Below, piece after piece: positions 1 through 64,000 of a stretch of DNA of 64,000 bases. The notes beneath the pieces are model-generated. The model was not told the origin of the DNA, made no database searches, and saw nothing but the letters and a program-made list of their open reading frames with translations. Location: assembly GCF_003075095.1 (NCBI RefSeq), contig NZ_QCZF01000001.1:806001-870000 (forward strand), in the 5' to 3' direction. The stretch is from Blastococcus litoris (GTDB taxonomy: Bacteria; Actinomycetota; Actinomycetes; Mycobacteriales; Geodermatophilaceae). Each line of letters opens with the position of its first letter. Position 1 is the stretch's first letter. Made by a program: the position numbers and the translations under genes.

Positions 1-309
1 CGTCGGCGCAGCGTCCCCGGCGGGCAGCAGCAGCGCCGTCCGGCCGGTGATGCTGCGCGCCAGCGGGGCCTCGCTGTGCAGCGCGAGCCGGGCGGTCCCC
101 GGCAGCCCCGGCAGCCCTCCGCGCAGCACCGCCCACGGCGTGCCCGGCACCGGGTTGGTGGGGAACGCCGCCGCGTAGGCCTGTGGGTCCTCCAGTACCA
201 GCCCGTACGAGCGGGCCAGGCCGTGCACCGTCTCGAGGAGCGAGGACGGGGCCCGAGCACGTTCACCTGACCGGGTGGACCTGCGTGCCCGCGGCGTCGC
301 TTTGTCCAC
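1..309 (-). CDS. Hypothetical protein, 3' part outside window
   Basis: An open frame on the minus strand runs off the left edge of the window. The most upstream start I can propose is GTG at 309-307, giving VDKATPRARRSTRSGERARA and then a better-behaved stretch that includes LETVHGLARSYGLVLEDPQAY and AAFPTNPVPGTPWAVLRGGL. Codon usage from about base 270 down to 1 has the expected G/C wobble bias, so a real protein is likely, but the arginine-rich N-terminus may be untranslated and an internal GTG near 270 is an alternative start. No ribosome binding site is obvious. I recognise no family. It is divergent from the Tad operon, so it need not be related to pilus assembly. Confidence 0.4.
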   Translation of the reverse strand, partial: MDKATPRARRSTRSGERARAPSSLLETVHGLARSYGLVLEDPQAYAAAFPTNPVPGTPWAVLRGGLPGLPGTARLALHSEAPLARSITGRTALLLPAGDAAPT

Positions 310-331
310 AGAACGGCTGATCGGAGCCCCG

Positions 332-358
332 CGGACTGGTCCGTTTCCTTACAGTCCG
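332..358. promoter_or_regulatory. Inverted repeat in the cpaF upstream region
   Basis: CGGACTG (332-338) and CAGTCCG (352-358) form a perfect 7-bp inverted repeat with a 13-base spacer between the divergent gene at 309 and cpaF at 398. This is where a promoter or operator for the pilus operon would sit. No protein can be assigned to it. Confidence 0.35.
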
Positions 359-397
359 GCTGTTTCGTCATGATCGACAAGGCTCGACGGGGGTGCC

Positions 398-1627
398 GTG
401 CCGACCGCTCTGGATGTCGTGGACGGCGAGGTCCGGGAGCTGATCCGGCGTCGCGGCCTCGACCCGTTCACCGACCCCGGTCCCGTGCGGGTGCTGGTGC
501 GCGACGTCGTCGCCGACTACTCCGAGCGCTCGCTCACCTCGGCGCTGCCGCCGATCGTCGACGCCGAGTCGGTGGTGCGCGACGTCCTCGACCGGGTGGC
601 CGGGTTCGGCCCGCTGCAGCGCTACCTCGACGACCCGGAGGTCGAGGAGATCTGGGTCAACGAGCCGGGCCGGGTGTTCGTGGCCCGCCACGGGCGCAGC
701 GAGCTGACGACGACGATCCTGGCGCCCGGCGAGCTGGCCGACCTCGTCGAGCGGATGCTGCGCACCTCCGGCCGGCGCATCGACATGTCGACCCCGTTCG
801 TCGACGCCACGATGCCCGACGGCTCGCGGCTGCACGTCGTCATCCCCGACATCACCCGCCGCCACATGGCGGTCAACATCCGGAAGTTCGTCCTGCAGGC
901 GCACAGCCTCGACGAGCTGATCGCGCTCGGGACGATCACGCCGCAGGCCGCCCGGTTCCTCGAGGCCGCGGTCGCCTCCGGGCTCAACGTCCTCGTCTCC
1001 GGCGGCACCCAGGCGGGCAAGACGACGCTGCTCAACTGCCTCTGCGCGGCCATCCCGGCGCGCGAGCGGGTCATCACCTGCGAGGAGGTCTTCGAGCTGC
1101 GCGTGCCGCTGCCCGACGTGGTGTCCATGCAGACGCGGCAGGCGAACCTCGAGGGCGCCGGGGAGATCCCGCTGCGCCGGCTGGTCAAGGAGGCGCTGCG
1201 CATGCGGCCCTCGCGGATCGTGGTCGGCGAGGTGCGGCAGGAGGAGTGCCTCGATCTCCTCATCGCGCTGAACTCCGGCCTGCCGGGCATGTGCACGCTG
1301 CACGCGAACAGCGCCCGCGAGGCCGTGGTGAAGATGTGCACCCTGCCGCTGCTGGCCGGCGAGAACATCGGCACGGCGTTCGTCGTCCCGACCGTGGCGG
1401 CCAGCGTCGACCTCGTCGTGCACGTCGGCACGGACGCCTCCGGTCACCGCCGGGTGCGGGAGATCGTGGCGCTGCCCGGACGGGCGGAGAACGGCGTCAT
1501 CGAGACCGCCGACGTCTTCACCACCCGCGACGGTCGGCTGGTGCGGGCCGACGGCTACCCGCCGCACGCCGACCGGTTCGCCGCCGCCGGCTTCGACCTC
1601 CCCGCGCTGCTCGGGGACCGGGCATGA
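398..1627 (+). CDS. cpaF: Tad/Flp pilus assembly ATPase CpaF (TadA)
   Basis: This is a secretion ATPase of the CpaF/TadA type, which powers assembly of Flp-type pili at the inner face of the membrane. The 409-residue product has a Walker A loop GGTQAGKTT (about 202-210), a Walker B segment RIVVGEVR (273-280) and the histidine box TLHANS (300-305). An N-terminal all-alpha region precedes the ATPase core, as in the family. The GTG start at 398 is preceded by a G-rich stretch (390-394) that could pair with 16S rRNA. It is the first gene of a tightly packed operon and overlaps tadB by four bases. The ATPase assignment is secure; the pilus role follows from the neighbours. Confidence 0.93.
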   Translation: MPTALDVVDGEVRELIRRRGLDPFTDPGPVRVLVRDVVADYSERSLTSALPPIVDAESVVRDVLDRVAGFGPLQRYLDDPEVEEIWVNEPGRVFVARHGRSELTTTILAPGELADLVERMLRTSGRRIDMSTPFVDATMPDGSRLHVVIPDITRRHMAVNIRKFVLQAHSLDELIALGTITPQAARFLEAAVASGLNVLVSGGTQAGKTTLLNCLCAAIPARERVITCEEVFELRVPLPDVVSMQTRQANLEGAGEIPLRRLVKEALRMRPSRIVVGEVRQEECLDLLIALNSGLPGMCTLHANSAREAVVKMCTLPLLAGENIGTAFVVPTVAASVDLVVHVGTDASGHRRVREIVALPGRAENGVIETADVFTTRDGRLVRADGYPPHADRFAAAGFDLPALLGDRA

Positions 1628-2487
1628 CGGAGTCCGGCGCGCTGCTGGGGCTCCTGCTCGGCGTCGGGCTGCTGCTGATCTGGCGCAGCGGACCGCGTGC
1701 GCCCCAGCCGAGGACCGGGCCCCGGCGTCCCGGCCGGCGGCAGCTCCTCCTGGCCGAGGCCGGCCTGACCGGCATCAACGCCGCGCAGCTGCTGGCCCTG
1801 CAGGTGGGGCTGGGCCTGCTCGTCCTCGTCGTCGTCCTGCTGACCACGAGCACCGTCACGGTCAGCCTGGTGTTCGGGCTGTTCGGCTTCGCCCTGCCCT
1901 ACGCCCAGGTGCGCCGGCTGGCTGCCCGCCGCAAGTCCGATCTGCGCGAGGTGTGGCCCGAGGTCGTCGACAACCTGGCCTCCGCGGTGCGTGCGGGGAT
2001 GTCGCTGCCCGAGGCGCTGGCGGCGCTCTCCAGCCGCGGGCCGGAGGTGCTGCGACCGCCCTTCGCCCGGTTCGCCGCCGAGTACCGGTCCACCGGCCGG
2101 TTCAGCGCCTGCCTCGACCGGCTCAAGGACGACCTCGCCGACCCGGTCGGCGACCGGATCGTCGAGACGCTCCGGGTGGCGCGCGAGGTCGGTGGCACCG
2201 ACCTCGGCCGGGTCCTGCGCACCCTGGCCACGTTCCTGCGCGAGGACGCCCGGGCCCGCGCGGAACTGGAGACGCGGCAGGGGTGGGTGGTCTCCGCGGC
2301 CCGGCTCGCGGTGGCCGCCCCGTGGGTGGTCCTCCTCCTGCTGGCCACGCAGTCGACGACGCTGGCCGCCTACGACTCGACGCTCGGGACGGCGATCCTG
2401 CTGATCGGCGGGAGCGTCTGCGTCGTCGCCTACCGGTTGATGCTGCGGATCGGGCGACTGCCCGAGGACGTGCGGGTGCTCCAGTGA
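1624..2487 (+). CDS. tadB: Type II secretion/Tad membrane protein TadB
   Basis: This 287-residue membrane protein is the TadB-type platform component of the Tad pilus machine. It starts MTESGALLGLLLGVGLLLIW, with hydrophobic segments near the N-terminus and at about 60-95, then a cytoplasmic T2SF-like domain containing WPEVVDNLASAVRAGMSLPEA and LRVAREVGGTDLGRVLRTLA, and closing membrane segments near 225-275. The ATG overlaps the cpaF stop (ATGA), implying translational coupling. Its stop overlaps the tadC start in the same way. It is shorter than some TadB proteins but complete for the actinobacterial type. Confidence 0.9.
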   Translation: MTESGALLGLLLGVGLLLIWRSGPRAPQPRTGPRRPGRRQLLLAEAGLTGINAAQLLALQVGLGLLVLVVVLLTTSTVTVSLVFGLFGFALPYAQVRRLAARRKSDLREVWPEVVDNLASAVRAGMSLPEALAALSSRGPEVLRPPFARFAAEYRSTGRFSACLDRLKDDLADPVGDRIVETLRVAREVGGTDLGRVLRTLATFLREDARARAELETRQGWVVSAARLAVAAPWVVLLLLATQSTTLAAYDSTLGTAILLIGGSVCVVAYRLMLRIGRLPEDVRVLQ

Positions 2488-3425
2488 ACGCCGGGCTGAC
2501 GGGCTTGCTGCTCGGGCTGTCGGCGGCGGTCGGGCTGGTGCTCGTGGTGAGCTTCGCGCCGCCGTTCCGCTCCGTCCGGCTGGTGGACCGGCTGGCTCCC
2601 TACGTGCACGACACCCCGCCGCCGTCGCGGCTGCTGGGCACCGCGACCGAGCCCGGGCTGCTCACCGCCGTCCGGCGGGTGTTCGGCCCGGTCGTGGGCG
2701 ACGGCGCGCGCCTGGTGGACCGGCTGCTCGGCGGTCGTGCGGCGGTCCGCCGTCGGCTGGACGCGCTGGCCGGCGAGACGACGGTCGAGGACTTCCGCGT
2801 CGAGCAGGTCGTCTGGGGTGGGCTGGGTCTGCTGGGCGCGGCGGTCGCCGCCGCGGTCGGTTCGGTCGCCGCCGGTGGGCTCAACGTGCTGTCCGCCGGC
2901 CTGCTCTGCGTGGCCGGCCTGCTGTGCGGGGTGCTCGGCCGGGACTGGTGGCTGACCCAGCAGGTGCAGCGGCGCGAGGAGCTGCTGCTGGCCGAGTTCC
3001 CGGTGGTCGCGGAGCTGCTGGCGCTGGCGGTGACGGCGGGGGAGAGCCCCACCGCAGCCATCGCCCGCGTCACCCGCCTCTCGGGTGGGGAGCTGGCACG
3101 GGAGCTCGGCGCGGCGCTGGGGCGGGCCCGCTCCGGCGTGCCGCTGGTCGACGCGCTGCAGGAGGTCGCCGACCGCACCTCGCTCGACCCGCTCGCCCGT
3201 TTCATCGACGGGCTGCTCGTCGCGATCGAGCGCGGCACCCCGCTGGCCGAGGTGCTGCGCGCCCAGGCGGCGGACGTCCGCGAGGCCGGCAAGCGCCGCC
3301 TGCTCGAGGCCGGCGGCCGGAAGGAGATCGCCATGATGGTGCCGGTCGTCTTCCTGGTGCTGCCGGTCACCGTTCTCTTCGCCCTGTTCCCGGGGCTGAT
3401 CAGCATCGTCTCGCTGGCGCGGTGA
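2484..3425 (+). CDS. tadC: Type II secretion/Tad membrane protein TadC
   Basis: This is the second platform protein of the Tad system (313 residues from GTG at 2484, overlapping the tadB stop as GTGA). An N-terminal membrane segment (about 3-23), a central hydrophobic pair (about 108-155) and the GspF-like segment EFPVVAELLALAVTAGESPT are visible, followed by LARFIDGLLVAIERGTPLAEV and the final membrane span VPVVFLVLPVTVLFALFPGL. TadB and TadC probably form a heteromeric membrane platform that couples CpaF to pilin extrusion. The frame is open far upstream, but coding character and domain layout support the GTG at 2484. Confidence 0.88.
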   Translation: MNAGLTGLLLGLSAAVGLVLVVSFAPPFRSVRLVDRLAPYVHDTPPPSRLLGTATEPGLLTAVRRVFGPVVGDGARLVDRLLGGRAAVRRRLDALAGETTVEDFRVEQVVWGGLGLLGAAVAAAVGSVAAGGLNVLSAGLLCVAGLLCGVLGRDWWLTQQVQRREELLLAEFPVVAELLALAVTAGESPTAAIARVTRLSGGELARELGAALGRARSGVPLVDALQEVADRTSLDPLARFIDGLLVAIERGTPLAEVLRAQAADVREAGKRRLLEAGGRKEIAMMVPVVFLVLPVTVLFALFPGLISIVSLAR

Positions 3426-3453
3426 GCCCGTGGGACACGAGGAAAGGACGACC

Positions 3454-3657
3454 ATGCGCGTTCTCGCGTACCTGACCGCCGCGACGGCGGCCTTCGCCGC
3501 GCGCGTGCGCGGCGACGATCCCGAGCGGGGCGACGTCCCGGGCTGGGTGATGATCACCGTGATGACGGCGGCCCTCGTGCTGGCCATCCTCATCCCGTTC
3601 CGCGAGGCGATCGTGGACGCGGTCACCAACGCCCTCACCTCCGTCACGAGCGGATGA
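3454..3657 (+). CDS. Small Flp-type pilin-like protein
   Basis: A 67-residue protein with one hydrophobic segment (WVMITVMTAALVLAILIPF, about 29-47) fits the major pilin of an actinobacterial Tad locus. An upstream ATG at 3430 exists, but the strong GAGGAAAGG at 3439-3447 lies 6 bases before ATG 3454 and decides the start. Segment GDDPERGDVPGW precedes the helix and would hold the prepilin processing site, although the usual G/E-[ST]-x4-E-Y pattern is not clear. No prepilin peptidase gene is in the window. The stop overlaps the next gene (ATGA). Confidence 0.75.
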   Translation: MRVLAYLTAATAAFAARVRGDDPERGDVPGWVMITVMTAALVLAILIPFREAIVDAVTNALTSVTSG

Positions 3658-4112
3658 AGGACCGCCCTTCCCCCCACGCCTCGCAGGCTCGGCGCGGGAC
3701 CCCGGAGGGCGGCCGTTCCAGCACGTCACCCAGGGAACGCGGGAGCGCCGTCGTCGACTTCGTGATGGTCTCGATGCTGATCGTCGCCCTGCTGCTGGCG
3801 GTGCTGCAGGTCGCCGTCTACGTGCACGTGCGCAACGTCGTGACCGCCAGCGCGCAGGCCGGCGCCCGCTACGCCGCGAACGCCGACGTGGACTCCGCCG
3901 CGGGCGCTCCGCGCACCGTCGAGGTGGTCGCCCGGGCGACCTCCGAGCAGACCGCGCAAGGGCTGGACTGCACCTCGAATGAGGAGACCGACCCCACCGG
4001 CCTGACGCTGGTGGTCGTCCGCTGCACCGGCGCGGTGCCCTCGCTGCTCTCGACCCTGGGGAACCTGCTTCCCCTGGAGGTCACCGGGCGCGCGGTCAAG
4101 GAGGCCGCGTGA
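3654..4112 (+). CDS. TadE-like pseudopilin
   Basis: The 152-residue product has a basic N-terminal stretch, the TadE-type sequence RERGSAVVDFVMVSMLIVAL and a single hydrophobic helix (about 33-57). A periplasm- or wall-exposed domain follows with two cysteines (C118 and C136 by rough count) that could form a disulfide. TadE-family minor pilins are thought to be assembled with Flp pilin. The gene is coupled to the pilin gene by a 4-base overlap. The first 28 residues are poorly conserved-looking, so a later start is possible but none has a better ribosome site. Confidence 0.8.
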   Translation: MKDRPSPHASQARRGTPEGGRSSTSPRERGSAVVDFVMVSMLIVALLLAVLQVAVYVHVRNVVTASAQAGARYAANADVDSAAGAPRTVEVVARATSEQTAQGLDCTSNEETDPTGLTLVVVRCTGAVPSLLSTLGNLLPLEVTGRAVKEAA

Positions 4113-4567
4113 CGTGGCTGCGCAGTCGGGTGGCCGGCGAGGAGGGCTCGGCGCTGGTCGAGTTCGTCTTCATCGCGCTCGTGGTCTTCGTGCCGCTCAT
4201 CTACGTCGTCGCCGGGTTCTCCGCGGTGCAGCGCGGTGTCTTCGCCTCCACGGCGGCGGCGCGCGAAGCCGGGCGGGCGATCGCCACGTCCCCGGACCCG
4301 GTCAGCGGGCAGGAGCGGGCGCTGCGGGCGGCCCAGCTCGCCGTGGAGGACCAGTCGGTGGACGCGACCGACGTGCGCCTGGCTTTCGCGCCGGCCGGCG
4401 CGGATTGCGCGGCGGCGGGGAGCTACGCGCCGACGCTCGCGCCGGGGGAGGAGTTCTCCGTCTGCGTCACCGTGACCGTGCGGATCCCGTTGCTGCCGGA
4501 GTTCGTCGACGCCAACACGGCCACCGGCCAGTTCGTCGTCGAGCGCGACCGCTACGTCGACGGCTGA
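4109..4567 (+). CDS. Second TadE/TadF-like pseudopilin
   Basis: The 152-residue protein begins at GTG overlapping the previous stop (GTGA). It shows EEGSALVEFVFIALVVFVPL, the charged-then-hydrophobic TadE/TadF signature with a glutamate five residues into the helix, then LIYVVAGFSAVQRGVFASTAAAREAGRA, typical of minor pseudopilins. Two cysteines (near 97 and 112) may bridge. It is the last clear Tad component and is followed by a 28-base gap. Confidence 0.8.
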   Translation: MTWLRSRVAGEEGSALVEFVFIALVVFVPLIYVVAGFSAVQRGVFASTAAAREAGRAIATSPDPVSGQERALRAAQLAVEDQSVDATDVRLAFAPAGADCAAAGSYAPTLAPGEEFSVCVTVTVRIPLLPEFVDANTATGQFVVERDRYVDG

Positions 4568-4595
4568 GCCGACGTCCGGCTGCGAGAATGCGGCG

Positions 4596-5639
4596 ATGGG
4601 CAGGTGGAGCTCGAGCCGCCGCACCGGCGGGGTGCTGCTCGGCCTGCTCGTGGTCGCCGTCCTCGCCGTCGCGCTCGTCGTGGCGCAGCCGTCCGGCGGG
4701 GCGTCGGACCGGCGGTCCGAGGCGGCCGACGTCGCCACCCGGGACGACAGCGGTGCCCTGCCCGGCCTCCCGCAGATCGGATCCCCCTCGGCCACCGAGC
4801 CCCCGCCCGAGGTAGCTGCCGCATCGCCGTACGCGGGCGTCGGTACCTGGCTCTCCCGCTACCGGATCACCCGTGAGTTCGCCGGGGGCGCCCCACCCGT
4901 GACGCCCGCGGACGTCGACGCGATGGCCGACGCCGGGGTCGAGACGATCTACCTCCAGCCGGCCGCCGACGACCCCCGCCACCCGGGCCTGCTCAGCGAG
5001 GACCTGCTGGCCGAGTGGCTCGCGCGGGCGCACGCGCGGGACATGCAGGTGGTCGCCTGGTACCTGCCGCGTTTCGGCGACATCGAGGGCGACCTGCGCC
5101 GGCTCCAGCAGATCTCCGACTTCCGGGCCGGCGACCGGGGCTTCGACGCCGTCGCGATCGACATCGAGTTCACCGATGCGGTCGAGCTGGCTCCCCGGAA
5201 CGCTGCGTTGGTCGAGCTCTCGCAGCGGCTGCGATCTGCGCTGCCCGACGTCGAGCTCGGGGCGGTCGTCCTGCCACCCGTCGTCACCGACGTGCTGAAC
5301 AAGGCCTACTGGCCCGACTTCCCGTGGGCGGAGCTGGCCGGCCTCTACGACGTGTGGCTGCCGATGGCCTACTGGTCGAACCGCTCGGAGGAGGGGTTCA
5401 CCGACCCGTACCAGTACGTCGGCCAGAACATCGAGCGGGTGCGCGACCACCTCGGCGACCCGTGCGCCGTCGTCTCGGTCGCGGGTGGCTACGACGCGCA
5501 GGAGACGGCCGAGGACTACGCGGCGATGGTGCGCGCGGCGACCGAGCAGCGCGCGATCGGCGTCTCCGTCTGGGACTGGCCGACCACCCCGCGGGAGGTC
5601 TGGCCGGCGATGCAGGGGTACGACGTCGAGGGCTGCTGA
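4596..5639 (+). CDS. Membrane-anchored or secreted TIM-barrel-like protein
   Basis: The 347-residue protein has a membrane or uncleaved signal segment near the N-terminus (GVLLGLLVVAVLAVALVV, about 12-29), a linker rich in Ser, Pro and Thr, then a domain from about residue 80. That domain alternates strand and helix as in glycoside-hydrolase TIM barrels: GVETIYLQPA, DMQVVAWYLPRF, FDAVAIDIEF, GAVVLPPVV, YDVWLPMAYW, GVSVWDWPTT. The acidic DIEF and the aromatic-rich MAYW strand are where catalytic or sugar-binding residues would be expected. I cannot name a family. It follows the Tad genes by 28 bases and may be co-transcribed; a role outside the membrane near the pilus is only a suggestion. Confidence 0.75.
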   Translation: MGRWSSSRRTGGVLLGLLVVAVLAVALVVAQPSGGASDRRSEAADVATRDDSGALPGLPQIGSPSATEPPPEVAAASPYAGVGTWLSRYRITREFAGGAPPVTPADVDAMADAGVETIYLQPAADDPRHPGLLSEDLLAEWLARAHARDMQVVAWYLPRFGDIEGDLRRLQQISDFRAGDRGFDAVAIDIEFTDAVELAPRNAALVELSQRLRSALPDVELGAVVLPPVVTDVLNKAYWPDFPWAELAGLYDVWLPMAYWSNRSEEGFTDPYQYVGQNIERVRDHLGDPCAVVSVAGGYDAQETAEDYAAMVRAATEQRAIGVSVWDWPTTPREVWPAMQGYDVEGC

Positions 5640-5694
5640 ACCGGCACCGTCCCCGCTACCTTCGCCTCCTCACCACCGGCACGAAGGAGGCCCC

Positions 5695-6099
5695 GTGTCC
5701 TCTCGTCTCAACCCCTACCTCGCCTTCTCCGGCAACGCCCGGCAGGCCATGGAGTTCTACCGCGAGGTGTTCGGCGGCGAGCTGGCCGTCGACACCTACG
5801 GGGCGAGCGGTATGGCCGCGCCCGGCGACGAGGACAAGGTCATGCACGCCCAGCTCGAGACCCCCGCCGGCTACACGCTGATGGCATCGGACGCCCCGGC
5901 CGGGATGGAGGCGCGTGGCGGCAGCGACATCTCCATCAGCCTCAGCGGCGACGACGCCGACCTGCGCGGCCACTTCGAGAAGCTCGCGTCGGGCGGCGAG
6001 GTCACCATGCCGCTGGACAGGCAGCCGTGGGGTGACGAGTTCGGCATGCTCGTCGACCGGTTCGGCGTCCAGTGGATGGTCGACATCAGCACCCGCTGA
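5695..6099 (+). CDS. VOC-family (PhnB-like) protein
   Basis: A 134-residue glyoxalase-fold protein of the PhnB-like group: NPYLAFSGNARQAMEFYREV at the N-terminus, MHAQLETPAGYTLMASDAP in the middle and EFGMLVDRFGVQWMVDI at the end match the paired beta-alpha-beta-beta-beta modules. The GTG start is set by an excellent AAGGAGG at 5684-5690. A TACCTT hexamer at 5656-5661 may be its -10. Such proteins bind small ligands or resistance substrates, but the sequence does not show which. The next gene starts inside its stop codon. Confidence 0.88.
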   Translation: MSSRLNPYLAFSGNARQAMEFYREVFGGELAVDTYGASGMAAPGDEDKVMHAQLETPAGYTLMASDAPAGMEARGGSDISISLSGDDADLRGHFEKLASGGEVTMPLDRQPWGDEFGMLVDRFGVQWMVDISTR

Positions 6100-6473
6100 T
6101 GAACCCGGACGTCGCCGCGCTGGTCGCCGCCGGCGAGCCGGGGCCGGAGAACCCGGTTACCGTCGCGGCGGTCTTCTGGACGGCGGTGACCGAGCCGGGC
6201 GGACCGGACCTCGACATCCTCGGCCTCGTCGTCACGCCGGAGAGCTGGCGCTGGTGGGGCGGCTTCGACCGCGCAGCCGCGCTCCTGCCCGCCTGCGGCA
6301 TGGCCGGCGAGGCGCTTCCGGCGCTCGACGATCCCGAGGTCGCCTACCTCGGCTTCCGCTCCGAGTCGGACGACGTCGTCGCGACGCTGGTTCGCCGTCC
6401 GCGGCTCGGCGGCTGGCGGGTGCACGCCCTGGGGGCGCCCGTCCGACCGGCGCACGTCCCGCACGACAGCTGA
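6099..6473 (+). CDS. Conserved-looking hypothetical protein
   Basis: A 124-residue frame starts at ATG 6099, overlapping the TGA of the VOC gene by one base, which favours this start over an upstream in-frame one. It contains VTVAAVFWTAVTEPGGPDLD, TPESWRWWGGFDRAAALLPA and SDDVVATLVRRPRLGGWRV. No signal peptide or membrane segment is evident and I recognise no family. Codon bias is that of its neighbours. Coupling suggests it is translated with the VOC gene. Confidence 0.6.
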   Translation: MNPDVAALVAAGEPGPENPVTVAAVFWTAVTEPGGPDLDILGLVVTPESWRWWGGFDRAAALLPACGMAGEALPALDDPEVAYLGFRSESDDVVATLVRRPRLGGWRVHALGAPVRPAHVPHDS

Positions 6474-6651
6474 TCCGCTGCGAGGTCCGGGTTCACCCGA
6501 ACGTGGTTGAACAAGCGGATTGTGCACAACCAGGTAACGCTCCACGTGGTTGGGCGAACCGTCAGGGGGACGGCGGACGAACACCCGACGTGCAGGACTC
6601 CGACGGCGCTCACACCTGGTGACGCCGCGGGGACATCCCACGGGAGACACC
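6474..6651. other. Intergenic region ahead of the CHRD gene, with a palindrome
   Basis: This 178-base gap holds a perfect 10-bp palindrome TTGTGCACAA at 6520-6529 just after a TTGAAC hexamer (6507-6512), and several GAAC/GTT pairs of the kind seen in extracytoplasmic sigma-factor promoters. No single promoter stands out. GGGAGA at 6642-6647 is the ribosome site for the next gene. Confidence 0.3.
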
Positions 6652-7455
6652 TTGAGAAGCATCACGCGCACCGTCGTCGCTGCGCCGGTCCTCGGATTCG
6701 CCGCCCTGATGGCCTTCGCCGGCCCCGCCTCGGCGGCAGAGGGGACCGTGATGGCTGAGCTCTCGCCGGTCCCCGTCAACCCGGTGGACGCCACCGGGCA
6801 GGCCATGGCCACGATCAACGGCACCACGATGTCCTTCGAGCTGGCGGCACAGGGGCTGCTCGCCGGCGCACCCCACGCGGCGCACATCCACTTCGGGGCA
6901 GAGGCCCGGCAGATGTGCCCGGCGGCCTCGGACAACAACGCCGCACCGCTGTCCGGTGAGATGCACCCCGAGGAGCACCTCACCACCACCGAGGGCGCCC
7001 CGGCCTACGGGGAGATCGTCGTGTCGCTGACGACCAGCGGCGACGCCACGCCCAGCTCCGGGCTGGCCGTGGACCGCTTCGCCACCGGCGAGGACATCGA
7101 GTACTCCCGCGGTGACGTGCAGGTCAGCGAGGAGGTCGCCCGCGCCGTCCTCGCCGGCGAGGGCGTCGTCGTCGTCCACGGCGTCGACTACGACGGGGAC
7201 GGCACCTACGGCCCCGGCGACCGCGGCGTCTCCGACCTCGACCCGGCCCTGCCGGGCGAGGCCACCGACCCGGCCATCTGCGGCGTCCTGAACGCCTCGC
7301 AGATGGGCGGCGTCCCGGCGGGCGGCGTCGAGACCGGCGCCGGCTCCACCACGGGAACCGAGAACCTCGGCCTGATCGGTGCGGGTGTCGGCGCCGTCGC
7401 CGCCGCGGGTGGCGTCGCGCTGTACGCGCGCCGTCGCTCCTCGACCGACAGCTGA
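6652..7455 (+). CDS. Secreted CHRD-domain protein with C-terminal membrane anchor
   Basis: I place the start at TTG 6652 because GGGAGA (6642-6647) sits 4 bases upstream and the product then opens with a clean signal peptide (MRSITRTVVAAPVLGFAALM, cleavage near ASA-AEG). A CHRD-like domain (about 30-195) follows, with AAHIHFG and VVVVHGVDYDGDGTY, a His-rich pattern of this domain. The C-terminus ends in NLGLIGAGVGAVAAAGGVAL followed by YARRR, the hydrophobic-plus-basic tail of a sortase substrate, but a canonical LPxTG is missing; TGTENLG is the nearest sequence. The gene overlaps the sortase gene by one base, so it is probably that sortase's substrate. 267 residues. Confidence 0.8.
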   Translation: MRSITRTVVAAPVLGFAALMAFAGPASAAEGTVMAELSPVPVNPVDATGQAMATINGTTMSFELAAQGLLAGAPHAAHIHFGAEARQMCPAASDNNAAPLSGEMHPEEHLTTTEGAPAYGEIVVSLTTSGDATPSSGLAVDRFATGEDIEYSRGDVQVSEEVARAVLAGEGVVVVHGVDYDGDGTYGPGDRGVSDLDPALPGEATDPAICGVLNASQMGGVPAGGVETGAGSTTGTENLGLIGAGVGAVAAAGGVALYARRRSSTDS

Positions 7456-8192
7456 TGACCGGCGACGCCGGGTCCGGGGAGATCGCTCCCCGGACCCGGC
7501 GTCCTGGGCGCGCGGTCCTCATCGCCGTCGCGGTCCTGCTGCTCCTCGGCGGCGGGACGGCGGTGGCGGTGGGGATCGCCGACCAGGACGCCGACCCGCC
7601 CACCCCCGCCGTCGCGGCGACGAGCGAGCCCGGCGCGGCGACGACACCGGGCCCGGAAGCGGAGGCCACCGGCGGTGTCCGCCCGGAGGCCGCCCCGCCC
7701 GCGGCGACGCCGTCCGGCTCGCCCTCCCCGACGCCCGTCGCGCCGCCGGTGTCGATCAGCATCCCGGCCATCGGTGTGGCGTCCGAGCTGATCACCCTCG
7801 GTCTGAACCCGGACGGGACCCTCGCGGTGCCGCAGCCGGGCCCCGACTACGACAAGGCGGCGTGGTTCGACGGCTCGCCGCGACCCGGGGCCGTCGGCCC
7901 CGCCGTCATCGAGGGGCACGTGGACAGCGCGGCGAACGGGCCGTCGGTCTTCTACTCGCTCGGTGAGCTGGTCGCCGGCGACCGCGTGGAGGTCGCCCGC
8001 GCCGACGGCACCGTGGTGGCCTTCGTCGTCGACGAGGTCCGCGTCGTGCCCAAGGACGACTTCCCCACCCTGGACGTCTACGGCAACACCGAGGGCGCGG
8101 AGCTCCGGCTGATCACGTGCGGCGGGCCGTTCGACAGCTCCGTCCGCAGCTACGTGGACAACGTGGTCGTCTTCGCATCCGCGGTGGCCTGA
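7455..8192 (+). CDS. Class F-type sortase
   Basis: This 245-residue transpeptidase has an N-terminal membrane anchor (AVLIAVAVLLLLGGGTAVAV, about 20-39), a Pro/Thr/Ser-rich linker (45-98) and a sortase domain. The catalytic residues are visible: His155 in EGHVDS, Cys222 in LITCGG and a following Arg231 in VRSYVDN. The motif order and compact size fit class F (actinobacterial) sortases, which attach proteins to peptidoglycan outside the membrane. It starts at ATG within the stop of the CHRD gene, a pairing that identifies its probable client. Confidence 0.9.
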   Translation: MTGDAGSGEIAPRTRRPGRAVLIAVAVLLLLGGGTAVAVGIADQDADPPTPAVAATSEPGAATTPGPEAEATGGVRPEAAPPAATPSGSPSPTPVAPPVSISIPAIGVASELITLGLNPDGTLAVPQPGPDYDKAAWFDGSPRPGAVGPAVIEGHVDSAANGPSVFYSLGELVAGDRVEVARADGTVVAFVVDEVRVVPKDDFPTLDVYGNTEGAELRLITCGGPFDSSVRSYVDNVVVFASAVA

Positions 8193-8197
8193 CCCCC

Positions 8198-8222
8198 GTG
8201 CCCGGGTGACCGGGACGGGCAC
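8198..8222 (+). terminator. Possible hairpin terminator after the sortase gene
   Basis: GTGCCCG (8198-8204) and CGGGCAC (8216-8222) can form a 7-bp stem just downstream of the stop. There is no T-run, as is common in high-GC actinobacteria. Confidence 0.35.
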
Positions 8223-8295
8223 AACCATCGGCCGCGGCACTCGTTGAGGGTGCAACGGCGCGCGAGGAGACGTGCCCGGTCGCGAGGAGTGCCGC

Positions 8296-8394
8296 GTGCG
8301 CAGTGCCCGGACCCCGATGGTGACGGTGGCGACCGCCCTGGCGGTGGTGGCCGACCGCGGGAACCACCCGAACCAGGAACGCACGGGTCAGTAA
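8296..8394 (+). CDS. Possible 32-residue small protein
   Basis: GTG at 8296 with GAGGAG at 8284-8289 opens a 32-codon frame ending TAA, a rare stop here: MRSARTPMVTVATALAVVAD then RGNHPNQERTGQ. The otherwise empty 286-base gap and good ribosome site make it worth listing, but such short frames arise by chance in GC-rich DNA. The middle is mildly hydrophobic. Confidence 0.25.
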   Translation: MRSARTPMVTVATALAVVADRGNHPNQERTGQ

Positions 8395-8466
8395 CGGGCA
8401 GTCATGGTCACGAGCTCTCGTTCGCCCGGTCGGGTGACCGGCGTTGGGGCCCACCTCACAGCCCCT

Positions 8467-8472
8467 TACCGT
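8467..8472 (+). promoter_or_regulatory. Probable -10 box of the lipoprotein gene
   Basis: TACCGT lies 6 bases before ATG 8479, the spacing expected for a leaderless transcript. Confidence 0.4.
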
Positions 8473-8478
8473 CCGCTC

Positions 8479-8940
8479 ATGCTCCCTGGCCGGCTCCGCG
8501 TCGTGGGCCTGCTGGTGGTCATGACGGGCGCCCTCGCGGGTTGCACCGGCTTCGCCGAGGCCGGGTCGGAGGCGCAGCCCGCCGACGTCGCGGTGCCCTC
8601 GTACGAGCAGGCGGACGGCGCTCCCGGCTTCTGCGACTCCCTGGCCGGGAGCAGGCACCTCACCGCGGTCGCGCCGGCGATGGGCGTCCTGGCCGCCGAG
8701 CGGGGCAACGTGGAGGCCGAGCTGGAACTGGCGACGGCGATCGACGAGCTCCGCGACGTCCTCGAGCAGGTCGAGGACGAGGGCGGGTCGGCGCGTCTGG
8801 AGGCGGCGATCGGCGACCTGGTGGACGCCCTGGCCGCGGCCCGCGACGACGGCGTCACGACCGCCGTGCGCGACGACGTCGCCGCCGCCCTCGACGACGT
8901 CGGACGGCTCGTCCAGCCGGTCTGCAGGTTCCCGACGTGA
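8479..8940 (+). CDS. Small secreted lipoprotein
   Basis: The 153-residue product has a lipoprotein signal: RLRVVGLLVVMTGALAGCTG, with the lipobox LAGC placing the lipidated cysteine at about residue 23. The mature part is mostly helical and acidic (for example EAELELATAIDELRDVLEQV), with cysteines near 52 and 149. It has no family I recognise. The ATG at 8479 is chosen for the signal peptide and the -10-like TACCGT just upstream; an in-frame GTG/ATG near 8404 would give an implausible N-terminus. It overlaps the next gene by four bases, so the two probably act together at the cell surface. Confidence 0.7.
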   Translation: MLPGRLRVVGLLVVMTGALAGCTGFAEAGSEAQPADVAVPSYEQADGAPGFCDSLAGSRHLTAVAPAMGVLAAERGNVEAELELATAIDELRDVLEQVEDEGGSARLEAAIGDLVDALAAARDDGVTTAVRDDVAAALDDVGRLVQPVCRFPT

Positions 8941-10262
8941 GGCGGCCGGCCCTGCTCCTCTGCGCGCTGCTCGCGCTCGGGACCGTCCAGTCGGCCGCAC
9001 CGGCCACCGCCGGACCTGCAGCGGAGCTGTGCGCCTACGACGCCACCCGCGGTGGGGTGCCGACCGGTTTCGTGCTCGACGCCTGCACCGACGAGACCGG
9101 AGTGACCCTGCGCAACGGGCTGGACTTCCCGGTCGTCGTGACGGCCACCGGCGACCTCGGGGCGCCGGGCACGGTGCGGGCCGACGGGTCGTCGATCGCC
9201 GCCGTCCTCCGGCTGACGGCCGGCACCGGCATGCTGCTCATGCCGGGGGACGTGTACCGCTGGCCGCTCGGTCCGGGGACCGCGCAGCTGGTCGTTGACG
9301 TGCTGCCCGGCGGCGCGGAGCCGGCCATCACCAGCTCGCTCCGTCGGTTCCTCCCCGAGCCGGGCGACGAGGGCGCCGCCCGGTCCTACGCGTCGTTCGC
9401 CGAGGTGATCGGCACGATCGCCCGGGGCGTCGGCGACCGGGCCGAGTGCGTCCGGGGGCGGAACTTCCTGCGGGTCGCGGCGTGCGACGTCCTCGTCTCG
9501 ACGACCATCGGCCGCGCCGTCTCGCGGCACCTGCCGCGGAGCACCGCGCGCGACGTCCGTCCCCTCCTCGACGACGCCGACCGCTGGGTGGACTGGTACG
9601 CCGTCTCGTCCGCCGACGCCCAGCTCCTGGAAGGCCGGGAGCTGCGCCTGACGCAGACCGCGGTCGCCGAGCTGCCGCCGGTCCCCGGATCCGACCCACG
9701 GACGGCGGCCGCGTCCTCGACGGGGGCGGGCTCCGCGTCCACGCGCGCAGCGGCGGGTACGGCGGGTGCCTCGTCGTCGGCGGCCCCGGCGCACCCGGCC
9801 GGCACCGCGGCCGCCCCCTCGGTGCCTGCCGCGCCGGGCTCGACGGCCAGGCCCCCGAACACCCCCGCCCAGCCGGCCACGGGGAAGCCGACGCCGACCC
9901 CGGCGAAGCCGACGCCGACCCCCGCGAAGCCGACGCCGACCCCGGCGAAGCCGACGCCGACCCCGGCGAAGCCGACGCCGGCGAAGCCGACGCCGACCCC
10001 GGCGAAGCCGACGCCGACCCCGGCGAAGCCGACGCCGACCCCGGCGAAGCCGACGCCGACCCCGGCCAAGCCCACGCCGACCCCGGCCAAGCCCACGCCG
10101 ACCCCGGCCAAGCCCACCCCGGCCAAGCCGACACCGCCGCGGGACGACGACCGCGGGAACGGGCACGGGAACGGCGCCAACGGGCACGGGAACGGCAACG
10201 GGCAGGGGAACGGCAACGGGAACGGCAACGGGAACGGCAACGGCGGGCGCGGTCACCGCTAG
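8937..10262 (+). CDS. Secreted protein with KPTPTPA repeat and Gly-Asn tail
   Basis: GTG at 8937 overlaps the lipoprotein stop and begins a signal peptide (RRPALLLCALLALGTVQSAA, cleavage near ATA-GPA). The mature globular part runs to about residue 245 and has several cysteines. After it come an Ala/Ser/Thr-rich linker, ten KPTPTPA heptads interrupted by two KPTPA pentads, then a Gly-Asn-His rich tail (GNGNGNG type). Total 441 residues. Pro-Thr-Lys repeats of this sort are extended wall-spanning stalks in actinobacterial surface proteins; that role is inferred. No sorting signal or membrane tail follows, so it is either secreted or held non-covalently. Confidence 0.72.
   Translation: MRRPALLLCALLALGTVQSAAPATAGPAAELCAYDATRGGVPTGFVLDACTDETGVTLRNGLDFPVVVTATGDLGAPGTVRADGSSIAAVLRLTAGTGMLLMPGDVYRWPLGPGTAQLVVDVLPGGAEPAITSSLRRFLPEPGDEGAARSYASFAEVIGTIARGVGDRAECVRGRNFLRVAACDVLVSTTIGRAVSRHLPRSTARDVRPLLDDADRWVDWYAVSSADAQLLEGRELRLTQTAVAELPPVPGSDPRTAAASSTGAGSASTRAAAGTAGASSSAAPAHPAGTAAAPSVPAAPGSTARPPNTPAQPATGKPTPTPAKPTPTPAKPTPTPAKPTPTPAKPTPAKPTPTPAKPTPTPAKPTPTPAKPTPTPAKPTPTPAKPTPTPAKPTPAKPTPPRDDDRGNGHGNGANGHGNGNGQGNGNGNGNGNGNGGRGHR
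9885..10139 (+). repeat. In-frame 21-bp tandem repeat (KPTPTPA)
   Basis: Ten copies of a 21-base unit (AAGCCGACGCCGACCCCGGCG and close variants) plus two 15-base short units encode (KPTPTPA)10 with two KPTPA. The first copies are almost identical in DNA while the last four use GCC and CCC variants, so the array has expanded recently from one end. Length variation between strains would be expected. Confidence 0.9.
10156..10247 (+). repeat. Gly-Asn hexanucleotide repeat
   Basis: Repeated GGGAACGGCAAC-like units encode GNGNG with scattered His and Gln. It is a second low-complexity array at the 3' end of the same gene. Confidence 0.8.
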
Positions 10263-10267
10263 GCGCG

Positions 10268-11221
10268 TCAGCGCGCCAGCTGCTGCCACTCCCGCGGCGA
10301 GATGCCGTAGGCGGCCCGGAACCGCCGTGCGAAGTGGCTCGGGTCGGCGAACCCGCACGCGTGCGCGGTGGTCGCGATCGGCCGGCGCCGCCCGGCGGCC
10401 GAGGCCAGCTCCGCGCGGGCCAGCTCCAGGCGCTCCGAGATCAGCCACTGCTCGAGGCTGATGCCGGCCTCGGCGCAGGCCTTGTACAGCTGCCGGACCG
10501 ACACGGCGTGCACCGCGGCGATGCGCTCGGGTCCCAGGTCGGTCTCGGCGAGGTGCTCGCGAGCCCAGGCGAGCGCGCGGGTCAGGAGCGTCTCCGCGCG
10601 CACCTCGGCGGTCAGCCGTGCGTCGTCGGCGGCCGAGACGAACAGGGCGCGGACGAGCTCGATCGTCGCCCCACCCAGCGCGGTCGCGCCGGGGTCGGCC
10701 GCCAGGCGGTCGGCGTCCCCGGCCAGCCGCACCAGGTGGTCGCGGACCAGGTCGTGCAGCGGGCTGGTGCGCAGCCGCGGGGCGGCTCTCCGGACGACGT
10801 CCCGGGGGAGCGCCAGCCGCCCGTACGGGATCTGGAAGGCGCGGGAGCCGCCGCTGTCGACCCAGGAGAACTCGTACGGCGCGGTCAGGTCGTTGGCCAT
10901 GAGCGTCCCCGCGGGGACCAGCCTCTCCGAGTCGAACTGGCGGAAGCGGCCCACCCCCCTGGACTGGACCGCCAGCGCCACCACCTCGGGGGCCTCGATC
11001 CGCAGGTGGCGGGGGGTCCGCACCAGGCGGAAGCCGGAGGCGTCGGTGGTGAAGAGGTTCGCCTGGCCGAAGTGCCACAGGTGCATGCGCGAGTGCACCC
11101 GGTCGTCGGGCCCCAGGTGCTCGATGCGGCAGGGGACCGAGGCCTGGTCGAAGGCGGCGCGGAAGGCGTCGACGCGGTGCTCGGGCGCGACGCTCGCGGT
11201 GTCGAGCAGTTGCATCGGCAT
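10268..11221 (-). CDS. AraC-family transcriptional regulator
   Basis: The 317-residue protein has an N-terminal ligand or dimer domain (about 1-190; [40 protein letters not shown]) of the type found in AraC proteins related to NphR/FeaR, and a C-terminal double helix-turn-helix with [20 protein letters not shown] and [20 protein letters not shown] followed by AYGISPREW, the AraC signature. A GGGAG lies immediately upstream of the ATG at 11221; MQLLD at 11215 is an alternative. It faces the hydrolase gene at 11436 across a 214-base divergent region, so it may control that gene. Its effector is unknown. Confidence 0.88.
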
Positions 11222-11435
11222 CTCCCGCGGGGAGGCGGACGTGAGGCGACCGCCTTACCGGCCGGCGCGCGGCACAGCGTCGCAGAACGGCCTGGCGCTG
11301 GGGAACCGCCCGCCGCGCGACCAGGTCGTGCACCGAGGGGCCGGAGGTGTGCGCGCACAGCCGATGCGGGCGCACCGCGCGGTGCCAGGGTCGGCGAATC
11401 GGTTGGCCCGGCAACTAATCCACCAGGGGGAGCGC

Positions 11436-12257
11436 ATGGCCACGGTCACCACCACCGACGGCACCGAGATCTTCTACAAGGACTGGGGCGCCGGTCAGCC
11501 GGTCGTCTTCAGCCACGGCTGGCCGCTCAGCGGCGACGCATGGGCCGGCCAGATGGTCTTCATGGCGAGCAACGGATTCCGCGCCATCGCGCACGACCGA
11601 CGAGGCCACGGCCGGTCGAGCCAGCCCTCGGAGGGCAACGACATGGACACCTACGCCGACGACCTGGCGCAGGTGATCGAGCACCTCGACCTGCACGACG
11701 TGATCCTCGTCGGGCACTCCACCGGCGGCGGCGAGGTGACCCGGTACATGGGCCGCCACGGGACCGGGCGGGTCGCCAAGGCGGTGCTGCTGGGTGCCAT
11801 CCCGCCGCTGATGCTCAAGACCGACGCCAACCCCGAGGGGCTGCCCATCGAGGTGTTCGACGGGCTGCGGGCCGATCTGCTCCGGGGGCCGTCGGAGTTC
11901 TACCGGCAGCTGGCCGAGCCCTTCTACGGCGCCAACCGGCCCGGCAGCGAGGTGTCCCAGGGCCAGAAGGACGACTTCTGGCGGATGAGCATGATGGCCG
12001 GCCTCAAGGGCGCCTACGAGTGCATCGCCCAGTTCAGCGAGACCGACTTCACCCAGGACCTGCACCAGATCGAGGTGCCCGTCCTGGTCGCGCACGGCGA
12101 CGACGACCAGATCGTCCCGTTCGCCGACGCGGCTCCCAAGACCGCCGACCTGCTGAAGAACGCCGACCTCAAGGTCTACCCCGGTCAGCCGCACGGCCTG
12201 ACCGGGGCGCACGAACAGGAGTTCAACGCCGACCTGCTCGCCTTTGCGCGGGCCTGA
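11436..12257 (+). CDS. Alpha/beta hydrolase, non-haem chloroperoxidase/esterase type
   Basis: The 273-residue enzyme shows the full alpha/beta-hydrolase set: oxyanion segment [19 protein letters not shown], nucleophile elbow [10 protein letters not shown] (Ser about 98), the acid in [12 protein letters not shown] and the histidine in GQPHGL. The GHSTGGGE elbow is typical of non-haem haloperoxidase/perhydrolase and related arylesterases. The ATG at 11436 follows AGGGGG (11425-11430). It precedes a second, unrelated-looking hydrolase by ten bases, suggesting an operon, possibly under the divergent AraC regulator. Substrate unknown. Confidence 0.9.
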
Positions 12258-12267
12258 AGGGAACGAG

Positions 12268-13131
12268 ATGACCGACATCCCCACCCCGCGACCGGCCGAC
12301 GCGTCCGCTCCCGGGAGCCCCGACACGATCGTCCTGGTCCACGGCTTCTGGGTCACGCCGCGCAGCTGGGAGGAGTGGAAGGCGCACTACGAGGCGAAGG
12401 GCTACCGCGTCCTGACGCCGGGGTACCCCGGCTTCGAGGTCGAGGTGGAAGCGCTCAACGCCGACCCGACCGTCATCGCGGAGCTCACGCTCCCGACGAT
12501 CATGGAGCACCTCGAGTCCGTGGTGGGCGCCCTGGAGAAGCCGCCGATCCTCATCGGTCACTCCGCTGGCGGCACGCTCGTGCAGCTGCTGCTGGACCGC
12601 GGCTTCGGCGCCGTCGGCGTGGTGCTCAACTCCGCCCCGACCGAGGGGGTCCGGGTCCTGCCGCTCTCGCAGCTGAAGTCGACGTTCGTGGCGTTCAAGA
12701 ACCCCGCCAACCACCACCGCGCCGTGGGCCTGTCGGCCGAGCAGTGGCACTACGCGTTCACGAACACGTTCAGCGACGAGGAGTCCCGCCGGCTCTACGA
12801 GCGGTACCACGTGCCGGCGTCGGGGCGGATCCTCTGGGACTCGGTGCTGGCGAACTTCATGCCCGGCCCGCAGGACGCCGCCGTCGACTACGCCAAGCCC
12901 GATCGCGCCCCGCTGCTGTTCGTCTCCGGCGGCGAGGACCACATCATGCCGCCGAGCGTGCAGCGTTCGAACGTCAAGCACTACAGGTCGGGGATCGTCG
13001 AGCACCGCGAGTACCCGGGGTACGCACACCTCCTGCCGGCCCAGGAGGGGTGGCAGGAGATCGCCGACTCCGCCCTCGCGTGGGCGGTGGAGCACGCCGT
13101 CGCGCCGCGGGAGCCGGCCGGGCGGCAGTGA
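12268..13131 (+). CDS. Alpha/beta hydrolase
   Basis: A 287-residue hydrolase with VLVHGFWVTPRSWEEW (oxyanion region), GYPGFEVEVEALNADP, nucleophile elbow LIGHSAGGTLVQLL (Ser about 102) and a late GYAHLLPAQEGW that carries the histidine. The acid probably lies in VSGGEDHIMPP. The start ATG 12268 follows AAGGGAACGAG. It is separated from the preceding hydrolase by 10 bases and overlaps the next gene (GTGA), so three hydrolases form one transcription unit. The function is unknown. Confidence 0.88.
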   Translation: MTDIPTPRPADASAPGSPDTIVLVHGFWVTPRSWEEWKAHYEAKGYRVLTPGYPGFEVEVEALNADPTVIAELTLPTIMEHLESVVGALEKPPILIGHSAGGTLVQLLLDRGFGAVGVVLNSAPTEGVRVLPLSQLKSTFVAFKNPANHHRAVGLSAEQWHYAFTNTFSDEESRRLYERYHVPASGRILWDSVLANFMPGPQDAAVDYAKPDRAPLLFVSGGEDHIMPPSVQRSNVKHYRSGIVEHREYPGYAHLLPAQEGWQEIADSALAWAVEHAVAPREPAGRQ

Positions 13132-13919
13132 GGGGCGTCCGGCTCACCCACGTCGGCGGCCCGACCGTGCTCCTCGAGGTCGGGGAGTGGCGGATCCTGG
13201 TCGACCCCACGTTCGACGCCCCCGGCCGGAGGTACGCCTTCGGCTGGGGGACGTCGTCCCGCAAGGTCACCGGGCCCGCGGTCCCGGCCGACGACGTGCT
13301 GCCGGTGGACGTCGTCCTGCTCAGCCACGACCACCACGCCGACAACCTCGACGACGCCGGCCGCGCGCTGCTGCCGGCGGCGGGTGCGGTGGTCACGACC
13401 GCCGTCGGCGCCCGGCGGCTCGGCGGCGCCGCCCGGGGGCTGCACGCCTGGGAGACCACGGAGCTCAGCGCGCCCGGGAAGCCGACCATCGAGGTGACCG
13501 CCACACCCGCCCGGCACGGTCCGCCGCTGAGCCGGCCGGTCGCCGGGCACGTCGTCGGCTTCGCGCTGCGCTGGGAAGGCCAGGACGACGGGGTGCTCTG
13601 GATCTCCGGGGACACGGTGCTCTTCGGTGGTCTCCGCGAGGTGGCCGACCGGCTGGACGTCGACACCGCGCTGCTGCACCTGGGCGGCGTGCGGTTCCCG
13701 GTCACCGGGCCGCTGCGCTACTCGATGACCGCCCGCCAGGCGGTCGAGGTCTGCCGGCTGGTGCGGCCGCGCACCGCGATCCCGGTCCACTACGAGGGCT
13801 GGTCGCACTTCCGCCAGGGCCGCGACGCCATCGAGCGGGAGTTCGCGCGGGCCCCGGCCGACGTCCGCGAGCGGTTGCGCTGGCTGCCGCTGGGGGCGCC
13901 CGTGGAACTGGCCGCCTGA
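13128..13919 (+). CDS. MBL-fold metallo-hydrolase (UlaG-like)
   Basis: The 263-residue protein matches the UlaG/RomA-like metallo-beta-lactamase fold: RLTHVGGPTVLLEVGEWRIL with DPTF, the metal motif LLSHDHHADN (about 65-74), TPARHGPP, ISGDTVLF and late IPVHYEGWSHF. These supply the His and Asp ligands for a divalent metal. The GTG start overlaps the upstream hydrolase stop. In other members the substrate is a lactone or phosphodiester; neither can be chosen here. Confidence 0.88.
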   Translation: MRGVRLTHVGGPTVLLEVGEWRILVDPTFDAPGRRYAFGWGTSSRKVTGPAVPADDVLPVDVVLLSHDHHADNLDDAGRALLPAAGAVVTTAVGARRLGGAARGLHAWETTELSAPGKPTIEVTATPARHGPPLSRPVAGHVVGFALRWEGQDDGVLWISGDTVLFGGLREVADRLDVDTALLHLGGVRFPVTGPLRYSMTARQAVEVCRLVRPRTAIPVHYEGWSHFRQGRDAIEREFARAPADVRERLRWLPLGAPVELAA

Positions 13920-13923
13920 CGGG

Positions 13924-13949
13924 GTGGGCGCGCCGACCGGCGCACCCAC
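13924..13949. terminator. Hairpin between convergent genes
   Basis: GTGGGCGCGCC (13924-13934) and GGCGCACCCAC (13939-13949) pair with one mismatch around GACC. It sits between genes ending at 13919 (+) and 13959 (-) and could serve both. Confidence 0.55.
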
Positions 13950-13958
13950 CGCCGTCGG

Positions 13959-14195
13959 TCAGGCGCCGCGCTCGATCTCGGCCTGCGTCACCCCGCGCAG
14001 CGCGGTCAGCAGGGCCTCGTCGGAGGTGTCCCCGCGGTCGAGCGCCTCGCGGGCCGGCGCGGGCAGCAGGTCGAGGTCCACCGTCTCGAGCCAGACGACG
14101 TCCCCGCCGTTGTGCCGGCCCACCTGCAGGCCCTCGCCGTCCCGGCGGAGGACGTACTGCTCGCTGTCGATCCGGATCGTCATGTCGTCGCTCAT
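13959..14195 (-). CDS. Small acidic hypothetical protein
   Basis: The 78-residue protein (MSDDMTIRIDSEQYVLRRDG at the start, TQAEIERGA at the end) is soluble, acidic and without recognisable motif. The hairpin after its stop and its codon bias support a real gene. It resembles short conserved proteins common in actinobacteria, but I cannot name a family. Confidence 0.6.
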   Translation of the reverse strand: MSDDMTIRIDSEQYVLRRDGEGLQVGRHNGGDVVWLETVDLDLLPAPAREALDRGDTSDEALLTALRGVTQAEIERGA

Positions 14196-14253
14196 GCCCG
14201 GCCCCTACCCGCCGCGGCGGCGCTTGCACGCCCCGGTCCAGCAGGATGAGGAC

Positions 14254-14580
14254 GTGGACGAGGAGTGCTGCGAGGTCGTGGTCACCGCCGGCGACCCCGA
14301 GTGGCTGGCCGGCTTCACCCGGACGCTGGTCGAGGAACGGCTGGCCGCCTGCGGGCACCTGCTGGGAGCGATCCGGTCGGTCTACCGCTGGGAGGGCGCG
14401 GTCCACGACGAGCCCGAGGCCCGCGTCGCCCTGCACACGCGCCGGTCGCTCGTCGACGCCGTTGTCGCCCGGACGACCGAGGTGCACCCCTACGACGTGC
14501 CGTGCGTGATCGCCCTCCCGCTGGTCGGGGGGAGCGCTGCCTACCGGGAGTGGGTGCTCGACCAGACGCGGCCCGTCTGA
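14254..14580 (+). CDS. cutA: CutA-like divalent-cation tolerance protein
   Basis: The 108-residue protein has the CutA1 layout: CEVVVTAGDPEWLAGFTRTL, VEERLAACGHLLGAIRSVYRW (the conserved AAC-x-IxSVYxW region), EARVALHTRRSLVDAVVART and the hallmark HPYDVPCVIALPLVGGSAAY followed by REWV. CutA forms stable trimers; its link to copper tolerance is indirect. The GTG at 14254 is preceded by AGGATGAGG, which can act as ribosome site, or CAGGAT as a -10 for leaderless transcription. It is divergent from the small gene at 14195. Confidence 0.88.
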   Translation: MDEECCEVVVTAGDPEWLAGFTRTLVEERLAACGHLLGAIRSVYRWEGAVHDEPEARVALHTRRSLVDAVVARTTEVHPYDVPCVIALPLVGGSAAYREWVLDQTRPV

Positions 14581-14700
14581 CCGCCTCCTCCCCCGAAGGG
14601 GGCGGGGAGCCGGGTCCCGGCTGTGGTGCGGGTCTCGCCTGCCGATGGGTAGATGGACAGGGACGTCGACGGGGTCGTCCCGCAGCGGAGGGGGGGTGAC

Positions 14701-16458
14701 GTGCACCCGGAACCGGAACGCACCGTGCCGTCCGCCCACACGCCCGCGGGGCGCGACGCCGAGGTGGACGCCGTCCTCGTGCACGCGGTGCTCGACGCGC
14801 TGCCGTCCCCGACCGTCCTGCTGGACCCGGACGGCGTCATCGTCTTGACCAACGACGAGTGGACGCGCGCCGGCGAGCAGCACGGGAACCACATCCCGCC
14901 GGGCGCCGACTACTACGCGGCGGCGACGGCGGTGCACGGCGACGCCGAGGGGCGGGCCCTCGTCCGTTCGCTGCGCGCCCTGGCCCGCGGCGAGTGCACC
15001 TCCGTGACGGTGGACCGCCAGGTGCCCAGTCCCAGGGACTCGCGGCCGCGCTGGTACCACGTCCAGGCCTCGCGGGTGGGCGGCCGCGGCCACGTCGTCG
15101 TCACCCACACGGACGTGACGGCGCGGGTGCTCGCCGAGCGGACCTCGGCCTGGCGCGCGCGCCACGACCACCTGACCGACCTGCCCAACCGGGCCTACCT
15201 GCACGAGCTCATCGACGCCGAGCTGCAGCGGCCCGACGGCACCCCGGTGTCGGTCCTCTTCCTCGACGTCGACGGCTTCAAGGACGTCAACGACTCCCTC
15301 GGTCACGACGTCGGCGACGACCTGCTGCGCGAGCTGGCGACGCGGCTGTCGGCCTGCACCCGTACCGGCGACACGGTCGGCCGGCTCGGCGGCGACGAGT
15401 TCGTCGTGATCGGGCGCGACTGCGACGCCGAGGGTGCGCAGGCGCTGGCCCAGCGGTTCCGCGACACGTTCGACAAGCCCTTCGAGCTCGCCGGCGGCAC
15501 GGCGCGGCTGACCGCCAGCATCGGCGTCGCCACCACCGCGGGTCCCGACCCGCACGTGCGCTCGACCGACCTCGTCCGCGACGCCGACCTGGCGATGTAC
15601 GCGGCCAAGGAGGCCGGCCGCAACCGCATCGAGGTGTTCACGTCCGAGCTGCGCGACGCGGCGGAGCAGCGGGCGACGCTGGCGGCCGAGTTCGTCCGCG
15701 CCCTGGAGCAGGACGAGCTCGTCCTGCACTACCAGCCGGTCATGTCACTGCCCTCGCGCCGGTGCACGGGGGTCGAGGCGCTGGTCCGCTGGCAGCACCC
15801 CCAGCGCGGGCTGCTGTACCCGGGCGACTTCCTGCCGACGGCGCGGCAACACGACCTGATGACACCGCTGGCCCACTGGGTCCTCGGTGCGGCGGCCCGC
15901 CAGACGGCCGCGTGGCGGGACGCCGGCCTGGTGCTCGTGACCGGCGTCAACATCAACGCCACCCACTTCTCGACCGGCACGCTGGTCGACGACGTCATGG
16001 GCGCGCTCGCGGACGCCGGCCTCGACCCCGCCCAGCTGGTGGTGGAGCTGACCGAGACCTCCGTGGCCGACGACCCCGAGCGGGCGGCGGCGCAGTTCGC
16101 CGAGCTGCGGGCGCGGGGGGTCGAGGTCTCGATCGACGACTTCGGCAGCGGCTACTCCTCGATCGGCCAGCTGGTGAACATCCCGGCGGGGATCCTGAAG
16201 ATCGACCGGAGCCTGGTGGCCTTCGCCGACGGACGGCGGGAGCAGACGGCCGCCGCCATCGCCGCCGTCGTCGCCCTGGGCCAGGCCTGCGGGATCCGCA
16301 GCCTCGCCGAAGGCGTGGAGACGGCGGAGCAGCTGGAGCTGGCGATCTCGCTGGGCTGCAGCTTCGCCCAGGGCTACCACATCGCGCGCCCCATGCCGGC
16401 CGGCGACGTCCAGCCGTGGATGACCGCTCAGCGGTCCGCGGCGGCTGCCCCGGCCTGA
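14701..16458 (+). CDS. Bifunctional GGDEF-EAL c-di-GMP enzyme
   Basis: The product makes and/or breaks cyclic di-GMP. A PAS-like sensory region comes first (about 20-150, with LPSPTVLLDPDGVIVLTNDE), then a GGDEF domain with intact RLGGDEF and an inhibitory I-site RTGD five residues before it, then an EAL domain with EALVRW, NINATHF, ELTETS, DDFGSGYS, LKIDRS, EGVET and FAQGYHIARP, the expected catalytic set. Both halves therefore look active. GTG 14701 is preferred over ATG 14653 because GGAGGGGGG (14687-14695) lies just before it; 585 residues. No membrane segment, so it is cytoplasmic. Confidence 0.92.
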   Translation: MHPEPERTVPSAHTPAGRDAEVDAVLVHAVLDALPSPTVLLDPDGVIVLTNDEWTRAGEQHGNHIPPGADYYAAATAVHGDAEGRALVRSLRALARGECTSVTVDRQVPSPRDSRPRWYHVQASRVGGRGHVVVTHTDVTARVLAERTSAWRARHDHLTDLPNRAYLHELIDAELQRPDGTPVSVLFLDVDGFKDVNDSLGHDVGDDLLRELATRLSACTRTGDTVGRLGGDEFVVIGRDCDAEGAQALAQRFRDTFDKPFELAGGTARLTASIGVATTAGPDPHVRSTDLVRDADLAMYAAKEAGRNRIEVFTSELRDAAEQRATLAAEFVRALEQDELVLHYQPVMSLPSRRCTGVEALVRWQHPQRGLLYPGDFLPTARQHDLMTPLAHWVLGAAARQTAAWRDAGLVLVTGVNINATHFSTGTLVDDVMGALADAGLDPAQLVVELTETSVADDPERAAAQFAELRARGVEVSIDDFGSGYSSIGQLVNIPAGILKIDRSLVAFADGRREQTAAAIAAVVALGQACGIRSLAEGVETAEQLELAISLGCSFAQGYHIARPMPAGDVQPWMTAQRSAAAAPA

Positions 16459-16462
16459 CCTC

Positions 16463-16750
16463 TCAACCCGGCTCGCCGCGCGCCTTGCGCCGCAGGATGA
16501 CCACGACGTCGACCACCGCGACCAGCCCCAGGACGAGCAGCACCACGCCCGGCCAGGCCGGCAGGTCGGTCGCCAGCCACCCGAGGCCGCCGCCGGCGCA
16601 GACCACCACCCCGAAGAGCGCGAGGACCAGCCGGAGGGTGAGGGCGGAGCGGGCCGGTGCCGCCCCGCCGAGGCCCGCGGTGGGGTCGTGGTAGCCGGGC
16701 AGCCCCTGCTCGTACTCCTCCCGGCTGCGCTTCCGGTGCTGTTCGGTCAT
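16463..16750 (-). CDS. Small membrane protein, two spans
   Basis: The 95-residue product has a charged N-terminus ([20 protein letters not shown]) and two hydrophobic spans ([20 protein letters not shown], about 41-60, and [20 protein letters not shown], 67-86) with a basic tail. The stretch [15 protein letters not shown] resembles the small DUF6343-type actinobacterial membrane proteins, a tentative match from memory. It is divergent from prfB with 44 bases between start codons. Confidence 0.65.
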
Positions 16751-16780
16751 GCGGTCGGGCTACCCGCGGCGGGGGCGCAC

Positions 16781-16786
16781 TACCCT
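16781..16786 (+). promoter_or_regulatory. Probable -10 box of prfB
   Basis: TACCCT lies 8 bases before the prfB GTG, with no Shine-Dalgarno between; a leaderless mRNA is likely. Confidence 0.45.
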
Positions 16787-16794
16787 GGCTAGAC

Positions 16795-17907
16795 GTGGCT
16801 GCCGACTTCTCCGTCGTACTCGACGAGCTCAACACGACCCTGAAGTCGATCGAGGCCGTGCTGCGCGTCGACGACATGCGCAACGAGATCGCGGACCTGG
16901 AGCAGCAGGCCGCCGCGCCCGACCTCTGGAACGACGTCGAGGCCGCGCAGGCGCTCACCTCCCGGCTGTCCTTCCTGCAGGGCACCCTGCGCCGCGTCGA
17001 GGAGCTGCGCAGCCGGCTCGACGACGTCGCCGTCCTGCACGAGCTGGCCGCCGAGGAGAGCGACGACGCCACCACCGCGGAGGCGGAGAAGGAGCTGGAG
17101 AGCATCCGCGCCGTCATCGACGAGCTCGAGGTCCGCACGCTGCTCAACGGCGAGTACGACTCCCGCGAGGCGCTGGTGACCATCCGTTCGGAGGCCGGTG
17201 GCGTCGACGCGGCCGACTTCGCCGAGATGCTCATGCGCATGTACCTGCGCTGGGCGGAGCGGCACAAGTACCCGACCGAGGTCTACGACGTCAGCTACGC
17301 GGAGGAGGCGGGCATCAAGTCCGCGACCTTCGCGGTCAAGGTGCCCTACGCCTACGGGACCCTGTCGGTGGAGCAGGGCACGCACCGGCTGGTCCGCATC
17401 TCGCCGTTCGACAACCAGGGCCGCCGGCAGACGTCGTTCGCCGGCGTCGAGGTGCTGCCGGTCGTCGAGCAGACCGACCACGTGGACATCCCCGAGAACG
17501 AGATCCGGGTCGACGTCTTCCGCTCCTCGGGTCCCGGTGGGCAGAGCGTGAACACCACCGACTCGGCCGTCCGGATGACCCACATCCCGACCGGCATCGT
17601 GGTGTCCTGCCAGAACGAGAAGAGCCAGATCCAGAACCGCGCCGCCGCGCTGCGGGTGCTCCAGGCCCGGCTGCTCGTCGTCCGCCAGCAGGAGCAGAAG
17701 GCGGAGATGGACGCGCTCAAGGGCGAGGGCAGCAGCTGGGGCAACCAGATGCGCTCCTACGTCCTGCACCCGTACCAGATGGTCAAGGACCTGCGGACCG
17801 AGCAGGAGAGCGGCAACCCCGGAGACGTGCTGGACGGCGGGATCGACGCCTTCATCGAGGCGGGCATCCGGTGGCGCCGCCAGCAGGAGACCGTCGACGC
17901 GAACTAG
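16795..17907 (+). CDS. prfB: Peptide chain release factor 2
   Basis: RF2 recognises UGA and UAA stop codons and triggers peptide release on the ribosome. The 370-residue protein has the stop-codon tripeptide SPF (203-205, in [11 protein letters not shown]), the catalytic GGQ (248-250, in [10 protein letters not shown]) and the family N-terminal coiled region ([15 protein letters not shown]). The gene reads through in one frame; the programmed +1 frameshift found in many bacterial prfB genes is absent, as is usual in actinobacteria. The start GTG 16795 gives the family's N-terminus. ftsE and ftsX follow, the standard actinobacterial order. Confidence 0.97.
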
Positions 17908-17979
17908 GCCCGCGCGGGGCCGGTCGAACGAGTCCCGCGAGTTCCGTGGCGAACCGGCCATGGGCACAGCCAGGGCAGG

Positions 17980-17985
17980 TACCGT
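17980..17985 (+). promoter_or_regulatory. Probable -10 box of ftsE
   Basis: TACCGT lies 8 bases before GTG 17994, with no Shine-Dalgarno, so ftsE may have its own leaderless promoter besides read-through from prfB. Confidence 0.4.
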
Positions 17986-17993
17986 GGCGCCTC

Positions 17994-18683
17994 GTGATCG
18001 AATTGCAACACGTCACCAAGCTCTACCCGGCCAGCGGCCGGCCGGCCCTCGACGACGTGTCCACCGAGATCGACAAGGGCGAGTTCGTCTTCCTGATCGG
18101 TTCCTCCGGTTCGGGGAAGTCGACGTTCCTCCGGCTGCTGCTCAAGGAGGACACCCCGACCACGGGCACGATCAGCGTGAACGGCAAGGTCCTGAACACG
18201 ATGAGCAAGTGGCAGGTGCCCAAGCTGCGCCGGACCATGGGCTGCGTCTTCCAGGACTTCCGGCTGCTCCGCGACCGCACCGTGGCGCAGAACGTGGCCT
18301 TCGCGCTGGAGGTCATCAACAAGCCCCAGCGCACCATCAAGCGGGTCGTGCCCGAGGTGCTGGAGATGGTCGGCCTCGAGGGCAAGGCCAACCGGCTGCC
18401 CAACGAGCTCTCCGGTGGTGAGCAGCAGCGGGTGGCGATCGCCCGCGCGTTCGTCAACCGGCCGCTGGTGCTGCTGGCCGACGAGCCGACCGGCAACCTC
18501 GACCCCGAGACCAGCGAGGGCATCATGCTGCTCCTCGAGCGGATCAACCGGACCGGCACCACGGTGATCATGGCGACGCACGACTACCACATCGTCGACT
18601 CGATGCGCCGCCGCGTCATCGAGCTCAACGGGGGAGTCCTCACCCGCGACCAGTCGCGTGGCGTGTACGGGGTCGGCCGCTAG
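17994..18683 (+). CDS. ftsE: Cell division ATP-binding protein FtsE
   Basis: FtsE is the ATPase of the FtsEX complex, which controls peptidoglycan hydrolases at the division site. The 229-residue ABC protein has Walker [10 protein letters not shown] (36-44), Q-loop VFQDFRLL, signature LSGGEQQR (139-146), Walker [13 protein letters not shown] and the switch histidine in [27 protein letters not shown] is a typical FtsE N-terminus. The partner ftsX follows after 54 bases. Confidence 0.96.
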
Positions 18684-18737
18684 CCCCGCGGCCCACCTGC
18701 GAACCGCCCCACTGCTGAACTCCACGACAGGGAATCC

Positions 18738-19622
18738 ATGCGCGTCAACTTCGTCCTCTCCGAGGTGGCCACCGGGCTCCGTCGCAACCTGACCATGACG
18801 GTCGCGATGATCCTGACGACCGCCATCTCCCTCGGACTCATGGGCACCGGGCTGCTGATCGCCGGGATGATCTCCGACATGAAGGAGATCTACTACGACA
18901 AGGTGCAGGTCTCCATCTTCCTGGCCGACGACGTCACCGAGGAGCAGCGCGCGGCCATCGAGTCGGAGCTGGACTCATCGCCCGAGGTGAAGAGCTTCAT
19001 CTACGAGTCCAAGGAAGAGGCCTTCGAGCGCTTCCAGCAGCAGTTCAGCCAGCAGCCGGAGCTGGTGGAGAACACCCCGGCCGACGCGCTGCCGGAGAGC
19101 TTCCGGGTCGAGCTGGTGAACCCCGAGCGCTACTCGGTCATCGCCGCCGAGTTCCCCAGCGGTGAGAACGGCGTGGACCAGGTGCGCGACGAGGGCGACT
19201 TCCTCGACCGCCTGTTCAGCCTGCTCAACGGGGCCCGCAACGCGACGATCGCCGTGGCGGTGGTCCAGGCGCTGGCGGCGCTGCTGCTGATCTCCAACAC
19301 CATCCAGCTGGCCGCGTTCAACCGCCGCAACGAGACGAACATCATGCGGCTGGTGGGTGCCTCGCGCTGGTACACCCAGCTGCCGTTCATCCTGGAGGCC
19401 GCGATCGCGGGCCTCATCGGTGGTCTGCTCGCCGCCGGCGGGCTGATCCTCACCAAGGTGCTCTTCATCGACAAGACGCTGTCCGGGCCGATCAAGGCCG
19501 GGATCATCCCGCAGGTCGAGTGGAGCGCGATCATCTCCAACAGCCTGATCATCTCCGGGGTCGGCGTCGGCCTGGCCGCGGTCGCCGCGTACGTCACGCT
19601 GCGCCTCTACGTCCGGCTGTAG
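18738..19622 (+). CDS. ftsX: Cell division membrane protein FtsX
   Basis: FtsX is the membrane subunit of FtsEX. The 294-residue protein starts MRVNFVLSEVATGLRRNLTM, has a first membrane span at about 23-45, a large extracytoplasmic loop (about 50-160) that in actinobacteria contacts a wall hydrolase, and three further spans (about 168-190, 215-240, 265-288). The conserved ISNTIQLAAFNRRNETNIMR and LVGASRW precede the third span. The ATG has AGGGAA just upstream. Confidence 0.95.
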   Translation: MRVNFVLSEVATGLRRNLTMTVAMILTTAISLGLMGTGLLIAGMISDMKEIYYDKVQVSIFLADDVTEEQRAAIESELDSSPEVKSFIYESKEEAFERFQQQFSQQPELVENTPADALPESFRVELVNPERYSVIAAEFPSGENGVDQVRDEGDFLDRLFSLLNGARNATIAVAVVQALAALLLISNTIQLAAFNRRNETNIMRLVGASRWYTQLPFILEAAIAGLIGGLLAAGGLILTKVLFIDKTLSGPIKAGIIPQVEWSAIISNSLIISGVGVGLAAVAAYVTLRLYVRL

Positions 19623-19642
19623 CCGCACCCACCCCCGTGCGG
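19623..19642 (+). terminator. Possible terminator after ftsX
   Basis: CCGCAC (19623-19628) and GTGCGG (19637-19642) form a 6-bp stem two bases after the ftsX stop. It is short and lacks a T-run. Confidence 0.35.
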
Positions 19643-19688
19643 GCAGAGTCTCCGGCGTAGGGCCCGGGCCGACGAGGGGAGAGCCGCC

Positions 19689-20717
19689 GTGGCCGCAGGG
19701 ACGAGCGACATCCGCACCCAGATCCTCGCCGGCGCGGCCGACGTGGACGCCGGCCGGGCCGACGTCCGTCCCGTGCTCCGCGCCCTCGGCGTGACCGGCC
19801 TCCTCGCCGACGACGACGGCGAGGCGGACGGCGGCCTGCTCGCCGCGGTCCGCATGGTGCGCCGGATCGCCGCCGGCAGCCTGGCCGCGGCGTTCGCCGT
19901 CTGGTCGCAGCGGATGGTGCTCGAGTACCTGCGCAGCTGCCCTCCCTCGGCGGACGTCCGGGCGCTCCAGGACGCCCTGCGCTCGGGTGAGGTCACCGGT
20001 GCGACCGCGCTCGCACCGGCGATCGCCGACCTGGCCGGCCGCGGCGAGCTGCCCGTCGTCGCCGAGCCCGACGGGGACGGCTGGCTGCTCTCCGGCTGCG
20101 TCTCGTGGGCGTCGAACCTCTTCGACGACGCCGTGGTGGTGACTCCCGCCCGGACGCCGCAGGAGGGGCGCGTGGTGGTCTCCTTCCGGCTCACCGACGA
20201 CGGCGTCGCCCCTCGCCCGGCTCCGGAGCTGCTCGGCCTGAACGGCACCGGCACGCGCAGTCTCGAGCTGCACCGGGTCGCGGTCCCGCGGGCGGCGGTC
20301 CTCAGCGACGACCTCGCGGGCTTCATGTCCCTGTGCCGGCCCCCGATGCTGCTGATGCAGGCCGCGCTCGCCGTCGGGCTCGCCGACGCGGCCCTCGACG
20401 CGTCGGGCGCGCACCTGACCGGCGTGAACTCCGCCCTCCGCCGCGACCACGAGGACCTCGCCCGCCGGCGTGACGACGTCGTCATCGCCATGGAGGACCA
20501 GGCCGGGTCCCTGACCGGCGCCGGCCGTGCGCAGCTCGCCCGGACCCGCCTCGACGCCATCGCCGTCGCCACCGCCGCCGTCGCCCTGGAGACGGCCGTC
20601 TGCGGGGGGACGGGCTACCGGGCGGACAGCCCGACCGCCCGGCGCGTGCGGGAAGCGGCGTTCCTGCCCGTGCAGGCCCCGACGCTCGGCCAGCTGCGTC
20701 ACGACGCCGCCGGCTGA
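19689..20717 (+). CDS. Acyl-CoA dehydrogenase-like flavoprotein
   Basis: The 342-residue protein has the layout of a shortened acyl-CoA dehydrogenase or related flavin monooxygenase: a helical N-domain with LLAAVRMVRRIAAGSLAAAF, a middle beta domain (DGDGWLLSGCVSWASNLFDD, LLGLNGTGTRSLELHRVAVP) and a C-terminal helical bundle with MLLMQAALAVGLADAALDAS. The usual C-terminal active-site YEGT is not visible and the C-domain is short, so a dehydrogenase activity is doubtful. GTG 19689 follows GAGGGGA. It sits between ftsX and smpB without functional link. Confidence 0.65.
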   Translation: MAAGTSDIRTQILAGAADVDAGRADVRPVLRALGVTGLLADDDGEADGGLLAAVRMVRRIAAGSLAAAFAVWSQRMVLEYLRSCPPSADVRALQDALRSGEVTGATALAPAIADLAGRGELPVVAEPDGDGWLLSGCVSWASNLFDDAVVVTPARTPQEGRVVVSFRLTDDGVAPRPAPELLGLNGTGTRSLELHRVAVPRAAVLSDDLAGFMSLCRPPMLLMQAALAVGLADAALDASGAHLTGVNSALRRDHEDLARRRDDVVIAMEDQAGSLTGAGRAQLARTRLDAIAVATAAVALETAVCGGTGYRADSPTARRVREAAFLPVQAPTLGQLRHDAAG

Positions 20718-20775
20718 CCGGGTCATGCGCCGGGGATGACCCCGCGCAGTGGCCGGCGGGTCCACGCTGCACGGC

Positions 20776-21033
20776 ATGGACGGACATGGGGTGCGGCACC
20801 ACCCGGTCGCCGAGGTGGGGCTGCCGGAGGTGGTCGGCTTCGTGCTCGGCGCCGGGGCGATGGCGACGGCGATGGCGGCGCTGGAGGCGAGCCTGTCGGG
20901 CAGCGACACGGCGCGGCGGATCGCCCGGGACGGCATCCGCGCCGAGCTCGCCCGGATGGCCGCGGAACGTGCGGCGGCCTCGGCGTCGGGGTCGCGGACG
21001 GGCCCGACGGTAACCTGGAGGCATGCCGCGTGA
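20776..21033 (+). CDS. Small hypothetical protein overlapping smpB start
   Basis: A frame from ATG 20776 (or GTG 20749) encodes about 85 residues with a small Ala-rich hydrophobic stretch ([20 protein letters not shown]) and an Arg-rich tail. It overlaps the first 11 bases of smpB. No ribosome site is evident, so it may be a chance frame. Confidence 0.3.
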
Positions 21034-21499
21034 GACCGGGCGAAAGCTGATCGCCCAGAACAAGAAGGCGCGGCACGACTACTCGATCCTCGACACCTAC
21101 GAGGTCGGCCTCTCGCTGACCGGTACCGAGGTGAAGAGCCTCCGTGCCGGCCGTGCCTCGCTCGTCGACGGGTTCGCCTCGATCGACGACGGCGAGGTGT
21201 GGCTGCAGCACGTGCACATCCCCGAGTACGTGCAGGGCACGTGGACCAACCACGCCCCGCGCCGCAAGCGCAAGGTGCTGATGCACCGCGCCGAGATCGA
21301 CAAGCTGCTCGGCAAGATCAAGGAGGGCGGCCTGACCCTCGTCCCCCTCGACCTGTACTTCAAGGACGGCAAGGTCAAGGCCACCCTCGCGCTGGCCAAG
21401 GGCAAGAAGTCCTACGACAAGCGCCAGGACCTCGCCGAGCGCGACTCCCGCCGCGAGATGCAGAAGGCCTTCGGCCGGTACGTCAAGGGCCGCCGCTGA
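21023..21499 (+). CDS. smpB: tmRNA-binding protein SmpB
   Basis: SmpB binds the tRNA-like part of tmRNA and carries it to stalled ribosomes. The 158-residue protein shows [40 protein letters not shown], the conserved [10 protein letters not shown] region, [20 protein letters not shown] and the basic C-terminal tail ([18 protein letters not shown]) that enters the mRNA channel. TAACCT (21011-21016) and GGAGG (21017-21021) precede the ATG. The partner ssrA gene lies at 37512 in the same window. Confidence 0.97.
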
Positions 21500-21529
21500 C
21501 CGGAGCGGGCAGGCGCCCGGCCACCCGCA

Positions 21530-21535
21530 TACGGT
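21530..21535 (+). promoter_or_regulatory. Probable -10 box of the oxidoreductase gene
   Basis: TACGGT lies 7 bases before ATG 21543, a leaderless arrangement. Confidence 0.4.
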
Positions 21536-21542
21536 GGCGGTC

Positions 21543-22466
21543 ATGCGCGGCATGGCCTACGACCGGTTCGGCGACGACGACGTCCTGTCCCTCCGGGACG
21601 ATCTCCCCGACCCGCCGGTGGGACCCGACACGGTGCTCGTGCGGGTGCACGCCGCGGGCGTGAACCCGGTCGACCTCGGCATCCGCGCCGGCAACCTGCG
21701 CAGCTTCTACCCGCACCACTTCCCGATCGTCCCCGGCTGGGACGTCGCGGGGGTCGTCGAGGCGGTCGGGCCGGCCGTGGTCGCCTTCGTGCCCGGCGAC
21801 GAGGTGTTCGGCTACGTCCGCCGGGACGACGTCCAGTGGGGGACGGCGGCCGAGCTGGTGCCCGCACCGCAGCGCTGCCTCTGGCACAAGCCGAGCTCGC
21901 TCTCGTTCGCCGAGGCCGGTGCCCTCCCGCTGGCCGGGCTGACCGCCTACCAGGCGCTGACCGAGGCCCTCGACGTGGGCGAGGGCGACCGCGTGCTCGT
22001 GCACCGGGCTGCCGGGGGCGTCGGCTTCAACGCGGTGCAGATCGCCGTGGCGCTCGGCGCGCACGTGATCGGGACGGCGAGCCCGCGCAACCACGGCTTC
22101 CTGCGCGACGCCGGGGCGGCCGAGGTGCTCGACTACTCGGCCGGCCCGATCAGCGAGCAGCTGTCCGAGCCGGTGGACGCCGTCCTGGACCTGGTCGGCG
22201 GGGACACGCTCGCCGACGCCCCGAAGCAGGTCCGCGACGTCTCCCGCATCGCGTCGGTGGTCGACCCGTCGGTCAACGGCATGGGCGGGCGCTACGTGTT
22301 CGTCCGGCCCGAGCAGCACGACCTCGAGGAACTCGGGCGCATGGCCGACGCCGGCCAGCTGCGGGTGCCGATCGCGAAGGCGTTCCCGCTGGCGGACCTG
22401 GTGGCGGCGCACCGGATGGTCGGCGAGGGCCACGTCCGCGGCAAGGTCGTCGTCACGCTGCCCTGA
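21543..22466 (+). CDS. NADP-dependent quinone-oxidoreductase-like enzyme
   Basis: The 307-residue protein is a zinc-free medium-chain dehydrogenase/reductase of the quinone oxidoreductase type. It has the GroES-like half (VLVRVHAAGVNPVDLGIRAG, GWDVAGVVEAVGPAVVAFVPGDEVFG) and the nucleotide fold with GEGDRVLVHRAAGGVGFNAV, the AAGGVG turn of the NADPH-binding site. The catalytic and structural zinc ligands of alcohol dehydrogenases are missing. It likely reduces a small carbonyl or quinone. Confidence 0.88.
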   Translation: MRGMAYDRFGDDDVLSLRDDLPDPPVGPDTVLVRVHAAGVNPVDLGIRAGNLRSFYPHHFPIVPGWDVAGVVEAVGPAVVAFVPGDEVFGYVRRDDVQWGTAAELVPAPQRCLWHKPSSLSFAEAGALPLAGLTAYQALTEALDVGEGDRVLVHRAAGGVGFNAVQIAVALGAHVIGTASPRNHGFLRDAGAAEVLDYSAGPISEQLSEPVDAVLDLVGGDTLADAPKQVRDVSRIASVVDPSVNGMGGRYVFVRPEQHDLEELGRMADAGQLRVPIAKAFPLADLVAAHRMVGEGHVRGKVVVTLP

Positions 22467-22902
22467 GCGGGGCCTCCCGACGGCGCCGCGCGACAGCCCG
22501 CGCGGCGGGGAGCACGGTCACGGCCCCGCTGACGACCCGCACGGCGGCGGACGCGGCGAGCTGCCACAGCGGGTGCCCGCGCCCGATCACCGTCGCCCGG
22601 ACGGCGCCGGCGGACAGGGGCAGCACCGGCACCGCCGCCAGCAGCCCCAGTCGGGCCGCGACCCCCGCCGGCCCTCGGGCGCGCAGCGCCCTGCGGCCCC
22701 ACGCGGGCGCCACGGCGGCCAGAGCCAGCGTGGCCGCCGTCGGCCCGAGCTGGATCCCCCGCTCGCGTCGGGCGGACCGCACCAGAGCGACGGCGAGGTC
22801 CGGGACGGCGCCCAGCACCATCACCGCCTGGAAGGCGAGCGCGTCCTTCTCCCGCGCGGTCAGCTCCGCGCGCAGGGCGGAGGGCCGGGCGTCGTCGGTC
22901 AT
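22453..22902 (-). CDS. Small hydrophobic protein of unknown function
   Basis: The 149-residue product from ATG 22902 contains REKDALAFQAVMVLGAVPDL, an Arg-rich loop and several moderately hydrophobic Ala/Val/Leu stretches (LGPTAATLALAAVAPAWGRR, VAARLGLLAAVPVLPLSAGA), suggesting a small membrane protein. It ends RRREAPLRAA. It overlaps the 3' end of the convergent oxidoreductase by 14 bases. No family recognised. Confidence 0.55.
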   Translation of the reverse strand: MTDDARPSALRAELTAREKDALAFQAVMVLGAVPDLAVALVRSARRERGIQLGPTAATLALAAVAPAWGRRALRARGPAGVAARLGLLAAVPVLPLSAGAVRATVIGRGHPLWQLAASAAVRVVSGAVTVLPAARAVARRRREAPLRAA

Positions 22903-22956
22903 CCCGCCAGCATCGCAGCGGGGCGGCCGGCGCGCCGTCGTCCTAGGGTCGGGACC

Positions 22957-23850
22957 GTGGTGCAGCCCCCCGACGACGACGCCGACGTCCCCCGGTACTG
23001 GCGGGAGCTGGGCCTGCCCGGGCTGGTGGACGTGCACGTCCACTTCCTGCCCGATCGCGTGCAGGCCAAGGTGTGGGAGTACTTCGAGGCGGCCGGGACG
23101 CACTACGGCGCCGAGTGGCCGGTGGCCTACGCGCTGCCCGTGGAGGAGCGGCTGGCGATCCTCGACGGCCTGGGCGTGCGGGCCTTCCCGACGTTGCCGT
23201 ACCCGCACAAGCCGGGCATGGCCGCCTGGCTGAACGAGTGGTCGGCCGGGTTCGCCGCCGGGCACCCACAGGTCCTGCAGTCGGCGACCTTCTACCCGGA
23301 GCCGGGGGCGACCGCGTACGTGGAGGCCGCCCTCGCGGCCGGTGCGCGGGTGTTCAAGGTGCACGTGCAGGTCGGCTCGTTCGACCCGCGCGACCCGCTG
23401 CTGGACGGGGTGTGGCAGCGGCTGGAGGAGACCGGCACGCCGGTCGTGATCCACTGCGGGTCCGGTCCGCTGGTCGGGGAGCACACCGGGCCGGAGCCGA
23501 TGAGCGGGCTGCTCGAGCGGTTCCCCCGGCTGCAGCTGGTGATCGCCCACCTCGGCATGCCGGAGTACCGCGAGTTCCTCGACCTCGCCGAGCGCTACGA
23601 GCGGGTGCACCTGGACACCACGATGTTCGCCACCGACTTCACCGAGCGCCTGATGCCGTTCGACCCGGCCGACCGGCCGCGGCTGGCAGCGCTGCGCGAC
23701 AAGGTCCTGCTGGGCAGCGACTTCCCGTCGATCCCGTACGCCTACGCCCACCAGCTCCAGGCGCTGCACCGCCTGGAGCTGGGGGAGGGGTGGCTGCGCG
23801 CCGTCCTCTGGGAGAACGGGGCCCGCCTGTTCGGGCTCAGTCGTCGTTGA
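22957..23850 (+). CDS. Amidohydrolase family 2 protein
   Basis: The 297-residue protein is a TIM-barrel amidohydrolase of the ACMSD/2-pyrone-dicarboxylate lactonase type. The metal motif DVHVHFLP is near residue 29, VFKVHVQVG and VVIHCGSG provide further histidines, LVIAHLGMPEY and LLGSDFPSIPYAY (the late Asp) complete the set. Members hydrolyse or decarboxylate aromatic ring-cleavage products; the substrate here is unknown. GTG 22957 has TAGGGT 7 bases upstream, suggesting a leaderless transcript. Its 3' end overlaps the convergent Ig-like gene by 14 bases. Confidence 0.87.
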   Translation: MVQPPDDDADVPRYWRELGLPGLVDVHVHFLPDRVQAKVWEYFEAAGTHYGAEWPVAYALPVEERLAILDGLGVRAFPTLPYPHKPGMAAWLNEWSAGFAAGHPQVLQSATFYPEPGATAYVEAALAAGARVFKVHVQVGSFDPRDPLLDGVWQRLEETGTPVVIHCGSGPLVGEHTGPEPMSGLLERFPRLQLVIAHLGMPEYREFLDLAERYERVHLDTTMFATDFTERLMPFDPADRPRLAALRDKVLLGSDFPSIPYAYAHQLQALHRLELGEGWLRAVLWENGARLFGLSRR

Positions 23851-25594
23851 CGATCGTGCCGACCGCGGTGCCGTCGCCGATCAGGGCGCCGGACGGCCGG
23901 GCGAGCCGGACCGAGTAGGTCTCGGTGGCCTCCCGGCGGCGGTCGCCCAGCACCGGGACGGCGACGGTCCTGGTGGTCTGGCCGGGGGCGAAGGTGACCG
24001 TGCCGCCCACGGGCACGTAGTCGCTGAGCGCCGTGGCGGTGCCGTTGGCCGTGACCCACCGCACCGTCACGCGGCCGGTCGCCGGGGCGGACAGGGTGAT
24101 CCGGAAGGTCTCCAGGCGGGCGAGCCGGTCGCCCTCGGTCACCGACGCGTCCCCGATGGAGAGCTCGGGCGACGCCGTGGGTTCCGGCAGCGCGGCCACG
24201 CTCAGCCGGACCGGCAGGGCCGCCTGCTCCAGCCCGTTGCCGGCGACGACGGTGAACGAGAACTCCCCGCCGCGGGTGGGCGTGCCCGACAGGACGCCGG
24301 CCGGGCTCAGGGTGAGGCCGTCGGGCAGCTGCCCGGTGGAGTGCACCGTGGGCGCAGGAGAGCCGGCCGCCGTGAACGCGAAGGAGTAGGCGCGACCGAC
24401 CGTCGCCTGCCCGGGGGTGCCGGTGAGCGTCACGGGGGCGGTGACCACGATCGTGGAGGTCGTCGCGACGTCGGCGACGACGCCGCCGGCGGTGGCCGTG
24501 ACGGTGAAGGTGTAGCTGCCCGGCGTCCGGGCGAAGCCGGTCAGCCGGCCGTCGGGGGACAGCGCCAGCCCGTCGGGCAGCGAGCCCGCGGTCACCGACG
24601 TGGTCGGGTGCGGAGCGCCCGCCACGGTGTAGGAGAAGTCGTACTCGGTGCCCACCGCGACCGGCGAGAGCGGTGTGCCGGTGAGGGTGATCGGCACCCC
24701 GTCCACCGGGATCGTGAACTGGAGTCCTGCGTCGACGCCCGATCCGTTGGAGGCGCGCACCGCCACCTCGGATCCTTCGCCGATCGTGGTCGGCGTGCCG
24801 GAGATGACGCCGTCGGGGGACAGGGTCAGGCCGTCGGGCAGGGCGCCCGATTCGAGGTGGAAGGTCGGGGCCGGGTCGCTACCGGTGGTGTCGAACGCGA
24901 AGCGGTACGGCTGGCCGAGCGTCGCCGGGGGCGGGGTGCCGGTGACCCGCAGCGACCCGGCCGGCGGGAGGACCTCGAGGTAGTAGAACTGGCTCTCCAG
25001 CGATCCGTCGGGGTACCGGACGTGGAACACGACCGAGTACGTCCCCGCGGGACCGGTGGGCGTGCCGGAGACGAGCCCGTCGGCGCTCAGCTGGAGCCCG
25101 TCCGGCAGGCCGGAGGTGGAGAAGCTCGGGGACTGCCGCGCCACGAGGATCTGGAAGCTGTAGGGCACGCCGACGGTGGCGGCCGGTGGCTGCCCGGTGA
25201 CGACCGGCGCCGCGATGTCGAGGCAGACCTCGACGAGCCGCCCCGTGTACCCGCTCTCCCCGATCACCCGGTAGGTGCGGCAGCTCTGGGTGGGTTCGGT
25301 CGGCGTGCCGTGCAGGAGCCCGTCCGGCTCGAGCGTCAACCCGTCGAACGATGCGCCGAAGCCCACGTCCAGGGACAACCCCGTATCGGGGACGAGGGGG
25401 AACGGCACCTGGACGCTCAGCGGCTGACCCACGGTGCCGCTCACGGACACGGTGGAGGCGATCTCGTCGCCCGCCCGCGCGCCGGTGGCGGAGGTGAGCA
25501 CGGCTGCCGCGACGAGCGCGGTCACGGAGACGATCAGCGCGAGGGCGCGACGGGTGCGGTGGCGGGCTGGGGCGGGGTGCGACGCGACGTCCAT
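23837..25594 (-). CDS. Secreted protein with putative Ig repeats and Calx-beta domain
   Basis: The 585-residue protein starts with a signal peptide (RRALALIVSVTALVAAAVLT, cleavage near ARA-GDE). About five He_PIG-type putative Ig repeats follow, each ending in the LPDGLTLSPDGVxSGTPT pattern, alternating with a strand like YSFAFTAAGSPAPT. The C-terminus (from about 485) is a Calx-beta-like domain with SVTEGD, VRWVTANGTATALSDY, TVTFAPGQTTRTVAVPVLGD and GTIVNDD, which in other proteins binds calcium. It is an adhesion or matrix-type surface protein by layout. No anchor is visible. The ATG 25594 follows GGAGAG. Confidence 0.85.
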   Translation of the reverse strand: MDVASHPAPARHRTRRALALIVSVTALVAAAVLTSATGARAGDEIASTVSVSGTVGQPLSVQVPFPLVPDTGLSLDVGFGASFDGLTLEPDGLLHGTPTEPTQSCRTYRVIGESGYTGRLVEVCLDIAAPVVTGQPPAATVGVPYSFQILVARQSPSFSTSGLPDGLQLSADGLVSGTPTGPAGTYSVVFHVRYPDGSLESQFYYLEVLPPAGSLRVTGTPPPATLGQPYRFAFDTTGSDPAPTFHLESGALPDGLTLSPDGVISGTPTTIGEGSEVAVRASNGSGVDAGLQFTIPVDGVPITLTGTPLSPVAVGTEYDFSYTVAGAPHPTTSVTAGSLPDGLALSPDGRLTGFARTPGSYTFTVTATAGGVVADVATTSTIVVTAPVTLTGTPGQATVGRAYSFAFTAAGSPAPTVHSTGQLPDGLTLSPAGVLSGTPTRGGEFSFTVVAGNGLEQAALPVRLSVAALPEPTASPELSIGDASVTEGDRLARLETFRITLSAPATGRVTVRWVTANGTATALSDYVPVGGTVTFAPGQTTRTVAVPVLGDRRREATETYSVRLARPSGALIGDGTAVGTIVNDD

Positions 25595-25758
25595 GGGGCT
25601 CTCCGAATCTGGTCGTGCGGCCCGGTTCGGCCGACGGGACCAGGTTCGTGCTGAGGAGACCCACTCCGGATCCGGCAGCAGGCGTATCTCCGGCCGCCGT
25701 TCGACCGCGGGCCCGGGCCGCGGCTGAGGCGACGTCCTACGCGGCGGAGGCGGGTACC

Positions 25759-28755
25759 TCAGCCAGCCGTGGGCGCGTCCTCCGGCGAGAGCAGGCCCAG
25801 CCGGTGCGCGACGGCCGCGGCCTCGATGCGCCCGGCGACGCCGAGCTTCGCGAGGATCCGGGACACGTGCACGCTGGCGGTCTTGGGGCTGATGAACAGG
25901 GCCGCCGCGATCTGCCCGTTCGAGCGACCTGCGGCGATCAGCTCGAGGATCTCCCGCTCCCGCGGGGTCAGCCCGAACCGGGCCAAGGGATCGTCGGGTT
26001 CCGGGGACGGCGGACCGGAGTCGGTTGCCGGGGCCAGCTCCACCCGCGCCCGCCGGGCGAGCGCCGTCCCCTCGTCGACGAGCGGGTGCGCGCCGATGCG
26101 CCGGGCCAGCTCCACGGACTCCCGCAACGCCTCCGCACCGAGGTCGCGGTCCGCTGCGGACACCGCCTCCGCCGCCACGCGCAGCAGCGCGTAGGACAGC
26201 AGCAGCGGCTCGCCCCGTTCGCGGCAGCTCGCGACCGCCGCCGACCACACGGCCAGCGCGGGTCCGCCGTCCAGACGGGCCAGCTCCGCCCGCACCAGCT
26301 CCCGGTAGACCGCCACGGACGACGTCCCGGTCGGCAGCCCCTCGGCGATCGCCGACAGCGCCGCGGCACCGGCACGGACCTCGTCGGGCACGGGAACGCG
26401 CAGGTCCCGGGCCCGGGTGGCGGCGTCAGCCTCCGTGCGCATGCCGAGCCAGACCAGCGGCCAGGCGTACCGGCCGAGCAACGTGCTGCCACCGGTGAGG
26501 GCGTCCGCGACGACCGCGCGGGCGGTGGCGAGGTCACCGCGCGCCCGGGCCGACTCGGCCCCGACGTAAGCCAGCGGCTGCAGGAACTGGTCGTCGGTCA
26601 CGTCTCCGAGCAGCGTGCGGACCTGCTCGGCGAACGCGGCGGCCTCGGGGTACCGCCCCGCGCCGACGGCGATCTCGGCGCGCACCTCCAGCAGCGTCGC
26701 GGCGAAGATCCCTTCCGGAGCCCCCGCCAGCGCCTCGGCGGCCGCGCGGTCCGCCTCGTCCCACCGCCCCAGGTGGAACAGCGACTCGACGCGGTTGCCC
26801 GTGAGGTAGGCACCGTAGGTGCGGCTCATCCCGACCCGCCCGGCGAGCGCGATGCCCTGCTCGGCGGCGGCCACCGCCGCCGCGGGGTGGCCGGCCAGCT
26901 CCAGCACGTCGGACTGGTTGATGTAGCCGCGGAGCGCGGTCTCGGCGATGCCCAGCTGCTCCGCCCGTTCCAGCCCCGCCCGCAGGGCCTCCAGCGCGGG
27001 GCCGACGTCGCCGACGTAGGCCTGCGCGGTGCCGAGGGTGATCAGCGCGTTGGCCTCCAGCGCCCCCGCGTCGGCCTGCCGGGCGGCGTCCACAGCGGCC
27101 TGCGCCGCCTCCCGCGCGGCCCCCAGGTCCCGCACGTGCGTGAGGCTCGTGGCGCGGCCGGTGAGCAGGGCCGCGCGGATGTGGCTGGGCCCCTCCGCGG
27201 GCAGCGCCCGCAGCGCCGCGTCGACGACGGCGAGCGCGTCGGCGTCCCGGCCGAGGGAGCGCAGCATGAAGGCCCGCCGGTCCAGCAGCTCGGGCAGCCG
27301 CTCCCGCTGGTCACCGTCCCCCAGCAGCTCCACGGCGCGGTCGACGAGGGCCAGCGCGCGCGTCGGCGAGCCCGCCTGGAGCGCGGCCTCGCAGGCCAGC
27401 CGGAGGACGCCGATCTGGTCGGTCCCCGCCCGCTGCTCGGCGTCCTCCACCCGGGGCCAGACCTCCAGCGCCCGTTCGAAGTGGCGTTGCGCCTCCGCGG
27501 GGGCGTAGGCCGCGGCGGCCTGGCGTCCCGCGTCGACCGAGGCGCTCAGCGCCCGGGGCAGGTCCAGCGCGGCGTACCAGTGCAGGGCCAGCTGCGCGGC
27601 CGGCGAGGCGTCCCCGGCCAGGTCCGGCTCGGTCGAGAGCCGCTCGGCGTAGCGGGAGTGCAACCGCAGCTTCTCCCCGGGCAGCAGGTCGTCGTAGACC
27701 GCCTGCCGCAGCAGCGCGTGCCGGTAGGCGTAGCCGGTCCCGGAGTCGTCGACGACCAGGAACTGCCGGTCCACGACCTCGCGCAGGGCGGCGATCAGCA
27801 CGGGCTCGTCGAGCCCGGCCACGGCGGCCAGCAGGCGGTCGGAGACGGAGCGCCCGGCGGCCGACGCCGCGCGCAGCAGCTGCTGCGCGGGGTCGGACAG
27901 GGCGTCGACCCGGGAGAGCAGCACGTCGCGCAGCGACTCGGGTACCTCGCTGAGGGGCTCGCCCACGCGCACGGCGGCAGTGATCTCCTCCACCAGGAAG
28001 GGGTTGCCCTCCGACCGGTCGGTGACCAGGGCCAGCAGCCCCGGGTCCGGCGCGCTGCCGAGGATGGCGCGCAGCAGTGCGGCGACCTCGGGTCCGGTGA
28101 AGCCGCGCAACTGGAGGGTGCGCACCGACGGATCCCGCTCCCAGGCGCGCAGGAACGGGCGCAGCGGGTGCCGCCGGTGCAGCTCGTCGGACCGGAAGGT
28201 CATGAGCAGGCACACCCGAGCGGTGCGCAGCGTGCGCACCAGGAAGGCGAGCAGTTCCGTCGTCGACTGGTCGGCCCAGTGGACGTCCTCGACGACGAGC
28301 AGCAGCGGGGCCCGGCCCGCCACCCGCTCGAGGACGCCGAGCACCAGTTCGAGCAGCTGGCCCGTGCTCGCACCCGCGGTGTGCGAGGACTGCCAGCTGC
28401 CGGGGTCGAGGTCGGGCAGCAGCCGGGACAGCTCGGCGCGCGCGGGGCCCAGCAGCGGTTCCAGGTCGACCGGGCGCGTGGTCCTGGCCAGCGTGCGGAG
28501 GGCCTCGACGAGCGGGACCAGGGGCATGCCGTCGGCGCCGAGCTCCACGCACTGCCCGCGCAGCACGCGGAACCCCTCCCGCTCGGCGGTGGCAGTGGCC
28601 TCGGCGACCAGCCGGCTCTTGCCCATGCCCGCCTCGCCACCGACCAGGACGCACCGCGACGTCCCGCCGGCGACGTCCCCGAGCGTCTCGGTGAGCGCGG
28701 CCAGCTCCTCGTCGCGACCGACGAACACCGGGCTCGTCACCCCGCCGACGACCAT
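25759..28755 (-). CDS. Large ATP-binding LuxR-family (LAL) regulator
   Basis: The 998-residue protein has an AAA-type ATPase module at the N-terminus (GREE-like FVGRDEELAAL; Walker A GEAGMGKS 40-47; Walker B LLLVVEDVHWAD 151-162), a long middle of TPR-like helical repeats (about 380-880) and a C-terminal LuxR helix-turn-helix with LTPREREILELIAAGRSNGQ and IAAALFISPKTASVHVSRIL. LAL proteins are ATP-dependent activators. A long open frame continues upstream, but ATG 28755 gives the expected FVGRDEEL start. The divergent VOC genes are the nearest candidate targets. The ligand is unknown. Confidence 0.92.
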   Translation of the reverse strand: MVVGGVTSPVFVGRDEELAALTETLGDVAGGTSRCVLVGGEAGMGKSRLVAEATATAEREGFRVLRGQCVELGADGMPLVPLVEALRTLARTTRPVDLEPLLGPARAELSRLLPDLDPGSWQSSHTAGASTGQLLELVLGVLERVAGRAPLLLVVEDVHWADQSTTELLAFLVRTLRTARVCLLMTFRSDELHRRHPLRPFLRAWERDPSVRTLQLRGFTGPEVAALLRAILGSAPDPGLLALVTDRSEGNPFLVEEITAAVRVGEPLSEVPESLRDVLLSRVDALSDPAQQLLRAASAAGRSVSDRLLAAVAGLDEPVLIAALREVVDRQFLVVDDSGTGYAYRHALLRQAVYDDLLPGEKLRLHSRYAERLSTEPDLAGDASPAAQLALHWYAALDLPRALSASVDAGRQAAAAYAPAEAQRHFERALEVWPRVEDAEQRAGTDQIGVLRLACEAALQAGSPTRALALVDRAVELLGDGDQRERLPELLDRRAFMLRSLGRDADALAVVDAALRALPAEGPSHIRAALLTGRATSLTHVRDLGAAREAAQAAVDAARQADAGALEANALITLGTAQAYVGDVGPALEALRAGLERAEQLGIAETALRGYINQSDVLELAGHPAAAVAAAEQGIALAGRVGMSRTYGAYLTGNRVESLFHLGRWDEADRAAAEALAGAPEGIFAATLLEVRAEIAVGAGRYPEAAAFAEQVRTLLGDVTDDQFLQPLAYVGAESARARGDLATARAVVADALTGGSTLLGRYAWPLVWLGMRTEADAATRARDLRVPVPDEVRAGAAALSAIAEGLPTGTSSVAVYRELVRAELARLDGGPALAVWSAAVASCRERGEPLLLSYALLRVAAEAVSAADRDLGAEALRESVELARRIGAHPLVDEGTALARRARVELAPATDSGPPSPEPDDPLARFGLTPREREILELIAAGRSNGQIAAALFISPKTASVHVSRILAKLGVAGRIEAAAVAHRLGLLSPEDAPTAG

Positions 28756-28902
28756 CGCCCACCCGCCTCGGTCCCGAGCCCCCGAACGGACTCGGCCGCA
28801 GTGTCCAGCGCGTCGGAGCCGGGCCGCAACGCCCTGGTCCGCGCCGCGTGACCCCGGTCGGTGGGGTGGCAGGACCGGGTGCCCCTGCCCAGGATCGGTC
28901 TC

Positions 28903-29283
28903 GTGACCCCCCGCATCCGGCTGACCGCGCCCGTCCTCGGCACGCCGGACCCACAGGAGCTGGCCCGCTTCTACCAGCGGCTGCTGGACTGGCCGCTCCG
29001 GGACGACGGGCCGGAGTGGGCCACCCTCCGGCCGGAGGACGGCAGCACCGGGCTGTCGTTCCAGCGCGAGCCCGGCCACGTGCCGCCGGTGTGGCCGCCG
29101 GAGCCCGGGACCCAGCAGATGCAGCAGCACCTCGACCTCGAGGTCGACGACCTCGATGCCGCGTCGGCCCTGGCCGAGGCCGCCGGCGCCCGGCTGCTGA
29201 ACACCTACACCGAGCCGCACGAGCAGGTGCGCACCTACGCCGACCCGGCCGGCCACCCGTTCTGCCTGTTCGTCCGCACCTGA
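28903..29283 (+). CDS. VOC-family protein, first of a tandem pair
   Basis: The 126-residue single-module glyoxalase-fold protein has PDPQELARFYQRLLDWPLRD, EWATLRPEDGSTGLSFQREP, the HVPPVWPPEP strand, LDLEVDDLDAASALAEAAGA and the end DPAGHPFCLFVRT. GTG 28903 matches the length of its neighbour; CAGGAT 7 bases upstream may be a -10. The next gene is a diverged copy, so the pair arose by duplication. Likely a small-ligand binding protein or dioxygenase relative; no metal set is confirmed. Confidence 0.82.
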   Translation: MTPRIRLTAPVLGTPDPQELARFYQRLLDWPLRDDGPEWATLRPEDGSTGLSFQREPGHVPPVWPPEPGTQQMQQHLDLEVDDLDAASALAEAAGARLLNTYTEPHEQVRTYADPAGHPFCLFVRT

Positions 29284-29298
29284 CCGAGGAGCCCGTCG

Positions 29299-29670
29299 AT
29301 GGCCCGCTTCACCCTCACCGGCACCGTGCTCGACAGCCCCGACCCGAAGGGCCTGGCGCTCTTCTACCAGCAGCTGCTGGGCTGGCCGTTCGGCACCGAG
29401 GAGCCCGAGTGGGTGACCCTGCGGCCCGCGGACGGGAGCGCCGGGCTCGCGTTCCAGCTGGAGGAGGAGCACGTGCCGCCGGTCTGGCCGGCCGGGGACG
29501 GCGACCCCCGCATGCAGCTGCACCTCGACATCGAGGTCGACGACCTGGAGTCCGCCGTCGACGCTGCCGTGGCCGCCGGTGCCACGGTGGCCGGGTTCCA
29601 GCCGCAGGACGACGTCCGGGTGTGCCTGGATCCCGCCGGCCACCCGTTCTGCCTCTGGGTGGACGCCTGA
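29299..29670 (+). CDS. VOC-family protein, second of a tandem pair
   Basis: The 123-residue protein parallels the upstream gene (PDPKGLALFYQQLLGWPFGT, EWVTLRPADGSAGLAFQLEE, HVPPVWPAGDGDPRM, LDIEVDDLESAVDAAVAAGA, DPAGHPFCLWVDA). AGGAG at 29286-29290 sets the ATG. Co-transcription with the first copy is likely from the 15-base spacing. Confidence 0.85.
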   Translation: MARFTLTGTVLDSPDPKGLALFYQQLLGWPFGTEEPEWVTLRPADGSAGLAFQLEEEHVPPVWPAGDGDPRMQLHLDIEVDDLESAVDAAVAAGATVAGFQPQDDVRVCLDPAGHPFCLWVDA

Positions 29671-29674
29671 AATC

Positions 29675-29699
29675 GGTGGCCCGTCCCGACCGGGCCACC
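29675..29699 (+). terminator. Hairpin terminator after the VOC pair
   Basis: GGTGGCCCG (29675-29683) and CGGGCCACC (29691-29699) form a perfect 9-bp stem with a 7-base loop, four bases after the VOC stop. It abuts TAACCT (29700-29705), the likely -10 of the next gene. Confidence 0.6.
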
Positions 29700-29713
29700 T
29701 AACCTCCGACGAC

Positions 29714-30721
29714 GTGGCCGACCTCCCCGCTCTCCCCGACGGCCTGACCGTCCGCCCCCTCACCGCCGACGACGTGGTGCAGGCCGCGGCGATGCTGGAG
29801 GAGGCGGAGAAGTCCGACGACACCGGCGAGCACTGGAGTCCGGACGACCTCACCGAGTGGTGGGTGAACGACCTCTTCGACCTCGAGCGCGACAGCCTGG
29901 CCGTGACCTCGCCCGACGGCGAGCTCGTGGCCTGGGCCACGGTGCTCGCGCTGCCGGACTTCCGCGACGCCTTCCGCATCACCCTCGAGGCGCGGGTGCA
30001 CCCCGCCTGGCGCGAGCGCGGCATCGGCCGGGCGCTGCTGGCCTGGCAGCTCCAGCGCGGACGCGAGGTGCACGCCGAGCGGCACCCGGAGGCCCCCGCC
30101 GTGCTGGCGGTCGAGGTCTACACGTCGATGCCCGCCCTGGAGGGCCTGGCACGGCGCGCAGGGCTCACCGAGGAGCGCTGGTACTTCGTCATGGAGCGAC
30201 CGCTGACCGACCTGCCCGCCGTCCCGGCGGTGCCGGGGGTCGAGCTCGTCCCGTTCGGCTGGGACCGCGACGAGGAGGTCCGCCGGGCGCACAACGCCGC
30301 GTTCACCGAGCACCACGGGTCCGCGGAGCGGGACCGGGCCACCTGGCAGACGTTGTTCACCGGCCAGCGCGGGTTCCGCCCCGAGCTGTCCTCGCTCGCC
30401 GTGGCCGACGGCGCCGTCGTCGCCTACTCGCTGGCCTACGTGTTCGAGGCCGACACCGCGGCCAACGGCTACGAGACGGTCGACCTCGGCCAGATCGGCG
30501 TCCTGCCGTCGGCCCGGGGCCGCGGTCTGGCCAAGGCCACGATCGCGTCGGTGCTCCACGCCGCGGCCGGCCGCGGTTTCCGCGCGGCCGCCCTCTCCGT
30601 CGACAGCGAGAACGTGACCGGCGCGCTGGCGCTCTACGAGGGCCTGGGCTTCGCGAGGCGCCGGACGCAGATCCAGTGGGCGCTGGAACTCCCTCCGCTG
30701 GGGGCCGACGGCGCTGCGTAG
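29714..30721 (+). CDS. Tandem GNAT acetyltransferase
   Basis: The 335-residue protein carries two GNAT domains. The first (about 1-165) has LEARVHPAWRERGIGRALLA, the second (about 175-325) has VDLGQIGVLPSARGRGLAKA and ALSVDSENVTGALALYEGLG followed by FARRRTQIQW; both retain the R/QxxGxG/A acetyl-CoA loop. Double-GNAT proteins include mycothiol synthase, but its signature context is missing, so only an N- or S-acyltransferase is claimed. GTG 29714 has TAACCT 8 bases upstream. Confidence 0.85.
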   Translation: MADLPALPDGLTVRPLTADDVVQAAAMLEEAEKSDDTGEHWSPDDLTEWWVNDLFDLERDSLAVTSPDGELVAWATVLALPDFRDAFRITLEARVHPAWRERGIGRALLAWQLQRGREVHAERHPEAPAVLAVEVYTSMPALEGLARRAGLTEERWYFVMERPLTDLPAVPAVPGVELVPFGWDRDEEVRRAHNAAFTEHHGSAERDRATWQTLFTGQRGFRPELSSLAVADGAVVAYSLAYVFEADTAANGYETVDLGQIGVLPSARGRGLAKATIASVLHAAAGRGFRAAALSVDSENVTGALALYEGLGFARRRTQIQWALELPPLGADGAA

Positions 30722-30731
30722 GGTGCGGCCC

Positions 30732-31595
30732 ATGGTCAGCGCCGATCACTTCGACCCCGCCCTCGTGGGCCGCGCCCACCGCGCGGTCGACCCCCTGCAC
30801 TCGCAGCTGTACTTCGCGCCCGAGCACGACGAGCACTTCAGCGCGATCGGCCTGCGGCCGGGGCGGATGTCGTACTTCGCCGGCCGGGCCGCGCCCATGG
30901 GTGCGGTCGGCGCGGGCGTGGTGACGGCGACCTTCTTCAACTTCTCGCCGTCCCTGGTCGCGCACATGATCCCGCGCGCCTGGACCCTCGCCTCTCCCGA
31001 GCAGGTGCTCGCCGCCCGGCTGGACGCCGCCCGCGCGTCGCTCACCCGGATGCTCGGCGACGCGGCCGGCTCCGACGAGGTCGTCGAGCTCGGCGGGCTG
31101 CTGCGCGAGGCGTGCGCCGGCCTCACCACCGAGGGGCGTCCGCTCTTCGCCGGGCACGCGGACCTGCCGTGGCCCGAGGAGCCGCTGCTGGCGGTGTGGC
31201 ACGGCGCGACCCTGCTGCGGGAGCACCGCGGCGACGGGCACGTCGCCGTCCTGCTGCACGCCGGGCTCACCGGCCTCGAGGCGCTGATCACCCACTCGGC
31301 CACCGGCCGAGGCTTCACCGAGCCGGCCGCCAAGGCCACCCGTGGCTGGAAGGACGAGGAGTGGGCGGCCGCCTGCTCGGCCCTGGCCGGACGCGGGCTC
31401 CTCGACGACGCAGGGCTGACCGCCGACGGCGAGCAGCTGCGCGCGCACATCGAGGTGCAGACCGACGCCCTGGCCGCCGACCCGTGGTTGTCGCTCGGTG
31501 CGGAGCGGACGGCACGGGTGGTCGAGCTGGGCAAGGGGCTGTCGCGGCGGCTGGTCGAGGCGGGCGCCTTCGGGCAGGGGATCTTCGGTCGCTGA
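30732..31595 (+). CDS. SCO6745-type actinobacterial protein
   Basis: The 287-residue protein looks like the SCO6745 family, small helical actinobacterial proteins of unknown function: RAHRAVDPLHSQLYFAPEHD, GRMSYFAGRAAPMGAVGAGV, VVTATFFNFSPSLVAHMIPR, LAVWHGATLLREHRGDGHVA and ATRGWKDEEWAAACSALAGR are typical blocks. A C-terminal winged-helix-like part (GLTADGEQLRAHIEVQTDAL) resembles MarR relatives. ATG 30732 has TAGGGT 7 bases upstream, so it may be leaderless. Confidence 0.8.
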   Translation: MVSADHFDPALVGRAHRAVDPLHSQLYFAPEHDEHFSAIGLRPGRMSYFAGRAAPMGAVGAGVVTATFFNFSPSLVAHMIPRAWTLASPEQVLAARLDAARASLTRMLGDAAGSDEVVELGGLLREACAGLTTEGRPLFAGHADLPWPEEPLLAVWHGATLLREHRGDGHVAVLLHAGLTGLEALITHSATGRGFTEPAAKATRGWKDEEWAAACSALAGRGLLDDAGLTADGEQLRAHIEVQTDALAADPWLSLGAERTARVVELGKGLSRRLVEAGAFGQGIFGR

Positions 31596-31645
31596 CCGGT
31601 CCGCTGCTGCATAGGGTCTGGCCAGGTCCCAGCACGGGAGGCGCC

Positions 31646-33265
31646 ATGACCGCGACGGAGCGGCAGCAGGGCCAGGTACAGCGCACCGACGTCGAGGCCG
31701 CTTTCCGCGGCAGCGCGACCTACCGGAGCCTGGGGGAGCAGACCCTCAGCCCCGCCGAGGAGCGCTTCGAGAAGGGCCGTCGCACCGTCGGGCTGTTCCT
31801 CGCCCCGGTGGTGACGATCGTGTTCGCGCTGCTGCCGATCGACCTGCCGCGCGACCAGCACCTGCTCGCGGCGATCCTGCTCGGCGTCATCGTCCTGTGG
31901 ATCACCGAGCCGGTGCCGATCCCCGTCGGCGGCCTGATCGGCATCGGGGCGATCGTGGTCCTCGGTGTGGTGCCGGCCGACGACGCGCTCGCGCCGTTCG
32001 GGTCGACGACGGTCTTCACCTTCATCGGTGCGTTCATCCTCGCCATGGCCATGCTGAAGCACGGCCTCGCGCGGCGGTTCGCGATGTTCGTGCTGTCGCT
32101 GACGTGGGTCGGCGCCTCGACGTACCGGGTGGTCATCGCGTTCGGCGCCATCACGGCGCTGCTGTCGGCCTTCGTGTCCAACACGGCCACCGTCGCGATG
32201 CTGCTGCCGACGGCGCTGGGCATCATCGCCGTGATCGCCAAGCTCCTGCAGGACAAGGAACTGGTGAAGCCCGACTTCGACCCGCTGCGCCTGCGGGTCG
32301 GCGTGGCCGTGATGCTGATGCTCGCCTACGGCGCCAGTGTCGGCGGGCTGCTCACCCCCGTCGGCACACCGCCCAACCTGATCGGCCGCGGGCTGATCGA
32401 GGAGGCGACGGGGGAGCGGATCGGCTTCCTCGACTGGATGCTGATGGCCGCGCCCATCTGCGCGCTGATGTTCGTCGCGCTGGCCGCCGTCCTGCTGCTG
32501 CTCAACAAGCCGGAGATCCGGCGCATCGAGGGCGTCAGCGAGTACGTGCAGGCCGAGCGGGCCGAGCTCGGGAAGTTCTCCCAGGCCGAGAAGAACACCC
32601 TGATCGCCTTCACGGTGACCGTCGCGTGCTGGATCTTCCCCGGTGTCATCGCGCTCACCGCCGGCACCGAGTCCGACCTGTACGCGACGATCAGCGACCG
32701 GATGGACGAGGGCGTCATCGCCGTCCTCGGCGCCTCGTTGCTGTTCCTGCTGCCCACCGACTGGAAGGCGCGGGAGTTCACGCTCAACTGGAGCGACGCC
32801 GCCAAGATCGACTGGGGCACGATCCTGCTCTTCGGGACCGGCATCATCTTCGGCTCGCTGCTGGCCAGCACGGGCCTGGCCGAGACGATCGGCGAGGCGT
32901 CGGCGGACTCCCTCGGCCTGACCAGCACCTTCGCCATCACGATCTTCGCGGTGATCCTGGCGATCATCATCAGCGAGACGACGAGCAACACCGCGTCGGC
33001 GGCCGTCGTCGTGCCGATCATCATCCCGGTGGCGATGGCGGCCGGCATCAACCCGTTCGTGCCGGCGCTGGCGGCGACGTTCGCCGCGTCGTTCGGCTTC
33101 ATGCTGCCGGTCTCCACGCCGCAGAACGCCATCGCCTACGGCTCGGGCGTCGTGCCCATCACCAAGATGATCAGGTCCGGCTTCTCGTTCGACGTCCTCG
33201 GCGCCCTGCTCATCGTGGTGCTGCTGCCCGTCATGGTCGACCTGGTGCTCGGTTCGGTCGGCTGA
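31646..33265 (+). CDS. SLC13/DASS-family anion transporter
   Basis: The 539-residue membrane protein belongs to the divalent anion:Na+ symporter family (dicarboxylates, sulfate, phosphate). Two inverted half-repeats each carry the SNT motif (SNTATVAMLLPTALG and SNTASAAVVVPIIIP) and the following TPxN sodium-site turn (TPVGTPPNLIG and VSTPQNAIAYG). About 11-12 hydrophobic spans are present. The ATG follows GGGAGG (31636-31641); TAGGGT at 31612-31617 is a candidate -10 for a short-leader transcript. Substrate not determinable. Confidence 0.9.
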   Translation: MTATERQQGQVQRTDVEAAFRGSATYRSLGEQTLSPAEERFEKGRRTVGLFLAPVVTIVFALLPIDLPRDQHLLAAILLGVIVLWITEPVPIPVGGLIGIGAIVVLGVVPADDALAPFGSTTVFTFIGAFILAMAMLKHGLARRFAMFVLSLTWVGASTYRVVIAFGAITALLSAFVSNTATVAMLLPTALGIIAVIAKLLQDKELVKPDFDPLRLRVGVAVMLMLAYGASVGGLLTPVGTPPNLIGRGLIEEATGERIGFLDWMLMAAPICALMFVALAAVLLLLNKPEIRRIEGVSEYVQAERAELGKFSQAEKNTLIAFTVTVACWIFPGVIALTAGTESDLYATISDRMDEGVIAVLGASLLFLLPTDWKAREFTLNWSDAAKIDWGTILLFGTGIIFGSLLASTGLAETIGEASADSLGLTSTFAITIFAVILAIIISETTSNTASAAVVVPIIIPVAMAAGINPFVPALAATFAASFGFMLPVSTPQNAIAYGSGVVPITKMIRSGFSFDVLGALLIVVLLPVMVDLVLGSVG

Positions 33266-33330
33266 CCGCCGTCGGCCGTTCACCCGCTGGGGCGACGCGC
33301 GCTGGACACGCCGTGACACCATGGACGACG

Positions 33331-33350
33331 GCCTCCGGACGGACGGAGGC
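33331..33350 (+). promoter_or_regulatory. Upstream hairpin in the corA leader
   Basis: GCCTCCG (33331-33337) and CGGAGGC (33344-33350) form a perfect 7-bp stem with a 6-base loop. It lies between the SLC13 stop and the leader ORF. It could end the SLC13 transcript or be part of the corA leader. Confidence 0.45.
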
Positions 33351-33372
33351 GCCGACAGGGAGGGGTGAGCGC

Positions 33373-33420
33373 ATGCGCAGCGAACCTCCCAGTACCGCTC
33401 TCGAGGTCCTCCCCGCCTGA
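33373..33420 (+). CDS. Leader peptide upstream of corA (15 codons)
   Basis: ATG 33373 opens a 15-codon frame, MRSEPPSTALEVLPA, ending TGA. The strong GGGAGGGG (33358-33365) 7 bases upstream is a better ribosome site than that of many real genes here. Its early Glu-Pro-Pro run and position ahead of a Mg2+ transporter recall the proline-rich leader peptides of Salmonella mgtA and the leader ORF of corA. The frame's last five codons lie in the left arm of a hairpin (33403-33441), so its translation would change the leader fold. Being so short, it could still be chance. Confidence 0.5.
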   Translation: MRSEPPSTALEVLPA

Positions 33421-33480
33421 TCGGCGGCGCGCGAGGACCTCCCGGTGTCCCTCGTCGCCCTGCAGTCCTCCCGGGAGTCC
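33403..33480 (+). promoter_or_regulatory. Mutually exclusive RNA stems before corA
   Basis: Stem 1: GAGGTCCTC (33403-33411) with GAGGACCTC (33433-33441), enclosing CCGCC/GGCGG (33413-33417/33423-33427) with the leader stop TGA in the loop. Stem 2: 33435-33445 with 33471-33480, pairing CTCCCGG to CCGGGAG plus GGA to TCC around a bulged C, which hides the GGGAG (33473-33477) ahead of ATG 33484. The two share 33435-33441, so only one can form at a time. This is the architecture of translation-coupled attenuation. Confidence 0.5.
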
Positions 33481-33483
33481 GTC

Positions 33484-34614
33484 ATGACCGAGCGCCGGCT
33501 CGCGCCCCTGAGCGCCCTGACCACGCTGACCCGCCGACCCGTGCGGGTCGACCAGCGCGCCCCCGCGCCGCTGGAGGCCGCGCCGGAGCGGCGGTCGCGG
33601 ATCGTGGACAACGCCGTCTACTCCGAGGGACGGCGCGTGGCGACGCCGGCGAGCGCGGCCGAGAGCCGGGAGGAGCTCGCGGCGGGGGAGGACCGCCTGG
33701 TGTGGCTGGGGCTCTACCGGCCCGAGCCCCAGGAGCTCGGTGAGCTGGCGGAGCTGTACGACCTCCCCGAGCTGGCGGTCGAGGATGCGATCAAGGCCCA
33801 CCAGCGCCCGAAGTTCGAGCGCTACGGCGGCACGCTGTTCGTCGTCCTCAAGGCCGCCCGGTACGTGGACGCCGCCGAGGAGGTCGAGTTCGGCGAGCTG
33901 CACCTGTTCCTCGGCGCGGACTTCGCGATCACCGTGCGGCACAGCGAGTCGCCGGACCTCTCGCGGGTACGGCGCCGGCTGGAGAGCGAGCCGGCGCTGC
34001 TGGCCAAGGGCAGCGAGGCGGTGCTGTACGCGACCCTGGACGCCGTCGTCGACGGGTACCGCCCGGTGGTCGACGGGCTGGCCACCGACATCGACGAGAT
34101 CGAGACCGAGGTCTTCCGCGGTGACCCCGGGGTCTCCCGGCGCATCTACGAGCTCTCGCAGGAGGTGCTCGAGTTCCAGCGGGCCGCCGCCCCGCTGACC
34201 GGGATCCTCGCCGCCATCACCGCCGGTTTCGACAAGTACGGCGTGGACGAGGAGCTGCGCGGCTACCTGCGCGACGTGGCCGACCACGTCACCCAGGTGA
34301 TCGAGCGGGTGGAGGCCTTCCGGCTGCAGCTGCGCGACATCCTCACCGTCAACGCCACCCTGGTGGCGCAGCGGCAGAACGAGGAGATCCGCGAGCTGAC
34401 CGAGGCGTCGATCGCGCAGGGCGAGGAGGTCAAGAAGATCTCCGCGTGGGCGGCCATCCTGTTCGCCCCGACGCTGGTCGGGACCGTCTACGGCATGAAC
34501 TTCGACGCCATGCCCGAGCTGCACTGGTCGTGGGGCTATCCGCTCGCGCTGCTGCTGATGGCCGGCGTGAGCCTGACGCTCTACGTGGTCTTCAAGCGCC
34601 GCGACTGGATCTGA
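33484..34614 (+). CDS. corA: CorA-family magnesium/cobalt transporter
   Basis: The 376-residue protein has the CorA plan: a large cytoplasmic N-domain (about 1-300, with EDAIKAHQRPKFERYGGTLF and the long helix region VIERVEAFRLQLRDILTVNA), then two C-terminal spans. The signature YGMNF (after TLVGT) closes the first span and caps the pore; the second span ends in VVFKRRDWI. ATG 33484 follows GGGAG (33473-33477). GTG 33445 is an in-frame alternative with GAGGA before it, which would add 13 residues. A structured leader with a short ORF precedes it. Confidence 0.93.
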   Translation: MTERRLAPLSALTTLTRRPVRVDQRAPAPLEAAPERRSRIVDNAVYSEGRRVATPASAAESREELAAGEDRLVWLGLYRPEPQELGELAELYDLPELAVEDAIKAHQRPKFERYGGTLFVVLKAARYVDAAEEVEFGELHLFLGADFAITVRHSESPDLSRVRRRLESEPALLAKGSEAVLYATLDAVVDGYRPVVDGLATDIDEIETEVFRGDPGVSRRIYELSQEVLEFQRAAAPLTGILAAITAGFDKYGVDEELRGYLRDVADHVTQVIERVEAFRLQLRDILTVNATLVAQRQNEEIRELTEASIAQGEEVKKISAWAAILFAPTLVGTVYGMNFDAMPELHWSWGYPLALLLMAGVSLTLYVVFKRRDWI

Positions 34615-34621
34615 GCGGCAG

Positions 34622-34655
34622 GGAGGGGCGGCCCCCCGCAGGGTGCCGCCCCTCC
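34622..34655. terminator. Bidirectional terminator between corA and the MFS gene
   Basis: GGAGGGGCGGC (34622-34632) and GCCGCCCCTCC (34645-34655) form a perfect 11-bp stem with a 12-base loop. It lies between convergent stops at 34614 and 34664. Confidence 0.75.
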
Positions 34656-34663
34656 ACCGTCCG

Positions 34664-36154
34664 TCAGACCGCCATGGCGGCCTCGGCGGGCAGGTCGTCC
34701 TTGCGCGCCGAGATCAGCACGGCCCCGATGAGCAGGGCGAGGGCGAGGAAACCGGCGCCCCACACGAAGGCCACGTGGTATCCGTGCACGAGGGCCGCGC
34801 CCGGTCCCGCGGCCGGCTCGTCGGCCAGCCGGCCGGTGACCGCGGAGGCGAAGAAGGTGTTCAGCAGCGCCAGCCCCAGCGACCCGCCGACCTGCTGGGC
34901 GGTGTTGAGCGTCGCCGAGGCGATGCCCGCGTCGTGGGCCTCGACGCCGACCAGGGCGGTGCTCGAGGCCGGCACGAACACCATCGCCATGCCGAAGCTG
35001 AGGGCGAGCTCGGCCGGCAGCACGTCGGCGAGGTAGGCGCTCGACTCGCCGATCCTGGTCAGCCACAGCATCCCGAAGACGGCGAGGACCAGGCCACCGA
35101 CGATCAGCGGACGGGGCCCGACCCGGGGCAGCAGCTGGGAGACCAGCACGGCGCCCAGGATGATCCCCCCGCTGAACGGCAGGAACGCGAAGCCCGACTC
35201 CAGCGGGGTGTACCCGAGGGTGTCCTGGAAGTAGAAGGTCAGGAACAGGAACATCGCGAACAGCCCCGCACCCACCAGCAGGAACGTCAGGTAGGACCCG
35301 CCGCGGTTGCGGTCGAGGACGACGCGCAGCGGCAGGAGCGGGGAGCCGGCCCGGCGCTCCGACAGGACGAACCCGACCAGCAGGACGGCGGCCGCGGCGA
35401 GCAGCGTCAGCGTGACCGGGTCGCTCCACCCGACGCCGGCCTCGGCGGCCTTGCTGAAGCCGTAGACGAGGCTGACGAGGCCGGCGGTCGAGAGCAGCAC
35501 ACCGGGGATGTCGTACCGCCGGTCGCCCGCGGCCCGGCTCTCGGTGATCAGTGCGACGGCGAACCCGGCCGCCACGACCGCGATGGGGACGTTGACGCCG
35601 AGCGTCCACCGCCACGAGGCGTACTCGGTGAGGACGCCGCCGAGGATGAGCCCGATGGCTGCGCCACCGCCGGAGATGGCACCGAAGACCCCGAAGGCGC
35701 GGGCGCGCTCCTTCGGGTCGGTGAACGTCACGGCCAGCAGGGACAACGCCGCCGGCGCGAGCAGGGCCGCGAACCCACCCTGCAGGGCGCGGGCGGCGAA
35801 CAGCAGCTCCTGGTTCGGCGCGAGGCCGCCGAGGGCGGAGGCGCCCGCGAAGCCCAGCAGCCCGACCAGGAAGGTGCGCTTGCGGCCCATGAAGTCGGCG
35901 ATGCGCCCGCCCAGGAGCAGGAGGCCGCCGAAGGCGAGCGTGTAGGCGGTGACCACCCACTGGATGTCGGCGGTGCTGATGCCGAGGTCCGCTCCGGCCT
36001 CGGGGATGGCGATGTTCACGATGGACACGTCGAGCACGACCATCAGCTGGGCGACGGCGATGACCGCCAGCGCCAGCCAGCGTCTCGGGTCGGGCCCGGA
36101 CGGAGGTGCCTCGGGTTCGGCGTCGGGTGGGGTGGCCAGGCTGTTCGAGGGCAT
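34664..36154 (-). CDS. MFS multidrug exporter, DHA2 (EmrB/QacA) type
   Basis: The 496-residue protein has about 14 spans. The early block QLMVVLDVSIVNIAIPEAGA (the D1 motif of 14-span drug:H+ antiporters), then VTAYTLAFGGLLLLGGRIAD followed by FMGRKR (motif A), and a mid-protein GAISGGGAAIGLILGGVLTE (motif C of exporters) identify a DHA2 efflux pump. GAAGGA sits 8 bases before ATG 36154. It lies 134 bases downstream of a TetR gene in the same direction, so it is probably the repressor's target. Substrate unknown. Confidence 0.92.
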   Translation of the reverse strand: MPSNSLATPPDAEPEAPPSGPDPRRWLALAVIAVAQLMVVLDVSIVNIAIPEAGADLGISTADIQWVVTAYTLAFGGLLLLGGRIADFMGRKRTFLVGLLGFAGASALGGLAPNQELLFAARALQGGFAALLAPAALSLLAVTFTDPKERARAFGVFGAISGGGAAIGLILGGVLTEYASWRWTLGVNVPIAVVAAGFAVALITESRAAGDRRYDIPGVLLSTAGLVSLVYGFSKAAEAGVGWSDPVTLTLLAAAAVLLVGFVLSERRAGSPLLPLRVVLDRNRGGSYLTFLLVGAGLFAMFLFLTFYFQDTLGYTPLESGFAFLPFSGGIILGAVLVSQLLPRVGPRPLIVGGLVLAVFGMLWLTRIGESSAYLADVLPAELALSFGMAMVFVPASSTALVGVEAHDAGIASATLNTAQQVGGSLGLALLNTFFASAVTGRLADEPAAGPGAALVHGYHVAFVWGAGFLALALLIGAVLISARKDDLPAEAAMAV

Positions 36155-36288
36155 GGCGGAGCCGTCCTTCCTGCGCAGCGCGCAGCGGATGAGGGGATCG
36201 GGCGTGCGGGACCACGCGGCCGGCGGCGGTGCGCGGTCGCGGGAGCGGTGCGGAGGGTCGGCGGGTCAGTGCCGACGAGGAGGAACTG

Positions 36289-36867
36289 TCAGGTCACCGG
36301 ATGGGCGAGTCCTGCGCCGGCCCAGCGCAGGCAGTCGCGCACGAGCTGCTGGAAGTGCTCGAAGGGGTCATCGGGGTCCCAGGCCTCGATGGCCGTGGTG
36401 AAGGCGGCGAAGGCGGTGTTGAGCACCAGCGCCGTCCGCAGGGGGTCGCCGTCCTGGGCGCGGCGGCTCACCCACTCCTCGAGATCGGGTCCGTAGCCGT
36501 CACAGGTGTCCCGCGACGAGTCGCAGAGCTCCGGTGACTGCTCGAACAGCCGCTTCTGCAGCGGCAGCCGCTCGGCGAGCAGCTGCGTGAGGGCGAGGGC
36601 GACGTCGGTCAACGCCTCCCACAGCGGCTGGCCGTCCCGGGGGTCGGCCAGGATGTCGCGCCACCGCTGCCGCTCCTCCGGGTCGAGGTCGAAGATCACG
36701 GCCTCTTTGCTGGCGAAGTAGCTGAAGAAGGTGGTGCGCGAGACGCCGGCTCCTGCGGCGATGTCCTCGACGCTCACGGCGTCGAAACCGCGCTCGCTGA
36801 TCAGTCGCAGCGCGGTGGAGCGGATGGTGCGCCAGGCCTCGAGCTTCTTCCGCTCCCGGAGCCCCAT
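36289..36867 (-). CDS. TetR-family repressor of the MFS pump
   Basis: The 192-residue protein has an N-terminal TetR helix-turn-helix: MGLRERKKLEAWRTIRSTAL, ISERGFDAVSVEDIAAGAGV and SRTTFFSYFASKEAVI. The C-terminal ligand domain contains ALTDVALALTQLLAERLPLQ. ATG 36867 gives the classic MGLRERKK start; a GTG at 36921 would add 18 residues and lies close to a predicted transcription start. The pump gene follows, and a palindrome lies upstream at 36941-36959, consistent with autoregulation. Confidence 0.9.
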   Translation of the reverse strand: MGLRERKKLEAWRTIRSTALRLISERGFDAVSVEDIAAGAGVSRTTFFSYFASKEAVIFDLDPEERQRWRDILADPRDGQPLWEALTDVALALTQLLAERLPLQKRLFEQSPELCDSSRDTCDGYGPDLEEWVSRRAQDGDPLRTALVLNTAFAAFTTAIEAWDPDDPFEHFQQLVRDCLRWAGAGLAHPVT

Positions 36868-36940
36868 GACCGCGCCCACGGGACAGCTGGAGAGGCCTGC
36901 TGCCGCCGCGGACTTGATCACGGGATGAAGGTAGACCCAA

Positions 36941-36959
36941 ACCTGTACCCAGTACAAGT
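36941..36959. promoter_or_regulatory. Probable TetR operator with overlapping promoter
   Basis: ACCTGTAC (36941-36948) and GTACAAGT (36952-36959) are inverted arms with one mismatch and a 3-base spacer. On the minus strand TTGTAC (36957-36952) and TACCTT (36933-36928), 18 bases apart, can serve as -35 and -10, so a bound repressor would block RNA polymerase. ACAAGTT recurs at 36970-36976, 16 bases from its first copy. Confidence 0.55.
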
Positions 36960-37032
36960 TCTTACTGCGACAAGTTTTCCTGTTCCTCCGGAGGGCTGAA
37001 CGCCCCGGGCGGCGGTGGTCCAGGATCGGTCC

Positions 37033-37446
37033 GTGACCGAGCGCTGGGAGGGATCCCCCGGCGTCGTCCGGCTGCCCGGTGGCGCCTTCGTCCGCGGACG
37101 CCGGCTCGGCGGTGCACCGACGCCCGCGGACTTCGCGCTCGTGCTGGGGGAGGGGCCGGCTCCGGTGTGGTCGTTCCGCAGGATCGTCTGGCCGGACTTC
37201 CGGCTGCCCGGCGACACGGGCGACGCGCTCGACGCGTTGCACGAGGTCAGGACACGTGCGCAGGCGGGGGAGCGGGTCGAGGTCTCCTGCCGCGGAGGTG
37301 TCGGCCGCACCGGGACGGCGCTGGCCGCGCTCGCGGTGCTCGACGGGATGTCCGCGTCCGACGCCGTCCACTGGGTGCGTGCGACATACCACCGCCGGGC
37401 GGTCGAGACCCCCTGGCAGCGGCGCTGGCTGCGGCACGTGCACTGA
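37033..37446 (+). CDS. Protein-tyrosine-phosphatase-like protein
   Basis: The 137-residue protein carries the Cys-x5-Arg loop CRGGVGRTGTA (C86 to R92), the active-site signature of cysteine phosphatases, and an upstream WPDFRLP whose Asp (about 55) could be the general acid. It is short for a full tyrosine phosphatase and resembles the compact dual-specificity type. GTG 37033 is preceded by CAGGAT 6 bases upstream, a likely -10 for leaderless initiation. It lies just before ssrA and is divergent from the TetR gene. Confidence 0.8.
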   Translation: MTERWEGSPGVVRLPGGAFVRGRRLGGAPTPADFALVLGEGPAPVWSFRRIVWPDFRLPGDTGDALDALHEVRTRAQAGERVEVSCRGGVGRTGTALAALAVLDGMSASDAVHWVRATYHRRAVETPWQRRWLRHVH

Positions 37447-37463
37447 GGACACCCCCGTCCGGG

Positions 37464-37494
37464 GGAACACCCGGGGCCCGCCTGCCGTTAGGCT
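37464..37494 (+). promoter_or_regulatory. ssrA promoter with SigR/SigH-like elements
   Basis: GGAAC (37464-37468), an 18-base spacer and GTT (37487-37489) match the promoter type read by the redox/heat sigma factors SigR and SigH (GGAAT-N18-GTT in Streptomyces). TAGGCT (37489-37494) could be a housekeeping -10 in the same place. Transcription would start about 12 bases before the mature tmRNA. Confidence 0.5.
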
Positions 37495-37511
37495 GTCTGC
37501 ACAACTACACA

Positions 37512-37884
37512 GGGGGTGAATGGTCTCGACTTCGGTCGGGTGACCAGGGGAAGCGAGCCGAGGAAGCCAACGATGAGCTCGTTAACCATCCGTTGGAAAA
37601 CACACAAGCGCCGATTCCAATCAGCGCGACTTCGCTCTCGCTGCCTGATAGCAGCTAGACGAGTCTGTCAGCCCGGGTTCGTCATCGGCCCGGATCCTGG
37701 CATCAGCTAGATGACTCACCGCACGTGCCGGTCGCGGGCGCGCGTGGGACACCCAACAGCGACTGGGCCCGTCACGTCGACTTGTCCGCATGATCGACGG
37801 GGTCGAGCAGAGGCAACGCGGACTGCGCTCGGAGAAGCCCTGGTGATGCGTCGAAGGACGCGGGTTCGATTCCCGCCACCTCCA
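37512..37884 (+). ncRNA. ssrA: tmRNA (transfer-messenger RNA)
   Basis: tmRNA rescues ribosomes stalled on broken messages and tags the product for proteolysis. The 5' end GGGGGTGAATGGTCTCGACT is the hallmark. GGGGGTG (37512-37518) pairs with CACCTCC (37877-37883), a 7-bp acceptor stem with one G-U, and GGTTCGATTCC gives the T loop. The discriminator A is 37884; CCA is not encoded. The tag frame begins with resume codon GCC at 37610 and reads ADSNQRDFALAA then TGA at 37646-37648, with TAG following. Length 373 nt before CCA addition. Small frames here are spurious. Confidence 0.96.
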
Positions 37885-37898
37885 CTCCTGTGTTCCGG

Positions 37899-37945
37899 CG
37901 AGAGGCCGGGACCGCCCGCCACGCGTGGGCGGTCCCGGCCTCTCG
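37899..37945 (+). terminator. Strong terminator after ssrA
   Basis: A perfect 19-bp inverted repeat (37899-37917 with 37927-37945) and 9-base loop lies 14 bases after the tmRNA end and is followed by TCGTT. It can also act for the minus strand. Confidence 0.85.
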
Positions 37946-38084
37946 TCGTTCCAGGAACGCCGCGGCGCCCGCCGTGTCCGGCCACCGCCGCAGCAGCAAC
38001 CCCTCGCTCCGGAGCCGGCCGACCCGTGACGTCGGCCAGTCGCGACGCCGCGACCATGATCACAGCGCACCGTAGCGAGGCGGA

Positions 38085-39188
38085 TCAGGCGGGATCCAGG
38101 TCCAGCACTCCCGAGCGCAGGGTGTCCAGCGAGCGATGCATCCCGACCGTCACCGCTCCCAGGGCGAAGAAGCCCTCGTCGTCGGCGACGTCGGAGGTGC
38201 GCAGCAGCGTCGTCAGCCGCGAGAGCGCCTCCTCGGCTTCGCCGAGGGCCGACTCCCGCCGGTCGCTGCCGTCCTCGGCCACCGCCGGGTACGGGGTGCA
38301 GACGACGCGGGAGAGGCTGTCGAGCGCGTCCGCCAGCACCCACCCGGTCCCGCCGTCGATGCGGTCGATGCCACGGCGGTGCGGCTGGAACTCGACCACC
38401 AGCGTGGTGAGGTCGTCGACCAGGACGGCGACCCGGTCCAGTGCACGGGACTGCTCGCGGATGCTCGCCGCGGTCTCACCCCAGCGCCGGGCACGGGGAT
38501 TGGCCCGGCGGGCGCGCTCGACCACGGCTTCGGCCGCCCGCATCCTGTCCAGCGCGATCTCCAGGTCGCGGCCGCGCCGGGCCCACTCCCCGGCGGTGGG
38601 CAGCTCGCCCCGCCGCAGCCCGGACGCGATGTCGTGGAGGTGCCCGGCGAGGGCGGCCCGCGCGGTGTCGATCCGGCGCTGCGCGGAGGTCAGCTGCAGC
38701 GGGGGGAACAGCAGGGTGGTGACCAGGACGCCGATCGCCGCGCCCAGCAGGGTGAGACCCGCGTAGGCCACTGCGTACCGGGCGGGGTCCTCGGCCCCGA
38801 CGGTGAGCATCAGGACCGCCGCGAAGCTCACCCAGCTGGCGTGCTCCTTGAGGACCGGCCACTGCTCGACGCCGACGGCCAGGGCGACGATCAGCGCGAT
38901 GGTGAGGGCGCCGGGGAGCCACAGGGTCAGCTGGTGGACCGCCACGGCCAGGCCGAACCCCAGGAGGATGGCCACGACGGTCCGCCAGGCCGCCGCCGCG
39001 GAGTCGGCGACCGTGGGGTGCACGGCGATCACCGCGCCGAGCGGGGCGTAGTACGCGTACCCCGCGAGCGGGGCCGGCAGGGCGATCGCGACCTGCCACG
39101 CCAGAGCCGCCGCCACCGCGGCCCGCACGCCGCGCTGCACCCACGGCTCCTGCAGCAGTTCCCTCGTCGCCCTCACCCCTCCGAGCAT
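38085..39188 (-). CDS. FUSC/aromatic-acid-exporter-type membrane protein
   Basis: The 367-residue protein has five or six N-terminal hydrophobic spans (AAVAAALAWQVAIALPAPLA, LGAVIAVHP with WRTVVAILLGFGLAVAVHQL, LTIALIVALAVGVEQWPVLK, VSFAAVLMLTVGAED, LTLLGAAIGVLVTTLLFPPL) and a long C-terminal soluble helical domain (about 175-360). This matches proteins of the FUSC/ArAE group, of which some export aromatic carboxylic acids. Function here is not known. No ribosome site is strong at ATG 39188. Confidence 0.8.
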   Translation of the reverse strand: MLGGVRATRELLQEPWVQRGVRAAVAAALAWQVAIALPAPLAGYAYYAPLGAVIAVHPTVADSAAAAWRTVVAILLGFGLAVAVHQLTLWLPGALTIALIVALAVGVEQWPVLKEHASWVSFAAVLMLTVGAEDPARYAVAYAGLTLLGAAIGVLVTTLLFPPLQLTSAQRRIDTARAALAGHLHDIASGLRRGELPTAGEWARRGRDLEIALDRMRAAEAVVERARRANPRARRWGETAASIREQSRALDRVAVLVDDLTTLVVEFQPHRRGIDRIDGGTGWVLADALDSLSRVVCTPYPAVAEDGSDRRESALGEAEEALSRLTTLLRTSDVADDEGFFALGAVTVGMHRSLDTLRSGVLDLDPA

Positions 39189-39230
39189 GCGGCGGACCCG
39201 CGCGACGACGTCACGCGGGTCCGCCCACGG

Positions 39231-40985
39231 TCACTGCTGCGGGGAGCGCGGCCGGGATCCGTCGTCGTCCGGGGCGGCCTCCACCACGAGCACGAAGTCG
39301 TCGCCGTGCTTGGTGATGCCCTCGACGACGGCCTGCTCGACCGCCTCGACGGCGACCGTGCGGCGCAGCACCATCGGGTCCGAGCGGACGTCCTTGGCCA
39401 GGGAGACGGCCAGCCCGACCATCACGAGGGCGAACGGCAGAGCGGCGATGATCGTCAGGTTCTGCAGCCCGCTGAGGGCCTCGTCACCACCCACCAGCAG
39501 CATCACGGCCGCGACGGCGCCCATGACGACACCCCAGAAGATCACCGTGCGGCGGCTCGGCGACAGCGTCCCGCGCTCGGACAGCGAGCCCATGACGATG
39601 GACGCCGCGTCCGCGCCGGAGACGAAGAAGATCGCCACGAGCACCATGACCAGCACCGTCATGACGGTCGCCAGCGGGTACTGGTCGAGCACCCCGAACA
39701 GCTGGCCCTCGGACGTCGCCTGCCCGGCGACGTCCGCGCCGTCGCGCTGGGCGGCGATGCCGGCCCCGCCGAAGATCGCGAACCACATGAGGGTGACCAC
39801 GCTGGGCACCAGCAGCACGCCGGTCACGAACTGGCGGATGGTGCGGCCCCGGCTGATGCGGGCGATGAAGACGCCGACGAACGGCGTCCAGGAGATCCAC
39901 CAGGCCCAGTAGAAGACCGTCCACCCGCGCAGCCACTCGGCCATCGGGTCGCCGCCGCTGGCCTCGGTCCGGGCGGCCATCGACGCGAGGTCGGAGAAGT
40001 AGCCACCGATCGCGCCCGGCACCAGGTTGAGGATCAGCACGGTCGGGCCGAGGACGAAGACGAACAGGGCGAGCACGACGGCGAGCACCATGTTGATGGT
40101 GGACAGCCACTGGATGCCCTTGGCGATGCCGGACACCGCCGACGCGACGAACGCGGCGGTGAGCACCGCGATGATGCCGACCAGGACGCCGTTGCCGACG
40201 TCCCCTGCCCAGCCCAGGATCTCGATCCCGCTGCCGATCTGCAGCGCGCCCAGCCCGAGGGAGGCGGCGGAGCCGAAGAGCGTGGCGAAGATGGCCAGGA
40301 CGTCGATGACCTTCCCGGCCGGTCCCTCCGTCCGGCGCCGGCCGAACAGGGGCTCGAACGCCGAGCTGATCAGCTGCTTGCGTCCCCGGCGGAAGGTGCC
40401 GTAGGCGATCGCCAGGCCGACCACCGCGTAGATGGCCCAGGGGTGCAGCGTCCAGTGGAACAGGGTGGTGGCCATCGCCGTCTGCATGGCCTCGGGCGTC
40501 TCCGCCGCGACGCTGCGCGGCGGCGGCGACACGTAGTGGGTGAGCGGCTCGGCGACGCCGTAGAACATCAGGCCGATGCCCATCCCGGCGCTGAACATCA
40601 TCGCGATCCACGAGACCGTGCGGAACTCGGGTTCCTCGTCGTCGCGGCCCAGCGGGATGCGCCCGTACCGGCTGGCCGCCAGCCACAGCACGTAGACGAC
40701 GAACGCCGAGGCCAGGGTCACGAACAGCCAGCCGAGGTTCTCCTCGATCCAGGTGAGCGCGCTGCCGCTGGCCGAGCCGAGGCCACCGGGGGTCACGAAG
40801 CCCCAGGCGAGGAACGCCAGGGCGAGCACGGCCGACACGGCGAAGACGCCGCGGTCGAGCAGCGCCTTCTGGTCGGCGGCCGGTTCCGGTGGGGCCGCGA
40901 TGGCCGGGTGCTGGCCGGAGGTGGTGGAGCCCGACGTGCCCGCCGGGTCCGGGGCGCTCGAGGGCGCCGTGGGTGTCATCGTCAC
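39231..40985 (-). CDS. BCCT-family betaine/choline/carnitine transporter
   Basis: The 584-residue protein has 12 spans and the BCCT signature WAWWISWTPFVGVF (Trp-rich substrate cage) after GWTVFY, together with FSAGMGIGLMFYGVAEPLTH, the glycine-rich helix 1 segment that binds substrate and sodium in BetP. The family imports compatible solutes such as glycine betaine. A soluble C-terminal tail (about 540-584) ends DDGSRPRSPQQ. It begins at GTG 40985 or ATG 40979. It is divergent from argG with a 351-base gap. Confidence 0.94.
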   Translation of the reverse strand: MTMTPTAPSSAPDPAGTSGSTTSGQHPAIAAPPEPAADQKALLDRGVFAVSAVLALAFLAWGFVTPGGLGSASGSALTWIEENLGWLFVTLASAFVVYVLWLAASRYGRIPLGRDDEEPEFRTVSWIAMMFSAGMGIGLMFYGVAEPLTHYVSPPPRSVAAETPEAMQTAMATTLFHWTLHPWAIYAVVGLAIAYGTFRRGRKQLISSAFEPLFGRRRTEGPAGKVIDVLAIFATLFGSAASLGLGALQIGSGIEILGWAGDVGNGVLVGIIAVLTAAFVASAVSGIAKGIQWLSTINMVLAVVLALFVFVLGPTVLILNLVPGAIGGYFSDLASMAARTEASGGDPMAEWLRGWTVFYWAWWISWTPFVGVFIARISRGRTIRQFVTGVLLVPSVVTLMWFAIFGGAGIAAQRDGADVAGQATSEGQLFGVLDQYPLATVMTVLVMVLVAIFFVSGADAASIVMGSLSERGTLSPSRRTVIFWGVVMGAVAAVMLLVGGDEALSGLQNLTIIAALPFALVMVGLAVSLAKDVRSDPMVLRRTVAVEAVEQAVVEGITKHGDDFVLVVEAAPDDDGSRPRSPQQ

Positions 40986-41310
40986 AAGCGGGTACCGGCG
41001 TCCCCGAGGAGACGCCCCTCCGTTCCGTGTGCAGGAGGACGCGTCGTCCTCGGATCAGGTCAGGCCGTGAGCGCGCGCAGCGGGCACTCCAACGACCCGT
41101 CCAGGATCACCAGCCGCTGCGGCCGGTGCAAACCGCGCCGGCCCCGACCGCGGGATCGTCACGGCATCGTCACGTGCCACGGGGAACCGTGGGCCCGTCG
41201 GCGGCGTGTCGGCGCTGGTCAGGGCGCAGCGCCGACGGGGTCCGCATGTGTCGGGCGTCTCGGTGTGACGCTCGTTGCCGGAGGAGCCGCGCACCCGGCG
41301 ACGCATGGTC
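40986..41310. other. Intergenic region, BCCT gene to argG
   Basis: No protein gene is credible here: frames are short and lack ribosome sites. It must hold the BCCT promoter; none was obvious. The argG operator follows immediately. Confidence 0.5.
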
Positions 41311-42785
<1,475 letters not shown>

Positions 42786-42830
42786 ACGACGGCACGCCCG
42801 AGGGTTGCAGTGACGCTCCGGTGACGGGGG

Positions 42831-42869
42831 ACCTAGGACCGTGTCCGGTCGACGGACGTCGTCCTAGGT
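42831..42869. promoter_or_regulatory. Long inverted repeat between argG and the BBE gene
   Basis: ACCTAGGAC (42831-42839) and GTCCTAGGT (42861-42869) are perfect arms around GTCCG/CGGAC (42843-42847/42853-42857). It may be the argG terminator or an operator: TAGGTT (42865-42870) in its right arm could be the -10 of the next gene. Confidence 0.5.
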
Positions 42870-42934
42870 TCGGCGCCGCCATCTGCGCGCGTGCTCGACC
42901 CGCGGGTGCGGGCGCTCCGATGTGAGGAGCAGAC

Positions 42935-44335
42935 ATGACACAGGCACTGGGAGCGCTGGCCGACCGAGTTGCCGGCCCCGTGATCCGTCCCGGCGACGAG
43001 CGGTACGAGGAGGCCCGTCGGGTCTACAACGGGATGATCGACGCACGGCCGGCCGCGATCGTCCGCTGCGCCACCGTCGACGACGTCGTCGCGGTGGTAC
43101 GTCTCGCGGCCGACAAGGGGATGGAGCTCGCCGTCCGTGGCGGGGGGCACAGCGTGCCGGGCTTCGGCACCGCTGACGGTGCGGTCGTGGCCGATCTGTC
43201 CGGGCTGCAGTCCGTCGAGGTGGACGACGGACTGCGCACCGCGGCTGCCGGGGGCGGCACCACGTGGGGCAGGTTCAACGACGTCACCGCGGCACACGGC
43301 CTCGCCACCACCGGCGGGATCATCGCCAGCACGGGCATCGGCGGCCTCACCCTCGGGGGCGGCGTCGGCTACCTGAGCAGGGCCCACGGCCTCTCCTGCG
43401 ACAACCTCCTGTCGGCGCGCGTGGTCACCGCCGACGGCGAGCAGCTCGTCGCGAGCGCCGACGACGACGCCGACCTGTTCTGGGCGCTGCGCGGAGGCGG
43501 GGGCAACTTCGGCGTCGTCACGGAGTTCACGTACCGCGTGCACCCGATCGCCGACGTGCTCGTCGGGCTGATGTTCTTCGAGCTCTCCGACGGCGCGGCG
43601 GTCTTCCGGTTCTTCGACGACATGCTCGACGAGGCGCCGCGGGAGTACGGCGGCTACCCGGCGATGCACCTGGCCCCGCCGCTGCCGTTCGTCCCCGAAG
43701 CCCGCGTCGGGCAGCCGTTCGCCGTCGTCGTCTCGAGCTGGACCGGCGACCTCGACGAGGGACAGCGGTTCCTCGACCGGTTCCGCCAGGTCGCCCCACC
43801 GGCGGCGGAGATGGTCGCGCCCATGCCCTACCCGGCGCTGAACGCCCTCTTCGACCCGCTCCTGCCGCCCGGCCTGCAGCACTACTGGAAGAACGCCTTC
43901 GTCACGGAGCTCTCCGGTGAGGCGATCGCGGCGCACATGGAGCAGGGCGCCAGAATGCCGGCCGTCACCTGCGCCATGCACATGTACCCGATGACCGGCG
44001 CGGTGCAGGACGTGCCCTCCGACGCGACGGCGTTCGGCCACCGCGACGCCCGGTACGTGGCCAACATCGCCGGCATGTGGCCCGAGCCGGCCGACAACGA
44101 GCGCAACATCGCCTGGGTCCGCGACTACTACGCCGCGATCGCGCCGCTCTCCGAGGCCGGCGGCTACACCAACTTCGCCTCGGCCGACGACGAGCAGAAG
44201 GCGCCGGAGAACTACGGTTCCAACTACCGCCGGCTGACCGAGCTCAAGCGGCGCTACGACCCCGGCAACCTGTTCCACCTGAACCAGAACATCCGGCCGG
44301 TGCCCGTGCCGGAGCCGCGCGGCAGCACCGCCTGA
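42935..44335 (+). CDS. FAD-linked oxidoreductase, BBE-like
   Basis: The 466-residue enzyme has an FAD-binding domain with IVRCATVDDVVAVVRLAADK, the RGGGHSVPGF motif whose His would bind FAD covalently, and GIGGLTLGGGVGYLSRAHGL, then WALRGGGGNFGVVTEFTYRV. It ends in the berberine-bridge (BBE) segment YGSNYRRLTELKRRYDPGNL with FHLNQNI. The second covalent cysteine site of bicovalent flavoenzymes is replaced by Ser-Thr before GIGG, so single attachment is expected. AGGAG precedes the ATG. Substrate (sugar or alcohol oxidation) unknown. Confidence 0.92.
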   Translation: MTQALGALADRVAGPVIRPGDERYEEARRVYNGMIDARPAAIVRCATVDDVVAVVRLAADKGMELAVRGGGHSVPGFGTADGAVVADLSGLQSVEVDDGLRTAAAGGGTTWGRFNDVTAAHGLATTGGIIASTGIGGLTLGGGVGYLSRAHGLSCDNLLSARVVTADGEQLVASADDDADLFWALRGGGGNFGVVTEFTYRVHPIADVLVGLMFFELSDGAAVFRFFDDMLDEAPREYGGYPAMHLAPPLPFVPEARVGQPFAVVVSSWTGDLDEGQRFLDRFRQVAPPAAEMVAPMPYPALNALFDPLLPPGLQHYWKNAFVTELSGEAIAAHMEQGARMPAVTCAMHMYPMTGAVQDVPSDATAFGHRDARYVANIAGMWPEPADNERNIAWVRDYYAAIAPLSEAGGYTNFASADDEQKAPENYGSNYRRLTELKRRYDPGNLFHLNQNIRPVPVPEPRGSTA

Positions 44336-44482
44336 GCGGGGTCGGCGCCGCGGGGCGGACACGACCGGGCGACGTCCGCCGCGTCGCGCGGCGCGCGGTG
44401 CGGCGAGCCGCGATCATGACCGGGTGATCACGATCGGGTGCGGGGCCGTGTCCCGGCGACCGCACCCGTCGTTGCGCCCGGC

Positions 44483-46003
44483 ATGACCACCGGCCGCGAG
44501 GACGCCCCCGTGCGCCGCGAGGGCGACTGGGCGAACTGGGCGCCCAGCGGCAGGGCCGCCGTGCCGGCCATCGTGCTGCTGGTGATCGTGGCCAACCTGG
44601 TCGGGGTGGCCACGGTGCTCCTGCTGCTGATCGGCGTCGAGGACCGCGACGCCGACAGCGGCCGCGCGACGGTGTTGTGGGCGGTCGCCGCCTACCTGGT
44701 GGTCGCCTTCCCCGTCGGCACCGTCGCCGGCTTCCGGCGGCAGCGGGTCACCAACGGCTGGCTGATGGCGCGGCGGGAGCCGACCACCGAGGAGGCCGGC
44801 CACGCCCTGCGGCTGCCGGTCGACACCGCCCTGATCGCCGGCTCGATCTGGCTCCTCGGGGCGGTGCTCGTGGCCGGGGTGTCCGCGGCCGCCTTCCCCG
44901 AGCCGCTCGTCGGGCTGCGGACGGGCGTCGCCACGCTGCTCGGCGGGATGGCGACGGCCGGCGTCACCTACCTGCTCGTCGCGCGCGCCGCCCGCACCGT
45001 CACGGCCATCGCGCTGGCCGCCCACCCGCCGGCCGGCGCCCTCACCCTGGGCGTCCGCCCGCGCCTGCTGCTGATGTGGGGCCTCACCAGCGGCGTCCCC
45101 ATGCTCGGCGTCGTCCTGCTGTTCCTCGACCCCAGCAACCCGGACGGCCCCGGCACGGGTGCGGTGGTCTTCCTCGTCGTCGTCGCGCTGCTCGTGGGGG
45201 CGCTCGCGACGCTGCTGACCGCCCGTGCCGTCGGCCAGCCGCTGCGCGACCTGCGCCGGGCGGTGCAGGAGATCGGGGGCGGCGACTACGAGGTGCGCGT
45301 CGTCGTGGACGACGCGGGGGAGATCGGGCTGCTCCAGGAGGGCGTCAACTCGATGGCCGCCGGGCTGGCCGAGCGCGAGCGGCTGCGCGACCTGTTCGGC
45401 AGGCACGTGGGGACGACCGTCGCCCAGGAGGCGCTGCGCACCGGCGTGAGCCTGGGTGGTGAGGAGCGCACGGTGGCCGCGCTGTTCGTCGACATCGCCG
45501 GCTCCACCTCGCTGGTGCGGCGCACCGGCCCGGAGGAGATGGTCGGCCTGCTGAACCGGTTCTTCGGCGTCGTGGTCGACACCGTCGAGGGCGAGGGCGG
45601 GCTGGTCAACAAGTTCGAGGGCGATGCCGCGCTGTGCGTCTTCGGCGCCCCGACGGACCACCCCGATGCGGCGGGGGCGGCCCTGCGCGCGGCCCGCCGC
45701 ATCTGCGACGCCGTCGCGGAGGCGGGTGAGGTCGACGTCGGCGTGGGCGTCGCGTGCGGGCGGGTGTGGGCCGGGCAGGTCGGCGCGGCCAGCCGGCTCG
45801 AGTACACGGTCATCGGCGACCCGGTGAACGAGGCGGCGCGGCTGACGGAGCTGGCGAAGGACCACGCCGGCCGGGTGATCGCGAGCGAGAGCACGGTGCA
45901 GGCGGCGGAGCCCGGCGAGCGGGAGCACTGGGTGCGCGACGGCGAGGTGGAGCTGCGCGGGCGGGACGTCGAGACCCGCACGTGGGTCCGCCGGGCGGGC
46001 TGA
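44483..46003 (+). CDS. Membrane adenylate cyclase with HAMP domain
   Basis: The protein (506 residues from ATG 44483; GTG 44438 would add 15) has six hydrophobic spans, a HAMP linker (about 255-310, VGQPLRDLRRAVQEIGGGDY) and a class III cyclase domain. The metal Asp residues are in LFVDIAGSTSL and EGDAALCVFG, the adenine-specifying Lys in VNKFEGD with Asp in YTVIGDPVNEAARL. These favour ATP over GTP. It resembles the mycobacterial Rv1318c-Rv1320c/Rv3645 type. Signal and targets of cAMP are unknown. Confidence 0.9.
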   Translation: MTTGREDAPVRREGDWANWAPSGRAAVPAIVLLVIVANLVGVATVLLLLIGVEDRDADSGRATVLWAVAAYLVVAFPVGTVAGFRRQRVTNGWLMARREPTTEEAGHALRLPVDTALIAGSIWLLGAVLVAGVSAAAFPEPLVGLRTGVATLLGGMATAGVTYLLVARAARTVTAIALAAHPPAGALTLGVRPRLLLMWGLTSGVPMLGVVLLFLDPSNPDGPGTGAVVFLVVVALLVGALATLLTARAVGQPLRDLRRAVQEIGGGDYEVRVVVDDAGEIGLLQEGVNSMAAGLAERERLRDLFGRHVGTTVAQEALRTGVSLGGEERTVAALFVDIAGSTSLVRRTGPEEMVGLLNRFFGVVVDTVEGEGGLVNKFEGDAALCVFGAPTDHPDAAGAALRAARRICDAVAEAGEVDVGVGVACGRVWAGQVGAASRLEYTVIGDPVNEAARLTELAKDHAGRVIASESTVQAAEPGEREHWVRDGEVELRGRDVETRTWVRRAG

Positions 46004-46010
46004 CCCGGGC

Positions 46011-47075
46011 TCAGGACGGCTGGGTCGGTGGCCGCATCGGTCGATTGGGGTCGTGGGCCTTGACCACGACGAGGACGTCCTCCGGCTGGAGGGTGCCGAT
46101 CAGCGGGTCGTCGAAACGCAGCGTCCGGCCGCCCCGGGTGACCGACAGGACGATGTCCCGCAGCGAGCGCGGGCCGAGACCGACCTCGCCCGAGTTGACC
46201 GTCCGCTGGTGCAGGTCCAGACCCTGGCCACCGGTGACGAGGTCCTCGACGACGGCGACCACCCGGGGGGCGTCGGTCGAGAGCCCGAGCAGCCGCCCGG
46301 AGGTGGCGGAGGTGGTGATGACGGTGTCGGCACCGGACTGGCGGAGGAGGTTGGCGTTCTCCTCCTCCCGGACGCTGGTGGTGATCGGCACGCTGGGGTT
46401 GATCTGCCGCACGGTCAGCGTGATGAGCACCGACGCGTCGTCCCGGTTGGCCGCGACGATCACCGCACGGGCGCGTTCGACCGAGGCCCGGCGCAGCACC
46501 TCGGTGCGGCTGGCGTCGCCGACGATGCCGGTCAGCCCGAGGGAGTTCGCCTCCTCGATCGCCCGGGGCTCGGGGTCGACGACGACGATCCGGTCCGGCG
46601 TCGTGCCGTTGGCGATGAGCGAGCGGATCGCGCTGCGGCCCTTGGTGCCGTAGCCGCACACGATGACGTGCTGGCGCACGCGGTTCCTCCAGCGTCGGAT
46701 GCGGAACTCCTCCCGCGAGCGCGCGGTGAGGGCTTCGAGCGTCGTCCCGATCAGGACGATCAGGAACATGATCCGCAGAGGCGTGATCAGCAGGATGTTG
46801 ATGAGCCGGGCCTCGGGGGTCACCGGCGTGATGTCGCCGTAACCGGTCGTGGAGAGGGTGACCGTCGCGTAGTACGTGGCGTCGAGCAGGGAGATCTCGC
46901 CGCCCTTGCTGTCCTCGTAGCCGTCCCGGTCCACGTACACGATCAGGACGACGACGACGAGGACGAACGCGGCGATCAGGACGCGGCGCAGCACCTGCCG
47001 CACCGGTGAGATCTCCTCGTGGGCGATCTGCACACCGGTGTGCTCGGTCTCCGTCCCGACCGGCTCGAACTTCAC
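46011..47075 (-). CDS. Two-span potassium channel with RCK (TrkA-N) domain
   Basis: The 354-residue protein has a first span (about 29-49, IAAFVLVVVVLIVYV), the selectivity filter TLSTTGYGDITP and a second span (LINILLITPLRIMFLIVLIG). The cytoplasmic part begins with the nucleotide fold HVIVCGYGTKGRSAI and continues as an RCK/TrkA-C regulator. GTG 47075 has TACTGT 7 bases upstream on its strand, a leaderless arrangement. It controls K+ flux in response to a ligand or NAD(H)-like molecule. Confidence 0.93.
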   Translation of the reverse strand: MKFEPVGTETEHTGVQIAHEEISPVRQVLRRVLIAAFVLVVVVLIVYVDRDGYEDSKGGEISLLDATYYATVTLSTTGYGDITPVTPEARLINILLITPLRIMFLIVLIGTTLEALTARSREEFRIRRWRNRVRQHVIVCGYGTKGRSAIRSLIANGTTPDRIVVVDPEPRAIEEANSLGLTGIVGDASRTEVLRRASVERARAVIVAANRDDASVLITLTVRQINPSVPITTSVREEENANLLRQSGADTVITTSATSGRLLGLSTDAPRVVAVVEDLVTGGQGLDLHQRTVNSGEVGLGPRSLRDIVLSVTRGGRTLRFDDPLIGTLQPEDVLVVVKAHDPNRPMRPPTQPS

Positions 47076-47082
47076 CCGCCGG

Positions 47083-47088
47083 ACAGTA
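47083..47088 (-). promoter_or_regulatory. Probable -10 box of the K+ channel gene
   Basis: TACTGT on the minus strand lies 7 bases before GTG 47075. Confidence 0.4.
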
Positions 47089-47172
47089 GTGAGCCCCGCT
47101 CCGCGGTGCGCGGCGCCGCACCCGTTCGGGTCAGATGATCCCGACGGGGCGGCGCCGCTCCGGCGCGGCCGG

Positions 47173-48909
47173 TCAGCCGCCCACCTTCTCCCGTTCCTTG
47201 GCGGCCAGCTCGCGCTTGAGCACCTTGCCCGCGGCCGACACCGGGATGGCGTCGATGAACACGACGTCCCGCAGCCGCTTGTACGGGGTGACCTTGTCGT
47301 TGACCGCAGCCATCACCGACTCCGCGGTCAGCGCGGCGCCGTCGTCGTCGCCCTTGCGGACGACGTAGGCCACCGGGAGCTCGCCGACCTGCTCGTCGGG
47401 ACGGCCGACGACGGCGGCGCCGGCCACGCCCGGGACCCCGAAGAGGATCTCCTCCAGCTCGCGCGGGAACACGTTGTAGCCGTTGTAGAGCAGCATGTCC
47501 TTGGTGCGGTCGACGATCGACAGGTAGCCGTCCGCGTCGAGGATCCCGACGTCGCCGGTGTGGAACCAGCCGTCGGGATCGATCGACTCGGCGGTGGCGT
47601 CGGGGCGGTGGGCGTAGCCGCGCATCACCTGCGGGCCGCGGATGCAGACCTCGCCGCGCTCGCCCACCGGCAGCGGGTCGCCCCCGCCCAGCGGCCGGAT
47701 GCTGATCTCGGTGTCGAACACCGGGACGCCCACGGTGCCGGCCTTGCGGACGCCGGACCGGAACGAGGGGTTCCCGGTCGCCTGCATCGTCACCTCGGTC
47801 AGGCCGTAGCCCTCGCCGATGACCGCGTTGGGCAGCAGCGCCTGCAGCTTCTCGATCAGCGTGACCGGCAGGGGAGCGGCGCCGCTGGACACCCCGCGCA
47901 CGCGCGACCAGTCGTGGTCGGCGAAGCCGGGCACCTGGAGCAGGGCGACGAAGACCGGAGGTGCCCCGCCGATCGCGGTGACGTCGTAGCGCTCCATGTC
48001 CTCGACGTACTTCACCGGGTCGAAGCGCATGTGGATCACGGTCGTGGTGCCGCCCATGACCATGCCGTTGAGGTAGCCGATGGCGCCCATGGCGTGGAAC
48101 CAGGGGGTGAGGTTGATGATGCGGGCGGTGCCGAGCCGCGTGGGGTACTCGTCCTCGCCGAGGACCTGGCGGACGGTCACGTCGCCGGCCTCGTCCAGCT
48201 CGGGCAGCGAGCCCGACGTCCAGCACGCGGACTGCAGCACGTTGGTGACGACGTTGCGGTGCGGCAGCTCCACGCCCTTGCTCACACCGGTCGTGCCGCC
48301 GGTGTAGGCCAGGTGCGCGAGGTCGCCGGCCAGGTCGAGGTCGGCGTCGAGGTGCCGGTCGGCCGGGTCCCCGGCCAGCAGGTCGGCCAGGTCGACGTCG
48401 CCGTCCTCGAGCGGGAGGCGGGCCGCGAAGTCGGTGATGTGCGCCTCGCCGGTGACGACGACGGTCTGCACCGGCGTCTGGGCGAGGGCGCCGCGGACGA
48501 AGGGCAGCACCTGGTCCCAGGTGACCAGCAGCTTCGCGCCGGCGTCGGTGAGCTGGGCGGCCAGGTCGGCCGCCGGCAGCAGCGGGTTGGTGGGCGAGAA
48601 GGTGGCCCCGGCCAGCATGATCCCGTAGTAGAGGGGCGGGTACTGGCGGCAGTTCGGGATGTGCACGGCGACGACGTCGCCCCGGCCGATGCCGTGGTCG
48701 GCCAGCCAGCCGGCGACCGCGTGGGCCCGGGCGCCCAGCTCCGTGAACGTCAGCTCGACGTCGTGGTCGACGAACGCCGGGCGGTCGCCCCACCGGCGGA
48801 CGGCCGCGCGCAGGATCGAGCCGACCGGCACCGCCGGGTAGTCCAGCGAGCGCGGGAGTCCCGGGGGCCAGCTGGCGGCGGTGGTCTCCCCGGACTGCGT
48901 GGCGGTCAT
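47173..48909 (-). CDS. Long/medium-chain acyl-CoA ligase (AMP-forming)
   Basis: The 578-residue enzyme activates a carboxylic acid with ATP and CoA. It shows the AMP-binding motif YTGGTTGVSKGVELPHRN, GYGLTEVTM, GWFHTGDVGILDADGYLSIV, the DRTKDM hinge and the lysine-bearing SAAGKVLKREL. GAGAGGAAG precedes ATG 48909. It is divergent from the patatin gene, which would release fatty acids for it; that link is an inference. Confidence 0.92.
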   Translation of the reverse strand: MTATQSGETTAASWPPGLPRSLDYPAVPVGSILRAAVRRWGDRPAFVDHDVELTFTELGARAHAVAGWLADHGIGRGDVVAVHIPNCRQYPPLYYGIMLAGATFSPTNPLLPAADLAAQLTDAGAKLLVTWDQVLPFVRGALAQTPVQTVVVTGEAHITDFAARLPLEDGDVDLADLLAGDPADRHLDADLDLAGDLAHLAYTGGTTGVSKGVELPHRNVVTNVLQSACWTSGSLPELDEAGDVTVRQVLGEDEYPTRLGTARIINLTPWFHAMGAIGYLNGMVMGGTTTVIHMRFDPVKYVEDMERYDVTAIGGAPPVFVALLQVPGFADHDWSRVRGVSSGAAPLPVTLIEKLQALLPNAVIGEGYGLTEVTMQATGNPSFRSGVRKAGTVGVPVFDTEISIRPLGGGDPLPVGERGEVCIRGPQVMRGYAHRPDATAESIDPDGWFHTGDVGILDADGYLSIVDRTKDMLLYNGYNVFPRELEEILFGVPGVAGAAVVGRPDEQVGELPVAYVVRKGDDDGAALTAESVMAAVNDKVTPYKRLRDVVFIDAIPVSAAGKVLKRELAAKEREKVGG

Positions 48910-49001
48910 GCGCTTCCTCTCGTCGTGATCGTCGGCACACAGCGTGGCTCAGCTCACACGCCCTGTCGAGGTCCCGTCCGCGGTCTGTGAGGATGGCGCC
49001 C

Positions 49002-49853
49002 ATGAGCGACCAGCGGACCGCCCTCGTCCTCGGTGGCGGCGGCATCACCGGCATCGCCTGGGAGATCGGCCTGCTCGCCGGCCTGGCCGACGCCGGCGTC
49101 GACCTCACCGGGGCCGACCTGGTCGTCGGCACCTCGGCGGGCTCGGTCGTCGGCGCGCAGGTCGCCTGCGGGGTGGACGTCGAGGAGATGTACGGCCGCC
49201 AGCTGGCGCCGGCGACGGGCGAGAAGGTGGCCCGGCTCAACCGCGCCACCCTGGCGCAGTTCGGCTGGGCGCTGCTGCGCAGCCGCGGCCGGGACGTGGA
49301 GTTCCGGCGCCGCATCGGTGCCCTCGCCCTGGCCGCGGAGAAGGCCGGCCTGACGCCGTCCGAGCAGGAGCGCCTCGACGTCATCGGGGCCCGGCTCGGG
49401 GGCAAGGAGTGGCCCGAGCGCCCCCTCACGATCACCGCCGTCGACGCGGAGACCGGCGAGTTCACGCCGTTCGACCGCTCCTCCGGCGTTCCCCTCCTGC
49501 ACGCGGTGGCCGCCAGCTGCGCCGTCCCCGGCGTCTACCCGCCGGTGACGATCGACGGGCGCCGGTACGTCGACGGCGGCATGCGGTCCGCGGCGAACGC
49601 CGACCTGGCCCAGGGCTACGACCGGCTGGTCGTCCTCGCCCCCATCCCGCGGGGCATCGGCCCGATGGCCAGCGTCGACGCGCAGGTCACCGGGATGGTG
49701 TCGCGCGTCGCCGTCGTCTCCCCGGACAAGGGCAGCCGGACGGCGATCGGCCGCAACGTGCTCGACCCGGCCGCCCGGGCGCCCTCGGCGGAGGCCGGGC
49801 GCGCCCAGGCGGCGTCGGTGGCGGCGAAGGTCGCCGACGTCTGGAACGGCTGA
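49002..49853 (+). CDS. Patatin-like phospholipase
   Basis: The 283-residue protein has the oxyanion loop LVLGGGGITGIAWE, the nucleophile elbow VGTSAGS and the paired Asp in RYVDGGMRS, the Ser-Asp dyad of patatin-like lipases. GAGGAT is 7 bases before ATG 49002. No signal peptide is present, so it acts in the cytoplasm or on the inner membrane face. The acyl-CoA ligase gene is divergent from it. Confidence 0.92.
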   Translation: MSDQRTALVLGGGGITGIAWEIGLLAGLADAGVDLTGADLVVGTSAGSVVGAQVACGVDVEEMYGRQLAPATGEKVARLNRATLAQFGWALLRSRGRDVEFRRRIGALALAAEKAGLTPSEQERLDVIGARLGGKEWPERPLTITAVDAETGEFTPFDRSSGVPLLHAVAASCAVPGVYPPVTIDGRRYVDGGMRSAANADLAQGYDRLVVLAPIPRGIGPMASVDAQVTGMVSRVAVVSPDKGSRTAIGRNVLDPAARAPSAEAGRAQAASVAAKVADVWNG

Positions 49854-49855
49854 GC

Positions 49856-50488
49856 TCAGCTCCGCCGCCACAGCCAGATGCCGACGCCGGCGAACCACAG
49901 CGGCATCAGGTAGGTGACCGCCCAGCCGACCGGCGGCAGCGCGAGACCCAGGGCGAAGGTGACGCTGAGGGCCATCAGCGCCCGGGACCTCCGGCCGGCG
50001 ATCGCGACGGCGACCAGGAAGGCGACGCCCACCCACGCCGACATGGGGTGGGCGACGTTCATCAGGACCAGCGCGGTCTCGGCCCCCGTCGGCGACACCC
50101 CGCCCTCGAGCACCAGGTCGCCCACCGTCACGGCGGCGGCCGGAGCCGTGAACGCGGCGGTCAGCAGGAGCAGGTGCCCGGCGCCCAGCAACGGGAGCAG
50201 CCGGACCGAGGCCTGGTCGCCCGCGCGGCCCAGGTGGGCGGCCAGCCGGCCGGCGACGGCGATGCCCAGCAGGGCGTAACCGGCCACCAGGAGGGCGGTG
50301 AGCCCGACCGGTGCGCCGGTCAGGGCCTCGGCCGCCTCCTCGGCCGTCGTCGCGCCGCTCACCGGGTCGTCGAAGACGACGACGCTCCCGGCGAAGGCGA
50401 GCAGCCCGCCGAGTCCGGCGAGCGCAGGCAGGACCGCACTCGCCGGGCGGGTGCGGACGGGGGTGTCGGGCAGCGCTGCAGTGGTCAT
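49856..50488 (-). CDS. Polytopic membrane protein of unknown function
   Basis: The 210-residue protein from ATG 50488 has about six spans (SAVLPALAGLGGLLAFAGSV, GLTALLVAGYALLGIAVAGR, PLLGAGHLLLLTAAFTAPAA, AWVGVAFLVAVAIAG, ALMALSVTFALGLALPPVGW, LWFAGVGIWLW). GAGGAGG is an excellent ribosome site. It is divergent from the histidine kinase gene, and a 22-bp palindrome lies between them, so it may be a target of that system. Confidence 0.75.
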   Translation of the reverse strand: MTTAALPDTPVRTRPASAVLPALAGLGGLLAFAGSVVVFDDPVSGATTAEEAAEALTGAPVGLTALLVAGYALLGIAVAGRLAAHLGRAGDQASVRLLPLLGAGHLLLLTAAFTAPAAAVTVGDLVLEGGVSPTGAETALVLMNVAHPMSAWVGVAFLVAVAIAGRRSRALMALSVTFALGLALPPVGWAVTYLMPLWFAGVGIWLWRRS

Positions 50489-50602
50489 GACGGGACCTCC
50501 TCGGGTCGGCGCGACGGCCGCGCCGGACGCATCCACGCTCTCGCCGACGGCCGCCGTCCCCGTCCCCCGCGAGGCCGATGCCGCGGTGAGGTCGGCCGCC
50601 CG

Positions 50603-50624
50603 CCGTCTGCCGTCCGGCAGACGG
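50603..50624. promoter_or_regulatory. 22-bp palindrome in the kinase/membrane-protein intergenic region
   Basis: CCGTCTGCCG (50603-50612) and CGGCAGACGG (50615-50624) are perfect 10-bp arms with a 2-base spacer. It lies 44 bases before the kinase -10 (TACGCT, 50668-50673) and 115 bases from the divergent start. It is a candidate binding site for the adjacent response regulator. Confidence 0.5.
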
Positions 50625-50680
50625 GTGATCGGCCGCCGGAGGGAGGTGCGGCGGCCTCCGCCGGTCCTACGCTCCCCGGC

Positions 50681-51850
50681 ATGTCGGGCGTCGGGGCCAG
50701 GTGGCGAGGGCTGTCGGTGTGGGTGCGCGACAGCCTGCTCGCGGCGGTCCTGTCCCTCGCCGCCCAGGTCGAGCTCGTCGTGCTGGCCGAGGACATCGCG
50801 CCGCAGCTGCCGCTGCAGGTCGTGGCGTTCGCCGCGATGACCGGCAGCCTCGTCCTCCGGCGGACCCGTCCGCTCGCCGCCGCCTGCGCGGTCGCCGCCG
50901 GGCTCGCCCTCCAGACGGTCCTCGGCGACGCGCCCGTGCTGTCGGGGTACGTCGCGGTGCTGATCGCGACGTACTCGGTGGCCCAGTACGCCCGGCGACG
51001 GCGGGACGCCGTGCTCGGCCTGGTGGCGATCGTCGCGGCGGTCGAGGTCTACCCCGTCGTCCGTCCCGGCGTCAGCGTCGTCGACGAGATCGCGAACGTC
51101 GCCATCCCCGTCGTCGTCTGGGTCTTCGCCCGGCTGGCCCGCGAACGCCTGGACCGCGCCCTGGCCGCGGAGCGCGACGCGACGGCCGCCCGCGCCCGGG
51201 CACGCGAGGAGGAGCTCGCCCGCGAGGCGGCGCTGGCGGCCGAACGCCGGCGGATCGCCCGCGAGATGCACGACGTCGTCGGCCACGGCGTGACCCTCAT
51301 GCTCCTGCACGCCGATGCCGCGCAGGCCCGGCTCGGACGCCGGGAACCCGAGGCGACGGCCGCGCTGGACGTCGTCCTGGCGGCCGGCCGGACGGCGCTG
51401 GAGGACCTGCACCGGCTGCTCCGGGTGCTGCGCGAGACACCCGGTCCGGATGACGGGGGACCCCGCGGCCTCGCCGACGTCGACGTCCTGGCGGGGGCGG
51501 CCGGTGCGGTGGTGACCCGGGAGGGGGAGGTCCGCGCGCTGCCGGCGGCCGTCGAGGCGACGGCCTTCCGCGTCGTCCAGGAGTCGCTGACCAACGCGGT
51601 GAAGCACGCGCCCGGCGCCCGGACCGTGGTGCGGCTGCACTACGGGGAGCAGGACCTGACCGTCGAGGTGGACGACGACGGGCCGGGGACGGCGGCGGTC
51701 CCCGGCGCACCGGGCTTCGGGCTCGCCGGGATGCGGGAGCGGGTCGCGCTCTTCGACGGCCGGGTCAGCGCCGGCCCGCGCCCCGGTGGTGCCGGCTGGC
51801 GCACCTCGGCCGTCCTGCCGGTCCCCGCGCCGCAGCACGTCCGGACATGA
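50681..51850 (+). CDS. NarL-type sensor histidine kinase
   Basis: The 389-residue kinase has four or five N-terminal spans (about 15-140), a coiled linker ([20 protein letters not shown]), the HisKA_3 box [20 protein letters not shown] whose His is the phosphorylation site, and a C-terminal ATPase with [14 protein letters not shown] (N box) and VDDDGPGT and [11 protein letters not shown] (G boxes). TACGCT is 7 bases before ATG 50681. It overlaps the regulator gene by four bases. Confidence 0.94.
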
Positions 51851-52509
51851 GCGTGCGCGTCGTGCTGGCCGACGACGAGGCCCTCGTCCGGGCCGGCCTG
51901 CGGATGATCCTGGAGGCCGAGGACGGCATCGAGGTCGTGGGCGAGGCCGCCGACGGGGCCGAGGCGGTGTCGGCCTGCCGGGAGCTGCGTCCGGACGTCG
52001 CCCTGGTCGACATCCGCATGCCCCGCGTCGACGGCATCCAGGCGGCCCGGAGGATCAGCGCCGACCCCGACCTGACCACCGCGGTCGTCATGCTCACGAC
52101 GTTCGACGCCGACGCGCACGTGGTGGAGGCGCTGCGGGCCGGGGCCACCGGCTTCCTGCTCAAGTCGATGCCCCGCGAGCAGCTGGTGGCGGCCGTCCGC
52201 ACCGCCGTCGGCGGGGAGGCGCTCCTCGCGCCGTCGCTCCTGCGCCGGCTGCTCGACGACCACGTCCGGCGCGCCGACCTGGCCCCGGCACCGGCGCCCG
52301 GCCTCGAGCAGCTCACCCGGCGGGAGGAGGAGGTGCTCCGGCTCGTCGCCCGCGGGCTCTCCAACGCCGAGATCGCCGGCCGCCTGGTGCTGGGTGAGGG
52401 CACGGTGAAGACCCACGTGGCGCGGGTGCTGGCCAAGCTCGGCGTCCGGGACCGCGTCCAGGCGGTCGTGGTGGCCTACGAGTCGGGGCTCGTCCGGCCC
52501 GGCGGCTGA
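51847..52509 (+). CDS. NarL/LuxR-family response regulator
   Basis: The 220-residue regulator has a receiver domain with [20 protein letters not shown], the phospho-Asp in [13 protein letters not shown] (about 54) and a lysine in [11 protein letters not shown]. The C-terminal helix-turn-helix is [20 protein letters not shown] and [20 protein letters not shown]. The ATG overlaps the kinase stop (ATGA). The palindrome at 50603-50624 is a candidate target. Confidence 0.95.
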
Positions 52510-52510
52510 G

Positions 52511-54079
52511 TCACACGGCCGGCTCGGCGACCAGCGAGCCGGCCGAGTGCTCCTGGCGCAACGAGGTCTTGAGCACCTTGCCGCTGGGGTTGCGGGGGAG
52601 CGCGCCCACGATCGAGTACTCGCGCGGGTTCTTGTAGCGCGCCAGCTTCTCCCGGCACCACGCCGCCAGCTCCTCCGCCGTGGGCGGGTCGTCCGCGTCC
52701 CGCGGGGCGACGACGGCCAGCGGCGCCTCGCCGTACCTGACGTCCGGGACGCCGATCAGCGCGACCTCGCCGACCTTGGGGTGCGCGGCGAGGACGTCCT
52801 CCACCTCGGCGCAGTAGATGTTCTCCCCACCCGAGATGATCATGTCCTTCTTGCGGTCGACGACGAAGAAGTAGCCGTCCTCGTCCTGGCGCACGAGGTC
52901 GCCGGAGTGGAACCAGCCACCGTCGAAGGCGATCGCGGTCTCGTCCGGTCTGCCCCAGTACTCCTTCATCACCATCGGGCTGCGGTAGACGATCTCGCCC
53001 ACCTCGCCCTGCGGCACGTCCTGCATCGCCTCGTCGACCACCCGCACCTCGACGTTGAGCATCGGGGTGCCGACCGAGCCGATCTTGCGCACGGAGTCCT
53101 CGCCGCGGAGGAAGCAAGTGACCGGGCTGCACTCGGTCTGCCCGAACGCCGTCACGACCTCCGCCTGCGGGAACGTGTCGATGAGCGTGCGCAGCAGCGT
53201 CGTCGACGCCGGGGCCGCACCCCAGGACACCCGGCGCAGGCAGGAGAGGTCGCGCTCGGCGATGCCCGGGACGGCGACCACGGCGGCCCACATGGCCGGC
53301 ACGAGGAAGATGCTGGAGATCCGCTCGCGCTCGATCATGTCGAGGGTGTTGACCGGGGAGAAGGCGCCGGACCTCATGATCACGTTCGTCCCGCCGACCA
53401 GCAGCGGCGGCAGCCCACCGGCGAGGCCGGCGATGTGGAACAGCGGCGCGCCCGGAGCGGCGACCCGGTCGGCGGGGTCCCAGCCGAGGTGGGTCATCTG
53501 GCTGAACACGTGCATGAGCAGGTTGCGATGGGTCAGCACGGCGCCCTTGGGCCGGCCGGTCGTGCCGGAGGTGTACATGACGAAGGCCGGCTCTGCCTCG
53601 TCGACGACGATGCCCAGCGGCTCGGTTCCTGCTGCCGCGAGCGCTTCCTCGTAGTCGCCGCCGATGGTCAGCGTCGTGGCGACCGGCGCCTGCTCGCACG
53701 CCTTCGCCCCGACCTCGGCCAGCGCGGTGTCGACGACCAGCGCGACGGCGCCCGAGTCGGACAGCACGTAGGCGACCTCGTCGGCGACCAGCCGGAAGTT
53801 CACCGGGACGACGATCGCGCCCAGCCGCACGCCGGCGAGGTAGGCCTCCCACGTCTCCATGCCGTTGAGGGCCAGGACGGCGATGCGGTCGCCGGTGCCG
53901 ACGCCGCGCTGCTGGAGGGCGCGGGCCAGCCGGGTCACCCGCTCGTCGAGCTCGCCGTAGCTGCGGCCCGTCCCCTCGAAGCGGAGCGCCGTCGCGTCCG
54001 GCGTCTTCCGGGCGTGGCGGGCGAGCTGATCGCTCATGGTCATGCCCCGGCCCTCGAGGGCGGGGATGGGGACGGTCAC
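52511..54079 (-). CDS. Acyl-CoA ligase of the TetR-regulated locus
   Basis: The 522-residue AMP-forming ligase shows FVMYTSGTTGRPKGAVLTHR, GAAPASTTLLRTL, TAFGQTECSPV, GWFHSGDLVRQDEDGYFFVV, the DRKKDMIISGGENIYCAE hinge and the catalytic-lysine end RNPSGKVLKTSLRQ. GTG 54079 has GAGGAG 5 bases upstream, better than ATG 54043. The TetR gene lies upstream on the same strand, and the palindrome 54141-54156 sits 62 bases ahead of the start. With the dehydrogenases and hydratase across the divergent promoter it would feed a beta-oxidation-like pathway. Confidence 0.93.
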   Translation of the reverse strand: MTVPIPALEGRGMTMSDQLARHARKTPDATALRFEGTGRSYGELDERVTRLARALQQRGVGTGDRIAVLALNGMETWEAYLAGVRLGAIVVPVNFRLVADEVAYVLSDSGAVALVVDTALAEVGAKACEQAPVATTLTIGGDYEEALAAAGTEPLGIVVDEAEPAFVMYTSGTTGRPKGAVLTHRNLLMHVFSQMTHLGWDPADRVAAPGAPLFHIAGLAGGLPPLLVGGTNVIMRSGAFSPVNTLDMIERERISSIFLVPAMWAAVVAVPGIAERDLSCLRRVSWGAAPASTTLLRTLIDTFPQAEVVTAFGQTECSPVTCFLRGEDSVRKIGSVGTPMLNVEVRVVDEAMQDVPQGEVGEIVYRSPMVMKEYWGRPDETAIAFDGGWFHSGDLVRQDEDGYFFVVDRKKDMIISGGENIYCAEVEDVLAAHPKVGEVALIGVPDVRYGEAPLAVVAPRDADDPPTAEELAAWCREKLARYKNPREYSIVGALPRNPSGKVLKTSLRQEHSAGSLVAEPAV

Positions 54080-54140
54080 GGGTGCTCCTCGGCGCCGACG
54101 CGGGTGTGACCCGCGTCATGCTGGCGGCGCGAGGAGTGAG

Positions 54141-54156
54141 CGGTCAACCGTGACCG
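54141..54156. promoter_or_regulatory. Second TetR-type operator, ahead of the ligase gene
   Basis: CGGTCA-ACCG-TGACCG is a perfect 6+6 inverted repeat. On the minus strand it reads GTCACGGTTGACCG, 13 of 14 bases identical to the plus-strand site at 54834-54847. It overlaps the stop codon of the TetR gene and lies 62 bases before the ligase start. Confidence 0.55.
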
Positions 54157-54797
54157 TCGAGGTCCAGCATCCGCGCGGCGAGCCGCTTCCAGAGCGCGAG
54201 GTGCGGATCGGTCGCCGCCGGCCGGTCCTCGAAGGCGTACACCAGCGCGACGCCGCGCATGCTGGTGAACAGCAGCTCGGTGAGGTCGCCGTACAGCGGT
54301 GCCCGGGCGATCTCCGCGCCCCAGATGCCGTCGGCGACGGCGGCGATCGCCGCCCGCAGCCGGCGCTCCTCCCCGCGCAGCGCCCCGCGCAGGGCCGGGT
54401 CGGTGCGGGCCGCCGTCCACAGCTCCATCGCCGCCCAGAACGGCGGCTCCTGGAAGGTCGCCCACATCAGGTCGATGGCGCGGTCGACGCGCTCGCGACC
54501 GGCCGGTCCGTCGTCCATGAGCCCGGCGGCGCGCTGCCGGACCTCCTCGAGCCGGGTGGTGGCCACGTGCTCGGCGGCCGCGACGAGGAGCTCGGCCCGC
54601 GAGGGGAAGTGGTGCAGCAGGCGGCCGCGCGACACCCCGGCCCGCGCCTGGACCGCCAGGGTCGAGGCGCCGGCGTAGCCGTCCTCGACCAGGCAGGCGA
54701 CCGCGGCGTCGAGGATCAGCAGCCGGCTGTCGGCGGTCCGCTCGGAGCGCGACCGCGGCACCGGCGCGAGGTCGGGGTGCAGCGGCTCGGCGGTCAT
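54144..54797 (-). CDS. TetR-family regulator of the acyl-CoA locus
   Basis: The 217-residue protein has the helix-turn-helix DSRLLILDAAVACLVEDGYA, GASTLAVQARAGVSRGRLLH and HFPSRAELLVAA, and a C-terminal helical ligand domain with DLMWATFQEPPFWAAMELWT. On its strand TACGCT (54810-54805) is 7 bases before ATG 54797, so it is probably leaderless. The operator at 54832-54847 lies in its -35 region, consistent with autorepression. A CoA thioester is the likely effector by analogy. Confidence 0.92.
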   Translation of the reverse strand: MTAEPLHPDLAPVPRSRSERTADSRLLILDAAVACLVEDGYAGASTLAVQARAGVSRGRLLHHFPSRAELLVAAAEHVATTRLEEVRQRAAGLMDDGPAGRERVDRAIDLMWATFQEPPFWAAMELWTAARTDPALRGALRGEERRLRAAIAAVADGIWGAEIARAPLYGDLTELLFTSMRGVALVYAFEDRPAATDPHLALWKRLAARMLDLDGHG

Positions 54798-54804
54798 CGG
54801 GCGA

Positions 54805-54847
54805 AGCGTAGGCCCCGGCCCGCGCGCCCGACAGTCACCGTTGACCG
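54805..54847. promoter_or_regulatory. TetR promoter and operator, divergent dehydrogenase operon
   Basis: The -10 TACGCT (minus, 54810-54805) serves the TetR gene. CAGTCA-CCGT-TGACCG (54832-54847) is the operator, one mismatch from perfect symmetry. It lies 62 bases before the plus-strand dehydrogenase start. Confidence 0.55.
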
Positions 54848-54908
54848 TTCCGGGTGACGGCTGCCACGCTGCGGCCGACCCCGCTCACCGACCGAGAGGT
54901 GCCCGCCC

Positions 54909-56129
54909 GTGGACTTCGACGACAGCCCCGACGAGGCGGCCTACCGGGTGCGGGTCCGCGAGCTGCTGGCCGAGCACGCCGACGAGCTGCTCACGCTGGC
55001 GCCGGGCCAGGAGGGCATCGACGCGCGGACCCACGAGGCCGAGATGCGGCGGACGCAGCGCGTCCTCGCCGAGGCGGGCCTGGTCGGCGTCACCTGGCCG
55101 AGGGAGTACGGCGGGCAGGGCGGGACGCTCGTCCAGCAGTCGATCGTCGTCGAGGAGCTGGCCCGGGCGCGCGTCCCGGCGCTGATCAACCACATCGGCA
55201 TCGGGATGTGCGGCCCGACCGTCATCGCCCACGGCAGCCAGGACCAGCGCGACCGCTACCTCGCCCGTCTGCTGCGCGCCGACGACGTCTGGTGCCAGCT
55301 GTTCAGCGAGCCGGCGTCCGGCTCCGACCTCGCTGCCCTGCGCACCACCGCGGTGCGCGACGGCGACGAGTGGGTGGTCAACGGCCAGAAGGTCTGGACG
55401 ACGCTCGCGCACGTCTCCGACCACGGCATCCTGCTCACCCGCACCGACCCCGACCGGCCCAAGCACGCGGGCCTGACGATGTTCGTCGTCGACATGCACG
55501 CCCCCGGCGTCACGGTGCGCCCGCTGCGCCAGATGGGCGGGCAGTCGGACTTCAACGAGGTCTTCTTCGACGACGTGCGGATCCCCGACAGCGAGCGGCT
55601 GGGGGAGCCCGGCGAGGGCTGGCGGGTCGCGCTCACCACCCTGATGAACGAGCGGGTGGCCATCGGCGGGGCCGGCGGCAGCATCGGCCAGTCGGTGGAG
55701 ACCTTCGTGCAGCACGCGCGCGACCGGTTGCCGGCCCTCGACCCCGAGCGCCAGGTGCTGGCCCGCCAGGCCGTCGGCCGGGCGGTGGTCGCGGCGCTGG
55801 GCGCCCGGTACACCGGCTACCGGCGGCTGACGGTGCTCAGCCAGGGTGGCATCCCGGGCCCCGAGGCGAGCGCCGGGAAGCTGGCCGGCACCGAGGCCGC
55901 CCGCCTCATCGCCGACGCCGGCGTCCGGCTGCTCGGCGACGACGCGGTCTACGCGGCCACGGCCGACGGCGACGACCGCTGGCAGCGCACGCAGTCGTGG
56001 ATCCCCGGCATCGCGATCGCCGGCGGCACCGACCAGGTGCTGCGCAACATCCTCGGCGAGCGGGTGCTGGGCCTGCCGCCGGAACCCCGCAACGACAAGA
56101 CGGCTCCCTTCTCGGGCGGTGCACGGTGA
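54909..56129 (+). CDS. Acyl-CoA dehydrogenase, large partner
   Basis: The 406-residue flavoenzyme has the full ACAD arrangement: the N-terminal helical domain with VTWPREYGGQGGTLVQQSIV, the beta domain with CQLFSEPASGSDLAALRTTA, VNGQKVWTTLAHVSDHGILL and TRTDP, and FNEVFFDDVRIPDSERLGEP with GEGW. It oxidises acyl-CoA to enoyl-CoA with FAD. It is coupled by a 4-base overlap to a second, shorter dehydrogenase, the arrangement of heteromeric alpha2beta2 dehydrogenases in steroid catabolism. GTG 54909 starts the family N-terminus. Confidence 0.93.
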   Translation: MDFDDSPDEAAYRVRVRELLAEHADELLTLAPGQEGIDARTHEAEMRRTQRVLAEAGLVGVTWPREYGGQGGTLVQQSIVVEELARARVPALINHIGIGMCGPTVIAHGSQDQRDRYLARLLRADDVWCQLFSEPASGSDLAALRTTAVRDGDEWVVNGQKVWTTLAHVSDHGILLTRTDPDRPKHAGLTMFVVDMHAPGVTVRPLRQMGGQSDFNEVFFDDVRIPDSERLGEPGEGWRVALTTLMNERVAIGGAGGSIGQSVETFVQHARDRLPALDPERQVLARQAVGRAVVAALGARYTGYRRLTVLSQGGIPGPEASAGKLAGTEAARLIADAGVRLLGDDAVYAATADGDDRWQRTQSWIPGIAIAGGTDQVLRNILGERVLGLPPEPRNDKTAPFSGGAR

Positions 56130-57106
56130 ACTTCGACCTCGACGACGACCAGCGCGACATCGCCGCGGGCGCCGCGGACTTCTTCCGCGGCTCCGTCTCG
56201 CCCGCCGCGGCGCGCGCCGCGCTGGAGGGCGGCCGCCTCGAGCCGGGGCGCAAGGCGCTGGCCGACATCGGCTTCCTGGGGATCACCGTGCCCGAGCCGG
56301 CCGGGGGCGCCGGCCGCACGCTGCTGGACCTCGCCGTGGTGGCCGAGCAGGCCGGGGCGGTCCTCGCCGGGCCCTCGCTCGTGACGGCGGCGCGGGCTGC
56401 CGTGCTGCTGCAGGGGGAGCCGGAGCTCGCCGCGCAGCTGGCCGACGGCTCGACCGCCTTCGCCGTGGTGGACGGCGCGGCGCCCTCGATCGACGCCGCC
56501 GACGCGACCGCCTTCCTGGCGCTGGTGGACGGCGACCTCGTGCTGGGCGAGGGCGAGGCGGTGCCCGGGCGGCCGCTGGACGCGACCCGGGGGCTGGCCT
56601 CGGTCCGGCTGACGTCGCGCCGGGTGCTGGTCCCGGACGCCGCGGAGCTCTGGTCGCGCGCCCGGCAGGTGGCCGCGGTCGCGATGGCGGCCGAGGACCT
56701 CGGCGGCGCCGACCGGTGCGTGCAGCTCGGTGTCGCCTACGCGCAGGACCGCGAGGCCTTCGGTCGGCGGATCGGCTCGTACCAGGCGGTCAAGCACATG
56801 CTCGTCGACGCCTGGGTCGGCGTGGAGCAGCTGCGCTCGCTGGTCTGGTGGGCCGCCTGGGCCGCCGATGCGAACCCCGCCGAGCTCCCGTTGGCCGCGT
56901 CCGCCGCCAAGGCCTGCGCCGCCTCGGTGTTCGACCAGGCCGCGGGAACGCTGATCCAGGTGCACGGCGGCATCGGCTTCACCTGGGAGCACGACGCGCA
57001 CCTGTACTGGCGGCGGGCCAAGGTCGACCGGCTGCTGCTCGGCGACGAGGCCGAGCACCTCGACGCCGTGGCCCGGCTCGCCGTCGCCGGGGCGCTCGCC
57101 GGGTGA
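56126..57106 (+). CDS. Acyl-CoA dehydrogenase, small partner
   Basis: The 326-residue protein has DDDQRDIAAGAADFFRG, FLGITVPEPAGGAGRTLLDL, AYAQDREAFGRRIGSYQAVK (the flavin-contacting segment) and VHGGIGFTWEHDAHLYWRRA. The middle beta domain is reduced. It is shorter than a self-sufficient dehydrogenase and overlaps the large-partner gene by GTGA, so a heteromer is likely. Which subunit carries the catalytic base cannot be settled from motifs alone. Confidence 0.88.
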   Translation: MNFDLDDDQRDIAAGAADFFRGSVSPAAARAALEGGRLEPGRKALADIGFLGITVPEPAGGAGRTLLDLAVVAEQAGAVLAGPSLVTAARAAVLLQGEPELAAQLADGSTAFAVVDGAAPSIDAADATAFLALVDGDLVLGEGEAVPGRPLDATRGLASVRLTSRRVLVPDAAELWSRARQVAAVAMAAEDLGGADRCVQLGVAYAQDREAFGRRIGSYQAVKHMLVDAWVGVEQLRSLVWWAAWAADANPAELPLAASAAKACAASVFDQAAGTLIQVHGGIGFTWEHDAHLYWRRAKVDRLLLGDEAEHLDAVARLAVAGALAG

Positions 57107-58002
57107 GCACGGACTTCTCGGAGCTGCGCTACGAGGTCGCCGACGGAGTGGCGACCGTGACGCTGCACCGGCCCGACCGGCTCAACGCCTTCACCCTGAC
57201 CATGGCCGACGAGCTGGTCGCCGCAGCGGCCGCGGCCGACGCCGACGACGAGGTCCGGGTCGTGGTGGTGACCGGTTCGGGACGGGCGTTCTGCGCCGGC
57301 GCCGACCTCGGTGGTGGGCCGGGCACGTTCTCCGACCGCCGGACGAGGACGCGGCCGCCCGGCGAGCTGAGCCAGGACGTCGGCGGCCACCCCCGCGACG
57401 CCGGCGGGGTCGCCTCGCTGGCGTTCGCCGCCCTGCGCAAACCGGTGATCGCGGCGGTCAACGGCCCGGCGGTCGGCATCGGGGCGACGCTCACCCTGCC
57501 GATGGACATCCGCGTCGCCGCGGAGTCCGCCCGGTTCGGGTTCGTGTTCGGCCGGGTCGGCATCGTGCCCGAAGCCGCGTCGTCCTGGTTCCTGCCGCGG
57601 GTGGTCGGCATCAGCCAGGCGATGGAGTGGGTCGCCACCGGCCGGGTCTTCGACGCCGCCGAGGCGCTGCGCGGCGGGCTGGTCTCCCGCGTCGTGCCTG
57701 GTGCGGAGCTGCTGCCGACGGCCTACGCGCTGGCCCGCGAGATCGTGGACAACACCAGCGGGGTCGCCGTCGCCGCGGCCCGCCGCCTGCTCTGGTCGAT
57801 GCTGGGTGCGGCCTCGCCCTGGGACGCCCACCGCGCGGAGTCCCGCGCGCTGGTCGAGCTGGGGGAGGGCCCCGACCCGGCGGAGGGTGTCGCCGCGTTC
57901 CTGGAGAAGCGGGCCCCGCGGTTCCCCGCTCGCCTGACCGACGGCGACGTCGCCGGCGTCCCGCCGTGGCCCGCGCCCCCGGACGACGTCACCGGCGGCT
58001 GA
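57103..58002 (+). CDS. Enoyl-CoA hydratase/isomerase
   Basis: The 299-residue crotonase has VATVTLHRPDRLNAFTLTMA, the oxyanion segment GSGRAFCAGADLGG, PVIAAVNGPAVGIGATLTLP and FGRVGIVPEAASSWFLPRVV followed by G, in which Glu at the VPE position is one catalytic residue. It hydrates the enoyl-CoA made by the preceding enzymes. It overlaps the small dehydrogenase gene by GTGA. A 35-residue proline-rich tail closes it. Confidence 0.92.
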   Translation: MSTDFSELRYEVADGVATVTLHRPDRLNAFTLTMADELVAAAAAADADDEVRVVVVTGSGRAFCAGADLGGGPGTFSDRRTRTRPPGELSQDVGGHPRDAGGVASLAFAALRKPVIAAVNGPAVGIGATLTLPMDIRVAAESARFGFVFGRVGIVPEAASSWFLPRVVGISQAMEWVATGRVFDAAEALRGGLVSRVVPGAELLPTAYALAREIVDNTSGVAVAAARRLLWSMLGAASPWDAHRAESRALVELGEGPDPAEGVAAFLEKRAPRFPARLTDGDVAGVPPWPAPPDDVTGG

Positions 58003-58055
58003 ACGGTTGCGCGGCGCATCGTTTGCCCGCGACCGTCACGGGGGAGGACCGCGCC

Positions 58056-58580
58056 GTGGACACCCCGATCACGCTGCGGGTGGACGGGGCGGCGCACCCG
58101 CTGACCGTCGACACCTGGACGACGCTCCTCGACGCGCTCCGCGAGCGGCTGCGCAACACCAGCCCGAAGAAGGGCTGCGACCACGGCCAGTGCGGTGCCT
58201 GCACCGTGCTCCTCGACGGCCGGCGGGTGAACAGCTGCCTCGTCCTCGCCGTCACCGTCGGGGACGCCGAGGTCACCACCTCCGACGGCCTCGCGTCGGG
58301 GGACGAACCGCACGCCCTGCACCGCGCGTTCGTCGAGCACGACGCGTTCCAGTGCGGCTACTGCACTCCGGGGCAGGTCTGCTCGGCCGCGGGGGTGCTC
58401 GCCGAGGCGCGGGCCGGCTGGCCGTCCGCGGTCACCGAGGAGCTCACCGCCGACGACGTCCCGCTCAGCGACGCGGAGATCCGCGAGCGGATGAGCGGCA
58501 ACCTGTGCCGGTGCGCCGCCTACGCCAACATCGTCCCGGCGGTGGCCGCGGTCGCCGAGGCCGAGGGGGTCCGGCGGTGA
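58056..58580 (+). CDS. Molybdenum hydroxylase, [2Fe-2S] subunit
   Basis: The 174-residue protein has the plant-type ferredoxin motif CDHGQCGACTVLLDG (C41, C46, C49, and C61 in VNSC) and the second cluster FQCGYCTPGQ (C100, C103) with CRC (151-153). It passes electrons from the Mo site to FAD. Unlike E. coli YagT there is no Tat signal, so the enzyme is cytoplasmic. GGGGGAGG (58040-58047) precedes GTG 58056. The gene begins a three-gene coupled set. Confidence 0.95.
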   Translation: MDTPITLRVDGAAHPLTVDTWTTLLDALRERLRNTSPKKGCDHGQCGACTVLLDGRRVNSCLVLAVTVGDAEVTTSDGLASGDEPHALHRAFVEHDAFQCGYCTPGQVCSAAGVLAEARAGWPSAVTEELTADDVPLSDAEIRERMSGNLCRCAAYANIVPAVAAVAEAEGVRR

Positions 58581-59572
58581 GGGAGTTCCGCTACGAGCGG
58601 GCCGCGGACGCGCCGGCGGCCGTCGCCCTGCTGGCCGCCTCGCCGGACGGCGCGTTCCTCGGGGGCGGCACCAACCTCGTGGACCTGATGAAGCTCGGGG
58701 TCGCCACCCCCGACGTGCTCGTCGACGTGCGCGAGCTGACCTCGCGCGAGGTCACCGAGCTGCCCGACGGCGGGCTGCGCATCGGTGCCGGGGTCCCGAA
58801 CGCCGACCTCGCCGCCGACCGCCGGGTGCGCGAGCGGTTCCCGGTGCTCGCGCAGGCGCTCCTGGCCGGCGCCTCCGGCCAGCTCCGCAACCGCGCGACC
58901 ACCGGCGGGAACCTGCTGCAGCGCACGCGCTGCGGCTACTTCACCGACGTCACCAAGCCGTGCAACAAGCGCTCCCCGGGCAGCGGCTGCGGCGCGCTGG
59001 AGGGCGTGCACCGCAACCACGCGATCCTCGGCCAGACGACCGAGGGGCCCGGCACCTGCGTGGCCACCCACCCCTCGGACATGGCGGTGGCCATGGTCGC
59101 GCTGGACTCAGTCGTGCAGGTGGTCGGGCCGGACGGCGAGCGGGCGGTCCCGATCGCCGAGCTGCACCGGCTGCCCGGCGACGACCCGTCGCGCGACACC
59201 ACACTGCGCCACGGCGAGCTGATCACCGCCCTCGAGCTCCCGCCGCTCGGGATGCCCTCGCGCTACCGCAAGGTCCGCGACCGGGCGTCGTTCGCCTTCG
59301 CGCTGGTCAGCGTCGCCGCCGCCCTCCGGGTCCAGGACGGCGTGGTCAGCGACGTGCGCCTGGCGCTCGGCGGGGTGGCGCACGCACCCTGGCGCGCGAC
59401 CGCGGCCGAGCAGGCCCTCGTCGGGCGCCCGGCGACCGAGCAGTCGTTCACGGAAGCGGCCGACGCCGAGCTCGCCGGCGCCGCCCCGCTCCGGGACAAC
59501 GGGTTCAAGGTGCCGCTGGCCCGCAACCTCGTCGTCCGGACCCTCCTCGACCTCACCGGAGCCGCCGCGTGA
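58577..59572 (+). CDS. Molybdenum hydroxylase, FAD subunit with [4Fe-4S] site
   Basis: The 331-residue subunit has the FAD motif FLGGGTNLVDLMKLG and the GNLLQRTRC segment. Four cysteines in RTRCGYF, KPCNKR, SGCGAL and GTCVATHPSD match the [4Fe-4S]-binding insertion of YagS (PaoB) and 4-hydroxybenzoyl-CoA reductase, absent from ordinary xanthine dehydrogenases. GTG overlaps the previous stop. This makes the enzyme PaoABC-like. Confidence 0.93.
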   Translation: MREFRYERAADAPAAVALLAASPDGAFLGGGTNLVDLMKLGVATPDVLVDVRELTSREVTELPDGGLRIGAGVPNADLAADRRVRERFPVLAQALLAGASGQLRNRATTGGNLLQRTRCGYFTDVTKPCNKRSPGSGCGALEGVHRNHAILGQTTEGPGTCVATHPSDMAVAMVALDSVVQVVGPDGERAVPIAELHRLPGDDPSRDTTLRHGELITALELPPLGMPSRYRKVRDRASFAFALVSVAAALRVQDGVVSDVRLALGGVAHAPWRATAAEQALVGRPATEQSFTEAADAELAGAAPLRDNGFKVPLARNLVVRTLLDLTGAAA

Positions 59573-61686
59573 CCACCGTCGACCGCCTCGTCGGAGCCGG
59601 CATCAACCGCATCGACGGGCCCGCCAAGGTCCGCGGGACCGCCCCCTACGCCTACGAGCAGGACCCGGGGGAGCCGATCGCGCACCTCGCGGTCGTGCAG
59701 AGCACCGTCAACCGGGGCCGGATCACCCGGCTGGACCCCAGCGGTGCCGAGGGCATGCCCGGGGTGGTCGCGGTGCTCACGCCGGCCAACGCCCCGCGGC
59801 TGTCCGGCGACCTCGCCTCCGACCTGCCGGTCCTGCAGTCGCTCGACGTCCACTACCAGGGGCAGGTGGTGGCCGCCGTCGTCGCGGAGACGTCGGAGAT
59901 CGCCAAGGCCGCGGTCGGCGCCGTGGTGGTGGAGTACGCGGCCGAGGCGCCGGACGTCGGGCTGCGCACCGACCGGCCCGACCTCTACGCGCCGGAGAAG
60001 CTCATGGCCGGGTTCGACACCGACTCGGTGATCGGGGACGTCGACGGGGCGCTGGCCGCCGCGGCGGTGAGCATCGACGCCACCTACGAGACGCCCACCC
60101 AGCACAACAACCCCATCGAGATGCACACCTCGATGGCCCGCTGGGACGGCGACTCGCTGACGATGTGGGACGCCAACCAGGGGCCGCACACCATCCTGCG
60201 AGACCTCCGGACCGGGTTCGACCTCGATGCCGACCAGGTCCGGGTCATCTCGCCCTACGTCGGCGGGGCGTTCGGCTCGAAGGCGTTCACGCACCCCAAC
60301 CAGATGCTCGCCGCCATGGCCGCCCGCGTGACCGGCCGGACGGTGGTCTTCGAGCTGAGCCGGCAGCAGATGTTCTCCCTCGTCGGCCACCGCACGCCGA
60401 CGATCCAGCGGATGCGGCTGGGTGCCGACCCCGAGGGCCGGCTGTCGGCGATCAGCCACGAGGTGGTCGAGCACACGTCGCGGATCAGCGAGTTCGCCGA
60501 GCAGACGGCCACCCCGACCCGCGTGCTCTACGCCGCGCCCCACCGCCGGACGACGCACCGGCTGGCGCGGCTGGACGTCCCGCCGCCGACGATCATGCGG
60601 GCGCCGGGGGAGACACCCGGCATGTTCGCCCTCGAGTCGGCGATGGACGAGCTCGCCGTGGCACTGGGCATCGATCCGGTCGAGCTGCGCATCCGCAACG
60701 AGCCCGAGCGCGACCCGGAGCGGGACGTCCCCTTCGGCGAACGGCACCTGGTCGAGTGCCTGCGCACGGGGGCGGAGCGGTTCGGCTGGGCCGGGCGCGA
60801 CCTGCGCCCGCGCATGCGCACCGAGGGACGCTGGCTGGTCGGCACCGGCGTCGCCGCCGCGACGTACCCGACGCGCCGGCGCAGGGCCCAGTGCCGGATC
60901 GCCGCGGAGGCGTCCGGCCGGTACGTCGTCGAGATCGACGGCTCCGACATCGGCACCGGCGCCTGGACGGCGCTGACGCAGATCGCGGCCGACGCGCTGA
61001 GGACGGACCTCGGCTCGGTCGAACTGCGCATCGGCGACAGCCGGTTGCCCTTCGCCGGCGGTGCCGGTGGCTCGACCGGGCTGGCGTCGTGGGGGACGGC
61101 GATCGTGTTCACCGCGCGCGACCTGCGCCGGCAGCTGGACGAGCGGTACGGCGGGCAGGTGCCCGACCACGGGCTGACCGTCGACGGCGAGATGCCGGGG
61201 GAGTCACCCGCGGCGAAGACCCACTCGCTGCACGCCTACGGCGCCCACTTCGTGGAGGTGCGGGTCGATGCCGACACGGGCGAGGTCCGCGTGCCCCGGG
61301 CGACCAGCGTCTACGACGCCGGGACGATCGTGAACGCCAAGACGGCGCGGTCGCAGCTGCTGGGCGGCTTCTGCATGGGGGTCTCGATGGCCCTGCACGA
61401 GGAGTCGGTGATCGACGAGCGCTACGGCCACTACGTCAACCACGACCTGGCCGAGTACCACGTCGCCACCAACGCCGACATCGGCGAGATCGACATCGCC
61501 TGGCTCGACGTCGACGAGCAGCGCGCCAACCCCATCGGCCTGAAGGGCATCGGGGAGATCGGCATCACCGGCGCCGCCGCCGCGGTGGCGAACGCCTACT
61601 GGCACGCGACCGGGCTGCGCATCCGCGACCTGCCGATCACCCCCGACAAGTACTTCCGGGCAGAGCCGGCCCTGCCGGCCGGATGA
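59569..61686 (+). CDS. Molybdenum hydroxylase, molybdopterin subunit
   Basis: The 705-residue large subunit opens with RIDGPAKVRGTAPYAYE and has SPYVGGAFGSK (Mo-cofactor loop), FELSRQQMFSLVGHR, IMRAPGETPGMFALESAMDE and the active-site GLKGIGEIGITGAAAAVANA whose Glu is the catalytic base. Length and sequence fit YagR (PaoC)-type aldehyde oxidoreductases. With the acyl-CoA genes it could turn an aldehyde into the acid used by the ligase; that is an inference. Confidence 0.94.
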   Translation: MTTVDRLVGAGINRIDGPAKVRGTAPYAYEQDPGEPIAHLAVVQSTVNRGRITRLDPSGAEGMPGVVAVLTPANAPRLSGDLASDLPVLQSLDVHYQGQVVAAVVAETSEIAKAAVGAVVVEYAAEAPDVGLRTDRPDLYAPEKLMAGFDTDSVIGDVDGALAAAAVSIDATYETPTQHNNPIEMHTSMARWDGDSLTMWDANQGPHTILRDLRTGFDLDADQVRVISPYVGGAFGSKAFTHPNQMLAAMAARVTGRTVVFELSRQQMFSLVGHRTPTIQRMRLGADPEGRLSAISHEVVEHTSRISEFAEQTATPTRVLYAAPHRRTTHRLARLDVPPPTIMRAPGETPGMFALESAMDELAVALGIDPVELRIRNEPERDPERDVPFGERHLVECLRTGAERFGWAGRDLRPRMRTEGRWLVGTGVAAATYPTRRRRAQCRIAAEASGRYVVEIDGSDIGTGAWTALTQIAADALRTDLGSVELRIGDSRLPFAGGAGGSTGLASWGTAIVFTARDLRRQLDERYGGQVPDHGLTVDGEMPGESPAAKTHSLHAYGAHFVEVRVDADTGEVRVPRATSVYDAGTIVNAKTARSQLLGGFCMGVSMALHEESVIDERYGHYVNHDLAEYHVATNADIGEIDIAWLDVDEQRANPIGLKGIGEIGITGAAAAVANAYWHATGLRIRDLPITPDKYFRAEPALPAG

Positions 61687-61689
61687 GCG

Positions 61690-62202
61690 TCAGCCCTGCG
61701 GGTCGAGGTGCCGCAGCAGCGTCTCGCCGAGGTCGCGCATGTTCTCGACCTGCTGGGGCGTCAGCTGGTCGAACAGGTGCGTGCGCACGCCCTCGACGTG
61801 GATGGGAGCGGCGGCCTCGAGGGCGGCGAAGCCCTCGTCGGTGAGGACGGCGAGCTGACCGCGGCCGTCGTCGGGGCACACCTGCCGGCGCACCCACCCG
61901 CGCTCCTCGAGCCGGGAGACCGCGTGCGAGAGGCGGCTGCGGGAGGACAGGCAGCGGTCGGCGAGCTGGCTCATGCGCAGCATCCGGCCCTCGGTCTCCG
62001 ACAGCTGGACGAGGATCTCGTAGTAGGCGTGCGAGATCCCGGTCTCGTGGGTGAGCTCGCGATCGAGCCGGTCCTGGAGCAGCAGGGAGCTGTACAGCCA
62101 GGCCCGCCAGGCGCGCTGTTCGTCGGCGTCGAGCCAGCGCGGCTCACCGGGGACGGGTGCGTCGGACGCGGCGGGGGATGCGGACGACACGTGCGCGGTC
62201 AT
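61690..62202 (-). CDS. MarR-family regulator
   Basis: The 170-residue protein has the winged helix: AYYEILVQLSETEGRMLRMS, QLADRCLSSRSRLSHAVSRL and EERGWVRRQVCPDDGRGQLA. ATG 62202 is preferred over GTG 62208 because TACGCT (62214-62209) lies 6 bases before it. On the same strand TTGATG (62238-62233) with an 18-base spacer is the -35 and is inside the palindrome at 62224-62241, so autoregulation is expected. It controls the divergent yceI-like gene. Confidence 0.92.
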   Translation of the reverse strand: MTAHVSSASPAASDAPVPGEPRWLDADEQRAWRAWLYSSLLLQDRLDRELTHETGISHAYYEILVQLSETEGRMLRMSQLADRCLSSRSRLSHAVSRLEERGWVRRQVCPDDGRGQLAVLTDEGFAALEAAAPIHVEGVRTHLFDQLTPQQVENMRDLGETLLRHLDPQG

Positions 62203-62208
62203 GTGCAC

Positions 62209-62241
62209 AGCGTACTAGCGGAATAGTTGAGGCATCAACTA
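62209..62241. promoter_or_regulatory. MarR promoter and palindromic operator
   Basis: TAGTTGA (62224-62230) and TCAACTA (62235-62241) are perfect arms with spacer GGCA. The regulator's -35 TTGATG is inside it and -10 TACGCT is at 62214-62209 (minus). The same site lies about 50 bases before the yceI-like start. Confidence 0.65.
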
Positions 62242-62289
62242 CGCTACGGTCGGGCAGAAGGTCAAGCGCTCAACAATCGGAGGCACGAA

Positions 62290-62853
62290 GTGACCAGCTC
62301 CACCAGCGTCCAGATCCCCGGCTACGTCGTCGGCACCTGGGACATCGACGCGTCGCACTCGACCGTCGGCTTCTCGGTCCGCCACATGATGGTCAGCAAG
62401 GTCCGCGGCTACTTCCGCGACTTCTCCGGCGAGATCGTCACCGCCGAGGACCCCGCGCAGTCCACCGTGACCGCGCGCATCAACATGGACTCGATCGACA
62501 CCCGGCAGGAGCAGCGCGACGCGCACATCCGCTCCGCCGACTTCTTCGACGTGGGCAACCACACCGAGATGACCTTCCGCTCGACCGCCGTCGCCACCGA
62601 CGGGGCCGACTGGACCGTCACCGGTGACCTCACCATCAAGGGCATCACCAAGCCCGTCACCCTGGAGCTGGAGCTCAACGGCTTCGGCCCGGACGCCTAC
62701 GGCGGCACGCGCGCCGGCTTCTCCGCCAAGACGGAGATCTCCCGCAAGGCGTACGGCGTCGACATCGACATGCCGATGGACGGCGGCGGCGTCGTCGTCG
62801 GCGACAAGATCTCGGTCGAGCTCGAGATCGAGGCCGTGCTCCGCACCGCCTGA
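62290..62853 (+). CDS. YceI-family lipid-binding protein
   Basis: The 187-residue protein shows VGTWDIDASHSTVGFSVRHM, KVRGYFRDFSGEIV, VTARINMDSIDTRQEQRDAH, IRSADFFDVGNHTEMTFRST and DLTIKGITKPVTLELELNGF, the YceI lipocalin-like beta-barrel that holds a polyisoprenoid. No signal peptide, so it is a cytoplasmic member. GGAGG (62279-62283) precedes GTG 62290. It is divergent from its MarR regulator. Confidence 0.94.
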   Translation: MTSSTSVQIPGYVVGTWDIDASHSTVGFSVRHMMVSKVRGYFRDFSGEIVTAEDPAQSTVTARINMDSIDTRQEQRDAHIRSADFFDVGNHTEMTFRSTAVATDGADWTVTGDLTIKGITKPVTLELELNGFGPDAYGGTRAGFSAKTEISRKAYGVDIDMPMDGGGVVVGDKISVELEIEAVLRTA

Positions 62854-62866
62854 TCCGCAGACACCA

Positions 62867-62901
62867 CGAGGGGCCCCGGGCGATCCGCCCGGGGCCCCTC
62901 G
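62867..62901. terminator. Bidirectional terminator after the YceI gene
   Basis: CGAGGGGCCCCGGGC (62867-62881) and GCCCGGGGCCCCTCG (62887-62901) form a perfect 15-bp stem with a 5-base loop between convergent stops at 62853 and 62909. Confidence 0.8.
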
Positions 62902-62908
62902 TCGTCGA

Positions 62909-64000
62909 TCAGCGCAGGCGCACCGGACCGGCGTCGATGGGCGTCCGGAACAGCGCGTAGGGCTTGCGCCGCAGGTCCTGCCCGCCCTGGTACTTCGCCT
63001 GCCGGTACAGCTGGTTCGCGGTGACGTACAGGTGCCCGTCCGCCGCCACGGACATGGTGTCGGGCCAGAGCAGCCGGTCGTCGTGCAGCACGGTCTCCCA
63101 GGTGCCGTCCGGCAGCCGGCGGTGGACGGCGTCGTGCTCTCCGTCGGTGACGTACAGCCGCCCGGCGTCGTCGGTCTCCAGGCCGTCGCCCGAGGACCCC
63201 TTGTCGCCCTCGTCGACGACCGTGGCAGCCACGTCGTCGTCGCCCACCGAGCGGTCGGCGAGCGCATCTGTCGACACGCTGTACCAGCGCCGCGAGGCCA
63301 AGGGGCAGTAGAAGAGGCGGGCACCGTCGGCCGAGATGGCGATGCCGTCGGCGCCCATGGTCACCGGCGAGACGTTCCCGTCCTCGTCCCGCTCCGAGAA
63401 CTCCCGTCCCTCGACGACGATCCGCAGGTCCGGGGGCGTGAGCGCCTTGGTCGACGGGTGCTCGTGCAGCCGCCGCCACGACTCCCCGGTGGCCAGGTCC
63501 ACGACGATGATCCCGTTCGGCCCCTCGTCCGCCGAGTCGGTGATGAAGGCGACCCCGGCGTCGCCGCGGCGCAGGTCGAACCGCACGTCGTTCAGGTACG
63601 TCGTCTCCAGTGCCACCGACGGGTCGAAGGTGATGACCTGGCCGACGGTGTCGGTGTCCAGGTCGATCCGCACCAGCTTCGGACCGCCCGGCACGGTGGG
63701 CTCGAACAGCGGGCTCCCGGTGTCGAGCACCCACAGCCGGTCGGCGGGGTCGACCACGATGCTCTGGACGGACACGAACGAGCCGGCGTCGTCCTTCCCC
63801 GACGGCGAGTTCCACGCCTCGTCGGGGAACGGCACCTCCTCCCCGTCGCGGAGCTCGACCACGGTCGCCGGCGGGTCGTCGCCCCACTGCGGGAAGTTCA
63901 CGAAGACCCGCCCCGTGTGCGAGACGCTCACCCCGGTCGGCATCGGACCGGTGAACAGGTGCACCACCTCGAGCTCGCCGACGGGCTCGTCCCGGGCCAG
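62909..64000 (-). CDS. Yellow/MRJP-like beta-propeller protein, 5' end outside window
   Basis: The frame is open to the right edge (11 more codons before GTG 63967), so the N-terminus is probably missing. The visible 363 residues have PTGVSVSHTGRVFVNFPQWG, DRLWVLDTGSPLFEP, KLVRIDLDTDTVGQVITFDP, TYLNDVRFDLR, VAFITDSADEGPNGIIVVDL, DGIAISADGARLFYCPLASR and WPDTMSVAADGHLYVTANQL, the repeats of the major royal jelly/yellow family. In bacteria its role is unknown (some are linked to dopachrome conversion). Confidence 0.85.
   Translation of the reverse strand: MARDEPVGELEVVHLFTGPMPTGVSVSHTGRVFVNFPQWGDDPPATVVELRDGEEVPFPDEAWNSPSGKDDAGSFVSVQSIVVDPADRLWVLDTGSPLFEPTVPGGPKLVRIDLDTDTVGQVITFDPSVALETTYLNDVRFDLRRGDAGVAFITDSADEGPNGIIVVDLATGESWRRLHEHPSTKALTPPDLRIVVEGREFSERDEDGNVSPVTMGADGIAISADGARLFYCPLASRRWYSVSTDALADRSVGDDDVAATVVDEGDKGSSGDGLETDDAGRLYVTDGEHDAVHRRLPDGTWETVLHDDRLLWPDTMSVAADGHLYVTANQLYRQAKYQGGQDLRRKPYALFRTPIDAGPVRLR

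Follow-up and report, generated by a model that had tools for sequence, protein, structure and literature searches.

Upstream of the magnesium transporter gene corA in the soil actinobacterium Blastococcus litoris and its relatives lies a conserved short leader open reading frame (ORF) with a Glu-Pro-Pro-Ser (EPPS) core, which is found in closely similar form before other, unrelated magnesium transporter genes and is probably an unreported ribosome-based switch responding to magnesium shortage. A small number of enterobacterial leaders are known in which the translating ribosome senses Mg2+. Based on the comparative sequence evidence below, we favour, with somewhat better than even confidence, a reading of the region as an attenuator that acts on corA in cis through a leader peptide, in which low Mg2+ would switch uptake on. 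The sequence analysed, hereafter the window, was a stretch of 64,000 nt from B. litoris (assembly GCF_003075095.1, contig NZ_QCZF01000001.1, positions 806,001-870,000 of the forward strand).

The corA locus

Direct reading of the gap upstream of corA agreed with the original prediction for its length, the leader Shine-Dalgarno (SD) sequence, the 15-codon ORF and the coordinates of two stems (Table 1). The downstream gene was identified as CorA through PF01544 (E 1.3e-60) and TIGR00383 (199 bits, slightly below the 200.75 cutoff). ATG 33484 was assigned as its start rather than GTG 33445, which had been raised as an alternative and was discarded because relatives carry indels between the two, up to ATG 33484, whose lengths are not multiples of three and which break the frame. 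The upstream alignment retained ATG 33484 at all 15 genus corA loci, and an SD-like site preceded corA at each of the 85 family loci kept.

Table 1. Features of the corA upstream region, in window coordinates.
Feature	Position	Strand	Size	Basis
DASS-family anion symporter gene, 5' neighbour of the gap	stop 33263-33265			TIGR00785
Intergenic gap before corA	33266-33483		218 nt	Direct reading
Promoter-like block CACCAT-GGACGACGGCC (CACCATGGACGACGGCC)	33317-33333	+		Conserved in the genus alignment and most family sequences
Leader SD GGGAGGGG	33358-33365	+		Window sequence; SD-like sequence precedes the leader in family rows
Leader ORF MRSEPPSTALEVLPA	33373-33420	+	15 codons + stop	Counterpart at 85/87 family corA loci
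Leader start ATG and stop TGA	33373; 33418-33420	+		Direct reading
Core codons GAA CCT CCC AGT (Glu4-Pro5-Pro6-Ser7)	33382-33393	+		Synonymous Glu/Pro variation; AGT bias
Stem 1, 5' arm, within leader codons 11-13	33403-33411	+		Covariation
Stem 1, 3' arm	33433-33441	+		Covariation
Possible stem 2, 5' arm, overlapping the stem 1 3' arm	33435-33445	+		Complementarity in the window; covariation unsupportive
Possible stem 2, 3' arm, containing the corA SD GGGAG (33473-33477)	33471-33480	+		Pairing without covariation support
corA, CorA-type Mg2+ transporter, start ATG 33484	33484-34614	+		PF01544, TIGR00383

A search of positions 28000-40000 against Rfam returned no family relevant to the leader, and the M-box riboswitch (RF00380) was absent from the matches up to E 10 over the same range; neither NCBIfam nor Rfam supplied a name for the leader. 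Positions 32800-35000 yielded neither a sigma-70-like promoter nor an intrinsic terminator, a result that is weakly informative for an actinobacterium. Further downstream, a tmRNA gene was located at 37512-37887 (RF00023, 147 bits), with a small phosphatase-like ORF (37015-37446, PF00102) just upstream of it.

The promoter-like block at the 5' side of the gap is likely a -10 element by its sequence. In L103 and L105 it reads TATCCTGGACGACGG and TACCCTGGACGACGG, and in two Luteimicrobium loci TATCCT-GGACGACGG and TACCCT-GGACGACGG align with it; the resemblance of these versions to a -10 element would place the transcript start near 33328. A second 15-codon ORF, from ATG 33321, had been noted in the original prediction and was rejected as a gene, with its start inside the conserved block and its frame not retained in relatives. 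The hairpin described at 33331-33350 does exist in the window, but its equivalents carried no family-wide structure signal, being no more structured than shuffles (mean z -0.15) among the 61 of 75 family sequences in which the block was located, some of these finds being spurious.

Conservation of the leader in the genus and the family

The genus set comprised 16 whole genomes, 15 of which carried a close corA orthologue and the sixteenth only a paralogue of 44% identity. The family loci consisted of these 15 together with 72 (L031-L102) obtained by a genome contig scan from the best 80 of 423 relatives, whose records are labelled Blastococcus, Geodermatophilus, Modestobacter, Klenkia, Goekera and Trujillonella, along with a few MAGs and one Bacillus. 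Ten duplicate family loci were dropped before the structure counts, leaving 75 distinct sequences.

The leader ORF with its Glu-Pro-Pro codons proved to be conserved as originally proposed, being present at 85 of the 87 family corA loci (relatives taken as the best 80 of 423); the two loci without it, L053 and L100, lie on contigs with just 89 and 73 nt of sequence ahead of corA. The core codons varied synonymously (GAA/GAG for Glu, CCT/CCG/CCC and CCC/CCG for the two Pro), and the conservation was not produced by a detection pattern that fixes the amino acids, because no complete family locus was left out. Across the 15 genus loci the frame was retained at lengths of 9 to 19 codons, with extra codons ahead of the core in six leaders and an insertion of one codon in L008; the leader of L004 has an early stop, yet it possesses its own complementary arms at the same place. 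The distance from leader stop to corA start was 63 nt in the window and 58-186 nt in the family. Second corA paralogues carried an EPPS leader in none of 14 cases, with an unrelated Glu-Pro peptide 478 nt upstream at the paralogue locus L025.

A REP-like hairpin repeat (CTCGCANGCTCGCGGCGGG core), present in 15 of the 16 genus genomes at 0 to 46 copies per genome, was encountered between the leader stop and the stem 1 3' arm, exact in L005 and L008 and degenerate in L004 and L012. Positioned within the stem 1 loop region, it would leave the stem intact.

RNA structure around the leader stop

The leader arm and the downstream arm were aligned separately by sequence, so that pairing was not built into the stem test. 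Stem 1, which in the window has nine perfect pairs and the leader stop inside its loop, was paired in 89.0% of cells over the 75 family sequences, compared with at most 63.4% in slid versions. Compensatory cells numbered 50, whereas 1000 partner shuffles averaged 15.8 and never exceeded 29, which upholds the stem as originally drawn around the leader stop. Pair 31-38 was seen as T-A, C-G and G-C, and seven or eight of the eight stem 1 pairs form in 60 of the 75 sequences. On the corA tree, five stem 1 pairs switched Watson-Crick state at least 11 times in total, too few to judge pairs individually.

Stem 2, which has one bulge in the window, had been proposed as a helix closing the corA ribosome site. 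As a conserved helix it was not supported: 74.9% of its cells were paired vs 74.7% in partner shuffles, and its nine compensatory cells lay within the shuffle range (mean 6.7, maximum 13). The alignment of relatives recovered the ORF, its Glu-Pro-Pro codons and covariation in stem 1 but not covariation in stem 2. In 56 of the 75 sequences the stem 2 arm outperformed its shuffled versions in pairing with the SD region, and 85.9% of cells pair in a Blastococcus-like subset of 25 sequences. In a coarse duplex test of the leader end against the downstream segment, a sequence's own segment surpassed shuffled ones in 66 of 75 cases and those of other species in 40 of 75, the latter count not distinguishing own from swapped segments.

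Folding was computed for free RNA and for a ribosome placed at the Pro-Pro codons or at the stop. The probability that the corA SD is unpaired was 0.31, 0.20 and 0.25, respectively (n = 75), and accessibility was lower with the ribosome at the stop than at Pro-Pro in 29 of the 75 sequences. In the shuffled-leader control, the family (n = 75) gave 0.291 for free RNA, 0.260 at the stop (p 0.17) and 0.247 for shuffled leaders (p 0.02), and other corA loci (n = 19) gave 0.266, 0.154 (p 0.011) and 0.238 (p 0.42), respectively. These modelled values suggest a weak trend in the direction of the predicted corA SD switch, short of the clear change in accessibility that the prediction had entailed.

Among leaders outside the family, a hairpin at the stop was stronger than 95% of shuffles for 18 of 32 (mean z -1.83) and for 2 of 25 controls at transporter stop codons; five 8-codon leaders with Gln had no hairpin at the stop. 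Within the family, the corresponding hairpin exceeded 95% of shuffles in 5 of 75 sequences when 35 nt downstream were included (control, 5 of 74) and, modestly, in 17 of 75 with 80 nt (control, 5 of 74). For the 14 loci of group f20, the overlapping hairpin 2 had 2.4 predicted pairs in free RNA, 5.6 with the ribosome at Pro-Pro and 5.6 at the stop, a gain upon leader occupancy that does not discriminate a stalled from a terminating ribosome. The spacer contained more C than G in 75 of 75 sequences, family spacers alone being counted.

Leaders before distant corA genes and other transporter genes

The pattern RTG-N6-GAR-CCN-CCN-AGT matched ten times in the 16 genus genomes, nine times at the corA leader; seven genus genomes, including those with extra codons before the core, had no match. 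When combined with an SD, it returned 28 matches in 296 class genomes, of which 16 stood before corA (the window's own included), four before mgtE and eight before neither, vs one match for the reversed-pattern control. A phylum search of 396 genomes, which overlap the class set, gave seven matches, of which two stood at corA, two at mgtE and two at unrelated sites, the seventh being from another class; the reversed pattern gave two.

A corA orthologue at E 1e-90 or better was present in 75 of the 296 class genomes, the window's included. Sixty-eight of 80 distant corA matches were examined, the 12 left out comprising ten sequences not retrieved and two that lay, respectively, at the edge and near the start of a contig. 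Leaders with Pro-Pro-Ser or Pro-Pro-Gly were found at 24 of these 68 loci, and by the filter applied the remaining 44 were without one. Glu preceded the prolines in 19 of the 24 and Gln in five (MSQPPST, MGQPPST), and the codon at the Ser position was AGT, except for GGT in one leader. Examples are MRSEPPSDSRS... in Luteimicrobium, MCGEPPSHTTDES in Humibacillus and MSGEPPSSTRPAS in Cellulomonas alba. Two of three Nocardioides loci and the Knoellia locus carried a short leader of another kind, in which AGT falls within D-S-R. Short GAC/GAT AGT CGC (Asp-Ser-Arg) leaders, possibly a third leader type, lie near corA in L104, L106, L110 and L160, and in L106 and L110 their frame extends across the corA start.

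For canonical mgtE, 30 of 40 rows were examined, and an MRSEPPS leader was detected at four of the 30 loci, in four genomes. Pfam confirmed MgtE for two of these (PF01769, PF03448, CBS), and the remaining two proteins are 88% and 79% identical to one of the Pfam-checked ones. Another leader type, MRxRS....D-x-(E/D)-P, in which an acidic residue and one further residue are followed by Glu-Pro or Asp-Pro, precedes mgtE at five of six loci of groups f20 g60 and g23 (L254, L256, L257, L261 and L267).

The match in another class, VQSEPPSHRSGLPSTAARPGGSPAPG (genome G629, L278/L281), is located 149 nt upstream of a 449-aa MgtE_N/CBS gene that is followed by an Nramp-family gene. The same peptide thus precedes corA, mgtE and one MgtE-domain/Nramp pair, which strengthens the link to Mg2+ drawn in the original prediction. 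Among 30 MgtE_N loci, with gene starts set crudely, no EPPS leader was found. The NrmT paper ties such genes to M-boxes and Mg2+, and it also reports that one NrmT adjoining an MgtE-domain gene transported manganese, not magnesium. The MgtE-domain/Nramp pair is therefore weaker evidence for a third Mg2+ target, being a single case and given the manganese transport by that NrmT.

A near-invariant AGT serine codon

The codon after Glu-Pro-Pro was AGT in 73 of the 75 distinct family sequences (the exceptions being one CAT and one GGT) and in 31 of 32 other leaders. This codon is rare elsewhere, accounting for 16 of 1319 Ser codons in the corA genes of the same family and for 1 of 89 when four clear window genes were counted. 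GAA and CCT were likewise enriched, with 41 of 127 leader Glu codons vs 52 of 2733 in corA, and 37 of 294 leader Pro codons vs 23 of 1598, respectively. Judging from these counts, AGT is under a codon-level constraint that the peptide alone does not explain. No pairing partner was identified for the AGT codon (33391-33393 and its counterparts).

Proposed mechanism and alternative explanations

In the attenuator that we favour, a ribosome would begin the 15-codon leader, and elongation would be fragile at codons 4-7, where a very short nascent chain with an acidic residue and two prolines meets the rare AGT. With sufficient Mg2+, the ribosome would reach the TGA at 33418-33420, cover the stem 1 5' arm and keep the stem open; in low Mg2+, drop-off or stalling at the core would allow stem 1 to form. 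The state of stem 1 would then set corA expression, with low Mg2+ turning uptake on. The geometry suits attenuation, as the 5' arm would be masked by a ribosome that has reached the stop but left exposed by one departing at codons 5-6. The output step may be masking of the corA ribosome site, Rho-dependent termination or a combination of the two: the original prediction had the freed stem 1 3' arm closing the corA SD, and the output could instead be Rho-dependent because the folding trend was weak and stem 2 was without covariation.

The region has the conserved short ORF with its own ribosome site and the stem overlapping the ORF that characterise an attenuator, as well as the downstream Mg2+ transporter gene and the Glu-Pro-Pro at codons 4-6 (Gln variants in 5 of 24 distant leaders) of the mgtL, corL and mgtQ type. 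We infer that the leader is translated, that Mg2+ is its signal, that sensing occurs through ribosomes dropping off or stalling at (E/Q)PP-Ser, and that control has the sign given above. Ribosome destabilisation as the means of sensing would follow by analogy with MgtL and MgtQ, as described in excerpts of PMC11282234 and PMC8092293. A purely acidic sensor is disfavoured because five of the 24 distant corA leaders carry Gln for Glu, and these sequences point to Pro-Pro-Ser being no less important than the acidic residue.

The retention of Pro-Pro where Gln replaces Glu, together with the almost invariant AGT, would also fit a polyproline attenuator whose signal is not Mg2+ itself but EF-P activity, charged tRNA-Pro or slow AGU decoding. 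In such an attenuator a stall at Pro-Pro-Ser would form stem 1, and the choice of transporter targets would reflect Mg2+-coupled physiology; in Salmonella, mgtL and mgtP are responsive to EF-P as well as proline according to excerpts of PMC6460261. We rate this as unlikely, although worth keeping in view, since the targets are Mg2+-linked transporter genes of different families, which fit an Mg2+ signal better, and Glu is retained by all 85 family leaders that the search detected and by 19 of the 24 distant leaders.

Much less probable is an element in which base pairing alone acts, through CCTCC with the leader's GGAGG and through stem 1, and the short ORF is incidental. Such pairing could occur in many leaders and AGT is fixed at the nucleotide level, but CCGCCC or CCCCCC in many leaders breaks the pairing while Pro-Pro is kept, and the leaders vary by whole codons and retain the SD and the start codon. 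Constitutive translational coupling, in which the leader merely loads ribosomes near corA and senses nothing, would draw on the proximity of leader stop and corA start, but we consider it the least credible since that distance varies and in most cases exceeds what plain coupling would allow, and the EPPS/AGT core and its reuse before mgtE would be left unexplained.

Relation to known systems and significance

Control of the kind set out for the favoured attenuator has been demonstrated by experiment for the enterobacterial leaders mgtL, corL and mgtQ, according to excerpts of PMC11282234, PMC11552253 and PMC8092293. By analogy, the Blastococcus leader may work like these, as leader, motif and target genes are of a shared kind. 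As excerpted, mgtQ of Salmonella mgtCBRU (PMC8092293) likewise is a short ORF before an Mg2+ transporter gene, with acidic residues, alternative stem-loops that overlap the ORF and ribosome destabilisation as the sensing step, which is proposed here by analogy. It differs in having 8 codons, in lying inside the operon and in a ribosome-site stem that was tested by mutation, whereas the Blastococcus leader has an EPPS core with a fixed AGT and a ribosome-site stem without covariation support. The corL leader of Escherichia coli and Salmonella corA is, in the excerpted text of PMC11552253, also an upstream ORF before corA, the translation of which is inversely related to corA expression, but its output is Rho-dependent termination, and neither its peptide nor its RNA was seen to resemble the Blastococcus leader in sequence. 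The mgtL leader of mgtA shares early acidic-proline codons (EPDP, vs EPP here) and differs in its P-type ATPase target, in its RNA and, as far as excerpts of PMC11282234 and PMC6460261 go, in a motif not tied to one rare codon. The M-box (ykoK) is similarly an RNA element that acts in cis and recurs upstream of corA, mgtE and Nramp-related genes, but its sensor is an aptamer and, in the excerpted parts of PMC4072509 and PMC12810186, it functions without a leader peptide.

Searches for three forms of the leader peptide in the full text of open-access papers, preprints excluded, gave no match, and the leader was undescribed in the open-access literature on actinobacterial corA/mgtE leaders, ribosome destabilisation and attenuation, as covered by titles and abstract openings.

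A broader proposal, to which we give even chances, is that Actinomycetota make wide use of (E/Q)-P-P-Ser with a near-obligatory AGU, usually ending in a hairpin loop, as an Mg2+ sensor. On this view the peptide has been joined to no fewer than three kinds of transporter (CorA, MgtE and MgtE-domain/NrmT-like pairs) and its sensing depends on one synonymous codon, which would make it a ribosome-based counterpart of the M-box. If this is true, ribosome stability would be a general gauge of Mg2+, read through a different, actinobacterial peptide before several kinds of transporter. The leader would also offer a sequence signature by which Mg2+ transporters could be found, in the way that the M-box served for NrmT, and the role of a single synonymous codon would become directly testable.
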